DNA from: Trichomonas vaginalis G3
Taxonomy: Eukaryota > Parabasalia > Trichomonadida > Trichomonadidae
DNA: 64,000 nucleotides
Reading direction: 5' to 3'
NCBI RefSeq assembly: GCF_026262505.1
Contig: NC_067205.1
Coordinates: 18,845,645 to 18,909,644, forward strand
The position numbers and the translations under genes were made by a program. The notes beneath the pieces are model-generated. The model saw only the letters and a program-made list of their open reading frames with translations, did no database searches and was not told the origin of the DNA. This document shows positions 1 to 64,000 of the stretch, in pieces. Position 1 is the first letter of the stretch. Each line of letters begins with the position of its first letter.

Positions 1-400
1 GGATAAAAATTATTGATAAACAACGGGATGAATTATTTGAAACACTTTCTATTTCAAATTTTGATAGAGAATTTTGCATTCACTAATTTTTCTAGATGAT
101 GGTGAAATCAAAACTAATAACAAATGAGAAATCATATTTTAATCAGTTATTAACTCAATGTCGACACATTCATGTTCATTCTTCATGGCTGTTCAATACT
201 TCAAAGCATTAAGCACAAACATTAAATCAAATCTATCAACCCTTTTCATTTTCAGTGGTTTAGTCGTCAACAGTTGAACGTTATGCTTTATCAAGTGAAT
301 TTACCAATGAGCATTAATGAACTTTACACACAATATCAGCAATTAGGTGAACATGGAAAAATAATAGTTGATTTAAATAAAGAGTGTTAAATTTGATTAA
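1..400 (+). pseudogene. A32-like packaging ATPase, C-terminal fragment
   Basis: This is the 3' part of the genome-packaging ATPase of element A, homologous to 42265-42700 (minus) in element B. It encodes the region after Walker B, including the ATPase-family stretch around FSRQQLNVMLYQ and the C-terminal part ending at the TAA at 398-400. Several single-base indels break the frame. Near 160-190 it has the same frame discontinuity as B plus an extra 6 bases. The P-loop lies upstream of the window. The role (ATP-driven DNA packaging into capsids) is inferred from the family. Confidence 0.8.
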
Positions 401-440
401 CTTTTTATAATTAATTTTTATTTTTTATTTATAATTAAAC

Positions 441-1372
441 ATGACAGAAATAGCAAATCTTCTACAGTTCCATTAAAACAAGGACAAACAAAAGGGTGCA
501 TATAATAGAACTATGAAAGTTCCTGATGGAATGAAAGAATTAGTCATATTGTTGCGGTCTTCAAAAAGATGTTAAACAAATGAGAAACGTTTTAACATTA
601 CCAGAAGCTCAAGCATATGCCAAACGTCATGGTCCAAATTGGGAAGCACACGAAGCAGACATTACGGGTCCAAATGGAAAACCTGATGGTATAAATGAAG
701 TTTTCGTTACTGATGGTCAAGGTAATATTAAAGTCATAAATGGGTATAAATTAACTGTATCTGATTATCCTAAACGTAAAGCATATAATGAACATTATCC
801 TATGCAATTTGATGAAAATGGAAAAGCTGTTAAACAATACATTGGAGAAGGTGAAAATGTCCAATTAATTCATACCGTCAAATCCATATTCTTATTTCAA
901 TGAAGAATTAAATGCTATTGAAGAGGACCGGATGGATTACCACGATATGTTAATCAGTTTGATGGTCAATATGCAAATTGAGACCTGAAATTCCAGCTAA
1001 GAAATTCTTTAAAGTTGCTTTATTCGATCCAGTGTTCAATGAACAGAAAGAAGCAATGAAAGCAGAATTTAAACCAATTCAAGGCAAGAATTTCTTCATC
1101 TTCACTTTCAGAAGCGTTCAAGGAATTGATAAAGAAACCACTTTATTCTCAACAAGGTTATAACTTTGATTTAATTAAAGAAAGTGATAGACGTAAATTA
1201 GAAAAATCAGATTTTTAAGAATGCATGTAATGAAATGATTAAAGATATTGTAAATGATAAAATAAGACTGGAAGAAACTCAAAGCAATATCAATAACATA
1301 ATTGGTGCAGTTACAAAGAAAGTATAAGCAAACAATGATGAACCTTGGGATATTACCGTAACAACTAAATAA
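441..1372 (+). pseudogene. Maverick capsid-block protein of unknown function (decayed copy)
   Basis: This is a homologue of 41361-42224 (minus) in element B, starting at the ATG at 441. The longest surviving frame covers 580-903. Multiple indels split the rest. Compared with B, the middle (640-675) contains an extra short stretch next to a repeated GPNGKPDG-encoding segment. The 3' end also differs and extends to a possible stop at 1370-1372. The function is not recognised. Its place directly after the ATPase suggests a virion or assembly role, by inference only. Confidence 0.65.
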
Positions 1373-1409
1373 AACTTTAAATATATTTTTCTTTTTTATT
1401 CAATTATAA

Positions 1410-2092
1410 ATGAGAAGACGTTTCACAAGTCAAAAGAACACTAACGCAAAAGCAGAGATTACGGTTGGTTATAAACGTAAATGATGATAAATCACGAATT
1501 ATTCAAAATGTTAAAGTTAATGTTAGCCCTGAATTAACAAGGTCAGCAACTCAACCAAATTTATTAACTCGTGACTTACCGAAAGAATGAGGAGAATGGA
1601 GACCCAATCATTTTATCTGAACCCGGTAAAAAACCTGTTGAAATTCCCACTTATCCAACATACCCCCCACCTCTTTCATCAAACATCGAGAACCCAGGAA
1701 TCTACGATTACAGTCGCAATGCGCCATATAAATAGACATTAATTCTGAATTAATGAAAATTTACCGTGATATAATAATTAATAATTATGATTCAATAATA
1801 AATTTAATTGACCAATCCGGTTTAATTATTTTACCTTATGAATCATTAATTCACATTATCGCCATTCTTTGTGATGTTCAAGATTCAGACGTTAAGATTC
1901 AATTTTTCATAGATGATGAGGTTCATGCTGCGGAACAGTTGCAAAAATAAATCCTATAAAGATATTAGCACAATTAAGATATCAAAGAACGGAACAACAA
2001 CTGAACTTCATTTAACTTATAATGATATTTATAATAAAATAGTTGATGAATATAAAATATCACTTGAAAAATTCTTTGTTAAGGCTATTTAA
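1410..2092 (+). pseudogene. Maverick virion-block protein with MRRRF start (decayed copy)
   Basis: This copy of 40657-41328 (minus) in element B keeps the basic N-terminus and the C-terminal half (surviving frame 1753-1950) but has frameshifts near 1475, 1590 and 1925. Relative to B it carries an extra segment near 1697-1735, after the proline-rich stretch. The function is unknown. The stop overlaps the stop of the convergent neighbour (2089). Confidence 0.65.
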
Positions 2093-2566
2093 TATTCAAG
2101 CATTAACATTATCGAATAATAATCCTTTGAATCATAATCAATAATAATTGACCTTTCACCAGTTTCTATCGTTTGTTTTATTTCTTTTTGTTCCCCACTA
2201 TCTGGATCGTCATTGTAATTGTTTTTGTTATAGTATCAGCTTTATCTTTAACTTCAATCTTTTTTCCATCAGGATATTTAAACCAAAATTCCAAAAATTC
2301 GATATTGTCAATCTGTTCATATTTTAATCTATCAATTACATTTTTAATACCATCTGAAAATCTTATGAAATGGTCATTATATGGGTTTGATTGAACTAAA
2401 TTTGAATGAAGTGAAATATAACCCGATGATGAATATGACATTGACTCATATTTTCTGAAAACACTAAAATTTATAACATGAATGAATTCTTATTCGTTGA
2501 ATTTATGAATTCTTGAGGTAATCTTATTCTAGTTTTATTTATCACTGGAAAATAACGCTTTACCAT
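2089..2566 (-). pseudogene. Maverick virion-block protein, MVKRYF family (decayed copy)
   Basis: This is the minus-strand homologue of 40181-40660 in element B. Its ATG is at 2566, and the longest open piece is 2178-2441. Frameshifts near 2200 and 2440 disrupt it. It is transcribed divergently from 2586 with only about 19 bp between the two start codons, the same arrangement as in B. No family is recognised. It is a candidate minor capsid protein by position only. Confidence 0.6.
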
Positions 2567-2585
2567 ATTTTTAATCGTAATAAAA

Positions 2586-3314
2586 ATGTCAATTATCAAT
2601 ATTATTTCGAATAATACTGTGAATTAAATTTAACAGTTAGCGGAATTTATAATGTTACTCTCGTTTCTGTGAGTGGTAAATTTAATCCCATTCTTTTAGA
2701 CCCTTCAGATTATATATCATTTATTAAAGATGACCTTGAAAAAACGTATGATATGTATATAAATAATGTGATAACGAAATGGATATTAACATGATTTTAA
2801 GTTATTTAAATGAATCATTTATCGTATGGTATGAAGAAAATTTTAAATCAAAACCTGATAAACTTTTTGAACTTGATGAAATAAATAACCTTATTAAATT
2901 CCCGCTGAAAATTAAATTTTGTACTCCTCATCTTCGTTCATTGTTGGGATATTAAATTTTGAAAAAGATGTTGGGATGTTTTGTATTCTGACACTGGTTC
3001 CAATTTCATTTTAATCAAATGTGATAAAGTTAATACCCCAATGAGATTTCACATCAAACATTAGACCCTAACTCTTACCCATCAATACAAAACATTTATC
3101 CATCAACTTAAACACATTTTCTTTATCATATCCGTTTCAATTATCGGAATTCATTTATTCTTCATTCAAAAGATTTATCAAATATTAAATTTAGAATAAC
3201 TGACCTATTTGATTGTGATTTAGAATTCATGAATGAAATATTATGGCAATTTCAAATAGAAAAAATAGGTGATGAGATAACGATTTTAAAATTATTTTTA
3301 AATCATAATAAATG
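2586..3314 (+). pseudogene. Candidate minor capsid protein (decayed copy)
   Basis: This is a homologue of 39451-40161 (minus) in B, starting at the ATG at 2586. Numerous 1-base deletions (for example around 2630, 2775, 2950 and 3050) break the frame. The 3' end also differs from B, so the stop is uncertain and the boundary is approximate. The C-terminal segment matches the FRITDLFDCDL and WQFQIEKI stretches of B. The function is inferred from genomic position in the virion block. Confidence 0.55.
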
Positions 3315-5372
3315 ATTAAACAACAGCAACCACAGCAACTTAAGCACAGACCATTACATACGCCACATATATGCATATAATTCAAAGACGGCAGAACAAA
3401 CGCAAAGGTTGAAATATGGAGATTTGGAGATAGTATTGAAAAATGACCATTTCGAATTCGTTTGCAAAGGTGGTGCAGTGATATCAAATATAAAAGAAAT
3501 TTTATTTATGAATTCAAAAATTAAAGAATAACGGATGATATAACATCAATTCCACCAGAAGAACAAAGATATTACGCATTAAATGCATTTCCTAAAGTTT
3601 TGAAGATTGGAAGATTTAATTTAAATGAGAATTCATAAAAGGTTTCCTAAATGACATAATGAAGAAGCAGATAAGGAATATGGTTAGTGAGTTAGAGGAG
3701 AAGCAGATAAGGACTTATGGCTAGTGAATTAATGAAGAAGGCAGATAAGGAATATGTTAATGAAAAAATAATGAAATTAAAAAAGGGTTGAAAGGTATCA
3801 TGAATGGACATCAAAGATTTTAAAAACTAAACTGATACAGATGGGTTCAGATGTTTAGACCTTAAAGCAGATAAAACTTATGTTAACGATGAGTTAATAA
3901 GAAAGCAGATAAGGAATATGGGATAGTGAGTTAATAAGAAAAGCTAATATATCATTTGTTAATGAAGAAATAAAAACAATCAGAGGTCTATTTTACTCCA
4001 CCATTTTTAAATTTTATGAAATCATCAGATAAAACCTTTTGATATAGATTCTTTGAATGGATATGTTCGATGAGTGACCATGTATTTATTTATTACAGCT
4101 GGAGTGCTTTATTATTTTAAAACAAATGATTTTAAAAACTATGAATCATTTACTCCATCTTTTGAATCCTGATACACGAAAGCCAATCATTAATCCAAGA
4201 ATTTTATATGTTGAATATAAATAACGTAAATTTATGGAATGATAACGGTTGAAGATGATTTTTCCCTTGTTATTCATTCGATTGTATCCAATGGTTCAAA
4301 TGTAATTTAAATCAAGATGCTAAATTTAAATATTCAAATAATCCTATTAGATGCGTTAATAATAAATGGTACTAATTTATGAAGTCAATCAAATTTTCAT
4401 TAGTGAGGATGGAAAATTATTATATGTTTAGTATGATGTCATCAGATTTGGAAATTGATATACAAGTAAGTGATTACATTAACAACATGTATTTTATCCT
4501 ACAAAATGATAAAATTTATAGATCATCTTCAATACCACAAGGTCAATTTGAACAAATTTTTCAAGCTGATGAACATTAAGCTTTATTATGGATCAAATGT
4601 TTATGTTCTCGTTTCAGGTGAAATGGTCTATTCATATCCTGTAATTATAACAACATATTTATTTATCACAGGATTTATCAAATTGGGAATTGTTTATTCA
4701 TTCACTCCAAAATTACTCAAATTATAGATTTACAAATTTATTATATGATGGGTATTTCATTGCTTTAGGATGTGTGATTTAGTAAATATCAGTAGTGATG
4801 GAAGAAACTGGTCTGAAATCACAAAATTTCAAGATGTTAGAAAAGCAATTTTCAAAAATAATACGTTAATATTGATAACAAGACCAGTTTAAATACTCAC
4901 GCAAATCAAATTATATAATAAATTCAATATTCATAATGGATTAAATACAATTCTTGAGATGATTTACCCCATTGTTCTATTTATACGTCAATGAACTCAA
5001 CAAATCCAGCAACAGTCTGTTCGGTACGTGGAAGCAGATTGTAGATAAATCCTCTATTTGCTAACAGTTCAAAGGAAACAGGAGGTTCGAAGAAAATAAA
5101 TATTGAAAAACCTTCCACGCACACTCATACAGGAACTACAAACTTTTCTGGCGACCATAGTCACTCATTAAGAGACCACCCATTATACAACTCAAAATTA
5201 TCTGGCAATGATCGTTTTATCTCCAGATTATAACCATTCGGCAAAAAAGACTTTTCGACCAACTGAACCAGGAGGAAATCATTCACACACTTTCACAACA
5301 AATCCAACAGGCTTGGGTAAAGATTATATGCCACCATTTATGACTGTATTCGCATGGTACCGTGTTAATTGA
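3312..5372 (+). pseudogene. Phage-like receptor fibre (decayed copy)
   Basis: This is a homologue of the fibre gene at 37277-39426 (minus) in B. It runs from the ATG at 3312 to a TGA at 5370-5372 and is broken by many indels. The order is conserved: N-terminal anchor, KADKEYV-type coiled-coil repeats (3665-3960), a beta-rich middle, and a tail-collar-like tip with HTHTGTTN and NHSHTF histidine motifs and a PPFMTV ending. The stretch between the two histidine clusters (about 5165-5270) is unrelated to B although both flanks match closely. This copy lacks the double-hairpin insert that B has near its start. Confidence 0.75.
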
Positions 5373-5461
5373 ATGAACTAAATATATTTTATGTCTGTAA
5401 TTAATTAGGTAATGAAGTAATGGATGAACCGCAGAAATAAATGTTTACGTTAATGGTTTTA

Positions 5462-5578
5462 GGTTATTCAATAATTAATTATTTTTGAAGAACTGAAGGT
5501 GTCACCATGTCACCATGTGTCACCAGGTTAATTAACTTCTCTTAAAATTACTGACAACATGACATTTTGACAACAGTC
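5462..5578 (+). repeat. R115 interspersed repeat, copy 1
   Basis: One copy of a repeat of about 115 bp found only in the Mavericks here. The ordered parts are TTCAATAATTAATTATTTTT, a triple GTCACCAT-type iteron, the palindromic GGTTAATTAAC, and an ACAACATGACATTTTGACAA tail. In this copy all three iterons read TCACC. It lies just upstream of the KilA-N gene. Confidence 0.85.
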
Positions 5579-5662
5579 CAGGAAATATGATGCAGTCCAA
5601 AAATAAAGTTAGTTTTAAAATTATTTTTATTTATTTTTTTTATTTTGTATGTAAGAACAGAA

Positions 5663-6328
5663 ATGTCAGTCGAAGCAAAAACATTCACGAACAAATCTAA
5701 TGGCGAAACATTCACAAAAGGCACTTATAATGGTATTGAAGTCTTACGTAGAGACAAGGATGGTTACATTAATGCAACAAAGATGGCAAGAGAAGCGGGA
5801 AGGTTAAACCATTTAAACAGATTTCTCAATAGTGCGAAAATGCAGGAAATTCTTGAGTTTTGGATGAACGAATACGGTCAAGCCAAAAGTGGCTCGACCT
5901 CAAAACAAGCATTTTATGAGCTTACTAGGGGTGTTATAAATGAATTCAAAGGTATTTACATACATCCTGACCTCGTTCATTTTGTTGCTGAATGGTGCTC
6001 TGTAAAGTATGCATTTTATGTCAAAGATATTATGGACTCCATAGACAAGAAAGTTCATGAGAAATTAGATGAAGAAGAACTCGAAGATACAGTAGAGAAT
6101 GCAAAACATTTGTTTGAAGAAGAAGTTAGAAAAATGTGCGAAAAACAATTAGAACATGAACGTGAGATATGTTATGGTTATAGAGATTCTCCATACGAAC
6201 TAGACCAATGGGAACAAGAAGATTTAAAGAGAGAATTTAGAGAATATGAACTCGCTAAGATAGCATTAGAAACTGCAGAAAAGAAGTTAAAAGTTTGGGG
6301 TCGTTTTGTACAAAAATATTGTGAGTAA
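5663..6328 (+). CDS. KilA-N domain DNA-binding protein
   Basis: A protein of about 221 aa with an N-terminal KilA-N domain. The signature is the GTYNGIEVLRRDKDGYINATKM stretch (residues about 15-37), typical of KilA-N proteins in phages and large DNA viruses. The C-terminal half is a charged helical, probably coiled-coil region from KIMDSIDKKVHEKL-like sequence onward. The ATG at 5663 is chosen because B starts at the same codon; the frame runs 18 bases further upstream without an ATG. Family members bind DNA and are thought to regulate transcription or replication. Against B, residues about 39-130 are unrelated while both flanks are almost identical. A T-rich tract and a GTATGTAAGA-type leader precede the start. 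It is intact here and broken in B. Confidence 0.88.
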   Translation: MSVEAKTFTNKSNGETFTKGTYNGIEVLRRDKDGYINATKMAREAGRLNHLNRFLNSAKMQEILEFWMNEYGQAKSGSTSKQAFYELTRGVINEFKGIYIHPDLVHFVAEWCSVKYAFYVKDIMDSIDKKVHEKLDEEELEDTVENAKHLFEEEVRKMCEKQLEHEREICYGYRDSPYELDQWEQEDLKREFREYELAKIALETAEKKLKVWGRFVQKYCE

Positions 6329-6355
6329 ATGAACCATTTATTTTTATTGAATTCA

Positions 6356-6418
6356 CCAAAAATAATGTTTAGGTGAAGAGGTGAGATCTCACCTGTTTTT
6401 TCACCTAATTTTTCACCC
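6356..6418 (+). repeat. Cassette inverted repeat, left arm
   Basis: Left arm of a pair of inverted repeats of about 62 bp enclosing the gene at 6539-7504. It contains the perfect palindrome AGGTGAGATCTCACCT and repeated TTTTTTCACCT blocks. The partner is 7511-7573, with only a few mismatches. Confidence 0.85.
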
Positions 6419-6538
6419 TCACCGCTTAGCGGCTCAGATTGCTTTAGCTTTCTCGTGAATTTTCATGAATTTTCCCGAAATAAAAAATAAAGTTAGTTTT
6501 ATTTTTTTTTATTTTTTTTTTATTTTGTATGTAAAGAT

Positions 6539-7504
6539 ATGATTTCAACAATCGGCACAACAGCAATACAAGCCGCGAACGGCGGGACTCTGTCCACAAC
6601 TACAGCACCAAACTCTTTAGTCATGAATCCAACATCTATGTTAGTAGAGATGAAAAGCTTCATTCCTTCTTCATATACTTTTGAAACAGAAATCCAGAAG
6701 ATAAAGCAAGAACTTTTAACAAGTAATTTAGACTGTAGTGCGAAAGATGAAACAAATGAACAGTATCTTTATGAAATGCAGGACATTATTGACCATTTAC
6801 CTAAACTACCTGAAATCCAACAACAAAAACTAACTATTCCTGAATTCGACGAAATTGAAGTCAAAACAACTGACTCAGTAGAAATAAAGAAGTTCATTCG
6901 TAAGGTAAACTATGAATTCCTTGGTTTTCATTGCAACCATAAAGTTATGGACAAAGATTGCGACATGGTTTATAAGAATGTTTCTGACATATATAAATCT
7001 GAAGAATTTAAGACCTACGATAACTTTGTTTCATTAGTTGCTGAATGTGTTTGGGAAATAAGAGATAAAGATAGAAGAGGCAAAGTATGGAACGAACAAC
7101 TAAGACCCGCTATGTTTGAGATGAAGAGAGCAATTGACGCCTTAGTTGTTCTAGCAGGTCAAATTTCAATGTATAACGCAAAAATGAACCCACAATGTTC
7201 TAAATGTAAAGCAGCAATGAGGAGATATAACTACTCCGTCAAAGAGATAGAAAGAATGAGAAACGACTATGCAGATTTAAAGAAAGAAGCAGAAAAACCA
7301 GCAGAAAATAAAATGGACATGTTGACATTTCTGAACAAAAATTATCCAACTGCTGACGATTTCCTTCTATCTGACGTCAAGAAGAAATATAAAGAAACCT
7401 TCGGCATTGTTAAAACATTCGATGTACTAAAAGAAGAAATAGAAGCTACGAAATTGTTTAGGATTTCAAATATACATCGTACAATTCATGTAAAACGCTT
7501 GTGA
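6539..7504 (+). CDS. Conserved Maverick protein of unknown function, inverted-repeat cassette
   Basis: An intact protein of 321 aa, homologous to 34758-35702 (minus) in B. I do not recognise a family. It has a Ser/Thr-rich N-terminus, charged helical stretches, one CxxC pair (PQCSKCKAA, about residue 218) that could bind metal with other residues, a coiled coil at about 230-260, and a basic C-terminus with RISNIHRTIHVK. Compared with B it has a 7-residue in-frame insertion near residue 13, produced by a 21-nt double-hairpin insert. The gene sits alone between inverted repeats, as it also does in B. It lies next to the KilA-N gene, which suggests a DNA-related role (inference). Confidence 0.8.
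   Translation: MISTIGTTAIQAANGGTLSTTTAPNSLVMNPTSMLVEMKSFIPSSYTFETEIQKIKQELLTSNLDCSAKDETNEQYLYEMQDIIDHLPKLPEIQQQKLTIPEFDEIEVKTTDSVEIKKFIRKVNYEFLGFHCNHKVMDKDCDMVYKNVSDIYKSEEFKTYDNFVSLVAECVWEIRDKDRRGKVWNEQLRPAMFEMKRAIDALVVLAGQISMYNAKMNPQCSKCKAAMRRYNYSVKEIERMRNDYADLKKEAEKPAENKMDMLTFLNKNYPTADDFLLSDVKKKYKETFGIVKTFDVLKEEIEATKLFRISNIHRTIHVKRL
6572..6595 (+). repeat. Double-hairpin mini-insert (DH-1), in coding frame
   Basis: GCCG-CGAA-CGGC followed by GGAC-TCT-GTCC: two adjacent small hairpins. The matching gene in B (near 35670) lacks 21 nt here, so the insert is polymorphic and in frame. Confidence 0.8.
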
Positions 7505-7510
7505 AAAAAG

Positions 7511-7573
7511 AGGTGAAAAATTAGGTGAAAAAAGAGGTGAGATCTCACCTCTTCACCTAAACATAATTTTTGG
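7511..7573 (-). repeat. Cassette inverted repeat, right arm
   Basis: Inverted partner of 6356-6418, carrying the same AGGTGAGATCTCACCT palindrome and the same element-A-specific TTATGTTTAGGTGAAG spacer. It starts 6 bases after the stop of the enclosed gene. Confidence 0.85.
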
Positions 7574-7667
7574 TCAAAGCTTCCACGAGAGAAAAGATTC
7601 CTCATTCGCTAAGGATTCCAAAAATGAAAAAATCATTGATTTCGGCTGAGAAAAACAGCAAAACCCT

Positions 7668-7732
7668 TCTTCCACGGGAATAAAGAAATAAAGAAGAAAT
7701 AAAGTTAGTTTTTTATTTATTCCCGTGGAAGA
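7668..7732. terminator. Long hairpin between cassette and tRNA-like box
   Basis: Perfect 17-bp arms (TCTTCCACGGGAATAAA, 7668-7684, and its complement 7716-7732) around an A-rich loop of about 31 nt. Element B has the same hairpin with 13-bp arms at 34541-34553 and 34593-34605 and a different loop. Conservation of the arms and not the loop suggests a structural role such as 3'-end formation or an insulator. The type is inferred. Confidence 0.5.
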
Positions 7733-7797
7733 TAGAGCACTTTTATGACACTTTTTATTCACGACAAACAAGACAAACAAAGAAAATAAGAAAATAC

Positions 7798-7868
7798 GGC
7801 GCTGTCGCGGTTCGAACCACAGACCCTAACCCCCATAACACCACCTTAGACCACTGTGCTACGTAGCC
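7798..7868 (-). other. tRNA-like sequence with pol III A and B boxes
   Basis: Read on the minus strand it has TAGCACAGTGGT (A box consensus TRGCNNAGYNGG) and, about 35 nt later, GGTTCGAACC (B box). The total length of about 71-73 nt is that of a tRNA. The acceptor and T stems do not pair properly, so it is probably not a working tRNA. It could be a tRNA-derived internal promoter or a primer or tag sequence. Element B has the counterpart at 34403-34475. Confidence 0.5.
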
Positions 7869-7919
7869 TGTCGACATAAGATTTTATAAATTGCATATTT
7901 GACGTAAATTTATTTCCCA

Positions 7920-8040
7920 GTTATTCAATAATTAATTATTTTTGAAGAACTGAAGGTGTTACCATGTTACCATGTGCTACCAGGTTAATTAACTTCTCTG
8001 AAAAAATGAGACAACATGACATTTTGACAACACAGCAGGA
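7920..8040 (+). repeat. R115 repeat, copy 2
   Basis: Direct-orientation copy just past the 3' end of the helicase gene, with TTACC-type iterons. Together with the inverted copy at 9508-9621 it brackets the helicase like the ends of a cassette. Confidence 0.85.
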
Positions 8041-8069
8041 TTAATGCAAAAATAAATTCAAATCATACT

Positions 8070-9480
8070 TTATAAAGCTTCATTTACAGGTATTTCATCG
8101 TCAGTAAATGAATCATCATTATCGTTTGGTTCAATTTGTTTATATAATCCTTTCATTTCTTCTTTCAAAACATAATACCATGTCTGTTTACCATCTATTC
8201 TTCTATGTTTCCTTTCACATTTATCCTTAATGCTCATTTGAAAATTCTTGTCTTTCATGTCTGATGGTTTGCAGAATAGAGCATTTTTACACGTCATACC
8301 TGCACACAATTCATCATAATGTGTATTTATCCATACATCTAAAGGATTTGTTGATAATTCAATTAAATCTTGTTTGGCTTCAGTCATCGGTATGATTCGT
8401 ACATTAAATGATGAAAGGTCATATTGCATAAAATATGTTAAAAGGTTATCATAAAATTCCTTTGTGCATGAATTCATCAAATTCTTGAAGTAATCAAATT
8501 GACCCTTGAATTTACCATTAACTCTTAAAACTACGTATCTTCTGTCTCCAACTTCAATTTTGACAGGGTAAACGTTGTTAGTTACGAAAATGAAGTTTGC
8601 AACATTCTGAGCTGTTCTTCTGGGTTGATTCTTTTCATTAATTCTAATCTCATTATCCGTTATAATTGATTTCAAAGCGTTAAAGTTTGCAAGTCTGTCT
8701 TCACCTACATTCTTGAGTTCATTAAGTACAAGAAACATTTTATTTTCAACTACTGAATTGAAATTACCCGTTAGCTCACCTATTTCGGTAATGTTTTTAC
8801 ATGAATAACCAGCGAGAAGTTCAGAAATAATGTCTGTGAATCTGTTTTTACCTGTTCCCTGAAGTCCTTTCAAAATAATTGCTGTTTCATTCTTGATTCC
8901 AGGATGTTGAATCATTGATGCAATCCAGCTGAGAAGGTATTTATACACTTCATCGTTATTATCACACAATGGCTTCTTTAATGAAATTCATAAACATCTC
9001 AATTTTTGAGTAATCAGGCTTTTCAAGAATGTTGTATTTATAACCTTGAAACGTTGAGAAAACATCGGGGGAATCAGATTTAAAGCAAACACCCTTAACG
9101 GTTAATGAGGATAATTGATTTAGTAGTACATCCCATGCTGTTATTGTTTTACCTTCTTCTTTAAATAATTTAATCATTTTGAGTGACTCTTTCATGTTTG
9201 ATTGAAGAACGAATGATATTTGATTCATTTTGTCGTGGATATTATAGTCCTTTTGAATGAAATATTTATTTCCACAATCTACAAAACGGATTACACGTGA
9301 TAAATCCTCAATTACTTCAGAACTGTTTTTATACTGATGATTTTCAGCCTTGCGTCTAATATCTGTTATCAAAAACGAGTCGTCAAGTTTTATATCAAAT
9401 GTTATTTTTGGCTTACGTAATAAAGGTAAAACGTATTCATCATAATATTCCTTTTGATATAGTTTTAAAACTAACTTTAT
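8070..9480 (-). pseudogene. Superfamily 3 helicase (D5/NrS-1-like), 5'-truncated and frameshifted
   Basis: A replicative helicase of superfamily 3, the type fused to primases in large DNA viruses and plasmids. Walker A is GLQGTGKN (about 8845-8870), Walker B is MFLVLNEL (about 8720-8745), and motif C is NFIFVTNN (about 8575-8600). They are followed by a conserved RRY and a C-terminal winged-helix-like region ending at 8070. Two frames (8070-8969 and 8962-about 9480) overlap and need one frameshift near 8965. The upstream frame stays open to about 9480 without an ATG and stops where repeat DNA begins, so the N-terminal domain, possibly a primase, is missing. Element B has no counterpart at this position. 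The module looks like an acquired cassette. Confidence 0.8.
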
Positions 9481-9507
9481 TTTTGGGCTGCATCAAATTT
9501 TCGTAAA

Positions 9508-9621
9508 TGTTGTCAAAATGTCATGTTGTCTCATTTTTTCAGAGAAGTTAATTAACCTGGTAGCACATGGTAACATGGTAACACCTTCAGTTCTTCAAAA
9601 ATAATTAATTATTGAATGACC
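9508..9621 (-). repeat. R115 repeat, copy 3
   Basis: Inverted copy immediately upstream of the truncated helicase 5' end, with TTACC-type iterons. It forms an inverted pair with 7920-8040. Confidence 0.85.
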
Positions 9622-9750
9622 TGAAAACATTAACGTAAACATTAATATATAAAATTCATGAAAACATTAATGAAAACATTAATATATAAAATTCATGAAA
9701 ACATTTATGAAACCATTAACGTAAACATAAACGTAAACATTTATTTCCTG
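9622..9750. repeat. Short tandem repeats with AAACATTAA motif
   Basis: Irregular tandem copies of (T)GAAAACATTAA, CGTAAACATTAA and TATATAAAATTCATG lie between two R115 copies. Single copies of the same AAACATTAACG motif accompany other R115 copies (near 5445, 10115 and 34110). The pattern resembles iterons or a replication or recombination signal. No gene is present. Confidence 0.7.
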
Positions 9751-9867
9751 TGTTGTTGTCAAAATGTCATGTTGTCTCATTTTTTCAGAGAAGTTAATTA
9801 ACCTGGTAGCACATGGTAACATGGTAACACCTTCAGTTCTTCAAAAATAAATAATTATTGAATAACC
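9751..9867 (-). repeat. R115 repeat, copy 4
   Basis: Inverted copy, near identical to copy 3, with TTACC-type iterons. Confidence 0.85.
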
Positions 9868-9871
9868 CACG

Positions 9872-9973
9872 ATGTTGTTGTCAAAATGTCATGTTGTCTC
9901 ATTTTTTCAGAGAAGTTAAATTACCTGGTAGCACATGGTAACATGGTAGCACCTTCAGTTATTCAAAAATAAG
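9872..9973 (-). repeat. R115 repeat, copy 5
   Basis: Inverted copy with GCTACC/GTTACC iterons and TAATTTAAC in place of TTAATTAAC. It ends early, without the AATTAATTATTG arm. Confidence 0.8.
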
Positions 9974-9992
9974 TCATAACTGCCTTCCTCCT

Positions 9993-10112
9993 ATGTTGTT
10001 GTCAAAATGTCATGTTGTCTCATTTTTTCAGAGAAGTTAAATTACCTGGTGACCACCTGGTGACCTGGTGACCCCTTCAGTTCTTCAAAAATAATTAATT
10101 ATTGAATAACCT
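9993..10112 (-). repeat. R115 repeat, copy 6
   Basis: Inverted copy in which all three iterons have changed to the GGTCACCAGG type, unlike its neighbours. Confidence 0.85.
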
Positions 10113-10163
10113 AAAAACATTAACGATAAAATAACTGATAACAAATTTTTATTTTTATCATAA

Positions 10164-10328
10164 ATGAATACCCCACAAGCTCAAAATTTACCACGAATCA
10201 TAACAAGGGAGGAAATGATAAAAATAATGCAAGAACATGTTAAAAATAACAAACCACTAAAATTGAGAAAATGTGGTTATGCAGTAATGATGGAAAGAGA
10301 GATGTTGTCGAAGAGGAATAAAAATTAA
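10164..10328 (+). CDS. 54-aa small protein with IITREEMIKIM motif
   Basis: A short open frame from the ATG at 10164 (context ATCATAAATG) to the TAA at 10326-10328. It is basic and contains IITREEMIKIM. This motif has the same pattern as LLTKDELNKMM and LLTRQQLEKLL in two small proteins of element B (36789-36971, 37047-37181). The shared motif and the shared start context argue that it is a real gene. It ends 4 bases inside the 3' end of the convergent 87-aa gene. The function is unknown; a short helix-forming binding motif is possible (inference). Confidence 0.55.
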   Translation: MNTPQAQNLPRIITREEMIKIMQEHVKNNKPLKLRKCGYAVMMEREMLSKRNKN

Positions 10329-10588
10329 ATTTGGATTGAGTTTAAAAATTCATCTTTATTAAATTCATCTCTTCCAATCAATTTATTTATTCTATTAAAT
10401 TCTTTTATTTTTGCTTCACTCAGTTTAATGATTGAACGGTAAGTTTCTAATTTTTCGATTATTTCTTTATCGTTTTCAACCCCACCACATTGCGACTTCT
10501 TTTTGTAATAGTATATTTTTGATTTAATTCTGTTTAGTTTCTTTTTATATTCATTGTCTGGACTCTTGACTGCTTCGTTGTCACTCAT
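10325..10588 (-). CDS. 87-aa charged Maverick protein downstream of integrase
   Basis: An ortholog of 33713-34009 in B (98 aa), at the same position after the integrase. It is highly charged and helical: Lys-rich in the first half (KKKLNRIKSKIYYYKKK) with a C-terminal helix ending in GRDEFNKDEFLNSIQI. It is shorter than B by two small in-frame gaps, one after SP and one before KEIIEK. There is no recognised domain. The start is at the ATG at 10588, preceded by the TTACGAA-type leader also seen in B. Confidence 0.7.
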   Translation of the reverse strand: MSDNEAVKSPDNEYKKKLNRIKSKIYYYKKKSQCGGVENDKEIIEKLETYRSIIKLSEAKIKEFNRINKLIGRDEFNKDEFLNSIQI

Positions 10589-10608
10589 TTCTTACGAAAT
10601 AAAAAAAA

Positions 10609-12129
10609 TTAAATATTATTTAAATATAATGGAGTAATAAAATAAATCGGAATTTCTATTAATTTATTGTCAACTTCAACTAATGCATTGCCGTTAATTA
10701 TCTAACAAATTCAGCTATTGTGTCAAATCTTCGTCTTCTTTTTGTCATTGATTTATCAGTTTTTCCATAATCGAGATGAATTAAAACTTTATTTCCTTGT
10801 TTAAAATTCATGAGCCCCGAATTAATTTGTTCACGTTTAAACATCATTTAACCTTTCATTTGCTTTCTAATATATTCCCATTCTTTTGAAATATCATTTT
10901 TCATTTCCACCGGTTTCATGTTTATAGTTCTATGCCATGTATTATTGTAATAATATACTAACTGTTGTATGATGGAGTCATGATTTCCATCCCAGTATAT
11001 CTGACCGTTAACCCCTAACGCATCTCTAAGAGTTCTCATTACCGCATCAACTATTTTATTATGAAACGTATATGGAGAGGATGAAAAGTAAAATTAATTT
11101 GTGGGAAATAATGAGCCATAGCTGCCTGAAATCCTTTATCACCATCACCCCTGATATTATCTACTCTTTCATGATCTAGTAAGTATTGTATAGCTCTTCT
11201 TGTTTCCTGTTCTGTTTTCCTTTCACCGGAATGCAATATAAATATCTAGTGTTAATGTTAATGGCAAATAAATAAGTAACGTTTCCTTTTGAATATTCCA
11301 GATGATCGATTTCGTATGAATATGGATATAGTGCAAATGAAGGGCGACTAAATTTTTCCTTTAACGGTTGAATTTTTGGGTCAATTGGTTTATTTAATAT
11401 CTTGAAATCCTTTTTAAAATCTTTTTGCTTCTTTAATGTTTGAAATGGATATAATAAAGTGAATGATGAAGGATTAACTGAAGGAGGAGGTACTACTGTC
11501 GTTGGAGGTTTTGGTGTTGCAAGTGGTTTAATTTTATCTGCTTTGATTTTGGATTTCATTCCTTCCTTCATTAATTCTGGATGTATTCTATTCATTTGTT
11601 TTAAATATGCTGTATATAAAGGTTTGATATACTTTCCCGCTTCGAGTTTATGTTGAAGGATGAATTCCAAAAGTTGATCTTCATTTAAAAGTCGGGCTGA
11701 ATATGGTTTAACTAATGAATCATAAATTAAAGCTTGTGCATCATTTATGGTCTGAAGGACCTGGGCGTTTTGTACCATTTGTTTTTGTTCCTTTGGCTTT
11801 TGCGGCTCGGGATTATATAATTTATATAATTCATCAATATCTTCTTCTGTTAATACTTTATTTTTGAAATCTTTCAACTGTTTAAGCTGTGATTTAGTTT
11901 TTCCCTTTGTATATTCATTATTTTTAATTTTGTCTTTAATTTTAGAAATTATTTTATCATGATATTTCAAAATTTCATTTTTATAATATGGATAATAATA
12001 ATAATCCATATCATCACCCGTTATATTTTTATTATATTTTTGGAGATATGCTTTTAAATCATAATAATCAAGAAAATTTTGATAAAATACTAAATCATCA
12101 ATTAAAATTTTTAAATCTGTGTTATCCAT
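10609..12129 (-). pseudogene. Maverick retroviral-like integrase (frameshifted copy)
   Basis: The rve-superfamily integrase of element A, colinear with 32104-33693 in B. The frame is open from the ATG at 12129 to about 11200. Frameshifts follow near 11236, 11045, 10850 and 10700, so at least four lesions inactivate it. The core residues are visible: Asp in the EIDHLEYS segment, Asp in GDGDKGFQ, and the Asp of NKIVDAVMRTL that occupies the usual Glu position. Compared with B it lacks about 20 residues of the Lys/Pro-rich linker before QNAQVLQTI. Confidence 0.85.
11749..11776 (-). repeat. Double-hairpin mini-insert (DH-5a) in integrase
   Basis: GGTC-TGAAG-GACC followed by a decayed GGCG/GTACC hairpin. 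It is present in both integrases and shares a run of about 20 nt with the insert in the fibre gene of B. Confidence 0.65.
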
Positions 12130-12231
12130 TTATATAAAAATAAAATAAATGTTTTAAGGGTGCCCACCTCTTTGAATCATAGTATCAAAACCATTATTAA
12201 CGGTTCCTTTTGTCTCTTCTGTGGCATTTCA

Positions 12232-15200
12232 TTAAATAAATGGCATACAACATCCATTTTCACAACATACAGCCTTAGTGTGTGCTCCTGTTAATGCAGT
12301 CTTACCAATTGTTAAGCGAGTCATTGACCCGTTTTTAAGTTGTAAATTAATATTCTGACCATCGAAAATAACTTTATCATTTATTATATCCAAATATTTT
12401 TTAGGTGTTAATTGTTTATTTTGTCGTAAACTAACACCTTTCATTTTTTGTGCAATCTTTTTAAAATCACCTCCATCAATTGAACCGTTGAATGAAGTAT
12501 AACACTTAGGGCATAAAGCAACCATGTTATCACCTTGTTTCTCAATTGCTAAACCCAATAATTTTTTCTCATGTGCTTTTTCTTCAGCTTTATTCTTTAA
12601 TTTAGGTTTAAATTTCTCATCAAAACAGAAGAAATCAAAAGGTGCGAATTTGAAAATGTTTTTATCATAAAATTGTTTATCGGTTACAATCGCCTGAAAT
12701 GCTTGAGTGTTAGGAAGACTTGGATCGCCAGCAATAGCCCAATAAGATGAATCAGTATCACCTTCAATGAAATGAAAACGATTAACATCATGCATTTATA
12801 CATAAAATCATAAATGAAAACCAAATACCAGTATTTGCGTTATCTAAAGTGAAGAATGCCTCTTGTAAACATGTATCACATCTATAAAATCTATCTTTAA
12901 GCATCACTTGATATGTATCTTCACCTATTTCTCTTATGTTTTTAAACTTATTTGACATACATGCAACGCGTGCCTTCTGTGCATTCATTATTTTAGTCTT
13001 TGCGTAATTTTGTGTATTCATTGCATCGTAACCATATGATCCATTAAGTGAAATCTTGCAAAATAAACTTTTTCCTTTATTTCCTTCTAATTCAGCCTTT
13101 TGTCTTTCGTTCATAAATTCGTTCGCAAATTCATTAAAACAAGTATTTTTCGTAAATGTTAAAAATTGATTGAATGTCATCAATGATAAAATGAAATCTG
13201 TCTATTAGATACCAAAGATAATAAGAAGAAAATGGTTGATATTGGTTGTGTGTTGATGCTAACTGAGTTAATTTCCTCTGTTTCTGGTCAACTGGTAGAT
13301 TGTTTGATTTCATGTAATTATACATAAAACTGCCAATTGTTTTTTCATCTGTGATAATATCTAAGTTTCTTATTATCGGTAAAAAGTTTATGTAATCATT
13401 AATGTATTTTTCATCAATGTGACCCTTTACTTCAGCCACGAATAAAGTTTTTTCTTCTTAATTATTCCCAGTGCTTTTGCTTTCTTTGTTGCTGTATCAC
13501 AAATGATAACACCATTCAATCTTCCCGGCAATATACATTTTATGGTCAGTATATTGAATGAAATCATGAGGATTAGATGAAAATGATGAAGGATATAATG
13601 AATTAAAATCAACACCAACGAAATGAGTCATAATGTTGGTGTGTCCTCATTTGATACAGTTTTAGTTTCTGGACTATATGAAAGTTTATTAATGTGCGTG
13701 ATTCCTTTAAGATTTACTCTATGTTGAACATTTGATAGACCACCAGTAATTCCATTACGGAGAATGTGATAAGCTTCAACTGAATCTAAAGTCATTGGTA
13801 AATTATTTTTTAATGCATAATTTCTTAAATTGATTCTTAAACGTTGAACATCTTCATCTTTATTTGATTTTACGACATTGCAATAACAACACATTAACTG
13901 ACAATTTTCTTTGGTATGTGGTTTTTCATTATCGATTCTATCCAATGTTGGTTTATTTGCATATGTAAACGCTTTACCACACATTTTGCATTTAGATGAA
14001 AGGATTAAATCGTGATAGTATTGAAAATCATCCATTGAAACATTATTTTTAGTATCCCTTTCTGCTTTTTCATCTTGTTTCTTATATGATTCAATTTTAT
14101 ATTTCCAATACTTTTTCGTTAATTCAAAACTTGATTCCACATTTTCTTCTTCTGGATATGTTTCGTTAGGATTAAAGTCTTTATATGCTAAAGCGTAACG
14201 AATCATTGATGCATTCGATGATAAAGAAAGATTATGAAGCATGTCAATTTTATAAACAAATGTTTCTTCAATAATTTTATCAATTGGGTCAATCATAATT
14301 TCAACATCTTTATTGCAATAATGAATAAAATATTCTAATCTATTCTTAAAATTTTTAGCATCATTGAGATATATTTGATAATCACTATCTGATATAGTTT
14401 CTTGAGTTAATGCTGAATAAAATGAATCTTCGTGAATGGTTCCTCTTTATATAATTCTTCTTCGTAATTTTCCCATGTGATGAATTGATAAGGGAAAAAG
14501 GATTTAACACGTGATTTATTGTTTCCGAAATCTTGAGTGAATTGGTCTAATGTCCCACCCGCTATATAATTTCTGATGTCAATAAATCTCAATTCATATG
14601 GAACGTTTGTTTTCTTTACAATGATTTGCTTAAATTGAGAAGATGAACCCAGCATTGATTTTATTTTCCATTTTGCAGTGTTTAAATCACGAAGAATTAA
14701 ATTTAAATCAAACTTTCCCGAATTAAAACCTATGATATTCACTTTATTAAATTCTTCATCTAAAAGCTCTTTCATTGCTTCCTTTTGTTTCTCATTTAAT
14801 GTTTGCGACTTCATTAATTCTTCATATTGTTCAATATTTGATTTAGCAACTAATGAACAGGTTGAAAATAAAAATTCAATCCAATCAGAGATGAACGAAT
14901 CACTTGATGTTAAGCAAAAATTCCTCGTAAATGTTTTATCACGGTCTACGACCTCGCCGCTTTGCGGCTTTATTTTGACAGTTGATGATACCATAAATGG
15001 TTTTAAGTAAGCGTTTAAAGTTGCACATTCAGAAAGTTGAAGTTCTTCTTTAGTCTCTAATGTTTCGAAGTCAAAAGTAATATAATATCTTGTTGGTTTA
15101 TAATATTTCTGCAAATTATGTGCTAATAGCCATTGATATATCTTCTGTTTCGTGATATGTGGTGCATATGGTTGTTGTGTGTTTTGCAATTGAACGTCTT

Positions 15201-15681
15201 GAATTAATCTTCCATTATTTTCTTTACATTTCTCACAATGTTTTAAAAATCTTCTTTGGTTTTTCCTTTCTGGATCATCACGGATAGAATATACTTCTTC
15301 TTTGCAAAAGGGGCAAACTTTATATCCTGTGAGTGCTTCAACGTCTGTTATTCTATCAGCGTGAAGTTTTCCACATGGACTCTGTGTTAATAAAATATTT
15401 ACTGTTTCAAATTCTGGATCTATCATTATTGATTCCACTAATGGAAAGTCTACCTTGTTAATGTCTACGTCTTCTGGTTGAGGGTCACAATAATAAAAAT
15501 CAATATTAACGTTTAACATTCTTGCTAACCTCTCACTTTCTGATGAAATGTCAAACCCTTCATATGCATCTATTGCTTCATTTAAATAGCTTCTACGAGT
15601 TTTAGGATTAACACCATCAGGAATGTTATAGAAGCGTTTAAATAACCTTCTACCTTCTGCTCTTATTTGATTATCATTCAT
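12232..15681 (-). pseudogene. Protein-primed DNA polymerase B with embedded HNH motif (frameshifted copy)
   Basis: The PolB gene of element A, colinear with 28463-31938 in B. The pieces are 14407-15681 (zinc-finger region, Exo I FDFET, Exo II FNSGKFD), 13628-14296 (Exo III and a C4/HNH-like domain), then fragments to 12232 with motif B NGSYGYD and motif C GDTDSS. Frameshifts lie near 14430, 13620, 13440, 13160 and 12800. Relative to B it has an extra 27 nt at 14943-14968 (double hairpin) and lacks the 21-nt insert that B has at 29331. The start at 15681 is the ATG matching the second Met of B. Confidence 0.9.
14943..14968 (-). repeat. Double-hairpin mini-insert (DH-3) in PolB
   Basis: GGTC-TAC-GACC, TC, then GCCGC-TTT-GCGGC on the plus strand. 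It adds 27 nt in frame relative to element B (near 29195), between Exo I and Exo II of the polymerase. Confidence 0.85.
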
Positions 15682-15754
15682 TTTAGCTGTTCCATTTTTT
15701 TCATTTATGTAAGAATAAAAATTAAAAAATAAATAAAAATAAAGTTTATTTTTT

Positions 15755-15791
15755 TAAAGTCCGAGACTCAGAGAGTCCAGGGCTAAAGTCC
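15755..15791 (-). repeat. Hairpin mini-insert (DH-6) at a stop codon with 8-bp direct repeats
   Basis: A 21-nt core containing GACTC-TCT-GAGTC is flanked by direct TAAAGTCC repeats (15755-15762, 15784-15791). In B the same place reads straight through (near 28410). The inserted sequence restores the final Gly-Leu-stop codons of the gene ending at 15783. Confidence 0.7.
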
Positions 15792-16889
15792 ATAAAATGA
15801 ATTAAGAACACATAAATTTTTATCATCTGCGACGTGACGAATACATTTTAATTTACTCAAGAATGCGTACCCTGATACATTAAATCTAATTCCTGTCTTA
15901 TTTAATTTCACAACTTTGAAAAGGAATGTATGAATAGCTATAAAATGATGAGATGATGTTTTATGGGTTGCTTCCATTTTTTCTGAAATAAATGAATAAA
16001 TATAATGTTTATAAGTTTTCATATCTTTTATGTTCTTAATAACGAATGGTATAGACCTTTCCACTTCGTCTTCCTTCGGTGCTGTTCTTTCATATGAAAC
16101 ATTATTGGTATCTTCAATAATGAAACCACAATCGCATAAAATTTTATAGGTTCCAATGGTTTCTTTTGATATTTTATCTAATAAATCAAAAACTTTATCA
16201 ACACCTGTACATTTATTTAAATAATAATTTGTGTAAATATCATGGTCTTCTTTCTTAATCGTATTTGTTGCATATGTTACATTTTTCAATGCTTTTTTGA
16301 ATTTTTCAGAATCAAGAGGAGGTGAAAGTAATATACATGGATAATCTCCATCGTCAATAAACTGAAGCTTATGTTTATGAATAAATTTTGTGCCTTCTTC
16401 TGAAAGTGTTTCGTCAATATCACCATCTAATAAATTTTTAGTAGATTCCAAAAAGTAATTTTTATATCTTTCCTCATGTGATTTTTGAACTTCTGATTCT
16501 GAAGCTGGGATATTCATTAAACCCTCTACTTCATTCTCATTATATTTTTCAACTTCTCTTAATTCCTTAATTTTTTCATCTATTTCATCTCTTATTTTTT
16601 CCAGTCTTTCAATTTCATCATATTCATCATCTTTAATCCGTTCTTCATAATATTCAGGGAAAACATCAGGTTCTTTAGGTTTTTCTTCTTTAGATGTGGG
16701 ATATAAGAAATTTATAACATCATTTTTATTCATTTTTCCATCATAATCAAACTCATTTAAAAACTCCGCGAATTTTTTACAATTTCTTAAATAATATTTA
16801 TCAACTTCATAACCCGCCTCCTCTAATATATCCTTTATTTCCTCATTTGTGAATCCCATTTTTTTAACGTTGTTAGTTTTGACGCTCAT
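15783..16889 (-). CDS. Conserved Maverick protein with EF-hand-like loop (intact)
   Basis: A protein of 368 aa, ortholog of 27307-28413 in B and next to PolB in both elements. It has an N-terminal helical region and an EF-hand-like loop (FDYDGKMNKND) near residue 45. A long acidic coiled coil follows (about residues 75-115), then a C-terminal globular part with conserved Cys and His (CDCGF, THKTSSHHF). I do not recognise the family. The ATG at 16889 is used because it is shared with B; the longer frame to 16919 has no ATG. The position suggests a replication-linked role. The terminal protein for primed replication is one possibility, but there is no motif to support it. Confidence 0.75.
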   Translation of the reverse strand: MSVKTNNVKKMGFTNEEIKDILEEAGYEVDKYYLRNCKKFAEFLNEFDYDGKMNKNDVINFLYPTSKEEKPKEPDVFPEYYEERIKDDEYDEIERLEKIRDEIDEKIKELREVEKYNENEVEGLMNIPASESEVQKSHEERYKNYFLESTKNLLDGDIDETLSEEGTKFIHKHKLQFIDDGDYPCILLSPPLDSEKFKKALKNVTYATNTIKKEDHDIYTNYYLNKCTGVDKVFDLLDKISKETIGTYKILCDCGFIIEDTNNVSYERTAPKEDEVERSIPFVIKNIKDMKTYKHYIYSFISEKMEATHKTSSHHFIAIHTFLFKVVKLNKTGIRFNVSGYAFLSKLKCIRHVADDKNLCVLNSFYGL

Positions 16890-16915
16890 TTCATACGAAT
16901 TAAAAAATAAATTAT

Positions 16916-17341
16916 TCAAAAATGTAAGACATGAATTTTCAATTTTGATTTAGCATTTTCATATTCATTAACGTTTAATAATTCACAGTCTTCCTTTTTA
17001 AATAAATGTTTTATGTATTCAGGATTTAATACTCTACGTTTATATGCTCCTAACTTAGTTCTAAAGGTTTTTCTACAAAATTTAGGAATTCCATCCTCTT
17101 TAATGTCATCAATGATTTCCATTTCATTATTTTCAATTTCTTCTTCTCGTTTATGAGGTCTTTGATTATGACTCCATTGATTCCATGAAATTAAATATTC
17201 TTTATCATTATATTTATACCTCATTAGCTTATTTTGGCTTTCATATTCATTTAATAATTCACAATCTTCATTTTTAAATTGAAGTTTAACCCATTCAGGA
17301 TTTAAACAATGTTTAATTAATCGCGGAATATCTGACATCAT
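16916..17341 (-). CDS. Protein with tandem NPEYIKHLFKKEDCELLN-type repeats
   Basis: About 141 aa with two copies of a repeat with the pattern NPE(Y/W)xKxxFKxEDCELLNxYE...KL(K/M)YKY...ISWNQW. It resembles the short repeats with F.K..C.LL..Y and a following aromatic strand found beside homing endonucleases and in giant-virus proteins, but without their cysteine pairs; this comparison is by pattern only. The second repeat ends abruptly in KIHVLHF, probably through a frameshift. It is absent from the left end of B. The start is at the tandem ATGs at 17341/17338. Confidence 0.6.
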   Translation of the reverse strand: MMSDIPRLIKHCLNPEWVKLQFKNEDCELLNEYESQNKLMRYKYNDKEYLISWNQWSHNQRPHKREEEIENNEMEIIDDIKEDGIPKFCRKTFRTKLGAYKRRVLNPEYIKHLFKKEDCELLNVNEYENAKSKLKIHVLHF

Positions 17342-17463
17342 CTATATATAGCTTCTTTTATAAAATAAAAAAATAAATTATTTTAAAATTAATGTTAATT
17401 TTTTAATAATTTATTTTTTTAAAAAAATTATTTTTTATTTCATTATGGTAGTGAATCTTTTAT

Positions 17464-17839
17464 TCATGAAAATAATTATTTCTAATTTCTTTTACTCTCT
17501 CGTATATACTAGATTTAAAGAATTCAGAACATTTCCCATAATCTCCTAAATGTTTCTTATCTTATTGGTTTTCCATTCATTATATGAAACTGAATAAACT
17601 TTATCTTTATCTTTACACCTTTCATCACTTCCAATATATTTATATTTCAATTTTGATTTATTGGTTTCATATTCATTAGCGTTTAATAATTCACAGTCTT
17701 CCTTTTTAAATAAATGTTTTATGTATTCAGGATTAACAATTCTATAATATTGCTTCCCTTTAAATCTTTGAATATAAACAGGAACACCATCCTCTAAAAT
17801 TCGATAATCTATTTTATCTGGTTTTACTTGTTGGGTCAT
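17464..17839 (-). pseudogene. Second NPEYIKHLFKKEDCELLN-repeat protein, frameshifted near 3' end
   Basis: The 97-aa frame from the ATG at 17839 contains one full repeat (VNPEYIKHLFKKEDCELLN, then YKYIGSDE and VSYNEWK). The segment is nearly identical to part of the gene at 16916-17341, so the two are recent paralogues. The frame ends at 17546, but a continuation in another frame runs to a stop at 17464, suggesting a 1-base indel. It is the outermost gene before the right terminus of element A and has no counterpart in B. Confidence 0.55.
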
Positions 17840-17935
17840 TTATGTCAGAATAAAAAAATAAATTATTTTAAAATAACTTTAATTTTTTAATGATTTATAA
17901 ATATATTTTTAATGCATCGTCTATATATAGATGTA

Positions 17936-17972
17936 ACAAAAAAAGTCACAAAACCCATCCTATCCTACTACT
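17936..17972. repeat. Right terminus of Maverick A
   Basis: The last 36 or so bases (AAAAAAAGTCACAAAACCCATCCTATCCTACTACT) match the right end of B, and the outer bases read AGTAG on the complementary strand. Inside this the sequence differs from the B repeat and includes a TCTATATATAGA palindrome. Remnants of the inner B-type repeat (AAATTATTTTTTATTTCATTATG) appear farther in, near 17420-17445. Confidence 0.85.
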
Positions 17973-18127
17973 GACGATATCGTAAATTCCTTTAAAATCT
18001 GAATCTGAATCTGAAAAATATTTATAAAAGCATTCTTCATTATGATTTCATTAATTTATAGATTGTAGTTTTCAATTATAACGGCGCCTTCAGAATTTTG
18101 ATATAATCACGTATTTTAAAATTTTTG

Positions 18128-19617
18128 ATGCTTCACCTACTATTTCATCATTCGTCATCGATCGAAGAAAATTATACACGGATACTGCATTCAATAAATC
18201 CGTCTCGGGGTATGCATAAACAAAAAATTAAATCAACAAATAAAATGAATGAAGCAAGAGATATCAGACAAATTGATGCTGTATTGCCTCCATATGTATC
18301 TGATGATGAATTAACTCTTCAATTTACAAACGATGAAGTAAAAACAATTCAAATTAGGGCTTGGTCTTCATATATAACAATTGCTGTATTCAGAAATGCA
18401 AATATGTTTATGCTCGAAAATGGAGAACCTTTGAAGCCTGTTTATTCATTAATAAATGAAAATGAACATGAATATGAAAAATCAATTTTACTTAGAATAA
18501 AAGGTCGCCAGCCAAATTTAGTTCTTCAATATAATGGAATTTCAGAACGTTATTCATCTGATATGCATGTAAGTGTAGTTATCAATGTTAAAGATTTTAC
18601 TTATGAATTGCCACAATTAACAAACTCACATTTAATAATTGCTTATGCAAATAAACCAACACATTATGTAAAAGAATTAGTCAATCAAGTTATGGTTACT
18701 ATCAAGGAAATCTATATTTTACTGATATCCATGAAAATTATGGGACTTGTGTTCATATTGATATGGAAAAAAGTGTTGAATATGAAATATCAGGAATATT
18801 TGATGTTGATGGTTGTCTTCCTGCATTTAAAGATGCTAAAAAAGTTGAAGTCATTTTTTCAGATGAACTAAAAACACTTAAAATTGATTCAACACCGATA
18901 AAAGTCATTTGTATGACAAAATGCGAACAGATTGTTGTTATGTCAAATGTTGCAGGAATCAAACGCGAAGATAATTACACAGATGATTCATCGATTCTTT
19001 CATCAACAAATGGACCACAAAATATATTAGTTTTCTTCATAAAGAAATCATTTTGGTCTTCCAAATATAATTATTCAGTTAACACAATTTCCGAAATGCA
19101 ATCAGCATATTATTTTGAGTCTTCTAATACAAATCAATATATCTACTCTTATTCACCGTTTTCAGTGAAAGTAAGATATTATATAGGACCACAAAGTAAG
19201 TCTAGGAGTCATATTTATTGTAAAAATAATAACAATGAATTATTACTATCAGAAGATTTAAAGGAATCAGAGATTTATTCATGTAGTCATACAAACTATA
19301 TTAACATTTTATTAATTGACGGAAGGATCGAACTTTCTGATTTTAAATTTGATGATCCAAAGATATCAAATGAAGGCTATCCTCAGTATGATAATGGAAA
19401 TTTGAAGCCATTATGGTTACCAAAAACACAAACATCGAATGAAACTTCAGGTACTGATAATCAGAAGAATAGTTCTAGTAATAAAGCTCCAGCTGGTGCA
19501 ATTTCTGGAATCGTCATTGGTATTATTATTGAAATTGCAATATTTATTATTGCATTTATTGTTATCCGAAAATACAAATCATCAACAACAAATACTGATG
19601 TAGGTGAAGAAGTTTAA
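18128..19617 (+). pseudogene. X, one-pass membrane protein (frameshifted copy 1)
   Basis: Copy of the intact gene at 25338-26837. A single A is missing in the run near 18671, which shifts the frame after THYVK. The downstream frame is open from there to the stop at 19615-19617 and includes the membrane segment (AISGIVIGIIIEIAIFIIAF) and basic tail. The start is the ATG at 18128. If the missing A is a sequencing error, the gene is intact. Confidence 0.8.
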
Positions 19618-19970
19618 ATTTTCTTATTGAATAAAAATTTACATTTGATTTTTCTATATGAACTTCTATAAAAAATATATTGTCTTACAGAAATCTCCAA
19701 ATTTAAACCATTTCATATAGTTTGATTGTGCAAAACCTATATTCTTAATATAAATTCACTCCCATTTCACTTTATCAAGAATATTCTATTCAAAAGTTAT
19801 TGCCCATATTGTAATTCAACTCCGCTGTTTTGCTGATAATATAGAATGATTCAAACATTCAAAATTAGTACTTGAAATTAATTTTAATTTTGAATTATAG
19901 GAAGGAAGTTCAATATGGTGTCACCCCCTTTCATTTTTAAAATTTAATTCGGGAGTCTTTTTGGCTCTAA

Positions 19971-20963
19971 ACCAAGTTCAAATTAATTGCTTTTAGAAAA
20001 CATGTTCATTGTGAAGAAGTTACAAATAGTATTTGGCGTCTTTATTATGAAGGAATTGATCCTCCTTCTTCAGTCATTACAGGTGAAGTTCAACAAGTTC
20101 CTACAACATCGAGCAAATGCTTTGCATACATCTGTAAATTTATCAACTTACAAGATAGAGCAGTTAAATTCAAAAATACAAATGATTACTCGATTTTACT
20201 TTGCGAAAACGTTTTTTCAAAAGGTCCAGGTACAGTATATATTAAAAATTCTAATAATACTGCCATTATTATTGATAAATTCTGTTCATCTGAAAGTAAA
20301 TCTACTGTATTTGGCCAATTTCTTCATTTCGACGGCAAAATCAACAGTACAATCCTCCAAGGATCAATTTGTAATGGAGGAAATAGTTCAGTATATTGTA
20401 TGATTTACCAGCAATATGGTTTTGGATCACTTTCAAAAACAAACATTTCTAACTGTATTTCATATCGATATCCAGGTTTTGCTTATGGTTATGTTAAATC
20501 AACAGTAAATGTTTCATTTTGTAATTTTGAGAATTTAAAAGCAACTGACGGATTGATTACTTATTTTTATTGTCCAGGAAGAATTGACCGATGTAATTAT
20601 ATAAATAATTCTCAAAATAATAAAAATTATGGAATTGTTTATGTTTCATCTTATAGACTTGATATTTTCGATTCATCTTTCCAAAACAATCCTCAAATTA
20701 ACAAAGGAAAATTATTTAAAGCAAGTGGTGGGCAGATTTATATCCATCGATGTAGTATTGATTCTTATTCATCTATTGGATATGTTGATACATCAGAAAA
20801 AGGAGAAGTTTCATTTAAGAATATATTAAAATTCATTGATTTAAGTCCATGTGAAGGAAATCTTGAAATAATATTATTTGTACAAAGAAAGAAAATAAAA
20901 TTTGTTCATTTTTTCATAATTTTCTTTTTGGTAAATATCATATTTCTATTTTGTTATTACTAA
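19971..20963 (+). CDS. Y, right-handed beta-helix repeat protein, no start codon visible (copy 1)
   Basis: The frame is open from 19971 (after a TAA) to 20963, about 330 codons. Its beta-helix pattern is typical of protist Pmp-like surface proteins: short strands ending in N/S/C, for example NCISY, VSFCNFENL, DRCNYINNSQ, FDSSFQNNP and IYIHRCSID. The frame has no ATG until 20400, so a 5' exon or signal peptide is missing or lost. Other frames in 19987-20403 are shadows. A frameshift near 20890 changes the last 25 or so residues compared with copies 2 and 3. Several turn positions differ sharply from the other copies. A surface or secreted role is inferred. Confidence 0.65.
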   Translation, partial: TKFKLIAFRKHVHCEEVTNSIWRLYYEGIDPPSSVITGEVQQVPTTSSKCFAYICKFINLQDRAVKFKNTNDYSILLCENVFSKGPGTVYIKNSNNTAIIIDKFCSSESKSTVFGQFLHFDGKINSTILQGSICNGGNSSVYCMIYQQYGFGSLSKTNISNCISYRYPGFAYGYVKSTVNVSFCNFENLKATDGLITYFYCPGRIDRCNYINNSQNNKNYGIVYVSSYRLDIFDSSFQNNPQINKGKLFKASGGQIYIHRCSIDSYSSIGYVDTSEKGEVSFKNILKFIDLSPCEGNLEIILFVQRKKIKFVHFFIIFFLVNIIFLFCYY

Positions 20964-21324
20964 ACGATAAAAATTAATAATTTTTCATATCTTCTGCATT
21001 TTTTAAACAAATAACGAGAAAAATATAGAAATAATAATGATATCAATTCGATCATAGTCAATGGTAACTTCATGTATAATGTTGTAAACCAAATAGAAAT
21101 ATTGTAAAAATTATTAAATTCTGTTTATAGTAGTCTTGGGAATTAATTCTAAATTAAAGGGATGATTTTGAAAGTCTGGCGTAGTTTGTATTTTAGAGAT
21201 AAATCCAAAAATATCAATTCTTTCATAGGAGAAAAATATCTTCGGGTGTTAAGTTGTAAACTAAGGCAGTGATCTTTTAACACATTATAATAAACTTTAA
21301 AATATTAAAAAAAATATTATGTTT

Positions 21325-24300
21325 TTAATCATACTCATTTTCATATGCACAAAATGATGACATTGGATCAACAATACCTTCATAAACTGTTTGATCGTCA
21401 ATCATATCAACTTCGAAGTCTTTGCAGAACTTGTTGATCATTTCTGTGCAATCATCCAGATCGGATTTGATTTTATCGATTTCGTCACCGGATTCAAATT
21501 CAATCAAAAGTTCGTTCACTGCTCTTCGATGTTGTTTAAGTGCTTTAACAAGACATTCTGAGAACTTAGAAACGTTTTCTTCAAGAAGTTCTGGATACTT
21601 TTGTTTGATAAAACTCAAACAGTCACGTGCACAGTTAGGATGTTGCAATGTTGTATAAAGCATTTCTTTGTATCGACAAAGATCTTTTCCGAAAATAACC
21701 ATTGGTGAATCCTTGAATGCACCAATGGGCATAGAAAGATATGGATCGAAGTCTTTGACAAGTTGATCAAGAGATGTGAATGCTCGGTTCAATGTATTAA
21801 CACATAATTCTTTAACACGAACTTCCTGGATCTCGATCTTCTTGATAGAAACACCTTGATGATAAAATGGTAATTTTTCTGATGTTTCGATGTAAAGAGT
21901 TTTAATAGGATTCTTCAGTTCTTCAGATGATTTCTGTGATTGTTTATTGATAGAAACAACTGATCGGAACTTATCCCATGAATGAGGAGCTTCATCACCT
22001 TCGATTTTATCATCCGATGGCTCTAATTGGATCAAACAAATACCATCACCTTTGCATTCCTCATGATGATCGCAATAATCTGTTGGACAAACAATTCCTT
22101 CGCGATTCTTCAGTTGTTGAACAAAATGGATTGTTTCCGTCTTCTTGCAGCAGTATATTCGTTGATCTTTCTTGCCGCCTTGTCTTCTTCACCATGAAGA
22201 ATGACAATGGAACACTGACACCAACTGTGTTTCCTGTAGAAATACTAGACAAATAATTGGACAATTTAGAACAGATTTCTTTAGACCGGCCGTAATCGCG
22301 GTTCTGATAAAGAACACGTAATGCCATTGATGACAAACCGCGCAATGTATAATATAACTGTGCTTCTTCGCATAACCAAACAGATGAATTCAAATATTCA
22401 ATCAAAAGATTTTCATTAAAATCAGACAACAAAATTTCGGCATCGGCATTCCTGCATCAACTTTAACTTTAGTTTCGACTTGAACTGAAGGAATGAAGAA
22501 GAATTCTTGATATGTTCTAGATCGGCCGTAATCATAGACATTGTTTGCCGTTCTGATTGGTTGTGTCGTTGATAAATGGAAACCGGGTGGTTTAGGCAAT
22601 CGTTCGTTCTTCTTTTTATTTTCGAGTTTTTCATGTTTAGAACGATGTTCAACAACCGTAGCAATTAAACATGTACAATGTAATTGTGAAACAAACGCTG
22701 AGATATAATCACCGGATTCGATATTGATACGAACTAATTCACTCAACCACTTTAAGCGCATGTTTGGAAAGTCCATGTTTTCATCAGCCAATGACATTAA
22801 TTGTTGACAACGAATGGACAATGCTTGTTTTGATGATTTCTGTTTTTCAACAATATCTGCAATGGATAAAGCAGAATCCATTCGATCACTAACTTTCTTT
22901 TTAAGTGATTTATTGTCTGGTGTAAGTTCTTTAATTATCAAAATATATTCTTTAAACATAGGAATCATTGAAACTTTGTTTTCTAAAAGAATTGTTGCGT
23001 ATTCATCAATGAATGAAAGTGTGGAAACATTAACTTGTTCATATCGATTGTAATCTTGTTTGAAACTGTTAATAATCAATGCGGTACTCAATGCACGTGA
23101 TTTTGCTTGTTTGTACATAATTAATTTAGTAGACATGATGATGAAATTACGTTCTAATGGATATGATTCGAATAATGAATCACAAAGTAAATACAAATAC
23201 TTGTAGTTATCTGTTGGTTGGTATCGACACAACAAAACTTCAATTAACTGGATGACTTCGTTCATGCAAACACCTAATTCGGATTTGACGTCAAACAAAA
23301 ATTTGATGTAAATATGTGTCAGCAAATCAAGAAGATTCAAGTTAATTTGTGGACATTCATATGTTGGTTTGATGACATCCAATGTGTCAGTGATGATTTT
23401 TCCGGTCAATTTAAGGAATGAAATGAAATGACACTTGAATGAGATAGATAATGAATGGAAGAATGATAATAACTGCTTCTGTTCACTGTTCTTGATTAAG
23501 AATAAAACAAATGGAATCAATGCAATTTGCATTCGTTTGTTAGACATAAATAATGGGGATTCAAAATGATTAGAACATAAATCAATAAGAGGGAATAAAG
23601 CAAATGCGATTCGTTGTCGAATACTATAACAAATCTCATCTAAGTTAGATAACAATCGAGCTAAAAAGCCTGCACAAAGTGCAAATGTGTCGGGATCACG
23701 ACCGCCAAAACATTGTTGTGTCGACAACAAAAATTGTGATGTAAGTTTCGAATAAGGAGAATACATAGCGTTTGTTGATAATGGTTTCATGTTGTTAGTC
23801 ATGTTGATCAAGAAGTGCTTAGAAAGAGATAATGGAGATAAGAAAATCCATTGAACTCGTGTAGCAGACATTGGATGTGCAATTATGGGTCTGACCTTAG
23901 ATATAGTTCGAAGGAATGTGTAAACGAATCGTACGATTTCTTCATTTCCAAGATCTGAAAGATTATGGAAGAAGAAGAGTCCCAATGACTCTGTAATGGA
24001 ATTGCAATCAATATCCTTAGTCAATAAGAAGCAAATCAAGTCAAGAAGTGAGTTGTTAATTGTAATTAAGTCTTGAGCTGTTGATTGAAGTTTGCCATCG
24101 GAGAAAACAATCTGCATAATGTCAAGAATAAGTGGTAAAGATGTTGAAAAGTCTGGAATGATTGTTGTTTCGATCTTTCCTTCAATGATTTCATGACAAA
24201 ATGCTTTAATCGCTTCCGGATAGAATGTTGGGAAGTCATCACCAATTGTTTGTGGATCGAAATGATTGAACAACCACTTTCGAAGTGATGTTCTACCGCC

Positions 24301-24952
24301 ATCGCCAAATGTGATCAATAATTGAACCAATGTTGGGAGAACTTTAGAATCGCGCTTCTTAATAAGTCGGCAGAAAAGAGGGATGATGTAAAGATCAGCA
24401 TATGACTCGTCAATTCCAGACAAACTTGGAATATCGAAATTATCAGTCAATGCCGTAGCCATGTTTTGAGGAGGGAAGTAGAATGGAGGGATAGTGATCT
24501 GTAATGACAAACCTTCTGATTTCTTTGGTGTTTGCAGAGTTACTTGGCATCTTTAGAAACTTTGCCTGCTTCTGAGAAAAGCTCGACTTCTACAGATGTA
24601 TTGTTATTACCTGAGATGCAACTTAATGGAATAACTGCTGTATCGATCGCTTTCTCTTTGATCTTAGAATTTTCTTCAACATGATAAAATTGAATCAGGA
24701 AATGACACTTTAAGATGTTTCTGTAGGGACGATCGGTATGAAATCAGGGAATGCGTGTTTTGGATTGCCATTGAACATCGGAGAAACATAAAAATCTGTA
24801 AGACCTGTGCAATTCTTGTTTATGATTATTTTGAGAGTCTATAATTTTTTGTAGTTTGGTTTCTCACATACGCAAGCTTTGAAGTAAACTTTTCCTGATT
24901 TAAGATTCAACGTAGTCCAAATATCGCGAATTGTGATGATTGGATAAAACAT
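21325..24952 (-). pseudogene. DOCK-family guanine nucleotide exchange factor-like gene, disabled (copy 1)
   Basis: DOCK proteins activate Rac/Cdc42-type GTPases. Read from the ATG at 24952 there is a DHR-1/C2-like region (HAFPDFIPIVPTE, FLIQFYHVEEN), a long helical scaffold, and a C-terminal DHR-2-like region (WLSELVRINIESGDYISAF, LYIETSEKLPF, VKELCVNTLNRA). There are two lesions present in all three copies: an in-frame TAG (here 24839-24841) and a 1-base loss near 22430. There are also private indels near 24720, 24540, 22190 and 22045. It is shorter than typical DOCKs because the N-terminal SH3/armadillo part is absent. It is convergent with Y. Confidence 0.75.
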
Positions 24953-25337
24953 TTTGATACATACTTATAAGATTGACCTAGCTGATTTGATTTCATCTCC
25001 TATTAAATGTAAGCTCAATTTGATTCGTAAAGATTCACGCCTTATGAACATAAGTATCTTAACATTCTCTCTTTGCTTCGTTAATATAGAATATTTTCAT
25101 CATCTGAATAATAAAATTATTCCTTATGATCTAAGATAAACTCAATTGTTTTTTTTCTTTGATCCGAATTCCACTTTTACGAGACGATATCGTAAATTCC
25201 TTTAAAATCTGAATCTGAATCTGAAAAATATTTATAAAAGCATTCTTCATTATGATTTCATTAATTTATAGATTGTAGTTTTCAATTATAACGGCGCCTT
25301 CAGAATTTTGATATAATCACGTATTTTAAAATTTTTG

Positions 25338-26837
25338 ATGCTTCACCTACTATTTCATCATTCGTCATCGATCGAAGAAAATTATACACGGATACTGCAT
25401 TCAATAAATCCGTCTCGGGGTATGCATAAACAAAAAATTAAATCAACAAATAAAATGAATGAAGCAAGAGATATCAGACAAATTGATGCTGTATTGCCTC
25501 CATATGTATCTGATGATGAATTAACTCTTCAATTTACAAACGATGAAGTAAAAACAATTCAAATTAGGGCTTGGTCTTCATATATAACAATTGCTGTATT
25601 CAGAAATGCAAATATGTTTATGCTGATGATGCTCGAAAATGGAGAACCTTTGAAGCCTGTTTATTCATTAATAAATGAAAATGAACATGAATATGAAAAA
25701 TCAATTTTTCTTAGAATAAAAGGTCGCCAGCCAAATTTAGTTCTTCAATATAATGGTATTTCAGAACGTTATTCATCTGATATGCATGTAAGTGTAGTTA
25801 TCAATGTTAAAGATTTTACTTATGAATTGCCACAATTAACAAACTCACATTTAATAATTGCTTATGCAAATAAACCAACACATTATGTAAAAAGAATTAG
25901 TCAATCAAGTTATGGTTACTATCAAGGAAATCTATATTTTACTGATATCCATGAAAATTATGGGACTTGTGTTCATATTGATATGGAAAAAAGTGTTGAA
26001 TATGAAATATCAGGAATATTTGATGTTGATGGTTGTCTTCCTGCATTTAAAGATGCTAAAAAAGTTGAAGTCATTTTTTCAGATGAACTAAAAACACTTA
26101 AAATTGATTCAACACCGATAAAAGTCATTTGTATGACAAAATGCGAACAGATTGTTGTTATGTCAAATGTTGCAGGAATCAAACGCGAAGATAATTACAC
26201 AGATGATTCATCGATTCTTTCATCAACAAATGGACCACAAAATATATTAGTTTTCTTCATAAAGAAATCATTTTGGTCTTCCAAATATAATTATTCAGTT
26301 AACACAATGTCTGGTCAACAATCAGCATATTATTTTGAGTCTTCTAATACAAATCAATATATCTATTCTTATTCACCGTTTTCAGTGAAAGTAAGATATT
26401 ATATAGGACCACAAAGTAAGTCTAGGAGTCATATTTATTGTAAAAATAATAACAATGAAATATTACTATCAGAAGATTTAAAGGAATCAGAAATTTATTC
26501 ATGTAGTCATACAAACTATATTAACATTTTATTAATTGACGGAAGGATCGAACTTTCTGATTTTAAATTTGATGATCCAAAGATATCAAATGAAGGCTAT
26601 CCTCAGTATGATAATGGAAATTTGAAGCCATTATGGTTACCAAAAACACAAACATCGAATGAAACTTCAGGTACTGATAATCAGAAGAATGTTTCTAGTA
26701 ATAAAGCTCCAGCAGGTGCAATTTCTGGAATCGTTATTGGTATTATTATTGAAATTGCAATATTTATTATTGCATTTATTGTTATCCGAAAATACAAATC
26801 ATCAACAACAAATACTGATGTAGGTGAAGAAGTTTAA
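25338..26837 (+). CDS. X, one-pass membrane protein of unknown function (intact copy 2)
   Basis: The only uninterrupted X gene, about 499 aa. It has a largely beta-rich ectodomain with several Cys (GTCVHID, DGCLPAF, ICMTKCEQ, IYCKNNNNE, IYSCSHTN). A Ser/Thr/Asn-rich stalk follows (about 430-455), then one membrane helix (AISGIVIGIIIEIAIFIIAF) and a short basic tail (RKYKSSTTNT). This is type I topology by inference; the N-terminus (MLHLLFHHSSS) is only a weak signal peptide. It differs from other copies by three extra residues near residue 95 (MLMMLE). The start used is the ATG at 25338; one codon upstream is TTG. I do not recognise the family. The Maverick lies 160 bp downstream. Confidence 0.8.
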   Translation: MLHLLFHHSSSIEENYTRILHSINPSRGMHKQKIKSTNKMNEARDIRQIDAVLPPYVSDDELTLQFTNDEVKTIQIRAWSSYITIAVFRNANMFMLMMLENGEPLKPVYSLINENEHEYEKSIFLRIKGRQPNLVLQYNGISERYSSDMHVSVVINVKDFTYELPQLTNSHLIIAYANKPTHYVKRISQSSYGYYQGNLYFTDIHENYGTCVHIDMEKSVEYEISGIFDVDGCLPAFKDAKKVEVIFSDELKTLKIDSTPIKVICMTKCEQIVVMSNVAGIKREDNYTDDSSILSSTNGPQNILVFFIKKSFWSSKYNYSVNTMSGQQSAYYFESSNTNQYIYSYSPFSVKVRYYIGPQSKSRSHIYCKNNNNEILLSEDLKESEIYSCSHTNYINILLIDGRIELSDFKFDDPKISNEGYPQYDNGNLKPLWLPKTQTSNETSGTDNQKNVSSNKAPAGAISGIVIGIIIEIAIFIIAFIVIRKYKSSTTNTDVGEEV

Positions 26838-26993
26838 ATTTTCTTATTGAATAAAAATTTACATTTGATTTTTCTATATGAACTTCTATAAAAAATATAT
26901 TGTCTTACAGAAATCTCCAAATTTAAACCATTTCATATAGTTTGATTGTGCAAAACCTATATTCTTAATATAAAATCACTCCCATTTCACTTT

Positions 26994-26999
26994 ATCAAG
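26994..26999 (+). repeat. Maverick B target site duplication, left copy
   Basis: ATCAAG, repeated at 46512-46517. The uninterrupted site is visible in the other host units as TTTATCAAGAATATTC. Six bases is the usual Maverick duplication length. Confidence 0.9.
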
Positions 27000-27253
27000 A
27001 GTAGTAGGATAGGATGGGTTTTGTGACTTTTTTGTAAACGTAAGAATTCATACAATATCGAGCGATTTTGTATCATTTTTTTTAACATATGAAGTAAAAA
27101 ATGTATGATTCTTACGGTTTTTATTCTTACGTTTTTGAATAAATCAAGATTTAAAAAATTTTCAAAATTGTAAGACATTTACACTCAGCCCATACATAAT
27201 GAAATAAAAAATAAAATTTTTTAAAAAATAAACTTTAAAAATTCATGTCTTAC
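27000..27253 (+). repeat. Maverick B left terminal inverted repeat
   Basis: About 254 bp, nearly identical in inverse to 46258-46511, differing mainly by single bases in homopolymer runs. The match ends near the CATGTCTTAC motif, after which the two promoter regions diverge. Confidence 0.93.
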
Positions 27254-27306
27254 GAAAAATTAAAACTTAGTTATGTTTATTATTTTATTTTTTTATTTTG
27301 TATGAA

Positions 27307-28413
27307 ATGGGCGTCAAAACTAACAACGTTAAAAAATTAGGATTCACAAACGGGGAAATAAAGGATATATTAGAGGAGGTGGGTTATGAAGTTGATAAAT
27401 ATTATTTAAGAAATTGTCAAAAATTTGCCGAGTTATTAAATGATTTAGATTATGATGGAAAAATGAATAAAGATGATGTTATAAATTTCTTATATCCCAC
27501 ATCTGAAGAAGAAAAACCTAAAGAACCTGATGTTTTCCCTGAATATTATGAAGAACGGATTAAAGATGATGAATACAATGAAATTGAAAGACTGAAAAAA
27601 ATAAGAGATGAAATAGATGAAAAAATTAAGGAATTAAGAGAAGTTGAAAAATATAATGAAAATGAAGTAGATGGTTTAATGAATATCCCAGCTTCAGAAT
27701 CAGAAGTTCAGAAATCTCATGAAGAAAGATATAAAAATTATGTCTCAGAATCAACACAAAATTTATTAGATGGTGAAATAGACGAAACACTTTCAGAAGA
27801 AGGTACTAAATTTATTCGTAAACATAAGTTACAATTTATTGATAATGAAGAATACCCCTGTATCCTACTTTCACCACCTTTAGATTCCAAAAAATTCAAA
27901 AAAGCACTAAAAAACGTGACATATGCAACTAATACGATTAAGAAAGAAGATCATGATATTTACACAAATTATTATTTAAATAAATGCACGGGTGTTGATA
28001 AAGTTTTTGATTTATTAGATAAAATATCAAAAGAAACCATTGGAACCTATAAAATTTTGTGTGATTGTGGTTTCATTATTGAAGATACTAATAATGTTTC
28101 ATATGAAAGAACAGCACCGAAGGAAGACGAAGTTGAAAGGTCTATACCATTCGTTATTAAGAACATAAAAGATATGAAAACTTATAAGCATTATATTTAT
28201 TCATTTATTTCAGAAAAAATGGAAGCAACCCATAAAACATCTTCTCATCATTTTATAGCTATTCATACATTCCTTTTCAAAGTTGTGAAATTAAATAAGA
28301 CAGGAATTAGATTTAATGTATCAGGGTACACATTCTTGAGTAAATTAAAATGTATTCGTCACATCGCGGATGATAAAAATTTATGTGTTCTTAATTCATT
28401 TTATGGGCTTTAA
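27307..28413 (+). CDS. Conserved Maverick protein with EF-hand-like loop
   Basis: A protein of 368 aa, ortholog of 15783-16889 in element A and the first gene inside the left repeat. It has an EF-hand-like loop (DLDYDGKMNKDD, matching DxDxDG), an acidic coiled coil (about residues 75-115) and a C-terminal part with a CDCGF motif and a THKTSSHHF stretch. The family is unknown. The ATG at 27307 follows TTTATTTTGTATGAA, the same leader as the gene at 46220 at the other end; the frame upstream has only a TTG. Its constant neighbour is PolB. Confidence 0.78.
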   Translation: MGVKTNNVKKLGFTNGEIKDILEEVGYEVDKYYLRNCQKFAELLNDLDYDGKMNKDDVINFLYPTSEEEKPKEPDVFPEYYEERIKDDEYNEIERLKKIRDEIDEKIKELREVEKYNENEVDGLMNIPASESEVQKSHEERYKNYVSESTQNLLDGEIDETLSEEGTKFIRKHKLQFIDNEEYPCILLSPPLDSKKFKKALKNVTYATNTIKKEDHDIYTNYYLNKCTGVDKVFDLLDKISKETIGTYKILCDCGFIIEDTNNVSYERTAPKEDEVERSIPFVIKNIKDMKTYKHYIYSFISEKMEATHKTSSHHFIAIHTFLFKVVKLNKTGIRFNVSGYTFLSKLKCIRHIADDKNLCVLNSFYGL

Positions 28414-28462
28414 AAAATAAAGTTTATTTTTATTTATTTTTTAATTTTTTATTCTTACATAA

Positions 28463-31400
28463 ATGAACAAAAACGGAACAGCTAAAATGAATGATAATCA
28501 AATTAGAGCAGAAGGTAGAAGGTTATTTAAACGCTTCTATAACATTCCTGATGGTGTTAATCCTAAAACTCGTAGAAGCTATTTAAACGAAGCAATAGAT
28601 GCATATGAAGGGTTTGACATTTCATCAGAAAGTGAGAGATTAGCGAGAATGTTAAATGTTAATATTGATTTCTATTATTGTGATCCTCAACCAGAAGACG
28701 TGGACATAAATAAGGTAGACTTTCCATTAGTGGATTCAATAATGATAGATCCAGAATTTGAAACAGTAAATATTTTATTAACACAGAGTCCATGTGGAAA
28801 ACTTCACGCTGACAGAATAACAGACGTTGAAGCACTCACCGGCTATAAAGTTTGTCCATATTGTAAAGAAGAAGTTTATTCTATCCGCGATGATCCAGAA
28901 AGGAAAAACCAAAGAAGATTTTTAAAGCATTGTGAGAAATGTAAAGAAAATAATGGGAGATTAATTCAATACGTTCAGTTGCAAAAGACACAGCAACCAT
29001 ATGCACCACATATTACGAAACAGAAGATATATCAGTGGTTATTAGCTCACAATTTGCAGAAATATTATAAACCGACAAGATATTATATTACTTTTGACTT
29101 TGAAACATTAGAGACTAAAGAAGAATTACAACTTTCTGAGTGTGCAACTTTGAATGCTTACTTAAAACCATTCATGGTGTCATCAACGGTTAAATTAAAT
29201 GATAAAACATATACGAGGAATTTTTGCTTAACTTCGAGTGATTCTTTTATTTCTGATTGGATTGAGTTTTATTTTCAACCTGTTCATTAGTTGCTAAATC
29301 AAATATTGAACAATATGAAGAATTATTGAAGCCGCAAACGGTGGGGACTTTGTCTCATACATTAAATGAAAAACAGAAGGAAGCATTTAAAGAACTTCTA
29401 GATGAGGAATTCAATAAAGTGAATATCATAGGTTTTAATTCGGGAAAGTTTGATTTAAATTTAATTCTTCATGATTTAAACACTGCAAAATGGAAAATAA
29501 AATCAATGCTGGGTTCATCTTCACAATTTAAGCAAATCATTGTAAAGAAAACAAACGTTCCATATGAATTGAGATTTATTGACATCAGAAATTATATAGC
29601 GGGTGGGACATTAGACCAATTCACTCAAGATTTCGGAAACAATAAATCACGTGTTAAATCCTTTTTCCCTTATCAATTTATCACGTGGGAAAATTACGAA
29701 GAAGAATTATATAAAGTGGAACCATTCACGAAAGATTCATTTTATTCAGCATTAACTCAAGAAACTATATCAGATAGTGATTATCAAATATATCTCAATG
29801 ATGCTAAAAATTTTAAGAATAGATTAGAATATTTTATTCATTATTGCAATAAAGATGTTGAAATTATGATTGACCCAATTAATAAAATTATTGAAGAAAC
29901 ATTTGTTTATAAAATTGACACACTTCATAATCTTTCTTTATCATCGAATGCTTCAATGATTCGTTACGCTTTAGCATATAAAGACTTTAATCCTAATGAA
30001 AAATATCCTGAGGAAGAGATAGAATCAAGTTTTGAATTAACGAAAAAGTATTGGAAATATAAAATTGAATCATATAAGAAACAAGATGAAAAAGCAGAAA
30101 GAGATACTAAAAATAATGTTTCAATGGATGATTTTCAATACTATCACGATTTAATCCTTTCATCTAAATGCAAAATGTGTGGTAAAGCGTTTACATATGC
30201 AAATAAACCAACATTGGATAGAATCGATAATGAAAAACCACATACCAAAGAAAATTGTCAGTTAATGTGTTGTTATTGCAATGTCGTAAAATCAAATAAA
30301 GATGAAGATGTTCAACGTTTAAGAATCAATTTAAGAAATTATGCATTAAAAAATAATTTACCAATGACTTTAGATTCAGTTGAAGCTTATCACATTCTCC
30401 GTAATGGAATTACTGGTGGTCTATCAAATGTTCAACATAGAGTAAATCTTAAAGGAATCACGCACATTAATAAATTTTCATATAGTCCAGAAACTAAAAC
30501 TGTATCAAATGAGGACACCACCAACATTATGACTCATTTCGTTGGAGTTGACTTTAATTCATTATATCCTTCATCATTTTCATCTAATCCTCATGATTTC
30601 ATTCAATATACTGACCATAAAATGTATATGCCGGGAAGATTGAATGGTGTTATCATTTGTGATACAGCAACAAAGAAAGCAAAAGCACTGGGAATTATTA
30701 AGAAGAAAAATACTTTATTCGTGGCTGAAGTAAAGGGTCACATTGATGAAAAATACATTAATGATTACATAAACTTTTTACCGATAATAAGAAACTTAGA
30801 TATTATCACAGATGAAAAAACAATTGGCAGTTTTATGTATAATTACATGAAATCAAACAATCTACCAGTTGACCAGAAACAGAGGAAATTAACTCAGTTA
30901 GCATCAACACACAACCAATATCAACCATTTTCTTCTTATTATCTTTGGTATCTAATAGACAGATTTCATTTTATCATTGATGACATTCAATCAATTTTAA
31001 CATTTACTAAAAACACTTGTTTTAATGAATTTGCGAACGAATTTATGAACGAAAGACAAAAGGCTGAATTAGAAGGAAATAAAGGAAAAAGTTTATTTTG
31101 CAAGATTTCGCTTAATGGATCATATGGTTACGATGCAATGAATACACAAAATTACGCAAAGACTAAAATAATGAATGCACAGAAGGCACGCGTTGCATGT
31201 ATGTCAAATAAGTTTAAAAACATAAGAGAAATAGGAGAGGATACGTATCAAGTGATGCTCAAATATAGATTTTATAGATGTGATACATGTTTACAAGAGG
31301 CATTCTTCACTTTAGATAACGCAAAATACTGGTATTTGGTTTTCATTTATGATTTTATGTATAAATGCATGAATCTTAATCGTTTTCATTTCATTGAAGG

Positions 31401-31938
31401 TGATACTGATTCATCTTATTGGGCAATCGCTGGCGATCCAAATCTTCCTAACACTCAAGCATTTCAAGCAATTGTTACCGATAAACAATTTTATGATAAA
31501 AACATTTTCAAATTCGCACCTTTTGATTTCTTCTGTTTTGATGAGAAATTTAAACCTAAATTAAAGAATAAAGCTGAAGAAAAAGCACATGAGAAGAAGT
31601 TATTGGGTTTAGCAATTGAGAAACAAGGTGATAACATGGTTGCTTTATGCCCCAAGTGTTATACATCATTCAATGGTTCAATTGATGGAAGTGATTTTAA
31701 AAAGATTGCACAAAAAATGAAAGGTGTTAGTTTACGACAAAATAAACAATTAACACCTAAAAATTATTTGGATATAATAAATGATAAAGTGATATTTGAT
31801 GGTCAGAATATTAATTTACAACTTAAAAACGGGTCAATGACTCGCTTAACAATCGGTAAGACTGCATTAACAGGAGCACACACTAAGGCTGTATGTTGTG
31901 AAATGGATGTTGTATGCCATTTATTTAATACAATTTAA
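28463..31938 (+). pseudogene. Protein-primed DNA polymerase B with embedded HNH motif (one frameshift)
   Basis: Replicates the element by protein priming (family knowledge). The order is an N-terminal zinc-finger-like region (CPYCKEEV, HCEKCKE), Exo I FDFET (about 29090) and Exo II FNSGKFD (about 29435). Exo III YCNKDVE (about 29842) follows, then an HNH/C4 domain (30165-30300: CKMCGK, LDRIDN, CCYCNVVKSNK). Next come Pol A DFNSLYPS (about 30545), Pol B NGSYGYD (about 31110) and Pol C GDTDSS (about 31400), and a Cys-rich C-terminus. A T is missing near 29270 (element A has it), ending the first frame at 29290; the second frame reopens by 29326. All catalytic motifs remain. It may be functional if the deletion is an error. 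Confidence 0.92.
29331..29355 (+). repeat. Double-hairpin mini-insert (DH-2) in PolB
   Basis: GCCG-CAAA-CGGT then GGAC-TTT-GTCT. It adds 21 nt in frame relative to element A (near 14815), just before Exo II. Confidence 0.8.
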
Positions 31939-32103
31939 AAACGTAGGGGTTGAGTCATGAATTTAAAATTTTATTTTTAATAAAATACCACAGAAGAGAC
32001 AAAAGGAACCGTTAATGATGTGATTCAATATGTAAATAATGGTTTTGATACTATGATTCAAAGAGGTGGGCACCCTTAAAACATTTATTTTATTTTTATA
32101 TAA

Positions 32104-33693
32104 ATGGATAACGTAGATTTAGAAATTTTAATTGATGATTTAGTATTTAATCAAAATTTTCTTAATTATTATGATTTAAAAGCATATCTCCAAAAACATA
32201 ATAACAATATAACGGGTGATGATATGGGTTATTATTATCAGTATTATAAAAATGAAATTTTGAAATATCATGATAAAATAATTTCTAAAATTAAAGACAA
32301 AATTAAAAATAATGAATATACAAAGGGAAAAACTAAATCACAACTTAAACAATTGAAAGATTTCAAAAATAAAATATTAACAGAAGAAGATATTGATGAA
32401 TTATATAAATTATATAATCCTGAGCCGCAAAAGCCAAAGGAACAAAAGCCAAAGAAGAAAAAGCCGAAAACAACACCAAAAGAGAAAGTAGCAAATGTTC
32501 AACAGCTAAAGGTGCAAAACGCCCAGGTCCTTCAGACCATAAATGATGCACAAGCTTTAATTTATGATTCATTAGTTAAACCATATTCAGCCCAACTTTT
32601 AAATGAAGATCAACTTTTGGAATTCATCCTTCAACATAAACTCGAAGTGGGAAAGTATATCAAACCTTTATATACAACATATTTAAAACAAATGAATAGA
32701 ATACATCCAGAATTAATGAAAGGAGGAATGAAATCCAAAACTTCATCATCCAAAATCAAAGCAGATAAAATTAAACCACTTGCAACACCAAAACCTCCAA
32801 CGGTAGTACCTCCTCCTTCAGTTAATCCTTCATCATTCACTTTATTATATCCATTTCAAACATTAAAGAAGCAAAAAGATTTTAAAAAGGATTTCAAAAT
32901 ATTAAATAAACCAACTGACCCAAAAATTCAACCGTTAAAGGAAAAATTTAGTCGCCCTTCATTTGCACCATATCCATATTCATACGAAATCGATCATTTA
33001 GAATATTCAAAAGGAAAAGTTACTTATTTATTTACCATTAACATTAACACCAGATATTTATATTGCATTCCGGTGAAAGGGAAAACAGAACAGGAAACAA
33101 GAAGAGCTATTCAATACTTACTAGATCATGAAAGAGTAGATAATATAAGGGGTGATGGTGATAAAGGATTTCAGGCAGCTATGGCTCATTATTTCCCACA
33201 AATTAATTTTTACTTTTCATCCTCTCCATATACGTTTCATAATAAAATAGTTGATGCGGTAATGAGAACTCTTAGAGATGCGTTAGGGGTTAACGGTCAG
33301 ATATACTGGGATGGAAATCATGACTCCATCATACAACAGTTAGTATATTATTACAATAATACATGGCATAGAACTATAAACATGAAACCAGTGGAAATGA
33401 AAAATGATATTTCAAAAGAATGGGAATATATTAGAAAGCAAATGGAAAGGTTAAATGATGTTAAACGTGAACAAATTAATTCGGGGCTCATGAATTTTAA
33501 ACAAGGGGATAAAGTTTTGATTCATCTCGATTATGGAAAAACTAATAAATCAATGACAAAAAGAAGACGAAGATTTGACACAATAGCTGAATTTGTTAGA
33601 TATATTAACGGTAATGTATTAGTTGAAGTTGACAATAAATTAATAGAAATTCCGATTTATTTTATTACTCCATTATATTTAAATAATATTTAA
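32104..33693 (+). CDS. Maverick retroviral-like integrase (intact)
   Basis: A protein of 529 aa that would insert the element, making the 6-bp duplication. Residues 1-100 are helical, and a Lys/Pro-rich linker follows at about 105-235. The rve catalytic core at about 290-420 carries Asp297 (EIDHLEYS) and Asp351/353 (GDGDKGFQ). Asp384 (NKIVDAVMRTL) stands where most integrases have Glu. The C-terminal domain is basic and beta-rich (FKQGDKVLIHLDYG, TKRRRRFDTIAEF), like the integrase SH3-type domain. The start is the ATG at 32104 in a TATAAATG context. The linker holds a double-hairpin insert at 32511-32538. It lies downstream of PolB on the same strand. Confidence 0.93.
   Translation: MDNVDLEILIDDLVFNQNFLNYYDLKAYLQKHNNNITGDDMGYYYQYYKNEILKYHDKIISKIKDKIKNNEYTKGKTKSQLKQLKDFKNKILTEEDIDELYKLYNPEPQKPKEQKPKKKKPKTTPKEKVANVQQLKVQNAQVLQTINDAQALIYDSLVKPYSAQLLNEDQLLEFILQHKLEVGKYIKPLYTTYLKQMNRIHPELMKGGMKSKTSSSKIKADKIKPLATPKPPTVVPPPSVNPSSFTLLYPFQTLKKQKDFKKDFKILNKPTDPKIQPLKEKFSRPSFAPYPYSYEIDHLEYSKGKVTYLFTININTRYLYCIPVKGKTEQETRRAIQYLLDHERVDNIRGDGDKGFQAAMAHYFPQINFYFSSSPYTFHNKIVDAVMRTLRDALGVNGQIYWDGNHDSIIQQLVYYYNNTWHRTINMKPVEMKNDISKEWEYIRKQMERLNDVKREQINSGLMNFKQGDKVLIHLDYGKTNKSMTKRRRRFDTIAEFVRYINGNVLVEVDNKLIEIPIYFITPLYLNNI
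32511..32538 (+). repeat. Double-hairpin mini-insert (DH-5b) in integrase linker
   Basis: Decayed first hairpin (GGTGC/ACGCC), then a perfect GGTC-CTTCA-GACC. Together with flanking bases it encodes AQVLQT, the same peptide found near the start of the unrelated fibre gene. Confidence 0.7.
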
Positions 33694-33712
33694 TTTTTTT
33701 ATTTCGTAAGAA

Positions 33713-34009
33713 ATGAGTGACAACAAAGCATCCAAGAGTCCTGATTCAATTAAGATTCAGAGTCCAGACGATGAATATAAAAAGAAACTAAACAGAATTA
33801 AATCAAAAATATGCTATTACAAAAAGAAGCCGCAATGTGGTGGGGCTGAAAACGATAAAGAGAGGAAAGAAATAATCGAAAAATTAGAAACTTACCGTTC
33901 AATCCTTAAACTGAGTGAAGCAAAAATAAAAGAATTTAATAGAATAAATAAATTGATTGGAAGAGATGAATTTAATAAAGATGAATTTTTAAACTCAATC
34001 CAAATTTAA
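33713..34009 (+). CDS. 98-aa charged Maverick protein downstream of integrase
   Basis: Ortholog of 10325-10588 in A. It is strongly basic in the first half and helical throughout, with a conserved CGGxEND motif and C-terminus GRDEFNKDEFLNSIQI. It begins 19 bp after the integrase stop in the same direction, with a TTTCGTAAGAAATG context. There is no recognised domain; a small DNA- or nucleoprotein-associated protein is possible. Confidence 0.72.
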   Translation: MSDNKASKSPDSIKIQSPDDEYKKKLNRIKSKICYYKKKPQCGGAENDKERKEIIEKLETYRSILKLSEAKIKEFNRINKLIGRDEFNKDEFLNSIQI

Positions 34010-34014
34010 TTTTT

Positions 34015-34105
34015 TCAGTGCTACCATGTTACCATGTGCTACCATGTCAATTAACTTCTCTTAAAAATGATGACAACATGACATTTTGACAACAACACAG
34101 GAAAT
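34015..34105 (+). repeat. R115 repeat, copy 7 (partial)
   Basis: Lacks the AATTAATTATT arm and begins at CAGTGCTACC; TTACC/CTACC iterons. It is followed by an AAATGTTATCG motif. Confidence 0.8.
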
Positions 34106-34140
34106 AAATGTTATCGTTTATGTTTTCATTAATGATTTTA

Positions 34141-34258
34141 GGTTATTCAATAATTAATTATTTTTGAATAACTGAAGGTGTCACTACGTCACCATGTGTC
34201 ACCAGGTTAATTAACTTCTCTTAAAAATGATGACAACATGATATTTAGACAACACAGC
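34141..34258 (+). repeat. R115 repeat, copy 8
   Basis: Full copy with TCAC-type iterons (GTCACTACGTCACCATGTGTCACC). In element A the helicase sits at this position; here about 130 bp of unrelated sequence leads to the tRNA-like box. Confidence 0.85.
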
Positions 34259-34402
34259 AGGATTAATGCAAAAATAAATTCAAACTTCATCGTATATGCT
34301 TTGTGAATGTCTTACAAACACGTATGAATATCTTATGCGGTGGGAAGCCAGATGGAAATAAATTTACGTCAAATATGCAATTTATAAAATCTTATGTCGA
34401 CA

Positions 34403-34475
34403 GGCTACGTAGCACAGTGGTCTAAGGTGGTGTTATGGAGGGGTCAGGGTCTGTGGTTCGAACCGCGACAGCGCC
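34403..34475 (+). other. tRNA-like sequence with pol III A and B boxes
   Basis: 73 nt with TAGCACAGTGGT (A box) and GGTTCGAACC (B box). The stems pair poorly, so it is a tRNA-like relic or an internal promoter rather than a working tRNA. Counterpart of 7798-7868. Confidence 0.5.
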
Positions 34476-34540
34476 GTATTTTCTTATTTTCTTTGTTTGT
34501 CTTGTTTGTTGTGAATAAAAAGTGTCATAAAAGTGCTCTA

Positions 34541-34605
34541 TCTTCCACGGGAATAAATAAAAAATTTACTTTATTTCTTCTTTATTTCTTTGTTCCCGTG
34601 GAAGA
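34541..34605. terminator. Long hairpin (B counterpart)
   Basis: Arms TCTTCCACGGGAA and TTCCCGTGGAAGA around an A/T-rich loop of about 39 nt. The arms match element A and the loop does not. Confidence 0.5.
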
Positions 34606-34699
34606 AGGGTTTTGCTGTTTTTTCTCAGCCGAAATCAATGATTTTTTCATTTTTGGAATCCTTAGCGAATGAGGAATCTTTTCTCTCGTGGAAGCTTTG

Positions 34700-34762
34700 A
34701 CCAAAAATATAATTGAGGTGAAGAGGTGAGATCTCACCTGTTTTTTCACCTGTTTTTTCACA
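34700..34762 (+). repeat. Cassette inverted repeat, arm next to gene 3' end (element B)
   Basis: CCAAAAATATAATTGAGGTG followed by AAGAGGTGAGATCTCACCTG. It pairs with 35828-35877. The B-specific ATAATTGAGG spacer occurs in both arms here, while both arms in A have the other spacer. Confidence 0.85.
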
Positions 34763-35702
34763 AGCTTTTTACATGAATTGTACGATGTATATTTGAAATC
34801 CTAAACAATTTCGTAGCTTCTATTTCTTCGCTGAGGATATCAAAAGTTTTAACAATGCCGAAAGTTTCTTTATACTTCTTCTTGACGTCAGATAAAAGGA
34901 AATCTTCTGCTGTTGGATAGTTTTTATTAAGAAATGTCAACATATCCATTTTATCTTCTGCTGGCTTTTCTGCTTCTTTCTTTAAGTCTGCATAGTCGTT
35001 TCGCATGCTTTCTATCTCTTTGACTGAGTAGTTATATTTTCTTATTGCTGCTTTACATTTTGAACATTGCGGCATCGTTTTTGCGTTATACATTGAAATA
35101 AAACCAGCTAGAACAACTAAGGCGTCAATGGTTTTCTTTAACTCAAAAGCTGCTGGTTTTATCTGTTCATTCCATACTTTACCTCTTCTATCTTTATCTC
35201 TTATCTGCCATACACATTTTGCAACTAATGAAACAAAGTTATCGTATGTCTTAAATTCTTCGGATTTGTAAAGGTCAGAAATATTTTTATAAACCATGTC
35301 GCAATCTTTGTCCATAACTTTATGGTTGCAATGAAAACCAAGGAATTCATAATTTACTTTACGTATGAATTTCTTAATTTCTACTGAGTCAGTTGCTTTG
35401 ACTTCAATTTCGTCGAATTCAGGAATAGTTAGTTTTTGCTGCTGAATTTCAGGTAGTTTAGGCAAATGGTCGATGAGGTCCTCCATTTCATAAAGATACT
35501 GTTCATTTGTTTCATCTTTCGCACTACAGTCTAAATTACTTGTTAAAAGTTCTTGCTTTATCTTCTGGATTTCTGTTTCAAAAGTATATGAAGAAGGAAT
35601 AAAGCTTTTCATCTCTACCAACATTGACGTAGGATTCATGACTAGCGAGTTTGGTGCTGTAGTTGTGGCTTGAATTGTTGTTGTGCCGATTGTTGAAATC
35701 AT
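34758..35702 (-). CDS. Conserved Maverick protein of unknown function, inverted-repeat cassette (B copy)
   Basis: Ortholog of 6539-7504 in A, about 314 aa from the ATG at 35702, which is the same start codon as in A; the longer upstream reading is judged non-genic. It contains the same CxxC pair (PQCSKCKAA) and C-terminal RISNIHRTIHVK. It lacks the 7-residue insert seen in A. The 3' end overlaps the inverted-repeat arm by a few bases. No family is recognised. Confidence 0.8.
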   Translation of the reverse strand: MISTIGTTTIQATTTAPNSLVMNPTSMLVEMKSFIPSSYTFETEIQKIKQELLTSNLDCSAKDETNEQYLYEMEDLIDHLPKLPEIQQQKLTIPEFDEIEVKATDSVEIKKFIRKVNYEFLGFHCNHKVMDKDCDMVYKNISDLYKSEEFKTYDNFVSLVAKCVWQIRDKDRRGKVWNEQIKPAAFELKKTIDALVVLAGFISMYNAKTMPQCSKCKAAIRKYNYSVKEIESMRNDYADLKKEAEKPAEDKMDMLTFLNKNYPTAEDFLLSDVKKKYKETFGIVKTFDILSEEIEATKLFRISNIHRTIHVKSL

Positions 35703-35827
35703 ATCTTTTATACAAAATAAAAATAATTTTAAAACTAATTTTAAAACTAACTTTATTTTTTCTATCTTAAGGAAATTCATGAAAATTCACGAGAAAGCTA
35801 AAGCAATCTGAGCCGCTAAGCGGTGAG

Positions 35828-35877
35828 GGTGAAAAAACGGGTGAGATCTCACCTCTTCACCTCAATTATATTTTTGG
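35828..35877 (-). repeat. Cassette inverted repeat, arm next to gene 5' side (element B)
   Basis: Inverted partner of 34700-34762, with the GGTGAGATCTCACC core and the B-type spacer. Confidence 0.82.
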
Positions 35878-35966
35878 AATTTTGTGAAAACTCAACGGTT
35901 TGACACATGCCATATGCTATTTTACTCAGAATTTTGTGCTGAATTCAATAAAAATAAATGGTTCAT

Positions 35967-36625
35967 TTACTCACAATATTTTTGTACAAAACGACCCCAA
36001 ACTTTTAACTTCTTTTCTGCAGTTTCTAATGCTATCTTAGCGAGTTCATATTCTCTAAATTCTCTCTTTAAATCTTCTTGTTCCCATTGGTCTAGTTCGT
36101 ATGGAGAATCTCTATAACCATAACATATCTCACGTTCATGTTCTAATTGTTTTTCGCACATTTTTCTAACTTCTTCTTCAAACAAATGTTTAGCATTTTC
36201 TACTGTATCTTCGAGTTCTTCTTCATCTAACTTCTCATGAACTTTCTTGTCTATGGAGTCCATAATTTTTCCAACTGCTATGCAATATTTTGGAGAAGCC
36301 CACATTGCTATATAGTTTATAAGTCTTGGGTCTACATACGTTCCTCTAACCTGTTTGATTTCATCAGGAATTCCGCATGAATTTTGTATAAAAACCAACA
36401 GTCGAATTCCGGCGGTTGCTATATTCTTCAAAAAGCCTTATAATACTCTTCCCAGGACTTATTTTCCAACAACTTTCTAAAGTCTTTCCTAAACTGCTGA
36501 CACATCTTTGTTGCATTAATGTAACCATCCTTGTCTCTACGTAAGACTTCAATACCGTTATAAGTGCCTTTTGTGAATGTTTCGCCATTAGATTTGTTCG
36601 TGAACGTCTGTACTTCGACTGACAT
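35967..36625 (-). pseudogene. KilA-N domain protein with replaced core, frameshifted
   Basis: Starts at the ATG at 36625. The first 38 or so codons (ETFTKGTYNGIEVL, GYINATKM) and everything after IMDSIDKKVHEKL match the A gene almost perfectly. The middle (about 36545 to 36270) is unrelated in sequence, though it still looks like KilA-N continuation (FRKDFRKLLE, KSWEEYY, then GTYVDPRLINYIAMW). Frameshifts near 36430 break it. The protein would be of similar length to A. The DNA-binding role is inferred from the family. Confidence 0.8.
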
Positions 36626-36679
36626 TTCTGTTCTTACATACAAAATAAAAAAAAAATAAAAATAATTCATAAATGCCTT

Positions 36680-36772
36680 CCTCCTGAACTGTTGTCAAAA
36701 TGTCATGTTGTCATCATTTTTAAGAGAAGTTAATTAACCTGGTAGCACATGGTAACATGGTAGCAGTGAAAT
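36680..36772 (-). repeat. R115 repeat, copy 9
   Basis: Inverted partial copy upstream of the KilA-N gene, with TTACC/CTACC iterons. It closes the accessory block opened by copies 7-8. Confidence 0.82.
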
Positions 36773-36788
36773 AAAATTTTGTTATCAG

Positions 36789-36971
36789 TTATTTTATCAT
36801 CATTTTATTAAGTTCATCTTTAGTTAATAATTTGAATGGATTCGCTAATGTTCCACCTTGAGTCACAACACTTGCCCCGGCTAATTGTGAAGAACCTGGG
36901 ATAAGTACTCCATGAAATGATTTCATTGGTATCATTAATTTAGAAATAGTTGGCTTAATTAATTTTGTCAT
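36789..36971 (-). CDS. 60-aa small protein with LLTKDELNKMM motif
   Basis: A short frame from the ATG at 36971 (context ATCATAAATG, identical to the 10164 gene) to 36789. It is Ser/Thr/Pro-rich with the C-terminal motif LLTKDELNKMM, the pattern shared with two other mini-proteins here. The function is unknown. Confidence 0.5.
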   Translation of the reverse strand: MTKLIKPTISKLMIPMKSFHGVLIPGSSQLAGASVVTQGGTLANPFKLLTKDELNKMMIK

Positions 36972-37015
36972 TTATGATAAAAATAAAATTGCATAATTTA
37001 AATTTTTTTCTTTCT

Positions 37016-37050
37016 CATTTTCTCATTTTCTCATTTTCTCATTTTCTCAT
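37016..37050. repeat. 10-bp microsatellite TCTCATTTTC
   Basis: Three to four perfect copies of TCTCATTTTC, at the 3' edge of the next small gene. Confidence 0.9.
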
Positions 37051-37181
37051 TTTTCATCCTGTTTTGGTTTCAGCAACTTTTCAAGTTGTTGTCTTGTCAG
37101 TAACTTTAATTTTAACTTTGGATCAAATATTGGGTTTCCATCTTTATCTCTTTCAATAACACCATATGGTAGAATCTTCAT
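37047..37181 (-). CDS. 44-aa small protein with LLTRQQLEKLL motif
   Basis: A short frame from the ATG at 37181 (AGTATAAATG context) to a stop at 37047-37049. It starts MKILPYGVIERDKDGNPIF and ends in a basic helix with LLTRQQLEKLL, a motif shared with 36789-36971 and 10164-10328. The stop falls in the microsatellite. The function is unknown. Confidence 0.5.
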   Translation of the reverse strand: MKILPYGVIERDKDGNPIFDPKLKLKLLTRQQLEKLLKPKQDEK

Positions 37182-37215
37182 TTATACTAAAATAAAAATT
37201 TAAATTATGCCGTTC

Positions 37216-37244
37216 GCTCTTTTGGAGCTCAGGACTTTCAGTCC
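37216..37244. repeat. Double-hairpin mini-insert (DH-7), intergenic
   Basis: GCTC-TTTTG-GAGC, TCA, then GGAC-TTTCA-GTCC. It is followed by a third hairpin, GTTTG-TTTCA-CAAAC (37253-37267), with the same loop. It is absent after the fibre gene of element A (5373-5400). Confidence 0.7.
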
Positions 37245-37276
37245 GTTCTAAAGTTTGTTTCACAAACATTGAGCGT

Positions 37277-39426
37277 TCATTGAACTCTATACCATGTGAA
37301 TACAGTCATAAATGGTGGCATATAATCTTCACCCGAGCCTGTTGGATGTGTTGTGAAAGTGTGTGAATGATTTCCTGTGGTTCCACAGAAAATACCTGCG
37401 CTTGAATCTACTGGGTCGCTTGAAATATCATATCTATCCATTCCCTGTCTATCCGAACCTGCTGCAAGATTTCTATAACCTCTTTTTGTTATTGAATGTG
37501 AATGATTACCTGTTGTGTTTGTAGTTCCTGTATGAGTGTGCGGTGGAAGGTTTGCTTCTTTAATTTTCTTCGAACCTCCCGTTTGCTTTGAATATCTAGC
37601 ACAGTATAAGAATTTATCTACAATCTGTTCCCAAGTACCAAAACCTAAAACTGTTGCTGGATTTGTTGAATAATTCATTGACGTATAAATAGAACCAATG
37701 GGGTAAATCATCTCAAGAATTGTATTTAATCCATTATGAATATTGAATTTATTATATAATATTGAATTTGGGTGAGTATTTAAAACTGGTCTTGTTATCA
37801 ATATTAACGTATTATTTTTGAAAATTGCTTTTCTAACATCTTGAAATTTTTGATTTCAGACCAGTTTCTTCCATCACTACTGATGTTTACTAAATCACCA
37901 CATCCTAAAGCAATGAAATACCCATCAATATAAAATAAATTTGTAAATCTATAATTTCGAGTAAGTTTTGGAGTGAATGAATAAACCAATTCCTAATTTG
38001 ATAAATCTTGTGATAAATAAATATGTCTGTTATAACTTACAGGATATGAATAGACCATTTCACCTGAAACGAGAACATAAACATTTGATCCATAACATAA
38101 AGCTTCAATGTCTCCATCAGCTTGAAAAATTTGTTCAAATTGACCTTGTGGTATTGAAGATGATCTATAAATTTTATCATTTTGTAGGATAAAATACATG
38201 TTGTTAATGTAATACCACTTACTTGTATAATCAATTTCCAAATCTGATGACATCATACTAAACATTTAATAATTTATCCCATCCTCACTAATGAAAATTT
38301 GATTGACTTCATAATTAGTACCATTTATTATTAACACATCTAATAGGATTATTTGGATATTTAAATTTAGCATCTTGATTTAAATTACATTTGAACCATT
38401 GGATACAATCGAATGAATAACAAGGGTAAAATCATCTCCAACCGTTATCATTCCCATAAATTTACCGTTATTATATTCAACATATAAAATTCTTGGATTA
38501 ATGATTGACTTTCGTGTATCAGGATTCCAAACAGATGGAGTAAATGATTCATAGTTTTTAAAATCATTTGTTTTAAAATAATAAAGCACTCCAGCTGTAT
38601 AAAATAAATACATGGTCACTCCATCGAAACATATCCATTCAAAAGAATCTATATCAAAGGTTTTATCTGATGATTTCATAAAATTTAAAAATGGTGGAGT
38701 AAAATAGACCTCTGATTGTTTTATTTCTTCATTAACAAATGATATATCAGCTTTCTTTGCTAACTCAGTATTAATGAATGAAATAACTTTTTCCTTATCC
38801 GCCTTCTTCTCTAACTCATCATTAACATAAGTTTTATCTGCTTTAAGGTCTAAACATCCCGAAACCCATGCTGTATCAGCTTTAACTTTAAAAGTCTCAA
38901 ATGTCCATTCATGATACCATTCAACCTTTTCTTTAATTTCATTATCTTTTTCATCAACATAAACCAAATTTGCCTTCTTATTTAACTCACTATCCACATA
39001 TTCCTTATCTGCCTTCTTATTTAACTCACTATCCACATATTCCTTATCTGCTTTCTTCATTATGTCGTTTAGGAAACCTTCTATGAATTCCTCATTTAAA
39101 TTAAATCTTCCAATCTTCAAAACTTTAGGAAATGCATTTAATGCGTAATATCTCTGTTCTTCTGGTGGAATTGATGTTATATCATCCGTTATTCCTTTAA
39201 TTTTTGAATTCATAAATAAAATTTCTTTTATATTTGATATCATTGCACCACCTTTGCAAACGAATTCGAAATGGTCATTTTTCAATACTATCTCCAAATC
39301 TCCATATTTCAACCTTTGCGTTTGTTCTGCCGTCTTTGAATTATATGCATATGTGGCGTATGTAATGGTCTGAAGGACCTGGGCGCTTTGCGCCTTAAGT
39401 TGCTGTGGTTGCTGTTGTTTAATCAT
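37277..39426 (-). pseudogene. Phage-like receptor-binding fibre, split over four frames
   Basis: A gene of about 715 codons read in four pieces: 38380-39426, 37993-38265, 37804-37989 and 37277-37801. The N-terminal piece has tandem 13-residue KADKEYVDSELNK repeats (39000-39060), a likely trimeric coiled coil. The middle is beta-rich, with an Asp-box-like SSDGRNW (about 37870). The tip resembles phage tail-collar/short-fibre domains: YPIGSIYTS, FGTWEQI, PPHTHTGTTN, GNHSHTF and PPFMTVFTWYRV, with HxH motifs that bind metal in phage fibres. It would mediate attachment to a host cell (inference). Frameshifts may be decay or error. A double-hairpin insert lies at 39367-39394. Confidence 0.8.
39367..39394 (-). 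repeat. Double-hairpin mini-insert (DH-4) in fibre gene
   Basis: GGTC-TGAAG-GACC, TG, then GGCGC-TTT-GCGCC on the plus strand. Element A lacks it (near 3345). Confidence 0.85.
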
Positions 39427-39450
39427 TTATTATGATTTAAAAATAAATAT

Positions 39451-40161
39451 TTAATCCGTTATCTCATCAGCTATTTTCTCTATTTGAAATTGCCATAATA
39501 TTTCATTCATAAATTCTAAATCACAATCAAATAGGTCAGTTATTCTAAATTTAATATTTGATAAATCTTTTGAATGAAGAATAAATGAATTCCCGGATAA
39601 TTGAAACGGATATGATAAAGAAAATGTGTTTAAGTTGATGGATAAAATGTTTTGTATTGATGGGTAAGAGTTAGGGTCTAATGTTTGATGTGAAAATCTC
39701 ATTGGGGTATTAACTTTATCACATTTGATTAAAATGAAATTGGAACCAGTGTCAGAATACAAAACATCCCCAACATCTTTTTCAAAATTTAATATCCCCA
39801 ACAATGAACGAAGATGAGGAGTACAAAATTTAATTTTCAGCGGAAATTTAATAAGGTTATTTATTTCATCAAGTTCAAAAAGTTTATCAGGTTTTGATTT
39901 AAAATTTTCTTCATACCATACGATAAATGATTCATTTAAATAACTTAAAATCATGTTAATATCCCATTTCGCTATCACATTATTTATATACATATCATAC
40001 GTTTTTTCATGGTCATCTTTAATAAATGATATATAATCTGAAGGGTCTAAAAGAATGGGATTAAATTTACCACTCACAGAAACGAGAGTAACATTATAAA
40101 TTCCGCTAACTGTTAAATTTAATTCACAGTTATTATTCGAAATAATATTGATAATTGACAT
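39451..40161 (-). CDS. Candidate minor capsid protein (236 aa)
   Basis: Intact frame from the ATG at 40161. It looks mostly beta-stranded, with a terminal segment FRITDLFDCDLEF then EILWQFQIEKI. This resembles the ends of Maverick minor-capsid/penton candidates, but I rely on general pattern and position, so the call is tentative. It lies between the fibre and its divergent neighbour at 40181; the two start codons are only 19 bp apart. The decayed A copy is at 2586. Confidence 0.55.
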   Translation of the reverse strand: MSIINIISNNNCELNLTVSGIYNVTLVSVSGKFNPILLDPSDYISFIKDDHEKTYDMYINNVIAKWDINMILSYLNESFIVWYEENFKSKPDKLFELDEINNLIKFPLKIKFCTPHLRSLLGILNFEKDVGDVLYSDTGSNFILIKCDKVNTPMRFSHQTLDPNSYPSIQNILSINLNTFSLSYPFQLSGNSFILHSKDLSNIKFRITDLFDCDLEFMNEILWQFQIEKIADEITD

Positions 40162-40180
40162 TTTTATTACGATTAAAAAT

Positions 40181-40660
40181 ATGGTAAAGCGTTATTTTCC
40201 AGTGATAAATAAAACTAGAATAAGATTACCTCAAGAATTCATAAATTCAACGAATAAGAAATTCATTCATGTTATAAATTTTAGTGTTTTCAGAAAATAT
40301 GAGTCAGTGTCATATTCATCAACAGGTTATATTTCACTTCATTCAAATTTAGTTCAATCAAACCCATATAATGACCATTTCATAAGATTTTCAGATGGTA
40401 TTAAAAATGTAATTGATAGATTAAAATATGAACAGATTGACAATATCGAATTTTTGGAATTTTGGTTTAAATATCCCGATGGAAAAAAGATTGAAGTTAA
40501 AGATAAAGCGGATACTATAACAAAAACAATTACAATGACCGATCCGGATAGTGGGGAACAAAAAGAAATAAAACAAACGATAGAAACTGGTGAAAGGTCA
40601 ATTATTATTGATTATGATTCAAAGGATTATTATTCGATAATGTTAATGCTTGAATATTAA
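40181..40660 (+). CDS. MVKRYF-family virion-block protein (159 aa)
   Basis: Starts at the ATG at 40181, consistent with the start at 2566 in A; an upstream reading to 40148 has no conserved support. The basic N-terminus (KRYFPVINKTRIRLPQEF) leads into a likely beta-rich domain ending in IIIDYDSKDYYSIMLMLEY. The family is not recognised. It is divergent from 40161 and convergent with 41328, and the 3' ends overlap by 4 bases. It could be a capsid or cement protein (inference from location). Confidence 0.6.
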   Translation: MVKRYFPVINKTRIRLPQEFINSTNKKFIHVINFSVFRKYESVSYSSTGYISLHSNLVQSNPYNDHFIRFSDGIKNVIDRLKYEQIDNIEFLEFWFKYPDGKKIEVKDKADTITKTITMTDPDSGEQKEIKQTIETGERSIIIDYDSKDYYSIMLMLEY

Positions 40661-41328
40661 ATAGCCTTAACAAAGAATTTTTCAAGTGATATTTTATATT
40701 CATCAACTATTTTATTATAAATATCATTATATGTTAAATGAAGTTCAGTTGTTGTTCCGTTCTTTGTTATCTTAATTGTGCTAATATCCTTTATAGGATT
40801 TATTTTTGCAACTGTTCCGCAGCATGAAACCTCATCATCTATGAAAAATTGAATCTTAACGTCTGAATCTTGAACATCACAAAGAATGGCGATAATGTGA
40901 ATTAATGATTCATAAGGTAAAATAATTAAACCTGATTGGTCAATTAAATTTATTATTGAATCATAATTATTAATTATTATATCACGGTAAATTTTCATTA
41001 ATTCAGAATTAATGTCTATTTTATATGGGTTCTCGATGTTTGATGAAAGAGGTGGGGGGTATGTTGGATAAGTGGGAATTTCAACAGGTTCTTTACCGGG
41101 TTCAGATAAAATGATTGGGTCTCCATTCTCATGGTTTTCTTCATTCTCCTCATTCTTCGGTAAGTCACGAGTTAATAAATTTGGTTGAGTTGCTGACCTT
41201 GTTAATTCGGGGCTAACATTAACTTTAACATTTTGAATAATTCGTGATTTATCATCATTTACGTTATAACCAACCGTAATCTCTGCTTTTGCGTTAGTGT
41301 TCTTTTGACTAGTGAAACGTCTTCTCAT
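40657..41328 (-). CDS. MRRRF-start virion-block protein (223 aa)
   Basis: Intact frame from the ATG at 41328. It has an Arg-rich N-terminus, an acidic/proline-rich linker (NEENEENHENGD, YPTYPPPLSS) and a globular C-terminal half of about 120 residues with helices and strands (LIILPYESLIHIIAILC, ISTIKITKNGTTTELHLTY). It has no known family. The basic tail plus linker would suit a capsid-interior, DNA-contacting protein, but this is inference. The decayed A copy is at 1410. Confidence 0.62.
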   Translation of the reverse strand: MRRRFTSQKNTNAKAEITVGYNVNDDKSRIIQNVKVNVSPELTRSATQPNLLTRDLPKNEENEENHENGDPIILSEPGKEPVEIPTYPTYPPPLSSNIENPYKIDINSELMKIYRDIIINNYDSIINLIDQSGLIILPYESLIHIIAILCDVQDSDVKIQFFIDDEVSCCGTVAKINPIKDISTIKITKNGTTTELHLTYNDIYNKIVDEYKISLEKFFVKAI

Positions 41329-41360
41329 TTATATTCGAATAAAAAAATATATTTAAACTT

Positions 41361-42224
41361 TTATTTTGCTGGAACTTTTGAATCTATTATTCCCTGTATT
41401 TGTTCATGAAGTTGATTTTTAGCTGTTTCATCGTAATTAATAGACCGAATATATTCATTAATTGCATTCTTATAATCATCTGATTTCTCAAATTTTCTTT
41501 TATCCGATTCCTTAACTAAATCATAAGTTAAACCTCGTTGCTGATATAATGGTTTCTTAATTAAATCTTTGAATGCTTGAGATAAAGCACCCGATGCAAT
41601 TCTTGCTACTATAATTGGTTGGAATTGCTGTTTAAGTTCATCTTTAACATTTGCGAAAACTGGATCGAATAAAGCAACTTTAAAGAATTTCTTAGCTGAA
41701 ATTTCAGGTCTAATATTTGCATATTGACCATCAAACTGGTTAGAATATTGTGGTAATCCATCCGGTCCCTCTTCAATAGCATTTAATTCTTCATTGAAAT
41801 AAGAATATGGATTATGACGGTATGAATTAATTGGACCATTTTCACCTTCTCCAATGTATTGTTTAACAGCTTTTCCATTTTCATCAAATTGCATAGGATA
41901 ACGTTCATTATATGCTTTACGTTTAGGATAATCAGATATAGTTAATTTATAACCATTTATGACTTTAATATTACCTTGACCATCAGTAACGAAAACTTCA
42001 TTTATACCATCGGGTTTTCCATTTGGACCGTGACGTTTGGCATATGCTTGAGCTTCTGGTAATGTTAAAACGTTTCTCATTTGTTTAACATCTTTTTGAA
42101 GACCAGCAACAATATGAACTAATTCTTTCATTCCATCAGGAACTTTCATAGTTCTATTATATGCACCCTTTTTGTTTGTCCCTTGTTTTAATGGAACCTG
42201 TAGAAGATTTGCTATTTCTGTCAT
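41361..42224 (-). CDS. Maverick capsid-block protein of unknown function (287 aa)
   Basis: Intact frame from the ATG at 42224. Features: [11 protein letters not shown] start, a [20 protein letters not shown] helix, [19 protein letters not shown], repeated Tyr/Asn-rich middle ([19 protein letters not shown]) and a charged helical C-terminus. It is a conserved neighbour immediately downstream of the ATPase in both elements. No family is recognised; a scaffold or minor virion role is possible. Confidence 0.65.
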
Positions 42225-42264
42225 GTTTAATTATAAATAAAAAATAAAAATTAATTATAAAAAG

Positions 42265-43085
42265 TTAATCAAATTTAACACTTCCTTTATTTAAATCAAC
42301 TATTATTTTTCCATGTTCTCCTAATTGCTGATATTGTGTGTAAAGTTCATTAATGCTCATTGGTAAATTCACTTGATAAAGCATAACGTTCAACTGTTGA
42401 CGACTAAACCCACTGAAAATGAAAAGTGTTGATAGATTTGATTTAATGTTTGTGCTTAATGCTTTGAAGTATTGAACAGCCATGAAGAATGAATGTGTCG
42501 ACATTGAGTTAATAACTGATTAAAATATGATTTCTCATTTGTTATTAGTTTTGATTTCACTGCATCATCTAGAAAAATGAGTGAATGCAAAAATTCTCTA
42601 TCAAAATTTGAAATAGAAAGTGTTTCAAATAATTCATCCCGTTGTTTATCAATAATTTTATCCTCTAATCCTTGCTTCTTGATTGTATTATATAATTCTT
42701 TATACATTAAAAAGTTTTTTAAATAATCTTCTGCTTCTTCTTGTGATAAATAAATAATTGGAATTTTGATTAAATGCTTTAAAGATTCAAATGTATCATC
42801 TGAAGGTGAACCTGAACGGTTGATATAAATTAACACATGTGAATGGGGGGAAGTGTTAGCAATAATGATAATTTGTTTTAATATCGTTAATGTTTTACCT
42901 TTATTTTGTTTACCAATTGCTGCAGTGGTTGAATTTAAGTAACATTCAGAATATGGAATTTTCATTAATTTTTCCTTAGATAGAGCATTTCTATTATCAC
43001 TCAATGCTTCATTAATCATATCATCTACGTATGTATTATATGCTCCTGCTAATTCTTCATAAGGGGTGGATGAATTTAAATCCAT
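42265..43085 (-). pseudogene. A32-like FtsK/HerA-type packaging ATPase, one frameshift
   Basis: Would power DNA packaging. Frame 1 (42456-43085) has Walker A GKQNKGKT (about 42890) and Walker B HSLIFLDDAV (about 42570), then QCRHIHSS. The remaining C-terminal part (FFMAVQYF, FIFSGFSRQQLNVMLYQ) is in another frame (42265-42504), a shift near 42490. Element A shows the same shift. The start is the ATG at 43085, 25 bp after the capsid gene stop, suggesting one transcription block. Length after joining is normal for the family (about 270 aa). Confidence 0.85.
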
Positions 43086-43109
43086 TTAATCAAAAATAAA
43101 TTTATAATT

Positions 43110-44750
43110 TTAAACATTTCTATTCATCAATATTTCATCATATGAACTTCTATACTGCGGTGGTGTACCTGTTGGATGATATTTCAAACCTTCGTCCGGT
43201 GTCCATGTCCAATATGTAGTCCTAGTAAACCAAACCTGAGGAGGATTTGTCACCTTTGAACAGTAAGTGTCATTTTCACCCTGAATGATTGGATAAGCTT
43301 TCACTTGTACTGTAACTTGTGAGTTGAAAGTTTCTAATCCATCAAAGAATATACCCGCTCCATCACGTTGAACTGGAATAGTGCATAAGAATGAAGTTTG
43401 GTCTTTCCATGTTCTAGCTAATGGTGTGTCATCATCTGCATTCAGTGGTCTAGTTAATGAGTCCTCGTATTCTTCTGTGCATTCATTCACTCCATCTAAA
43501 TCAGAAGCTTGAAGCATACGTGTAAAGAATATGTCGCCCACTGTGGTCATCGCTTGATCGGGGAAGTTTCTGGAATCTATAGTGACCTGAAGACCTCGAA
43601 GCATTGGATTTTCTAAAACTGTTCTTTGCATTGCATTCTTCGGAAATGTTAACACAACATCTGTAACATTATGAAGAGCGTATGAGAAATCTGAGCTAAT
43701 ACCTTCAGGAGTGATGCAACCTCCATTTAGTGAACGAACGTCAATATGTTGAGCTGGAATCATGAATGGATCTTCCTTACTGAATAAACGTGGTATTGCT
43801 TTAACTGATTCTTCAATTAAACCGTATCCTGGTGTAATGCATTTATCCTCTAAAACTTCCATCTTTGTGCATGAAATAATAACGTCATCAACTGTTGCGT
43901 CAGCAGATGTAGCGGCTAAGCTTGTAATTAATTTGGCAGGAAGTCCGATTTGTTGGAATTTGCGATCATATTTATAAACATGATTCATAATCTTTTCATA
44001 ATTTTCATCAGTTATCTTTTCATAAACGTAATTTTGTAAATCAGCAACTCTTAACGGGTCAACCTGACAAAATACTAAAGTATCCCTGAAAACATAATAT
44101 TTAAGAATGATATCACCAAATGATTTAGGATAATCATCGAACGCCTGAAATGCTAACAAATCATTTACCGGAATAATCATATCAAAAGTGACATCAACTT
44201 CTTCATTTGCTTTCTTGAAAACTTCTGAAGGGTCAATATATTTACCACATACTGAGTTATCATATTTTTGAACATTATTATATAACGAATGAACAAACTT
44301 TTTAACTTTCCTTTCTGATTTTGGTTTATATGTTGCAAATGCGAAAGATTCACGGGCGCAATCCATCTGAAGATAACCGGCATCACCTCTTTCGGTTTCT
44401 ACTTCTAATTGTTTAAAGCTTTGATTTGATGATTTGTAACCAACGAATAAACGCATGCATTTAAAAGCGGCATCACATGTGAAAGCTTTATTTGAAACTA
44501 GAGTTGCTTTAACTTTGCGTTTAATATATGTGTCACCTAATTGGTTCACATCATGAGCTGGATTTGTAATTCTTAAATGAGTTTGTTTATCATCAAAATA
44601 TGGAGCATCAGAGTCATAGCATGAACTTTCAAGTTCTCTATAATATCTTCTACCATCATTCTTTGCGAATATTTCATTTATCTTTTCGAATGAATGAAAT
44701 ACATTTCCATTAATCGGTTTGGTGTTTGGTACTAAATAGTTAGTCGTCAT
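43110..44750 (-). CDS. Probable major capsid protein (double jelly-roll type)
   Basis: Intact protein of 546 aa, the largest structural-type gene, directly upstream of the packaging ATPase. This is the usual Maverick order for the capsid protein. It is rich in predicted beta strands with long loops; features include DVTFDMIIPVNDLLAFQ, FGDIILKYYVFRD, a conserved central TKMEVLEDKCITPGYGL stretch and a C-terminal TTYWTWTPDEGLKYH. Length and context fit the double jelly-roll capsid proteins described for Polintons; the assignment rests on these, not on an alignment. The start is the ATG at 44750 in an AATAAATG context. Confidence 0.75.
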   Translation of the reverse strand: MTTNYLVPNTKPINGNVFHSFEKINEIFAKNDGRRYYRELESSCYDSDAPYFDDKQTHLRITNPAHDVNQLGDTYIKRKVKATLVSNKAFTCDAAFKCMRLFVGYKSSNQSFKQLEVETERGDAGYLQMDCARESFAFATYKPKSERKVKKFVHSLYNNVQKYDNSVCGKYIDPSEVFKKANEEVDVTFDMIIPVNDLLAFQAFDDYPKSFGDIILKYYVFRDTLVFCQVDPLRVADLQNYVYEKITDENYEKIMNHVYKYDRKFQQIGLPAKLITSLAATSADATVDDVIISCTKMEVLEDKCITPGYGLIEESVKAIPRLFSKEDPFMIPAQHIDVRSLNGGCITPEGISSDFSYALHNVTDVVLTFPKNAMQRTVLENPMLRGLQVTIDSRNFPDQAMTTVGDIFFTRMLQASDLDGVNECTEEYEDSLTRPLNADDDTPLARTWKDQTSFLCTIPVQRDGAGIFFDGLETFNSQVTVQVKAYPIIQGENDTYCSKVTNPPQVWFTRTTYWTWTPDEGLKYHPTGTPPQYRSSYDEILMNRNV

Positions 44751-44819
44751 TTATTAATAAATAAAAAATCAAAATTAAAAGATGAAAATGAATTTTTAAT
44801 TTTAATGAAATAATCAACT

Positions 44820-45035
44820 ATGGCTGCGGGTATATTTAAGAAACTGTGGGATAGAGTAAAAAGAGGGGCGAGTAAAGTTTGGGAAACATTGAAGAAGGGA
44901 GCAAATTGGATATTTAAGAATAAAGAAGCAATTAGTGACGTTGCTGAATCAATAACACCAAAAGCTGCCCCAATAAGAGAAATTTTAAATAAAGGAGAAA
45001 AAGTTTATCAAAGACTACAACCGATACTAAGATAA
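44820..45035 (+). CDS. Small amphipathic protein, MAAGIFKKLWD family (71 aa)
   Basis: A basic, amphipathic N-terminal helix (MAAGIFKKLWDRVKRGASK, then TLKKGANWIFKN) followed by a helical tail. It closely resembles the N-terminus of the convergent protein at 45306, so the two are paralogues. The Trp/Lys pattern is like the membrane-active N-terminal helix of adenovirus protein VI-type minor capsid proteins, an analogy by pattern only. The ATG at 44820 lies 69 bp from the divergent capsid gene start. Confidence 0.65.
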   Translation: MAAGIFKKLWDRVKRGASKVWETLKKGANWIFKNKEAISDVAESITPKAAPIREILNKGEKVYQRLQPILR

Positions 45036-45069
45036 AAATAATTTTAAAATAATTTATTTTTTTATCTCA

Positions 45070-45306
45070 CTATCTACCTCCTATTTTATTAAGTATTCCT
45101 TCAGCAATTCCACCAACTGCGTTACCTGCTTGTGCTCCCATCGCCGGATTACCTGCTTTAGTACCTAATACCCCACCTATGATAGTTCCTGCCGTTTTCG
45201 CTACTGGTGCCAAAAAGTTTGCAACGGGTTTAATAATCTTTTTATAAACCCAACCCGCAGCTTTCTTAATTCCATCCCATAATTTTTTAAAGAATCCTGC
45301 CGCCAT
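45070..45306 (-). CDS. Small amphipathic protein, MAAGFFKKLWD family (78 aa)
   Basis: From the ATG at 45306: a basic amphipathic helix (MAAGFFKKLWDGIKKAAGW), then a Gly/Ala-rich hydrophobic region (TIIGGVLGTKAGNPAMGAQA) like that of minor capsid proteins exposed during entry. Paralogue of 44820-45035 on the other strand. A membrane-active or internal virion role is inferred. The longer upstream reading lacks an ATG match with the paralogue. Confidence 0.65.
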   Translation of the reverse strand: MAAGFFKKLWDGIKKAAGWVYKKIIKPVANFLAPVAKTAGTIIGGVLGTKAGNPAMGAQAGNAVGGIAEGILNKIGGR

Positions 45307-45373
45307 TTCTGATTTAATATTAATTAAAAAAATATATTTCATCACTTATATTCTAATTTTTATTTAATGATAA

Positions 45374-45742
45374 ATGAAACCGATTTTAAAAATAAATGAA
45401 ACAGAGGAGGAAGAAATAAATGAAAGTGAAAATGTTCAACAAAAAATAAACGTTGTTAAACCAATTACTGAAATAAAAATTTTTTCATCTGTTGAAGAAT
45501 TTAATGACTATTATGCTAATAATAAAAAATTATTTGAAGAATTGACAACGTGTAAATTGAATAAAATGTTTAAAGTTGATGGATTCAAAACTTCAAAAAT
45601 AAAAGGGGTGGTTAGTTTGAAATCTATTCCTCAATCAAGAATCACCTCATTAATGAAAATTGATGATTTAACAAAAAGAATAGAAGAGATTGAAGAAAGA
45701 ATGAATCAAATAATTGATTTCATAAATTCAAATAATCATTAG
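45374..45742 (+). CDS. Acidic coiled-coil protein of unknown function (122 aa)
   Basis: From the ATG at 45374 (TGATAAATG context). It has an acidic N-terminus (TEEEEINESE), a middle region with FNDYYANNKKLFEEL, and a C-terminal heptad-type helix (LTKRIEEIEERMNQIIDFI). It is convergent with the 46220 gene. No family is recognised, and no A copy is in the window. Confidence 0.6.
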   Translation: MKPILKINETEEEEINESENVQQKINVVKPITEIKIFSSVEEFNDYYANNKKLFEELTTCKLNKMFKVDGFKTSKIKGVVSLKSIPQSRITSLMKIDDLTKRIEEIEERMNQIIDFINSNNH

Positions 45743-45746
45743 TTTC

Positions 45747-46220
45747 TTAAAGTTCAATGTTGAACTCATCAAATTCATCTTCATCATTACCATTACCTTT
45801 AGCGAGTTTATTTACTCTTTCAACTTTATCTTTTGATAGTCTTTCGTTTAATTTTTTCTGAAGTTTTTCGTTACCAAGTTCTAAAATTTTACATGGATGA
45901 TATTTAAACCTGTTAAATTCTTTTTCCTCAGTTTTAATCATTAATCTACAAAGAACTTTAGTGAGGTGGTTTTGTTGTTTAAACCATTTATCCTTAATAT
46001 TTGTTATAAATTCAATATCCGGAATTAATTCCCAAATTTTTGAATTTTCGATTAATTTACCATCAAATGCAAAAGCAATAGGTTTAATATTAAACTTACC
46101 TTTATAAAATAAACTTTGTACGCAATCATCAAAATAAACGTCTACTTGTTTAACCTGGGTGAGAATTGGTGAAAGTTTATCCATTAATTGATTCACAGTC
46201 ACGAATTTTGAGCTGTTCAT
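45747..46220 (-). CDS. Terminal Maverick protein of unknown function (157 aa)
   Basis: Rightmost gene of B. The start is the ATG at 46220, in the TTTTGTATGAAATG leader shared with the leftmost gene. It has a mixed alpha/beta N-terminal part (VDVYFDDCVQSLFYKG, IKPIAFAFDGKLI), a basic middle and an acidic tail (GNGNDEDEFDEF). The function is unknown. I could not identify protease residues in it. Confidence 0.6.
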   Translation of the reverse strand: MNSSKFVTVNQLMDKLSPILTQVKQVDVYFDDCVQSLFYKGKFNIKPIAFAFDGKLIENSKIWELIPDIEFITNIKDKWFKQQNHLTKVLCRLMIKTEEKEFNRFKYHPCKILELGNEKLQKKLNERLSKDKVERVNKLAKGNGNDEDEFDEFNIEL

Positions 46221-46257
46221 TTCATACAAAATAAAAAAATAAATTATTCAAAAAATG

Positions 46258-46511
46258 TAAGACATGAATTTTTAAAGTTTATTTTTTAAAAAAATTTTAT
46301 TTTTTATTTCATTATGTATGGGCTGAGTGTAAATGTCTTACAATTTTGAAAATTTTTTAAATCTTGATTTATTCAAAAACGTAAGAATAAAAACCGTAAG
46401 AATCATACATTTTTTACTTCATATGTTAAAAAAATGATACAAAATCGCTCGATATTGTATGAATTCTTACGTTTACAAAAAAAGTCACAAAACCCATCCT
46501 ATCCTACTACT
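46258..46511 (-). repeat. Maverick B right terminal inverted repeat
   Basis: Inverse of 27000-27253, ending CCTACTACT. It is nearly identical to the left repeat, consistent with a fairly recent insertion. Confidence 0.93.
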
Positions 46512-46517
46512 ATCAAG
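46512..46517 (+). repeat. Maverick B target site duplication, right copy
   Basis: ATCAAG, matching 26994-26999. Confidence 0.9.
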
Positions 46518-46708
46518 AATATTCTATTCAAAAGTTATTGCCCATATTGTAATTCAACTCCGCTGTTTTGCTGATAATATAGAATGATTCAAACATTCAA
46601 AATTAGTACTTGAAATTAATTTTAATTTTGAATTATAGGAAGGAAGTTCAATATGGTGTTACCCCCTTTCATTTTTAAAATTTAATTCGGGAGTCTTTTT
46701 GGCTCTAA

Positions 46709-47725
46709 ACCAAGTTCAAATTAATTGCTTTTAGAAAACATGTTCATTGTGAAGAAGTTACAAATAGTATTTGGCGTCTTTATTATGAAGGAATTGATCC
46801 TCCTTCTTCAGTCATTACAGGTGAAAACCAACAAGTTCCTACAACATCGAGCAAATGCTTTGCATACATCTGTAAATTTATCAACTTACAAGATAGAGCA
46901 GTTAAATTCGAAAATACAAAAGATTACTCGATTTTACTTTGCGAAAACGTTTTTTCAAAAGGTCCAGGTACAGTATATATTGAAAATTCTAATAATACTG
47001 CCATTATTATTGATAAATTCTGTTCATTTGAAAGTAAATCTACTGTATATGGCCAATTTCTTCATTTCAAAGGTAAAATCAACAGTACAATCCTCCAAGG
47101 ATCAATTTGTAATGGAGGATATAGTTCAGTAGTATGTATGATTTACCAAAATCAAGGTTTTGGATCACTTTCAAAAACAAACATTTCTAATTGTATTTCA
47201 TATCAAAAAACAGGTTTTGAATATGACGAAGTTGAATCAACAGTAAATGTTTCATTTTGTAATTTTGAGAATTTAAAAGCAACTGACGGATTGATTACTT
47301 GGTTTGATGAATGTCCAGGAAGAATTGACCGATGTAATTATATAAATAATTCTCAAAATCATAAAGATTGGGGAATTGTTTGTGTTTTTGGTTATAGACT
47401 TGATATTTTCGATTCATCTTTCCAAAACAATCCTCAGATTAACAGAGGAAAATTATTTGAAACAAATTGGGATGGGCATATTTATATACATCAATGTAGT
47501 ATTGATGATTTATCAACTGATGGAACAGTTGATACATCAGAAAGAGGAGAAGTTTCATTTAAGAATAATTTGACATTCATTGGATTACGTCCATGTGAAG
47601 GAAATCTTGAAATAGTATTATTATTTGTTCCAAAGAAAGAAAATAAAATTTGTTCATTTTGTCCATCAATGAATTTTCTTTTTGGTAAATATCATATTTC
47701 TATTTTGTTTATTAGTACTTCATAA
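46709..47725 (+). CDS. Y, right-handed beta-helix repeat protein, no start codon visible (copy 2)
   Basis: Open from 46709 to 47725 (about 338 codons) in the frame with SIWRLYYEGIDPPSS, FAYICKFINLQDRAV, NCISY, VSFCNFENLKATDG, DRCNYINNSQ and FDSSFQNNPQ. The first in-frame ATG is at 47138, well inside the domain, so the true start is missing or in an unseen exon. The C-terminus keeps the NFLFGKYHISILF hydrophobic tail. It differs from copies 1 and 3 in clustered codons at turns (QKTGFEYDEVE, WFDECPGR, ETNWDGHIYIHQ). Confidence 0.65.
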   Translation, partial: TKFKLIAFRKHVHCEEVTNSIWRLYYEGIDPPSSVITGENQQVPTTSSKCFAYICKFINLQDRAVKFENTKDYSILLCENVFSKGPGTVYIENSNNTAIIIDKFCSFESKSTVYGQFLHFKGKINSTILQGSICNGGYSSVVCMIYQNQGFGSLSKTNISNCISYQKTGFEYDEVESTVNVSFCNFENLKATDGLITWFDECPGRIDRCNYINNSQNHKDWGIVCVFGYRLDIFDSSFQNNPQINRGKLFETNWDGHIYIHQCSIDDLSTDGTVDTSERGEVSFKNNLTFIGLRPCEGNLEIVLLFVPKKENKICSFCPSMNFLFGKYHISILFISTS

Positions 47726-48079
47726 AAATTAATAATTTTCCATATCTTCTGCATTTTTTAAACAAATAACGAGAAAAATATAGAAATAATAATGATATCA
47801 ATTCGATCATAGTCAATGGTAACTTCATGTATAATGTTGTAAACCAAATAGAAATATTGTAAAAATTATTAAATTCTGTTTATAGTAGTCTTGGGAATTA
47901 ATTCTAAATTAAAGGGATGATTTTGAAAGTCTGGCGTAGTTTGTATTTTAGAGATAAATCCAAAAATATCAATTCTTTCATAGGAGAAAAATATCTTCGG
48001 GTGTTAAGTTGTAAACTAAGGCAGTGATCTTTTAACACATTATAATAAACTTTAAAATATTAAAAAAAATATTATGTTT

Positions 48080-51000
48080 TTAATCATACTCATTTTCATA
48101 TGCACAAAATGATGACATTGGATCAACAATACCTTCATAAACTGTTTGATTGTCAATCATATCAACTTCGAAGTCTTTGCAGAACTTGTTGATCATTTCT
48201 GTGCAATCATCCAGATCGGATTTGATTTTATCGATTTCGTCACCGGATTCAAATTCAATCAAAAGTTCGTTCACTGCTCTTCGATGTTGTTTAAGTGCTT
48301 TAACAAGACATTCGGAGAACTTAGAAACGTTTTCTTCAAGAAGTTCTGGATACTTTTGTTTGATAAAACTCAAACAGTCACGTGCACAGTTAGGATGTTG
48401 CAATGTTGTATAAAGCATTTCTTTGTATCGACAAAGATCTTTTCCGAAAATAACCATTGGTGAATCCTTGAATGCACCAATGGGCATAGAAAGATATGGA
48501 TCGAAGTCTTTCACAAGTTGATCAAGAGATGTGAATGCTCGGTTCAATGTATTAACACATAATTCTTTAACACGAACTTCCTGGATCTCGATCTTCTTGA
48601 TAGAAACACCTTGATGATAAAATGGTAATTTTTCTGATGTTTCGATGTAAAGAGTTTTAATAGGATTCTTCAGTTCTTCAGATGATTTCTGTGATTGTTT
48701 ATTGATAGAAACAACTGATCGGAACTTATCCCATGAATGAGGAGCTTCATCACCTTCGATTTTATCATCCGATGGCTCTAATTGGATCAAACAAATACCA
48801 TCACCTTTGCATTCCTCATGATGATCGCAATAATCTGTTGGACAAACAATTCCTTCGCGATTCTTCAGTTGTTGAACAAAATGGATTGTTTCCGTCTTCT
48901 TGCAGCAGTATATTCGTTGATCTTTCTTGCCGCCTTGTCTTCGTTCACCATGAAGAATGACAATGGAACACTGACACCAACTGTGTTTCCTGTAGAAATA
49001 CTAGACAAATAATTGGACAATTTAGAACAGATTTCTTTAGACCGGCCGTAATCGCGGTTCTGATAAAGAACACGTAATGCCATTGATGACAAACCGCGCA
49101 ATGTATAATATAACTGTGCTTCTTCGCATAACCAAACAGATGAATTCAAATATTCAATCAAAAGATTTTCATTAAAATCAGACAACAAAATTTCGGCATC
49201 GGCATTCCTGCATCAACTTTAACTTTAGTTTCGACTTGAACTGAAGGAATGAAGAAGAATTCTTGATATGTTCTAGATCGGCCGTAATCATAGACATTGT
49301 TTGCCGTTCTGATTGGTTGTGTCGTTGATAAATGGAAACCGGGTGGTTTAGGCAATCGTTCGTTCTTCTTTTTATTTTCGAGTTTTTCATGTTTAGAACG
49401 ATGTTCAACAACCGTAGCAATTAAACATGTACAATGTAATTGTGAAACAAACGCTGAGATATAATCACCGGATTCGATATTGATACGAACTAATTCACTC
49501 AACCACTTTAAGCGCATGTTTGGAAAGTCCATGTTTTCATCAGCCAATGACATTAATTGTTGACAACGAATGGACAATGCTTGTTTTGATGATTTCTGTT
49601 TTTCAACAATATCTGCAATGGATAAAGCAGAATCCATTCGATCACTAACTTTCTTTTTAAGTGATTTATTGTCTGGTGTAAGTTCTTTAATTATCAAAAT
49701 ATATTCTTTAAACATAGGAATCATTGAAACTTTGTTTTCTAAAAGAATTGTTGCGTATTCATCAATGAATGAAAGTGTGGAAACATTAACTTGTTCATAT
49801 CGATTGTAATCTTGTTTGAAACTGTTAATAATCAATGCGGTACTCAATGCACGTGATTTTGCTTGTTTGTACATAATTAATTTAGTAGACATGATGATGA
49901 AATTACGTTCTAATGGATATGATTCGAATAATGAATCACAAAGTAAATACAAATACTTGTAGTTATCTGTTGGTTGGTATCGACACAACAAAACTTCAAT
50001 TAACTGGATGACTTCGTTCATGCAAACACCTAATTCTGATTTGACGTCAAACAAAAATTTGATGTAAATATGTGTCAGCAAATCAAGAAGATTCAAGTTA
50101 ATTTGTGGACATTCATATGTTGGTTTGATGACATCCAATGTGTCAATGATGATTTTTCCGGTCAATTTAAGGAATGAAATGAAATGACACTTGAATGAGA
50201 TAGATAATGAATGGAAGAATGATAATAACTGCTTCTGTTCACTGTTTTGATTAAGAATAAAACAAATGGAATCAATGCAATTTGCATTCGTTTGTTAGAC
50301 ATAAATAATGGGGATTCAAAATGATTAGAACATAAATCAATAAAAGGGAATAATACAAATGCGATTCGTTGTCGAATACTATAACAAATCTCATCTAAGT
50401 TAGATAACAATCGAGCTAAAAAGCCTGCACAAAGTGCAAATGTGTCGGGATCACGACCGCCAAAACATTGTTGTGTCGACAACAAAAATTGTGATGTAAG
50501 TTTAGAATAAGGAGAATACATAGCGTTCGTTGATAATGGTTTCATGTTGTTAGTCATGTTGATCAAGAAGTGCTTAGAAAGAGATAATGGAGATAAGAAA
50601 ATCCATTGAACTCGTGTAGCAGACATTGGATGTGCAATTATGGGTCTGACCTTAGATATAGTTCGAAGGAATGTGTAAACGAATCGTACGATTTCTTCAT
50701 TTCCAAGATCTGAAAGATTATGGAAGAAGAAGAGTCCCAATGACTCTGTAATGGAATTGCAATCAATATCCTTAGTCAATAAGAAGCAAATCAAGTCAAG
50801 AAGTGAGTTGTTAATTGTAATTAAGTCTTGAGCTGTTGATTGAAGTTTGCCATCGGAGAAAACAATCTGCATAATGTCAAGAATAAGTGGTAAAGATGTT
50901 GAAAAGTCTGGAATGATTGTTGTTTCGATCTTTCCTTCAATGATTTCATGACAAAATGCTTTAATCGCTTCCGGATAGAATGTTGGGAAGTCATCACCAA

Positions 51001-51709
51001 TTGTTTGTGGATCGAAATGATTGAACAACCACTTTCGAAGTGATGTTCTACCGCCATCGCCAAATGTGATCAATAATTGAACCAATGTTGGGAGAACTTT
51101 AGAATCGCGCTTCTTAATAATTCGGCAGAAAAGAGGGATGATGTAAAGATCAGCATATGACTCGTCAATTCCAGACAAACTTGGAATATCGAAATTATCA
51201 GTCAATGCGGTAGCCGTGTTTTGAGGAGGGAAGTAGAATGGAGGGATAGTGATCTGTAATGACAAACCTTCTGATTTCTTTGGAGTTTGCAGAGTTACGT
51301 TGGCATCTTTAGAAACTTTGCCTGCTTCTGAGAAAAGCTCGACTTCTACAGATGTATTGTTATTACCTGAGATGCAACTTAATGGAATAACTGCTGTATC
51401 GATCGCTTTCTCTTTGATCTTAGAATTTTCTTCAACATGATAAAATTGAATCAGGAAATGACACTTTAAGATGTTCTCTGTAGGGACGATCGGTATGAAA
51501 TCTGGGAATGCGTGTTTTGGATTGCCATTGAACATCGGAGAAACATAAAAATCTGTAAGACCTGTGCAATTCTTGTTTATGATTATTTTGAGAGTCTATA
51601 ATTTTTTGTAGTTTGGTTTCTCACATACGCAAGCTTTGAAGTAAACTTTTCCTGATTTAAGATTCAACGTAGTCCAAATATCGCGAATTGTGATGATTGG
51701 ATAAAACAT
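48080..51709 (-). pseudogene. DOCK-family GEF-like gene, disabled (copy 2)
   Basis: Colinear with copy 1 from the ATG at 51709. It has the shared TAG (51596-51598) and the shared 1-base loss near 49195. A private deletion near 50246 separates the frames 50162-51535 and 49158-50165, and another lesion lies near 48945. DHR-1-like and DHR-2-like segments are as in the other copies. Confidence 0.75.
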
Positions 51710-52094
51710 TTTGATACATACTTATAAGATTGAGTTAGCTGATTTGATATAATCTCCTATTAAATGTAAGCTCAATTTGATTCGTAAAGATTCACGCCTT
51801 ATGAACATAAGTATCTTAACATTCTCTCTTTGCTTCGTTAATATAGATATTTTCATCATCTGAATAATAAAATTATTCCTTATGATCTAAGATAAACTCA
51901 ATTTTTTTTTTTTCTTTGATCCGAATTCCACTTTTACGAGACGATATCGTAAATTCCTTTAAAATCTGAATCTGAATCTGAAAAATATTTATAAAAGCAT
52001 TCTTCATTATGATTTCATTAATTTATAGATTGTAGTTTTCAATTATAACGGCGCCTTCAGAATTTTGATATAATCACGTATTTTAAATTTTTTG

Positions 52095-53584
52095 ATGCTT
52101 CACCTACTATTTCATCATTCGTCATCGATCGAAGAAAATTATACACGGATACTGCATTCAATAAATCCGTCTCGGGGTATGCATAAACAAAAAATTAAAT
52201 CAACAAATAAAATGAATGAAGCAAGAGATATCAGACAAATTGATGCTGTATTGCCTCCATATGTATCTGATGATGAATTAACTCTTCAATTTACAAACGA
52301 TGAAGTAAAAACAATTCAAATTAGGGCTTGGTCTTCATATATAACAATTGCTGTATTCAGAAATGCAAATATGTTTATGCTCGAAAATGGAGAACCTTTG
52401 AAGCCTGTTTATTCATTAATAAATGAAAATGAACATGAATATGAAAAATCAATTTTTCTTAGAATAAAAGGTCGCCAGCCAAATTTAGTTCTTCAATATA
52501 ATGGTATTTCAGAACGTTATTCATCTGATATGCATGTAAGTGTAGTTATCAATGTTAAAGATTTTACTTATGAATTGCCACAATTAACAAACTCACATTT
52601 AATAATTGCTTATGCAAATAAACCAACACATTATGTAAAAAGAATTAGTCAATCAAGTTATGGTTACTATCAAGGAAATCTATATTTTACTGATATCCAT
52701 GAAAATTATGGGACTTGTGTTCATATTGATATGGAAAAAAGTGTTGAATATGAAATATCAGGAATATTTGATGTTGATGGTTGTCTTCCTGCATTTAAAG
52801 ATGCTAAAAAAGTTGAAGTCATTTTTTCAGATGAACTAAAAACTTAAAATTGATTCAACACCGATAAAAGTCATTTGTATGACAAAATGCGAACAGATTG
52901 TTGTTATGTCAAATGTTGCAGGAATCAAACGCGAAGATAATTACACAGATGATTCATCGATTCTTTCATCAACAAATGGACCACAAAATATATTAGTTTT
53001 CTTCATAAAGAAATCATTTTGGTCTTCCAAATATAATTATTCAGTTAACACAATGTCTGGTCAACAATCAGCATATTATTTTGAGTCTTCTAATACAAAT
53101 CAATATATTCTCTTCTTATTCACCGTTTTCAGTGAAAGTAAGATATTATATAGGACCACAAAGTAAGTCTAGGAGTCATATTTATTGTAAAAATAATAAC
53201 AATGAATTATTACTATCAGAAGATTTAAAGGAATCAGAGATTTATTCATGTAGTCATACAAACTATATTAACATTTTATTAATTGACGGAAGGATCGAAC
53301 TTTCTGATTTTAAATTTGATGATCCAAAGATATCAAATGAAGGCTATCCTCAGTATGATAATGGAAATTTGAAGCCATTATGGTTACCAAAAACACAAAC
53401 ATCGAATGAAACTTCAGGTACTGATAATCAGAAGAATGTTTCTAGTAATAAAGCTCCAGCAGGTGCAATTTCTGGAATCGTTATTGGTATTATTATTGAA
53501 ATTGCAATATTTATTATTGCATTTATTGTTATCCGAAAATACAAATCATCAACAACAAATACTGATGTAGGTGAAGAAGTTTAA
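52095..53584 (+). pseudogene. X, one-pass membrane protein (frameshifted copy 3)
   Basis: Starts at the ATG at 52095. Two bases are missing near 52843 (AAAACTTAAA instead of AAAACACTTAAA) and one base is added near 53108. The downstream frame restores the membrane segment and tail to 53584. Otherwise nearly identical to copy 2. Confidence 0.8.
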
Positions 53585-53935
53585 ATTTTCTTATTGAATA
53601 AAAATTTACATTTGATTTTTCTATATGAACTTCTATAAAAAATATATTGTCTTACAGAAATCTCCAAATTTAAACCATTTACTATAGTTTGATCGTGCAA
53701 AACCTATATTCTTAATATAAATTCACTCCCATTTCACTTTATCAAGAATATTCTATTCAAAAGTTATTGCCATATTGTAATTCAACTCCGCTGTTTTGCT
53801 GATAATATAGAATGATTCAAACATTCAAAATTAGTACTTGAAATTAATTTTAATTTTGAATTATAGGAAGGAAGTTCAATATGGTGTTACCCCCTTTCAT
53901 TTTTAAAATTTAATTCGGGAGTCTTTTTGCTCTAA

Positions 53936-54946
53936 ACCAAGTTCAAATTAATTGCTTTTAGAAAACATGTTCATTGTGAAGAAGTTACAAATAGTATTTG
54001 GCGTCTTTATTATGAAGGAATTGATCCTCCTTCTTCAGTCATTACAGGTGAAGTTCAACAAGTCACTGCAACAGAAGACAAATGCTTTGCATACATCTGT
54101 AAATTTATCAACTTACAAGATAGAGCAGTTAAATTCGAAAATACAAATGATTACTCGATTTTACTTTGCGAAAACGTTTTTTCAAAAGGTCCAGGTACAG
54201 TATATATTGAAAATTCTAATAATACTGCCATTATTATTGATAAATTCTGTTCATTTGAAAGTAAATCTACTGTATATGGCCAATTTCTTCTTTTCAAAGG
54301 TAAAATCAACAGTACAATCCTCCAAGGATCAATTTGTAATGGAGGAAATAGTTTAGGAGCATGTATGATTTCCCAGCAATATGGTTTTGGATCACTTTCA
54401 AAAACAAACATTTCTAACTGTATTTCATATCAAAATGCAGGTTTTGAATATTGGCAAATTAAATCAACAGTAAATGTTTCATTTTGTAATTTTGAGAATT
54501 TAAACGCAACTGACGGATTGATTACTATGTTTTATAAATGTCCAGGAAGAATTGACCGATGTAATTATATAAATAATTCTCAAAATAATAAAAATTGTGG
54601 AATTGTTTATGTTTCATATAATAGACTTGATATTTTCGATTCATCTTTCCAAAACAATCCTCAGATTAACAAAGGAAAATTATTTGAAGCATTTGGTGGA
54701 CAGATTTATATCTATCGATGTAGTATTGATTCTTATTCATCTTATGGATTTGTTGATACATCAGAAAAAGGAGAAGTTTCATTTAAGAATATATTAAAGT
54801 TCATTGATTTAAGTCCATGCGAAGGAAATCTTGAAATATTATTATTTGAACAAAAGAAAGAAAATAAAATTATTTCATTATGTCCATCAATGAATTTTCT
54901 TTTTGGTAAGTATCATATTTCTATTTTGTTCATTACTAAACGATAA
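53936..54946 (+). CDS. Y, right-handed beta-helix repeat protein, no start codon visible (copy 3)
   Basis: Open from 53936 to 54946. Same beta-helix pattern and C-terminal tail (NFLFGKYHISILFITKR) as copy 2. Variable turns read QNAGFEYWQIK, MFYKCPGR and EAFGGQIYIYR, and the early VTATEDK replaces VPTTSSK. The first in-frame ATG is at 54365. The upstream non-coding part has a 1-base deletion near 53929, which supports the view that the region before 53936 is not coding. Confidence 0.65.
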   Translation, partial: TKFKLIAFRKHVHCEEVTNSIWRLYYEGIDPPSSVITGEVQQVTATEDKCFAYICKFINLQDRAVKFENTNDYSILLCENVFSKGPGTVYIENSNNTAIIIDKFCSFESKSTVYGQFLLFKGKINSTILQGSICNGGNSLGACMISQQYGFGSLSKTNISNCISYQNAGFEYWQIKSTVNVSFCNFENLNATDGLITMFYKCPGRIDRCNYINNSQNNKNCGIVYVSYNRLDIFDSSFQNNPQINKGKLFEAFGGQIYIYRCSIDSYSSYGFVDTSEKGEVSFKNILKFIDLSPCEGNLEILLFEQKKENKIISLCPSMNFLFGKYHISILFITKR

Positions 54947-55300
54947 AAATTAATAATTTTTCATATCTTCTGCATTTTTTAAACAAATAACGAGAAAAAT
55001 ATAGAAATAATAATGATATCAATTCGATCATAGTCAATGGTAACTTCATGTATAATGTTGTAAACCAAATAGAAATATTGTAAAAATTATTAAATTCTGT
55101 TTATAGTAGTCTTGGGAATTAATTCTAAATTAAAGGGATGATTTTGAAAGTCTGGCGTAGTTTGTATTTTAGAGATAAATCCAAAAATATCAATTCTTTC
55201 ATAGGAGAAAAATATCTTCGGGTGTTAAGTTGTAAACTAAGGCAGTGATCTTTTAACACATTATAATAAACTTTAAAATATTAAAAAAAATATTATGTTT

Positions 55301-58300
55301 TTAATCATACTCATTTTCATATGCACAAAATGATGACATTGGATCAACAATACCTTCATAAACTGTTTGATCGTCAATCATATCAACTTCGAAGTCTTTG
55401 CAGAACTTGTTGATCATTTCTGTGCAATCATCCAGATCGGATTTGATTTTATCGATTTCGTCACCGGATTCAAATTCAATCAAAAGTTCGTTCACTGCTC
55501 TTCGATGTTGTTTAAGTGCTTTAACAAGACATTCGGAGAACTTAGAAACGTTTTCTTCAAGAAGTTCTGGATACTTTTGTTTGATAAAACTCAAACAGTC
55601 ACGTGCACAGTTAGGATGTTGCAATGTTGTATAAAGCATTTCTTTGTATCGACAAAGATCTTTTCCGAAAATAACCATTGGTGAATCCTTGAATGCACCA
55701 ATGGGCATAGAAAGATATGGATCGAAGTCTTTCACAAGTTGATCAAGAGATGTGAATGCTCGGTTCAATGTATTAACACATAATTCTTTAACACGAACTT
55801 CCTGGATCTCGATCTTCTTGATAGAAACACCTTGATGATAAAATGGTAATTTTTCTGATGTTTCGATGTAAAGAGTTTTAATAGGATTCTTCAGTTCTTC
55901 AGATGATTTCTGTGATTGTTTATTGATAGAAACAACTGATCGGAACTTATCCCATGAATGAGGAGCTTCATCACCTTCGATTTTATCATCCGATGGCTCT
56001 AATTGGATCAAACAAATACCATCACCTTTGCATTCCTCATGATGATCGCAATAATCTGTTGGACAAACAATTCCTTCGCGATTCTTCAGTTGTTGAACAA
56101 AATGGATTGTTTCCGTCTTCTTGCAGCAGTATATTCGTTGATCTTTCTTGCCGCCTTGTCTTCTTTCTACCATGAAGAATGACAATGGAATACTGACACC
56201 AACTGTGTTTCCTGTAGAAATACTAGACAAATAATTGGACAATTTAGAACAGATTTCTTTAGACCGGCCGTAATCGCGGTTCTGATAAAGAACACGTAAT
56301 GCCATTGATGACAAACCACGTAATGTATAATATAACTGTGCTTCTTCGCATAACCAAACAGATGAATTCAAATATTCAATCAAAAGATTTTCATTAAAAT
56401 CAGACAACAAAATTTCGGCATCGGCATTCCTGCATCAACTTTAACTTTAGTTTCGACTTGAACTGAAGGAATGAAGAAGAATTCTTGATATGTTCTAGAT
56501 CGGCCGTAATCATAGACATTGTTTGCCGTTCCGATTGGTTGTGTCGTTGATAAATGGAAACCGGGTGGTTTAGGCAATCGTTCGTTCTTCTTTTTATTTT
56601 CGAGTTTTTCATGTTTAGAACGATGTTCAACAACCGTAGCAATTAAACATGTACAATGTAATTGTGAAACAAACGCTGAGATATAATCACCGGATTCGAT
56701 ATTGATACGAACTAATTCACTCAACCACTTTAAGCGCATGTTTGGAAAGTCCATGTTTTCATCAGCCAATGACATTAATTGTTGACAACGAACGGACAAT
56801 GCTTGTTTTGATGATTTCTGTTTTTCAACAATATCTGCAATGGATAAAGCAGAATCCATTCGATCACTAACTTTCTTTTTAAGTGATTTATTGTCTGGTG
56901 TAAGTTCTTTAATTATCAAAATATATTCTTTAAACATAGGAATCATTGAAACTTTGTTTTCTAAAAGAATTGTTGCGTATTCATCAATGAATGAAAGTGT
57001 GGAAACATTAACTTGTTCATATCGATTGTAATCTTGTTTGAAACTGTTAATAATCAATGCGGTACTCAATGCACGTGATTTTGCTTGTTTGTACATAATT
57101 AATTTAGTAGACATGATGATGAAATTACGTTCTAATGGATATGATTCGAATAATGAATCACAAAGTAAATACAAATACTTGTAGTTATCTGTTGGTTGGT
57201 ATCGACACAACAAAACTTCAATTAACTGGATGACTTCGTTCATGCAAACACCTAATTCTGATTTGACGTCAAACAAAAATTTGATGTAAATATGTGTCAG
57301 CAAATCAAGAAGATTCAAGTTAATTTGTGGACATTCATATGTTGGTTTGATGACATCCAATGTGTCAATGATGATTTTTCCGGTCAATTTAAGGAATGAA
57401 ATGAAATGACACTTGAATGAGATAGATAATGAATGGAAGAATGATAATAACTGCTTCTGTTCACTGTTCTTGATTAAGAATAAAACAAATGGAATCAATG
57501 CAATTTGCATTCGTTTGTTAGACATAAATAATGGAGATTCAAAATGATTAGAACATAAATCAATAAAAGGGAATAATACAAATGCGATTCGTTGTCGAAT
57601 ACTATAACAAATCTCATCTAAGTTAGATAACAATCGAGCTAAAAAGCCTGCACAAAGTGCAAATGTGTCGGGATCACGACCGCCAAAACATTGTTGTGTC
57701 GACAACAAAAATTGTGATGTAAGTTTCGAATAAGGAGAATACATAGCGTTCGTTGATAATGGTTTCATGTTGTTAGTCATGTTGATCAAGAAGTGCTTAG
57801 AAAGAGATAATGGAGATAAGAAAATCCATTGAACTCGTGTAGCTGACATTGGATGTGCAATTATGGGTCTGACCTTAGATATAGTTCGAAGGAATGTGTA
57901 AACGAATCGTACGATTTCTTCATTTCCAAGATCTGAAAGATTATGGAAGAAGAAGAGTCCCAATGACTCTGTAATGGAATTGCAATCAATATCCTAGTCA
58001 ATAAGAAGCAAATCAAGTCAAGAAGTGAGTTGTTAATTGTAATTAAGTCTTGAGCTGTTGATTGAAGTTTGCCATCGGAGAAAACAATCTGCATAATGTC
58101 AAGAATAAGTGGTAAAGATGTTGAAAAGTCTGGAATGATTGTTGTTTCGATCTTTCCTTCAATGATTTCATGACAAAATGCTTTAATCGCTTCCGGATAG
58201 AATGTTGGGAAGTCATCACCAATTGTTTGTGGATCGAAATGATTGAACAACCACTTTCGAAGTGATGTTCTACCGCCATCGCCAAATGTGATCAATAATT

Positions 58301-58929
58301 GAACCAATGTTGGGAGAACTTTAGAATCGCGCTTCTTAATAATCGGCAGAAAAGAGGGATGATGTAAAGATCAGCATATGACTCGTCAATTCCAGACAAA
58401 CTTGGAATATCGAAATTATCAGTCAATGCGTAGCCATGTTTTGAGGAGGGAAGTAGAATGGAGGGATAGTGATCTGTAATGACAAACCTTCTGATTTCTT
58501 TGGAGTTTGCAGAGTTACGTTGGCATCTTTAGAAACTTTGCCTGCTTCTGAGAAAAGCTCGACTTCTACAGATGTATTGTTATTACCTGAGATGCAACTT
58601 AATGGAATAACTGCTGTATCGATCGCTTTCTCTTTGATCTTAGAATTTTCTTCAACATGATAAAATTGAATCAGGAAATGACACTTTAAGATGTTCTCTG
58701 TAGGGACGATCGGTATGAAATCTGGGAATGCGTGTTTTGGATTGCCATTGAACATCGGAGAAACATAAAAATCTGTAAGACCTGTGCAATTCTTGTTTAT
58801 GATTATTTTGAGAGTCTATAATTTTTTGTAGTTTGGTTTCTCACATACGCAAGCTTTGAAGTAAACTTTTCCTGATTTAAGATTCAACGTAGTCCAAATA
58901 TCGCGAATTGTGATGATTGGATAAAACAT
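55301..58929 (-). pseudogene. DOCK-family GEF-like gene, disabled (copy 3)
   Basis: From the ATG at 58929. It has the shared TAG (58816-58818) and shared 1-base loss near 56415. Private 1-base deletions lie near 57995, 58341 and 58430. This copy has the longest open C-terminal DHR-2-like part (55301-56410, 369 codons), including RIYCCKKTETIHFV and TLYIETSEKLPF. Confidence 0.75.
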
Positions 58930-59162
58930 TTTGATACATACTTATAAGATTGAGTTAGCTGATTTGATATAATCTCCTATTAAATGTAAGCTCAATTTGA
59001 TTCGTAAAGATTCACGCCTTATGAACATAAGTATCTTAACATTCTCTCTTTGCTTCGTTAATATAGATATTTTCATCATCTGAATAATAAAATTATTCCT
59101 TATGATCTAAGATAAACTCAATTGTTTTTTTTTTTTCTTTGATCCGAATTCCACTTTTACGA

Positions 59163-60357
59163 GACGATATCGTAAATTCCTTTAAAATCTGAATCTGAAA
59201 AATATTTATAAAAGCATTCTTCATTATAATTTCATTAATTTATAGATTGTAGTTTTCAATTATAACGGCGCCTTCAGAATTTTGATATAATCACGTATTT
59301 TAAATTTTTTGATGCTTCACCTACTATTTCATCATTCGTCATCGATCGAAGAAAATTATACACGGATACTGCATTCAATAAATCCGTCTCGGGGTATGCA
59401 TAAACAAAAAATTAAATCAACAAATAAAATGAATGAAGCAAGAGATATCAGACAAATTGATGCTGTATTGCCTCCATGTGTATCTGATGATGAATTAACT
59501 CTTCAATTTACAAATGATGAAGTAAAAACAATTCAAATTAGGGCTTGATGTTCATATATAACAATTGCTGTATTCAGAAATGCAAATATGTTTATGCTCG
59601 AAAATGGAGAACCTTTGAAGCCTGTTTATTCATTAATAAATGAAAATGAACATGAATATGAAAAATCAATTTTACTTAGAATAAAAGGTCGCCAGCCAAA
59701 TTTAGTTCTTCAATATAATGGAATTTCAGAACGTTATTCATCTGATATGCATGTAAGTGTAGTTATCAATGTTAAAGATTTTACTTATGAATTGCCACAA
59801 TTAACAAACTCACATTTAATAATTGCTTATGCAAATAAACCAACACATTATGTAAAAAGAATTAGTCAATCAAGTTATGGTTACTATCAAGGAAATCTAT
59901 ATTTTACTGATATCCATGAAAATTATGGGACTTGTGTTCATATTGATATGGAAAAAAGTGTTGAATATGAAATATCAGGAATATTTGATGTTGATGGTTG
60001 TCTTCCTGCATTTAAAGATGCTAAAAAAGTTGAAGTCATTTTTTCAGATGAACTAAAAACACTTAAAATTGATTCAACACCGATAAAAGTCATTTGTATG
60101 ACAAAATGCGAACAGATTGTTGTTATGTCAAATGTTGCAGGAATCAAACGCGAAGATAATTATACAGATGATTCATCGATTCTTTCATCAACAAATGGAC
60201 CACAAAATATATTAGTTTTCTTCATAAAGAAATCATTTTGGTCTTCCAAATATAATTATTCAGTTAACACAATGTCTGGTCAACAATCAGCATATTATTT
60301 TGAGTCTTCTAATACAAATCAATATATCTACTCTTATTCACCGTTTTCAGTGAATGT
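59163..60357. repeat. Host tandem unit 4, truncated
   Basis: Matches the first 1.2 kb of the unit, then stops near 60355 within X; the following sequence (ATACCCTACGTTTCC) is unrelated to the unit. Confidence 0.9.
59312..60357 (+). pseudogene. X, membrane protein gene, truncated copy 4
   Basis: The ATG at 59312 is retained, but an in-frame TGA replaces TGG near 59547. The gene is cut at the unit break, losing the C-terminal third with the membrane segment. The open frame beyond 60357 into unrelated DNA is chance. Confidence 0.85.
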
Positions 60358-61330
60358 GAGATACCCTACGTTTCCAACTTCTGGAAAACGGTTTTTCACC
60401 CTTATGATCAGTTTCAGACACTTTGGGAGTCTCCCAAACTTTGATATTTTGCATTATGATAGAGAAACGTGTCTAGTTTAACGCACAGTTGTTTTAAAGG
60501 CAAATGATGATATCACATGAAATTATCAAATTATCAAATTTTGAAGTACCAGTCCAAAGGGTTAATTAGATCCTACACAGATGTGCGATAGTGAAACATA
60601 TGTGTTCTTGATTTGAGAAGTCCTACTGATAGAGGTATGAATCTCACAGCTTTGTGTGAGTGTGTCTGACACTTGTATAGAGTGGAATATGCGCCGACAT
60701 ATATTATATAATAAGATGTAGTTGATAATTATGAAAAAATAGAATTCGATGCGAATGATATTGAAAGTTGTTTTTTAATTTGATATTTTTCTTATATGTG
60801 TTAATTAGTAAATGGCTTGTTTGTTGTGATAGTACTGTGAAAAATGAAAGGTATTTTAAATTAAAAAATTGAGATTTTGAGATATCTCTAGAATTAAGAA
60901 TTTATTATGTATTTGACTTTTATATAACTATGTGTAAAGGATCTCGTTGTCTATATGCTTTAAATAAAATTAAATAAAATGAGATAAAAAATTAAAATGG
61001 ACAAGAAGATATATGGAAATGTAATTTGTATTGTGTTGGTGGTTGGCAAAATGATTTTAATACAGATTTAAGGATTTGGAATGGATTTGAAATTAAATGA
61101 TTTTAATTCAAGGAGTAATAAGATTTTGAACTGGTTTTTATTTTGTGAATGTAAACTCCTTCCATAGGATATGTATTAGAAAGATCAATGTCAAACTTTT
61201 TGAAAGAATTGTTTTTTTGTTGAGCGATTTTCTCATATTTAATAATATATTTAAGTTGGCATATCTTACGCCCTTCCAAAAATATGTATTAGAAAGATGA
61301 CTTATAATTTCATAAATTATTTTGTCCCGA
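60358..61330. other. AT-rich non-repeat region without recognised genes
   Basis: No convincing coding frame. It begins with a slightly GC-richer 150 bp, including a GGGAGTCTCCC palindrome near 60428. A short direct repeat (ATATGTATTAGAAAGAT) occurs at about 61170 and 61280. Confidence 0.6.
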
Positions 61331-61830
61331 CGGTTTGAGCGGTTATCAGAATGGTTGCTTACACAATGCGTCAGCAAAATGTCGGTTGGGGTGCCATTCT
61401 TGGCCTCCTGAGTACTCACCAAGATACCCCCAGCTCCCGCAAAACACCACCCTTAGGTGCGCATTACCTGACGGCATTATTTTGCAATTATTTCAAATTT
61501 TTTAGATGTCTTTTGTTAAAGTTTGTTAACTAAAGACTTGAAAACAGCTTACCGCTTCAAGCTGCTCTCTTCCCGGTTCCTCTGCCGCAATCTTATGTCT
61601 GATTGTGCGCAAAGCTCTCCTCCTTGTGAACCATGGCTGATAGAAAGAACTGAAAGACAGGATAGGAGGAACATGCCGGTTCAAGTTAACTTGCAATATG
61701 CTTCTGATTAGTGATTTTAGATGAAAGATTAGCGAAATCGCATTTAATTTGGATAGAAGGATTCAATTTTATGAAGCAGGCTCGTAGACAATATGCAGGA
61801 ATAGCACAATCTTTTGCAATCACAACGCGA
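61331..61830. other. Locally GC-richer segment of unknown nature
   Basis: Base composition jumps to near-balanced between 61330 and 61680 (for example CCCAGCTCCCGCAAAACACC). Short open frames on both strands (61138-61422 minus, 61351-61533 plus, 61523-61711 plus) have no recognisable domain. It could be a relic of a foreign or conserved gene; I cannot tell. Confidence 0.4.
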
Positions 61831-61834
61831 TTGC

Positions 61835-62362
61835 AAAACTTCGACCGACAAGAGTGTATTGTGCACTCTTGTCGGTCTGCATGTCTCATTCTGGGAGACA
61901 TTGTCACTGCATGTCTCCCAAAATGAGACACTCTTCCGCATTCATAACTTGAATGCGGAAGTTTGACCGACAAGAGTGTATTATGCACTCTTGTCGATCT
62001 AAATGTATCTTACAATCAAAGACACTTTCATACAATCTTTTCGAAGTTAAAAAAAAATTTAATTATTTCTTTCTTTTGTTTATTAAATCCCCTTACTCAC
62101 GTACTAATCTCTTTTAGAGACTCTATCGAGCTATCCCCAGATATAAACCTGTGACAATAATACGTATTTACTCTCTTCATATTCTGATCTCATGACACAT
62201 TATCGCAAAAACTATAATTATACAACACATCTCATAAAGTCTCATTTTAGCCCTATCTAAGCGTTCAAAACATATTTTCCACACGTAATCTGATTCTTCT
62301 GGCTCCGCTGATTCGATTTCTGCTGTCAGATCGTGAAAATATGCATCACATAAAGAGATAAA
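61835..62362 (-). repeat. Foldback left arm
   Basis: Inverse of 62656-63185 over about 528 bp, almost identical through the 190-bp frame-bearing part, the AT-rich middle and one set of hairpins. The match fades at the outer end near 61830. Confidence 0.88.
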
Positions 62363-62655
62363 CACAACTCAAAATTATTGCTTTTTTTTCAAATTGTCTA
62401 TTCATCCATCTTTACATATTTATTATCTCCTCCGTTTCCCCTCGCAAATTCTTTTAATTTTCTGAATAATACGTATAATAAAATGAATATCTCAAAAACT
62501 AAAACACAAAATTAATGTTGGAAAATGACTAGATATAATCTGAACTTTTGAATTCATACATTTTTGGAAAAAAATTGAATTTTCAAAAAAAGAGCTTATT
62601 TAGGTATGAACCTGAAGAGAAATTTTAAGGAAAATATTAAGTTGTGCAATTTGCA

Positions 62656-63185
62656 TTTATCTCTTTATGTGATGCATATTTTCACGATCTGACAGCAGAA
62701 ATCGAATCAGCGGAGCCAGAAGAATCAGATTACGTGTGGAAAATATGTTTTGAACGCTTAGATAGGGCTAAAATGAGACTTTATGAGATGTGTTGTATAA
62801 TTATAGTTTTTGCGATAATGTGTCATGAGATCAGAATATGAAGAGAGTAAATACGTATTATTGTCACAGGTTTATATCTGGGGATAGCTCGATAGAGTCT
62901 CTAAAAGAGATTAGTACGTGAGTAAGGGGATTTAATAAACAAAAGAAAGAAATAATTAAATTTTTTTTTAACTTCGAAAAGATTGTATGAAAGTGTCTTT
63001 GATTGTAAGATACATTTAGATCGACAAGAGTGCATAATACACTCTTGTCGGTCAAACTTCCGCATTCAAGTTATGAATGCGGAAGAGTGTCTCATTTTGG
63101 GAGACATGCAGTGACAATGTCTCCCAGAATGAGACATGCAGACCGACAAGAGTGCACAATACACTCTTGTCGGTCAAAGTTTTGC
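62656..63185 (+). repeat. Foldback right arm
   Basis: Inverse partner of the left arm. Both arms can be read as a 60-residue frame (FISLCDAYFHDLTAEIESAE...), which is open because the arms are copies; whether it is coding is unknown. Confidence 0.88.
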
Positions 63186-63793
63186 AACCACATTCTGATT
63201 GCAGAATATTGTCTCATTCTGGGAGACATGCAGTGACAATGTCTCCCGGAATGAGACATGCAGACCGACAAGAGTGCACAATACACTCTTGTCGGTCAAA
63301 GTTTTGCAACCACATTCTGATTGCAGAATATTGTCTCATTCTGGGAGACATGCAGTGACAATGTCTCCCGGAATGAGACATGCAGACCGACAAGAGTGCA
63401 CAATACACTCTTGTCGGTCAAAGTTTTGCAACCACATTCTGATTGCAGAATATTGTCTCATTCTGGGAGACATGCAGTGACAATGTCTCCCGGAATGAGA
63501 CATGCAGACCGACAAGAGTGCACCATACACGTTTGTCGGTCAAACTTCCGCATTCAAGTTATGAATGCGGAAGAATGTCTCATTCTGGGAGACATGCAGT
63601 GACAATGTCTCCCGGAATGAGACATGCAGACCGACAAGAGTGCACCATACACGTTTGTCGGTCAAACTTCCGCATTCAAGTTATGAATGCGGAAGAGTGT
63701 CTCATTTTGGGAGACATGCAGTGACAATGTCTCCCAGAATGAGACATGCAGACCGACAAGAGTGCACAATACACTCTTGTCGGTCAAACTTCC
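63089..63793 (+). repeat. 122-bp tandem array, about six units, three hairpins per unit
   Basis: GTCTCATT starts recur at 63089, 63211, 63333, 63455, 63577 and 63699, exactly 122 bp apart. Each unit has hairpin 1 (19-bp GTCTCATTCTGGGAGACAT arms, about 9-nt loop), hairpin 2 (14-bp GACCGACAAGAGTG arms, about 7-nt loop) and hairpin 3 in one of two forms: CTTCCGCATTC/GAATGCGGAAG, or the weaker TTTTGCAACCACATTCTGATTGCAG form. Confidence 0.93.
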
Positions 63794-64000
63794 TAATACA
63801 AAATTTGATTCCCTTATTATCTTCTTAACAAAACTTAAGATTTCAATAATACATCATGAAAACATTCATTTACTACATTCACACTGTTATTCCTTTCTAT
63901 AAATTAACTCATTTAATAGAATCTTGTTTTTATATCTTATTATTTTCTCATAATACTTCTAATTCCTCTATTTCCTCTTCCACATAAAATTTAATTTTGT
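63794..64000. other. AT-rich flank after the foldback element
   Basis: No gene or repeat recognised. Confidence 0.6.

Follow-up and report, generated by a model that had tools for sequence, protein, structure and literature searches.

Near the N-terminus of a DUF3839 protein of Trichomonas vaginalis G3 lies a 24-nt double hairpin (site S1; 6572-6595, +), GCCG-CGAA-CGGC followed by GGAC-TCT-GTCC, that is translated in frame as AANGGTLS, and the question it raises is whether so short a structure could be a mobile element in its own right and, if so, how it would spread. The gene (6539-7504, +; Pfam PF12943, E 1.6e-156) lies in the window, by which we mean the whole 64,000-nt stretch of contig NC_067205.1 analysed here, and the proteins nearest to its ORF were, among those listed, from T. 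vaginalis G3, many of them named TVAG_. A preliminary description had taken this hairpin and those at 11749/32511, 14943, 15755, 29331, 37216 and 39367 for a single mobile, frame-preserving design carried by two Mavericks, A and B. The name Maverick is taken from that description and from the gene content returned by a profile search of the window ORFs, namely KilA-N, a DUF5906/VapE-like helicase, DUF3839 and a type-B DNA polymerase (PolB); integrase and capsid gave no match among the window ORFs scanned. The surroundings are nuclear and not organellar, with a 181-Mb assembly, six contigs of 20-40 Mb and Maverick-type genes around. Maverick B also holds a match to the phage baseplate Gp10 C-terminal domain (37277-37801, -; PF21939, E 1.8e-24), together with phage tail family matches.

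Double hairpins of a common layout in the window

A strict scan of the window, which required stems of 4 bp or longer with no fewer than 3 G+C, loops of 3-7 and a gap of up to 5, returned 16 double hairpins; ten dinucleotide shuffles gave 0.1 on average (range 0-1). Four of them, at 6572, 14943, 37216 and 39367, are loci already named, and the remaining 12 lie in a repeated 7.2-kb unit (three) and in a satellite near 62-64 kb (nine). Read on the gene sense strand, S1-S5 have the same layout, in which a first hairpin of 4-5 bp (e.g. GCCGC-AAA-GCGGC) is followed after 1-2 bases by a second of 4 bp (e.g. GGTC-GTA-GACC), with A-rich loops and a total size of 24-30 nt. We call this element E1; the one design first proposed is really two elements, E1 and the nested element E2 described below.

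In addition to S1, E1 is present at S2 in the PolB gene (14942-14968, -; 27 nt, GCCGC-AAA-GCGGC GA GGTC-GTA-GACC G on the sense strand), at S3, also in PolB (29331-29357, +; 27 nt), where hairpin 1 is slightly worn and L067 provides a less worn copy, and at S4 (39367-39396, -), a 30-nt insert with GGCGC-AAA-GCGCC CA GGTC-CTTCA-GACC. A worn copy occupies S5 (32511-32538, +), where four relatives, e.g. L111, form strict pairs at the same site, and the corresponding copy in Maverick A (11749-11776, -; from the alignment of A with B) is more worn still. S6 (37216-37244, -; GGACT-GAA-AGTCC TGA GCTC-CAAAA-GAGC) stands beside a gene and has other stems. The seven proposed loci are therefore strict at four, worn at 29331 and 11749/32511, and doubtful at 15755: this site, S7 (15756-15790, -), is a 30-nt presence/absence block that forms a double hairpin only in the variant L016, the window copy showing one clear hairpin only (GACTC-TCT-GAGTC), and it was rejected as a clear family member.

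S4 and S5 have 26 of 28 element letters in common and similar flanks, in two genes; judged from this likeness, S4 may have been copied from S5. The S2 copy in L012 has the loop TTT in place of AAA with its stem kept, as if inverted in situ. As for the other repeats of the window, the unit of ~7.2 kb occurs four times, at 18002-26661 and 51940-60327 (spacing 7210, 26757 and 7217), its ORFs matching DHR-2 weakly, and the satellite at 61799-63918, inverted and 122-bp tandem, is rich in long hairpins (CCGACAAGAGTG.., CTTCCGCATTC..).

Compensatory change and folding of the stems

The stems were said at the outset to change by compensatory pairs, and this is seen in an alignment of four E1s of equal length, of which the row for S8 was typed before that sequence had been seen and was later confirmed. 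Pairing was kept in all 36 cells, and three of the nine pairs had changed on both sides. The covariation score was 0.407, a value matched by one of 500 shuffles, and structures slid along the alignment scored at most 0.093. Two weaker measures were less distinct: pairs with a both-sided change were as numerous in 13 of 500 shuffles, and further pair types in 133 of 500, which is not above the shuffles. Five stretches were folded as single-stranded DNA and gave z values of -2.2 to -5.1.

Filled, empty and scarred sites

Filled and empty sites differ by the hairpin block, with clean insert lengths of 24 nt at S1, 27 nt at S2 and at S3, 30 nt at S4 and 28 nt at S11. The insert length of 21 nt reported before proved to be a difference between an element and a scar (24-3, 27-6), and true empty sites at S1-S4 give 24, 27, 27 and 30 nt. 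At S1 the true empty state (a slash marks the junction) is CAA/ACAACT in L072 and CAA/ACAACA in L082, and Maverick B (35667-35669, -; position from the alignment) has kept GCC, 3 nt more than this. At S2 Maverick B is empty (29199-29200, +; TTAAA/TGAT; position from alignments), and at S3 Maverick A carries the scar GTCGCAA (14803-14809, -; position from alignments), 6 nt longer than the true empty GAA/TACATT. Presence in only one of A and B was confirmed for 6572, 14943, 15755, 29331 and 39367, but B at 6572 and A at 29331 and 39367 are scars, and for 37216 Maverick A offers no second flank to compare. E1 decays by short internal deletions that leave such scars.

Among 20 fetched copies of S4, one was cleanly empty (30-nt difference) and two had partial deletions; the empty copy is L095. 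At S11, Maverick A and L052 are empty, L027 and L157 are filled, and L146 and L203 hold E2. No empty copy of S5 was found in 20 fetched copies and both window copies, and no clean empty site for S6; L019, the sole candidate for an empty S10, had diverged too far for the ends to be fixed. For S2 and S3 we surveyed 30 loci (L039-L068), chosen by a site-free flank and including the window copy; being the best matches to the window copy, they give frequencies that are not those of the genome. At S2, 29 could be read: three were empty and 26 carried E1, among them one with E2 in addition and one with an E2 remnant. At S3, 29 were again readable: five were empty, 13 had scars of ~6 nt, two had E1, eight had E1 with a remnant GGACC, and one had E1 with a whole E2.

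Among DUF3839 proteins, 120 listed of 326, S1 is filled in eight, scarred in two and missing in 103, while seven start too late to tell. (In the DNA retrieval for S1, 15 of 20 short stretches did not yield the site and were dropped; the rows L001-L008 are uninformative on frequency, since the element was itself part of the query that retrieved them.) On the protein tree, this presence and absence requires at least six changes, which points to repeated gain, loss or recombination, and recombination among Mavericks may also shift states. The S2 insert is missing from the PolB relatives P0129, P0130 and P0131 (45-51% identity) where they cover the site, and the S3 insert from P0129 and P0130, the two outgroup PolBs that reach S3; the empty state is therefore the older one. 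E1 duplicates no target nucleotide at S1, S2 and S11 and 0-1 nt at S3 and S4, and at the clean sites it stands just after an A, in AT-rich Maverick DNA.

A second element nested in the loop of E1

Some copies of S2 and S3 have an addition of 36 nt within hairpin 1. It contains E2, another double hairpin of 34 nt (CGGACTC...GACCG; CGGACTCTTTGAGTCCTGAAGGTCTTTCAGACCG), whose 32-nt core has 222 matches in the genome at up to two mismatches, against 0 for the control. From 100 listed of these 222 places, all 100 of them exact, 40 were picked by hand, and every one of the 40 lies inside an E1, in the A-rich loop, at a single position and in a single orientation. They fall on six E1 sites (17 at S2, with L063 also nested, ten at S8, six at S3, three at S9 and two each at S10 and S11), and 39 of the 40 hosting E1s are complete, one at S3 having lost its right part.

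Loops free of E2 exist for all six sites (S2, S3, S8, S9, S10 and S11). With the loop left open as NNN in the search pattern, the loop of the E2-less form read AAA at every place found, 28 of 28 for S8 and 58 of 58 for S9. AA is duplicated at five hosts (NAA becoming NAA-E2-AA), and the junction at S3, AAAC...AAAC, needs one substitution to fit this rule. The host stems vary (GCCGC, GTCGC, GACGC, ACCGC) while E2 stays identical, so E2 entered standing E1s later, and the nested order is E1 first, then E2. Remnants of E2 that keep GGACC occur at four places for S2 and at 11 loci for S3; with other stems allowed, the remnant pattern was found at none of S8-S11.

A dispersed family in Maverick-like DNA

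Genome-wide, CCGCNNNGCGGNGAG gave 2332 matches and GCCGCAAAGCGGC 355 exact matches, with 0 for the reversed control of each. Few site types recur among the sampled places, so most of these matches were probably inherited along with Mavericks, and part of the E1-pattern matches are single intergenic hairpins (L149, L158). The distinct E1 sites are S1-S5, one in L009, S8, S9, S10 (L024) and S11 (L027), plus intergenic ones. In a sample of 20 preset stretches of two kb, where "Maverick-like" means similar to the window and L001-L068 only, 11.8 kb of Maverick-like DNA held two E1 copies (S10 and S4). The 28.2 kb of non-Maverick-like DNA in this small sample held none, with ~4.8 expected at the Maverick rate, and one unrelated double hairpin (L180). 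This distribution points to a Maverick-bound process.

Exact E2 had 0 matches in IMG/VR, from which records close to this genome may be left out; the E1 pattern had seven there, in loci of 53-73% GC, which were taken as chance. At L009, L035 and other intergenic loci, a composite GACCC-AAA-GGGTC AGA GCCGC-AAA-GCGGC occurs in both orientations, often beside AGGTGA..TCACCT palindromes.

Reading frame and coding effect

At least seven E1 sites lie within reading frames (S1-S5, S10 and the L009 site), where the inserts add peptides to a polymerase and to other Maverick genes. The majority of coding E1s (S2-S5, S10 and the L009 site) share one reading frame, from which S1 differs; this common frame may be due to selection. 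For S8 and the L009 site, the ORFs do not decide which strand is coding. The sense strand at S8 (L129) is open across E1 and E2 in one frame only, which is that of most coding E1s, and the unit at S9 (L140) has no open sense frame. The claim that insertion preserves the frame holds for the four coding sites at which a cleanly empty copy is known and fails at S11, where the insert of 28 nt, not a multiple of three, lies at the 3' end of a gene. Selection acting on coding copies is the best explanation for the preserved frame, since at the gene end the frame matters little, and a mechanism that seeks the frame was rejected.

Comparison with known hairpin elements

Rickettsia palindromic elements are palindromic inserts that lie in frame in protein-coding genes; they are bacterial and longer. 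E1 resembles them in its in-frame coding inserts of 24, 27, 27 and 30 nt at S1-S4 and differs in its host, T. vaginalis, and we know of no loop targeting by the Rickettsia elements. Bacterial REP elements are moved by RAYT transposases, and no such transposase was seen among the ORFs scanned here. REP elements are palindromic repeats of 20-40 bp in high copy number, tagged by GTAG or CGTC on one side (PMC3733652). By eye, the ends of E1 and E2 have no such tag, GTAG occurring only within hairpin 2 of S2.

The closest analogues are mitochondrial. The GC42 clusters of yeast mitochondrial DNA are described as GC-rich hairpins of ~40 nt in AT-rich DNA, present in many copies and polymorphic among close relatives, with duplicated AG target nucleotides, footprints, merging units and loops that vary more than stems (PMC4478555). 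E1 and E2 are like them in size, GC-richness, polymorphism, footprints and merging (PMC4478555). Yeast GC clusters are, however, mitochondrial, whereas E1 makes no duplication and E2 (AA at five hosts, S3 being off by one letter) is found only inside another element. The double-hairpin elements of chytrid and fission-yeast mitochondria are summarised as two adjacent GC-rich hairpins, potentially mobile, which in fission yeast are mostly intergenic or in rRNA genes (PMC10085805). E1 likewise joins two neighbouring GC-rich hairpins within an AT-rich genome and shows insertion polymorphism at homologous sites, but E1 and E2 are nuclear, occur in virus-like transposons and in many cases within their reading frames, and are nested by rule. 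A cryptophyte mitochondrial paper (PMC5910586) added nothing to the comparison. E1 and E2 thus seem to work like GC clusters and double-hairpin elements; the resemblance noted at first sight is one of form and behaviour, and we do not claim membership. A targeted, summary-level literature search, mostly outside subscription journals, returned no report that describes such hairpins in Mavericks or in T. vaginalis.

For mitochondria, the way in which mobile elements of 25-40 nt move is still an open question. Hundreds of Maverick copies provide filled, empty, nested and scarred states at the same sites, so that the rules of insertion, the sequence of events and the course of decay become directly visible.

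How E1 and E2 might spread

The mobility suggested in the preliminary description is supported by hairpins of one kind at many unrelated sites, by sites that are cleanly empty and by an identical E2 at six sites. We give an even chance to the reading that E1 and E2 are two gene-less, short, GC-rich mobile hairpins of T. vaginalis Mavericks, E1 inserting first and E2 in its loop, which spread by copying in replicating Maverick DNA. Strand-displacement synthesis by the Maverick polymerase would expose single strands, an exposed E1 would fold and its loop be nicked, a copy would be added through strand switching at a few shared letters, and insertions off frame would be lost by selection. Copying is suggested by the confinement to Maverick DNA in a small sample, by duplications that are missing or of 2 nt, and by the hairpins as pause sites, as hairpins naturally are. 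Since E1 makes no duplication and E2 one of 2 nt, two processes may be at work. More tentatively, and somewhat short of even, we propose that E2 is a second-order nuclear element that targets the single-stranded loop of a folded E1, one way round, and that the replication apparatus of a virus-like transposon copies both with no transposase. If true, such restriction of one hairpin to the loops of another would point to single-stranded folded DNA as the target. Exchange between E1 loops seems less likely.

Alternatively, a transposase acting in trans, from the Maverick or the host, might recognise the hairpins, placing E1 behind an A and E2, with 2 nt duplicated, in A-rich loops. We consider this unlikely but credible, as the ends are sharp, the E2 copies identical, the AA duplication present at five hosts and the orientation strict; against it, the E1 sites S1, S2 and S11 show no duplication, the design is absent from the 28.2 kb of non-Maverick DNA, and no transposase matched by Pfam among the 30 window ORFs scanned, some of which lie outside Mavericks.

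It is also conceivable, though improbable, that a composite of ~63 nt, E2 inside E1, was the original unit and that bare E1 arose by loss of the inner part. The finding of E2 in the 40 samples nowhere but within E1, the GGACC-keeping remnants at S2 and S3, and the S8 unit, open only in the usual E1 frame, would fit such an origin, but E2 is identical though E1 stems and second hairpins differ, the S9 unit has no open sense frame, and E1-pattern matches outnumber E2 matches about tenfold. In addition, the loss would have to restore an exact AAA loop in 28 of 28 cases at S8 and 58 of 58 at S9.

That nothing moves, the hairpins of an AT-rich genome forming anew through slippage or template switching and copies differing through deletions and Maverick recombination, is very unlikely: scars are compatible with slippage between short repeats and six changes are needed on the S1 tree, but the same E2 recurs at six unrelated sites, E1 relatives stand at non-homologous sites and the outgroup PolBs are in the empty state. 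Selected RNA signals, such as for mRNA 3' ends or stability, instead of selfish inserts, are more improbable still, for although some hairpins are intergenic or at a gene 3' end (S6, S11, the intergenic GACCC/GCCGC clusters) and their stems change in compensation, at least seven lie in reading frames, many copies have no hairpin, and E2 repeatedly enters loops.

Under copying in replicating Maverick DNA, the candidate for the nicking nuclease would be an endonuclease VII-like region in PolB, a link that we offer as a guess based on co-occurrence. The PolB ORF that hosts S3 (29326-31938, +) holds this endonuclease VII/HNH-like region at about aa 231-351 (phrog_1035, E 1.9e-11, aa 231-341), between the exonuclease and polymerase matches.

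As a separate observation, the metagenome PolB relative P0130 shows, read by eye, a similar cysteine- and HNH-like stretch. It is filed under a Rikenellaceae bacterium MAG, has ~45% identity to part of the T. vaginalis Maverick PolB, and probably comes from a misbinned eukaryotic contig.
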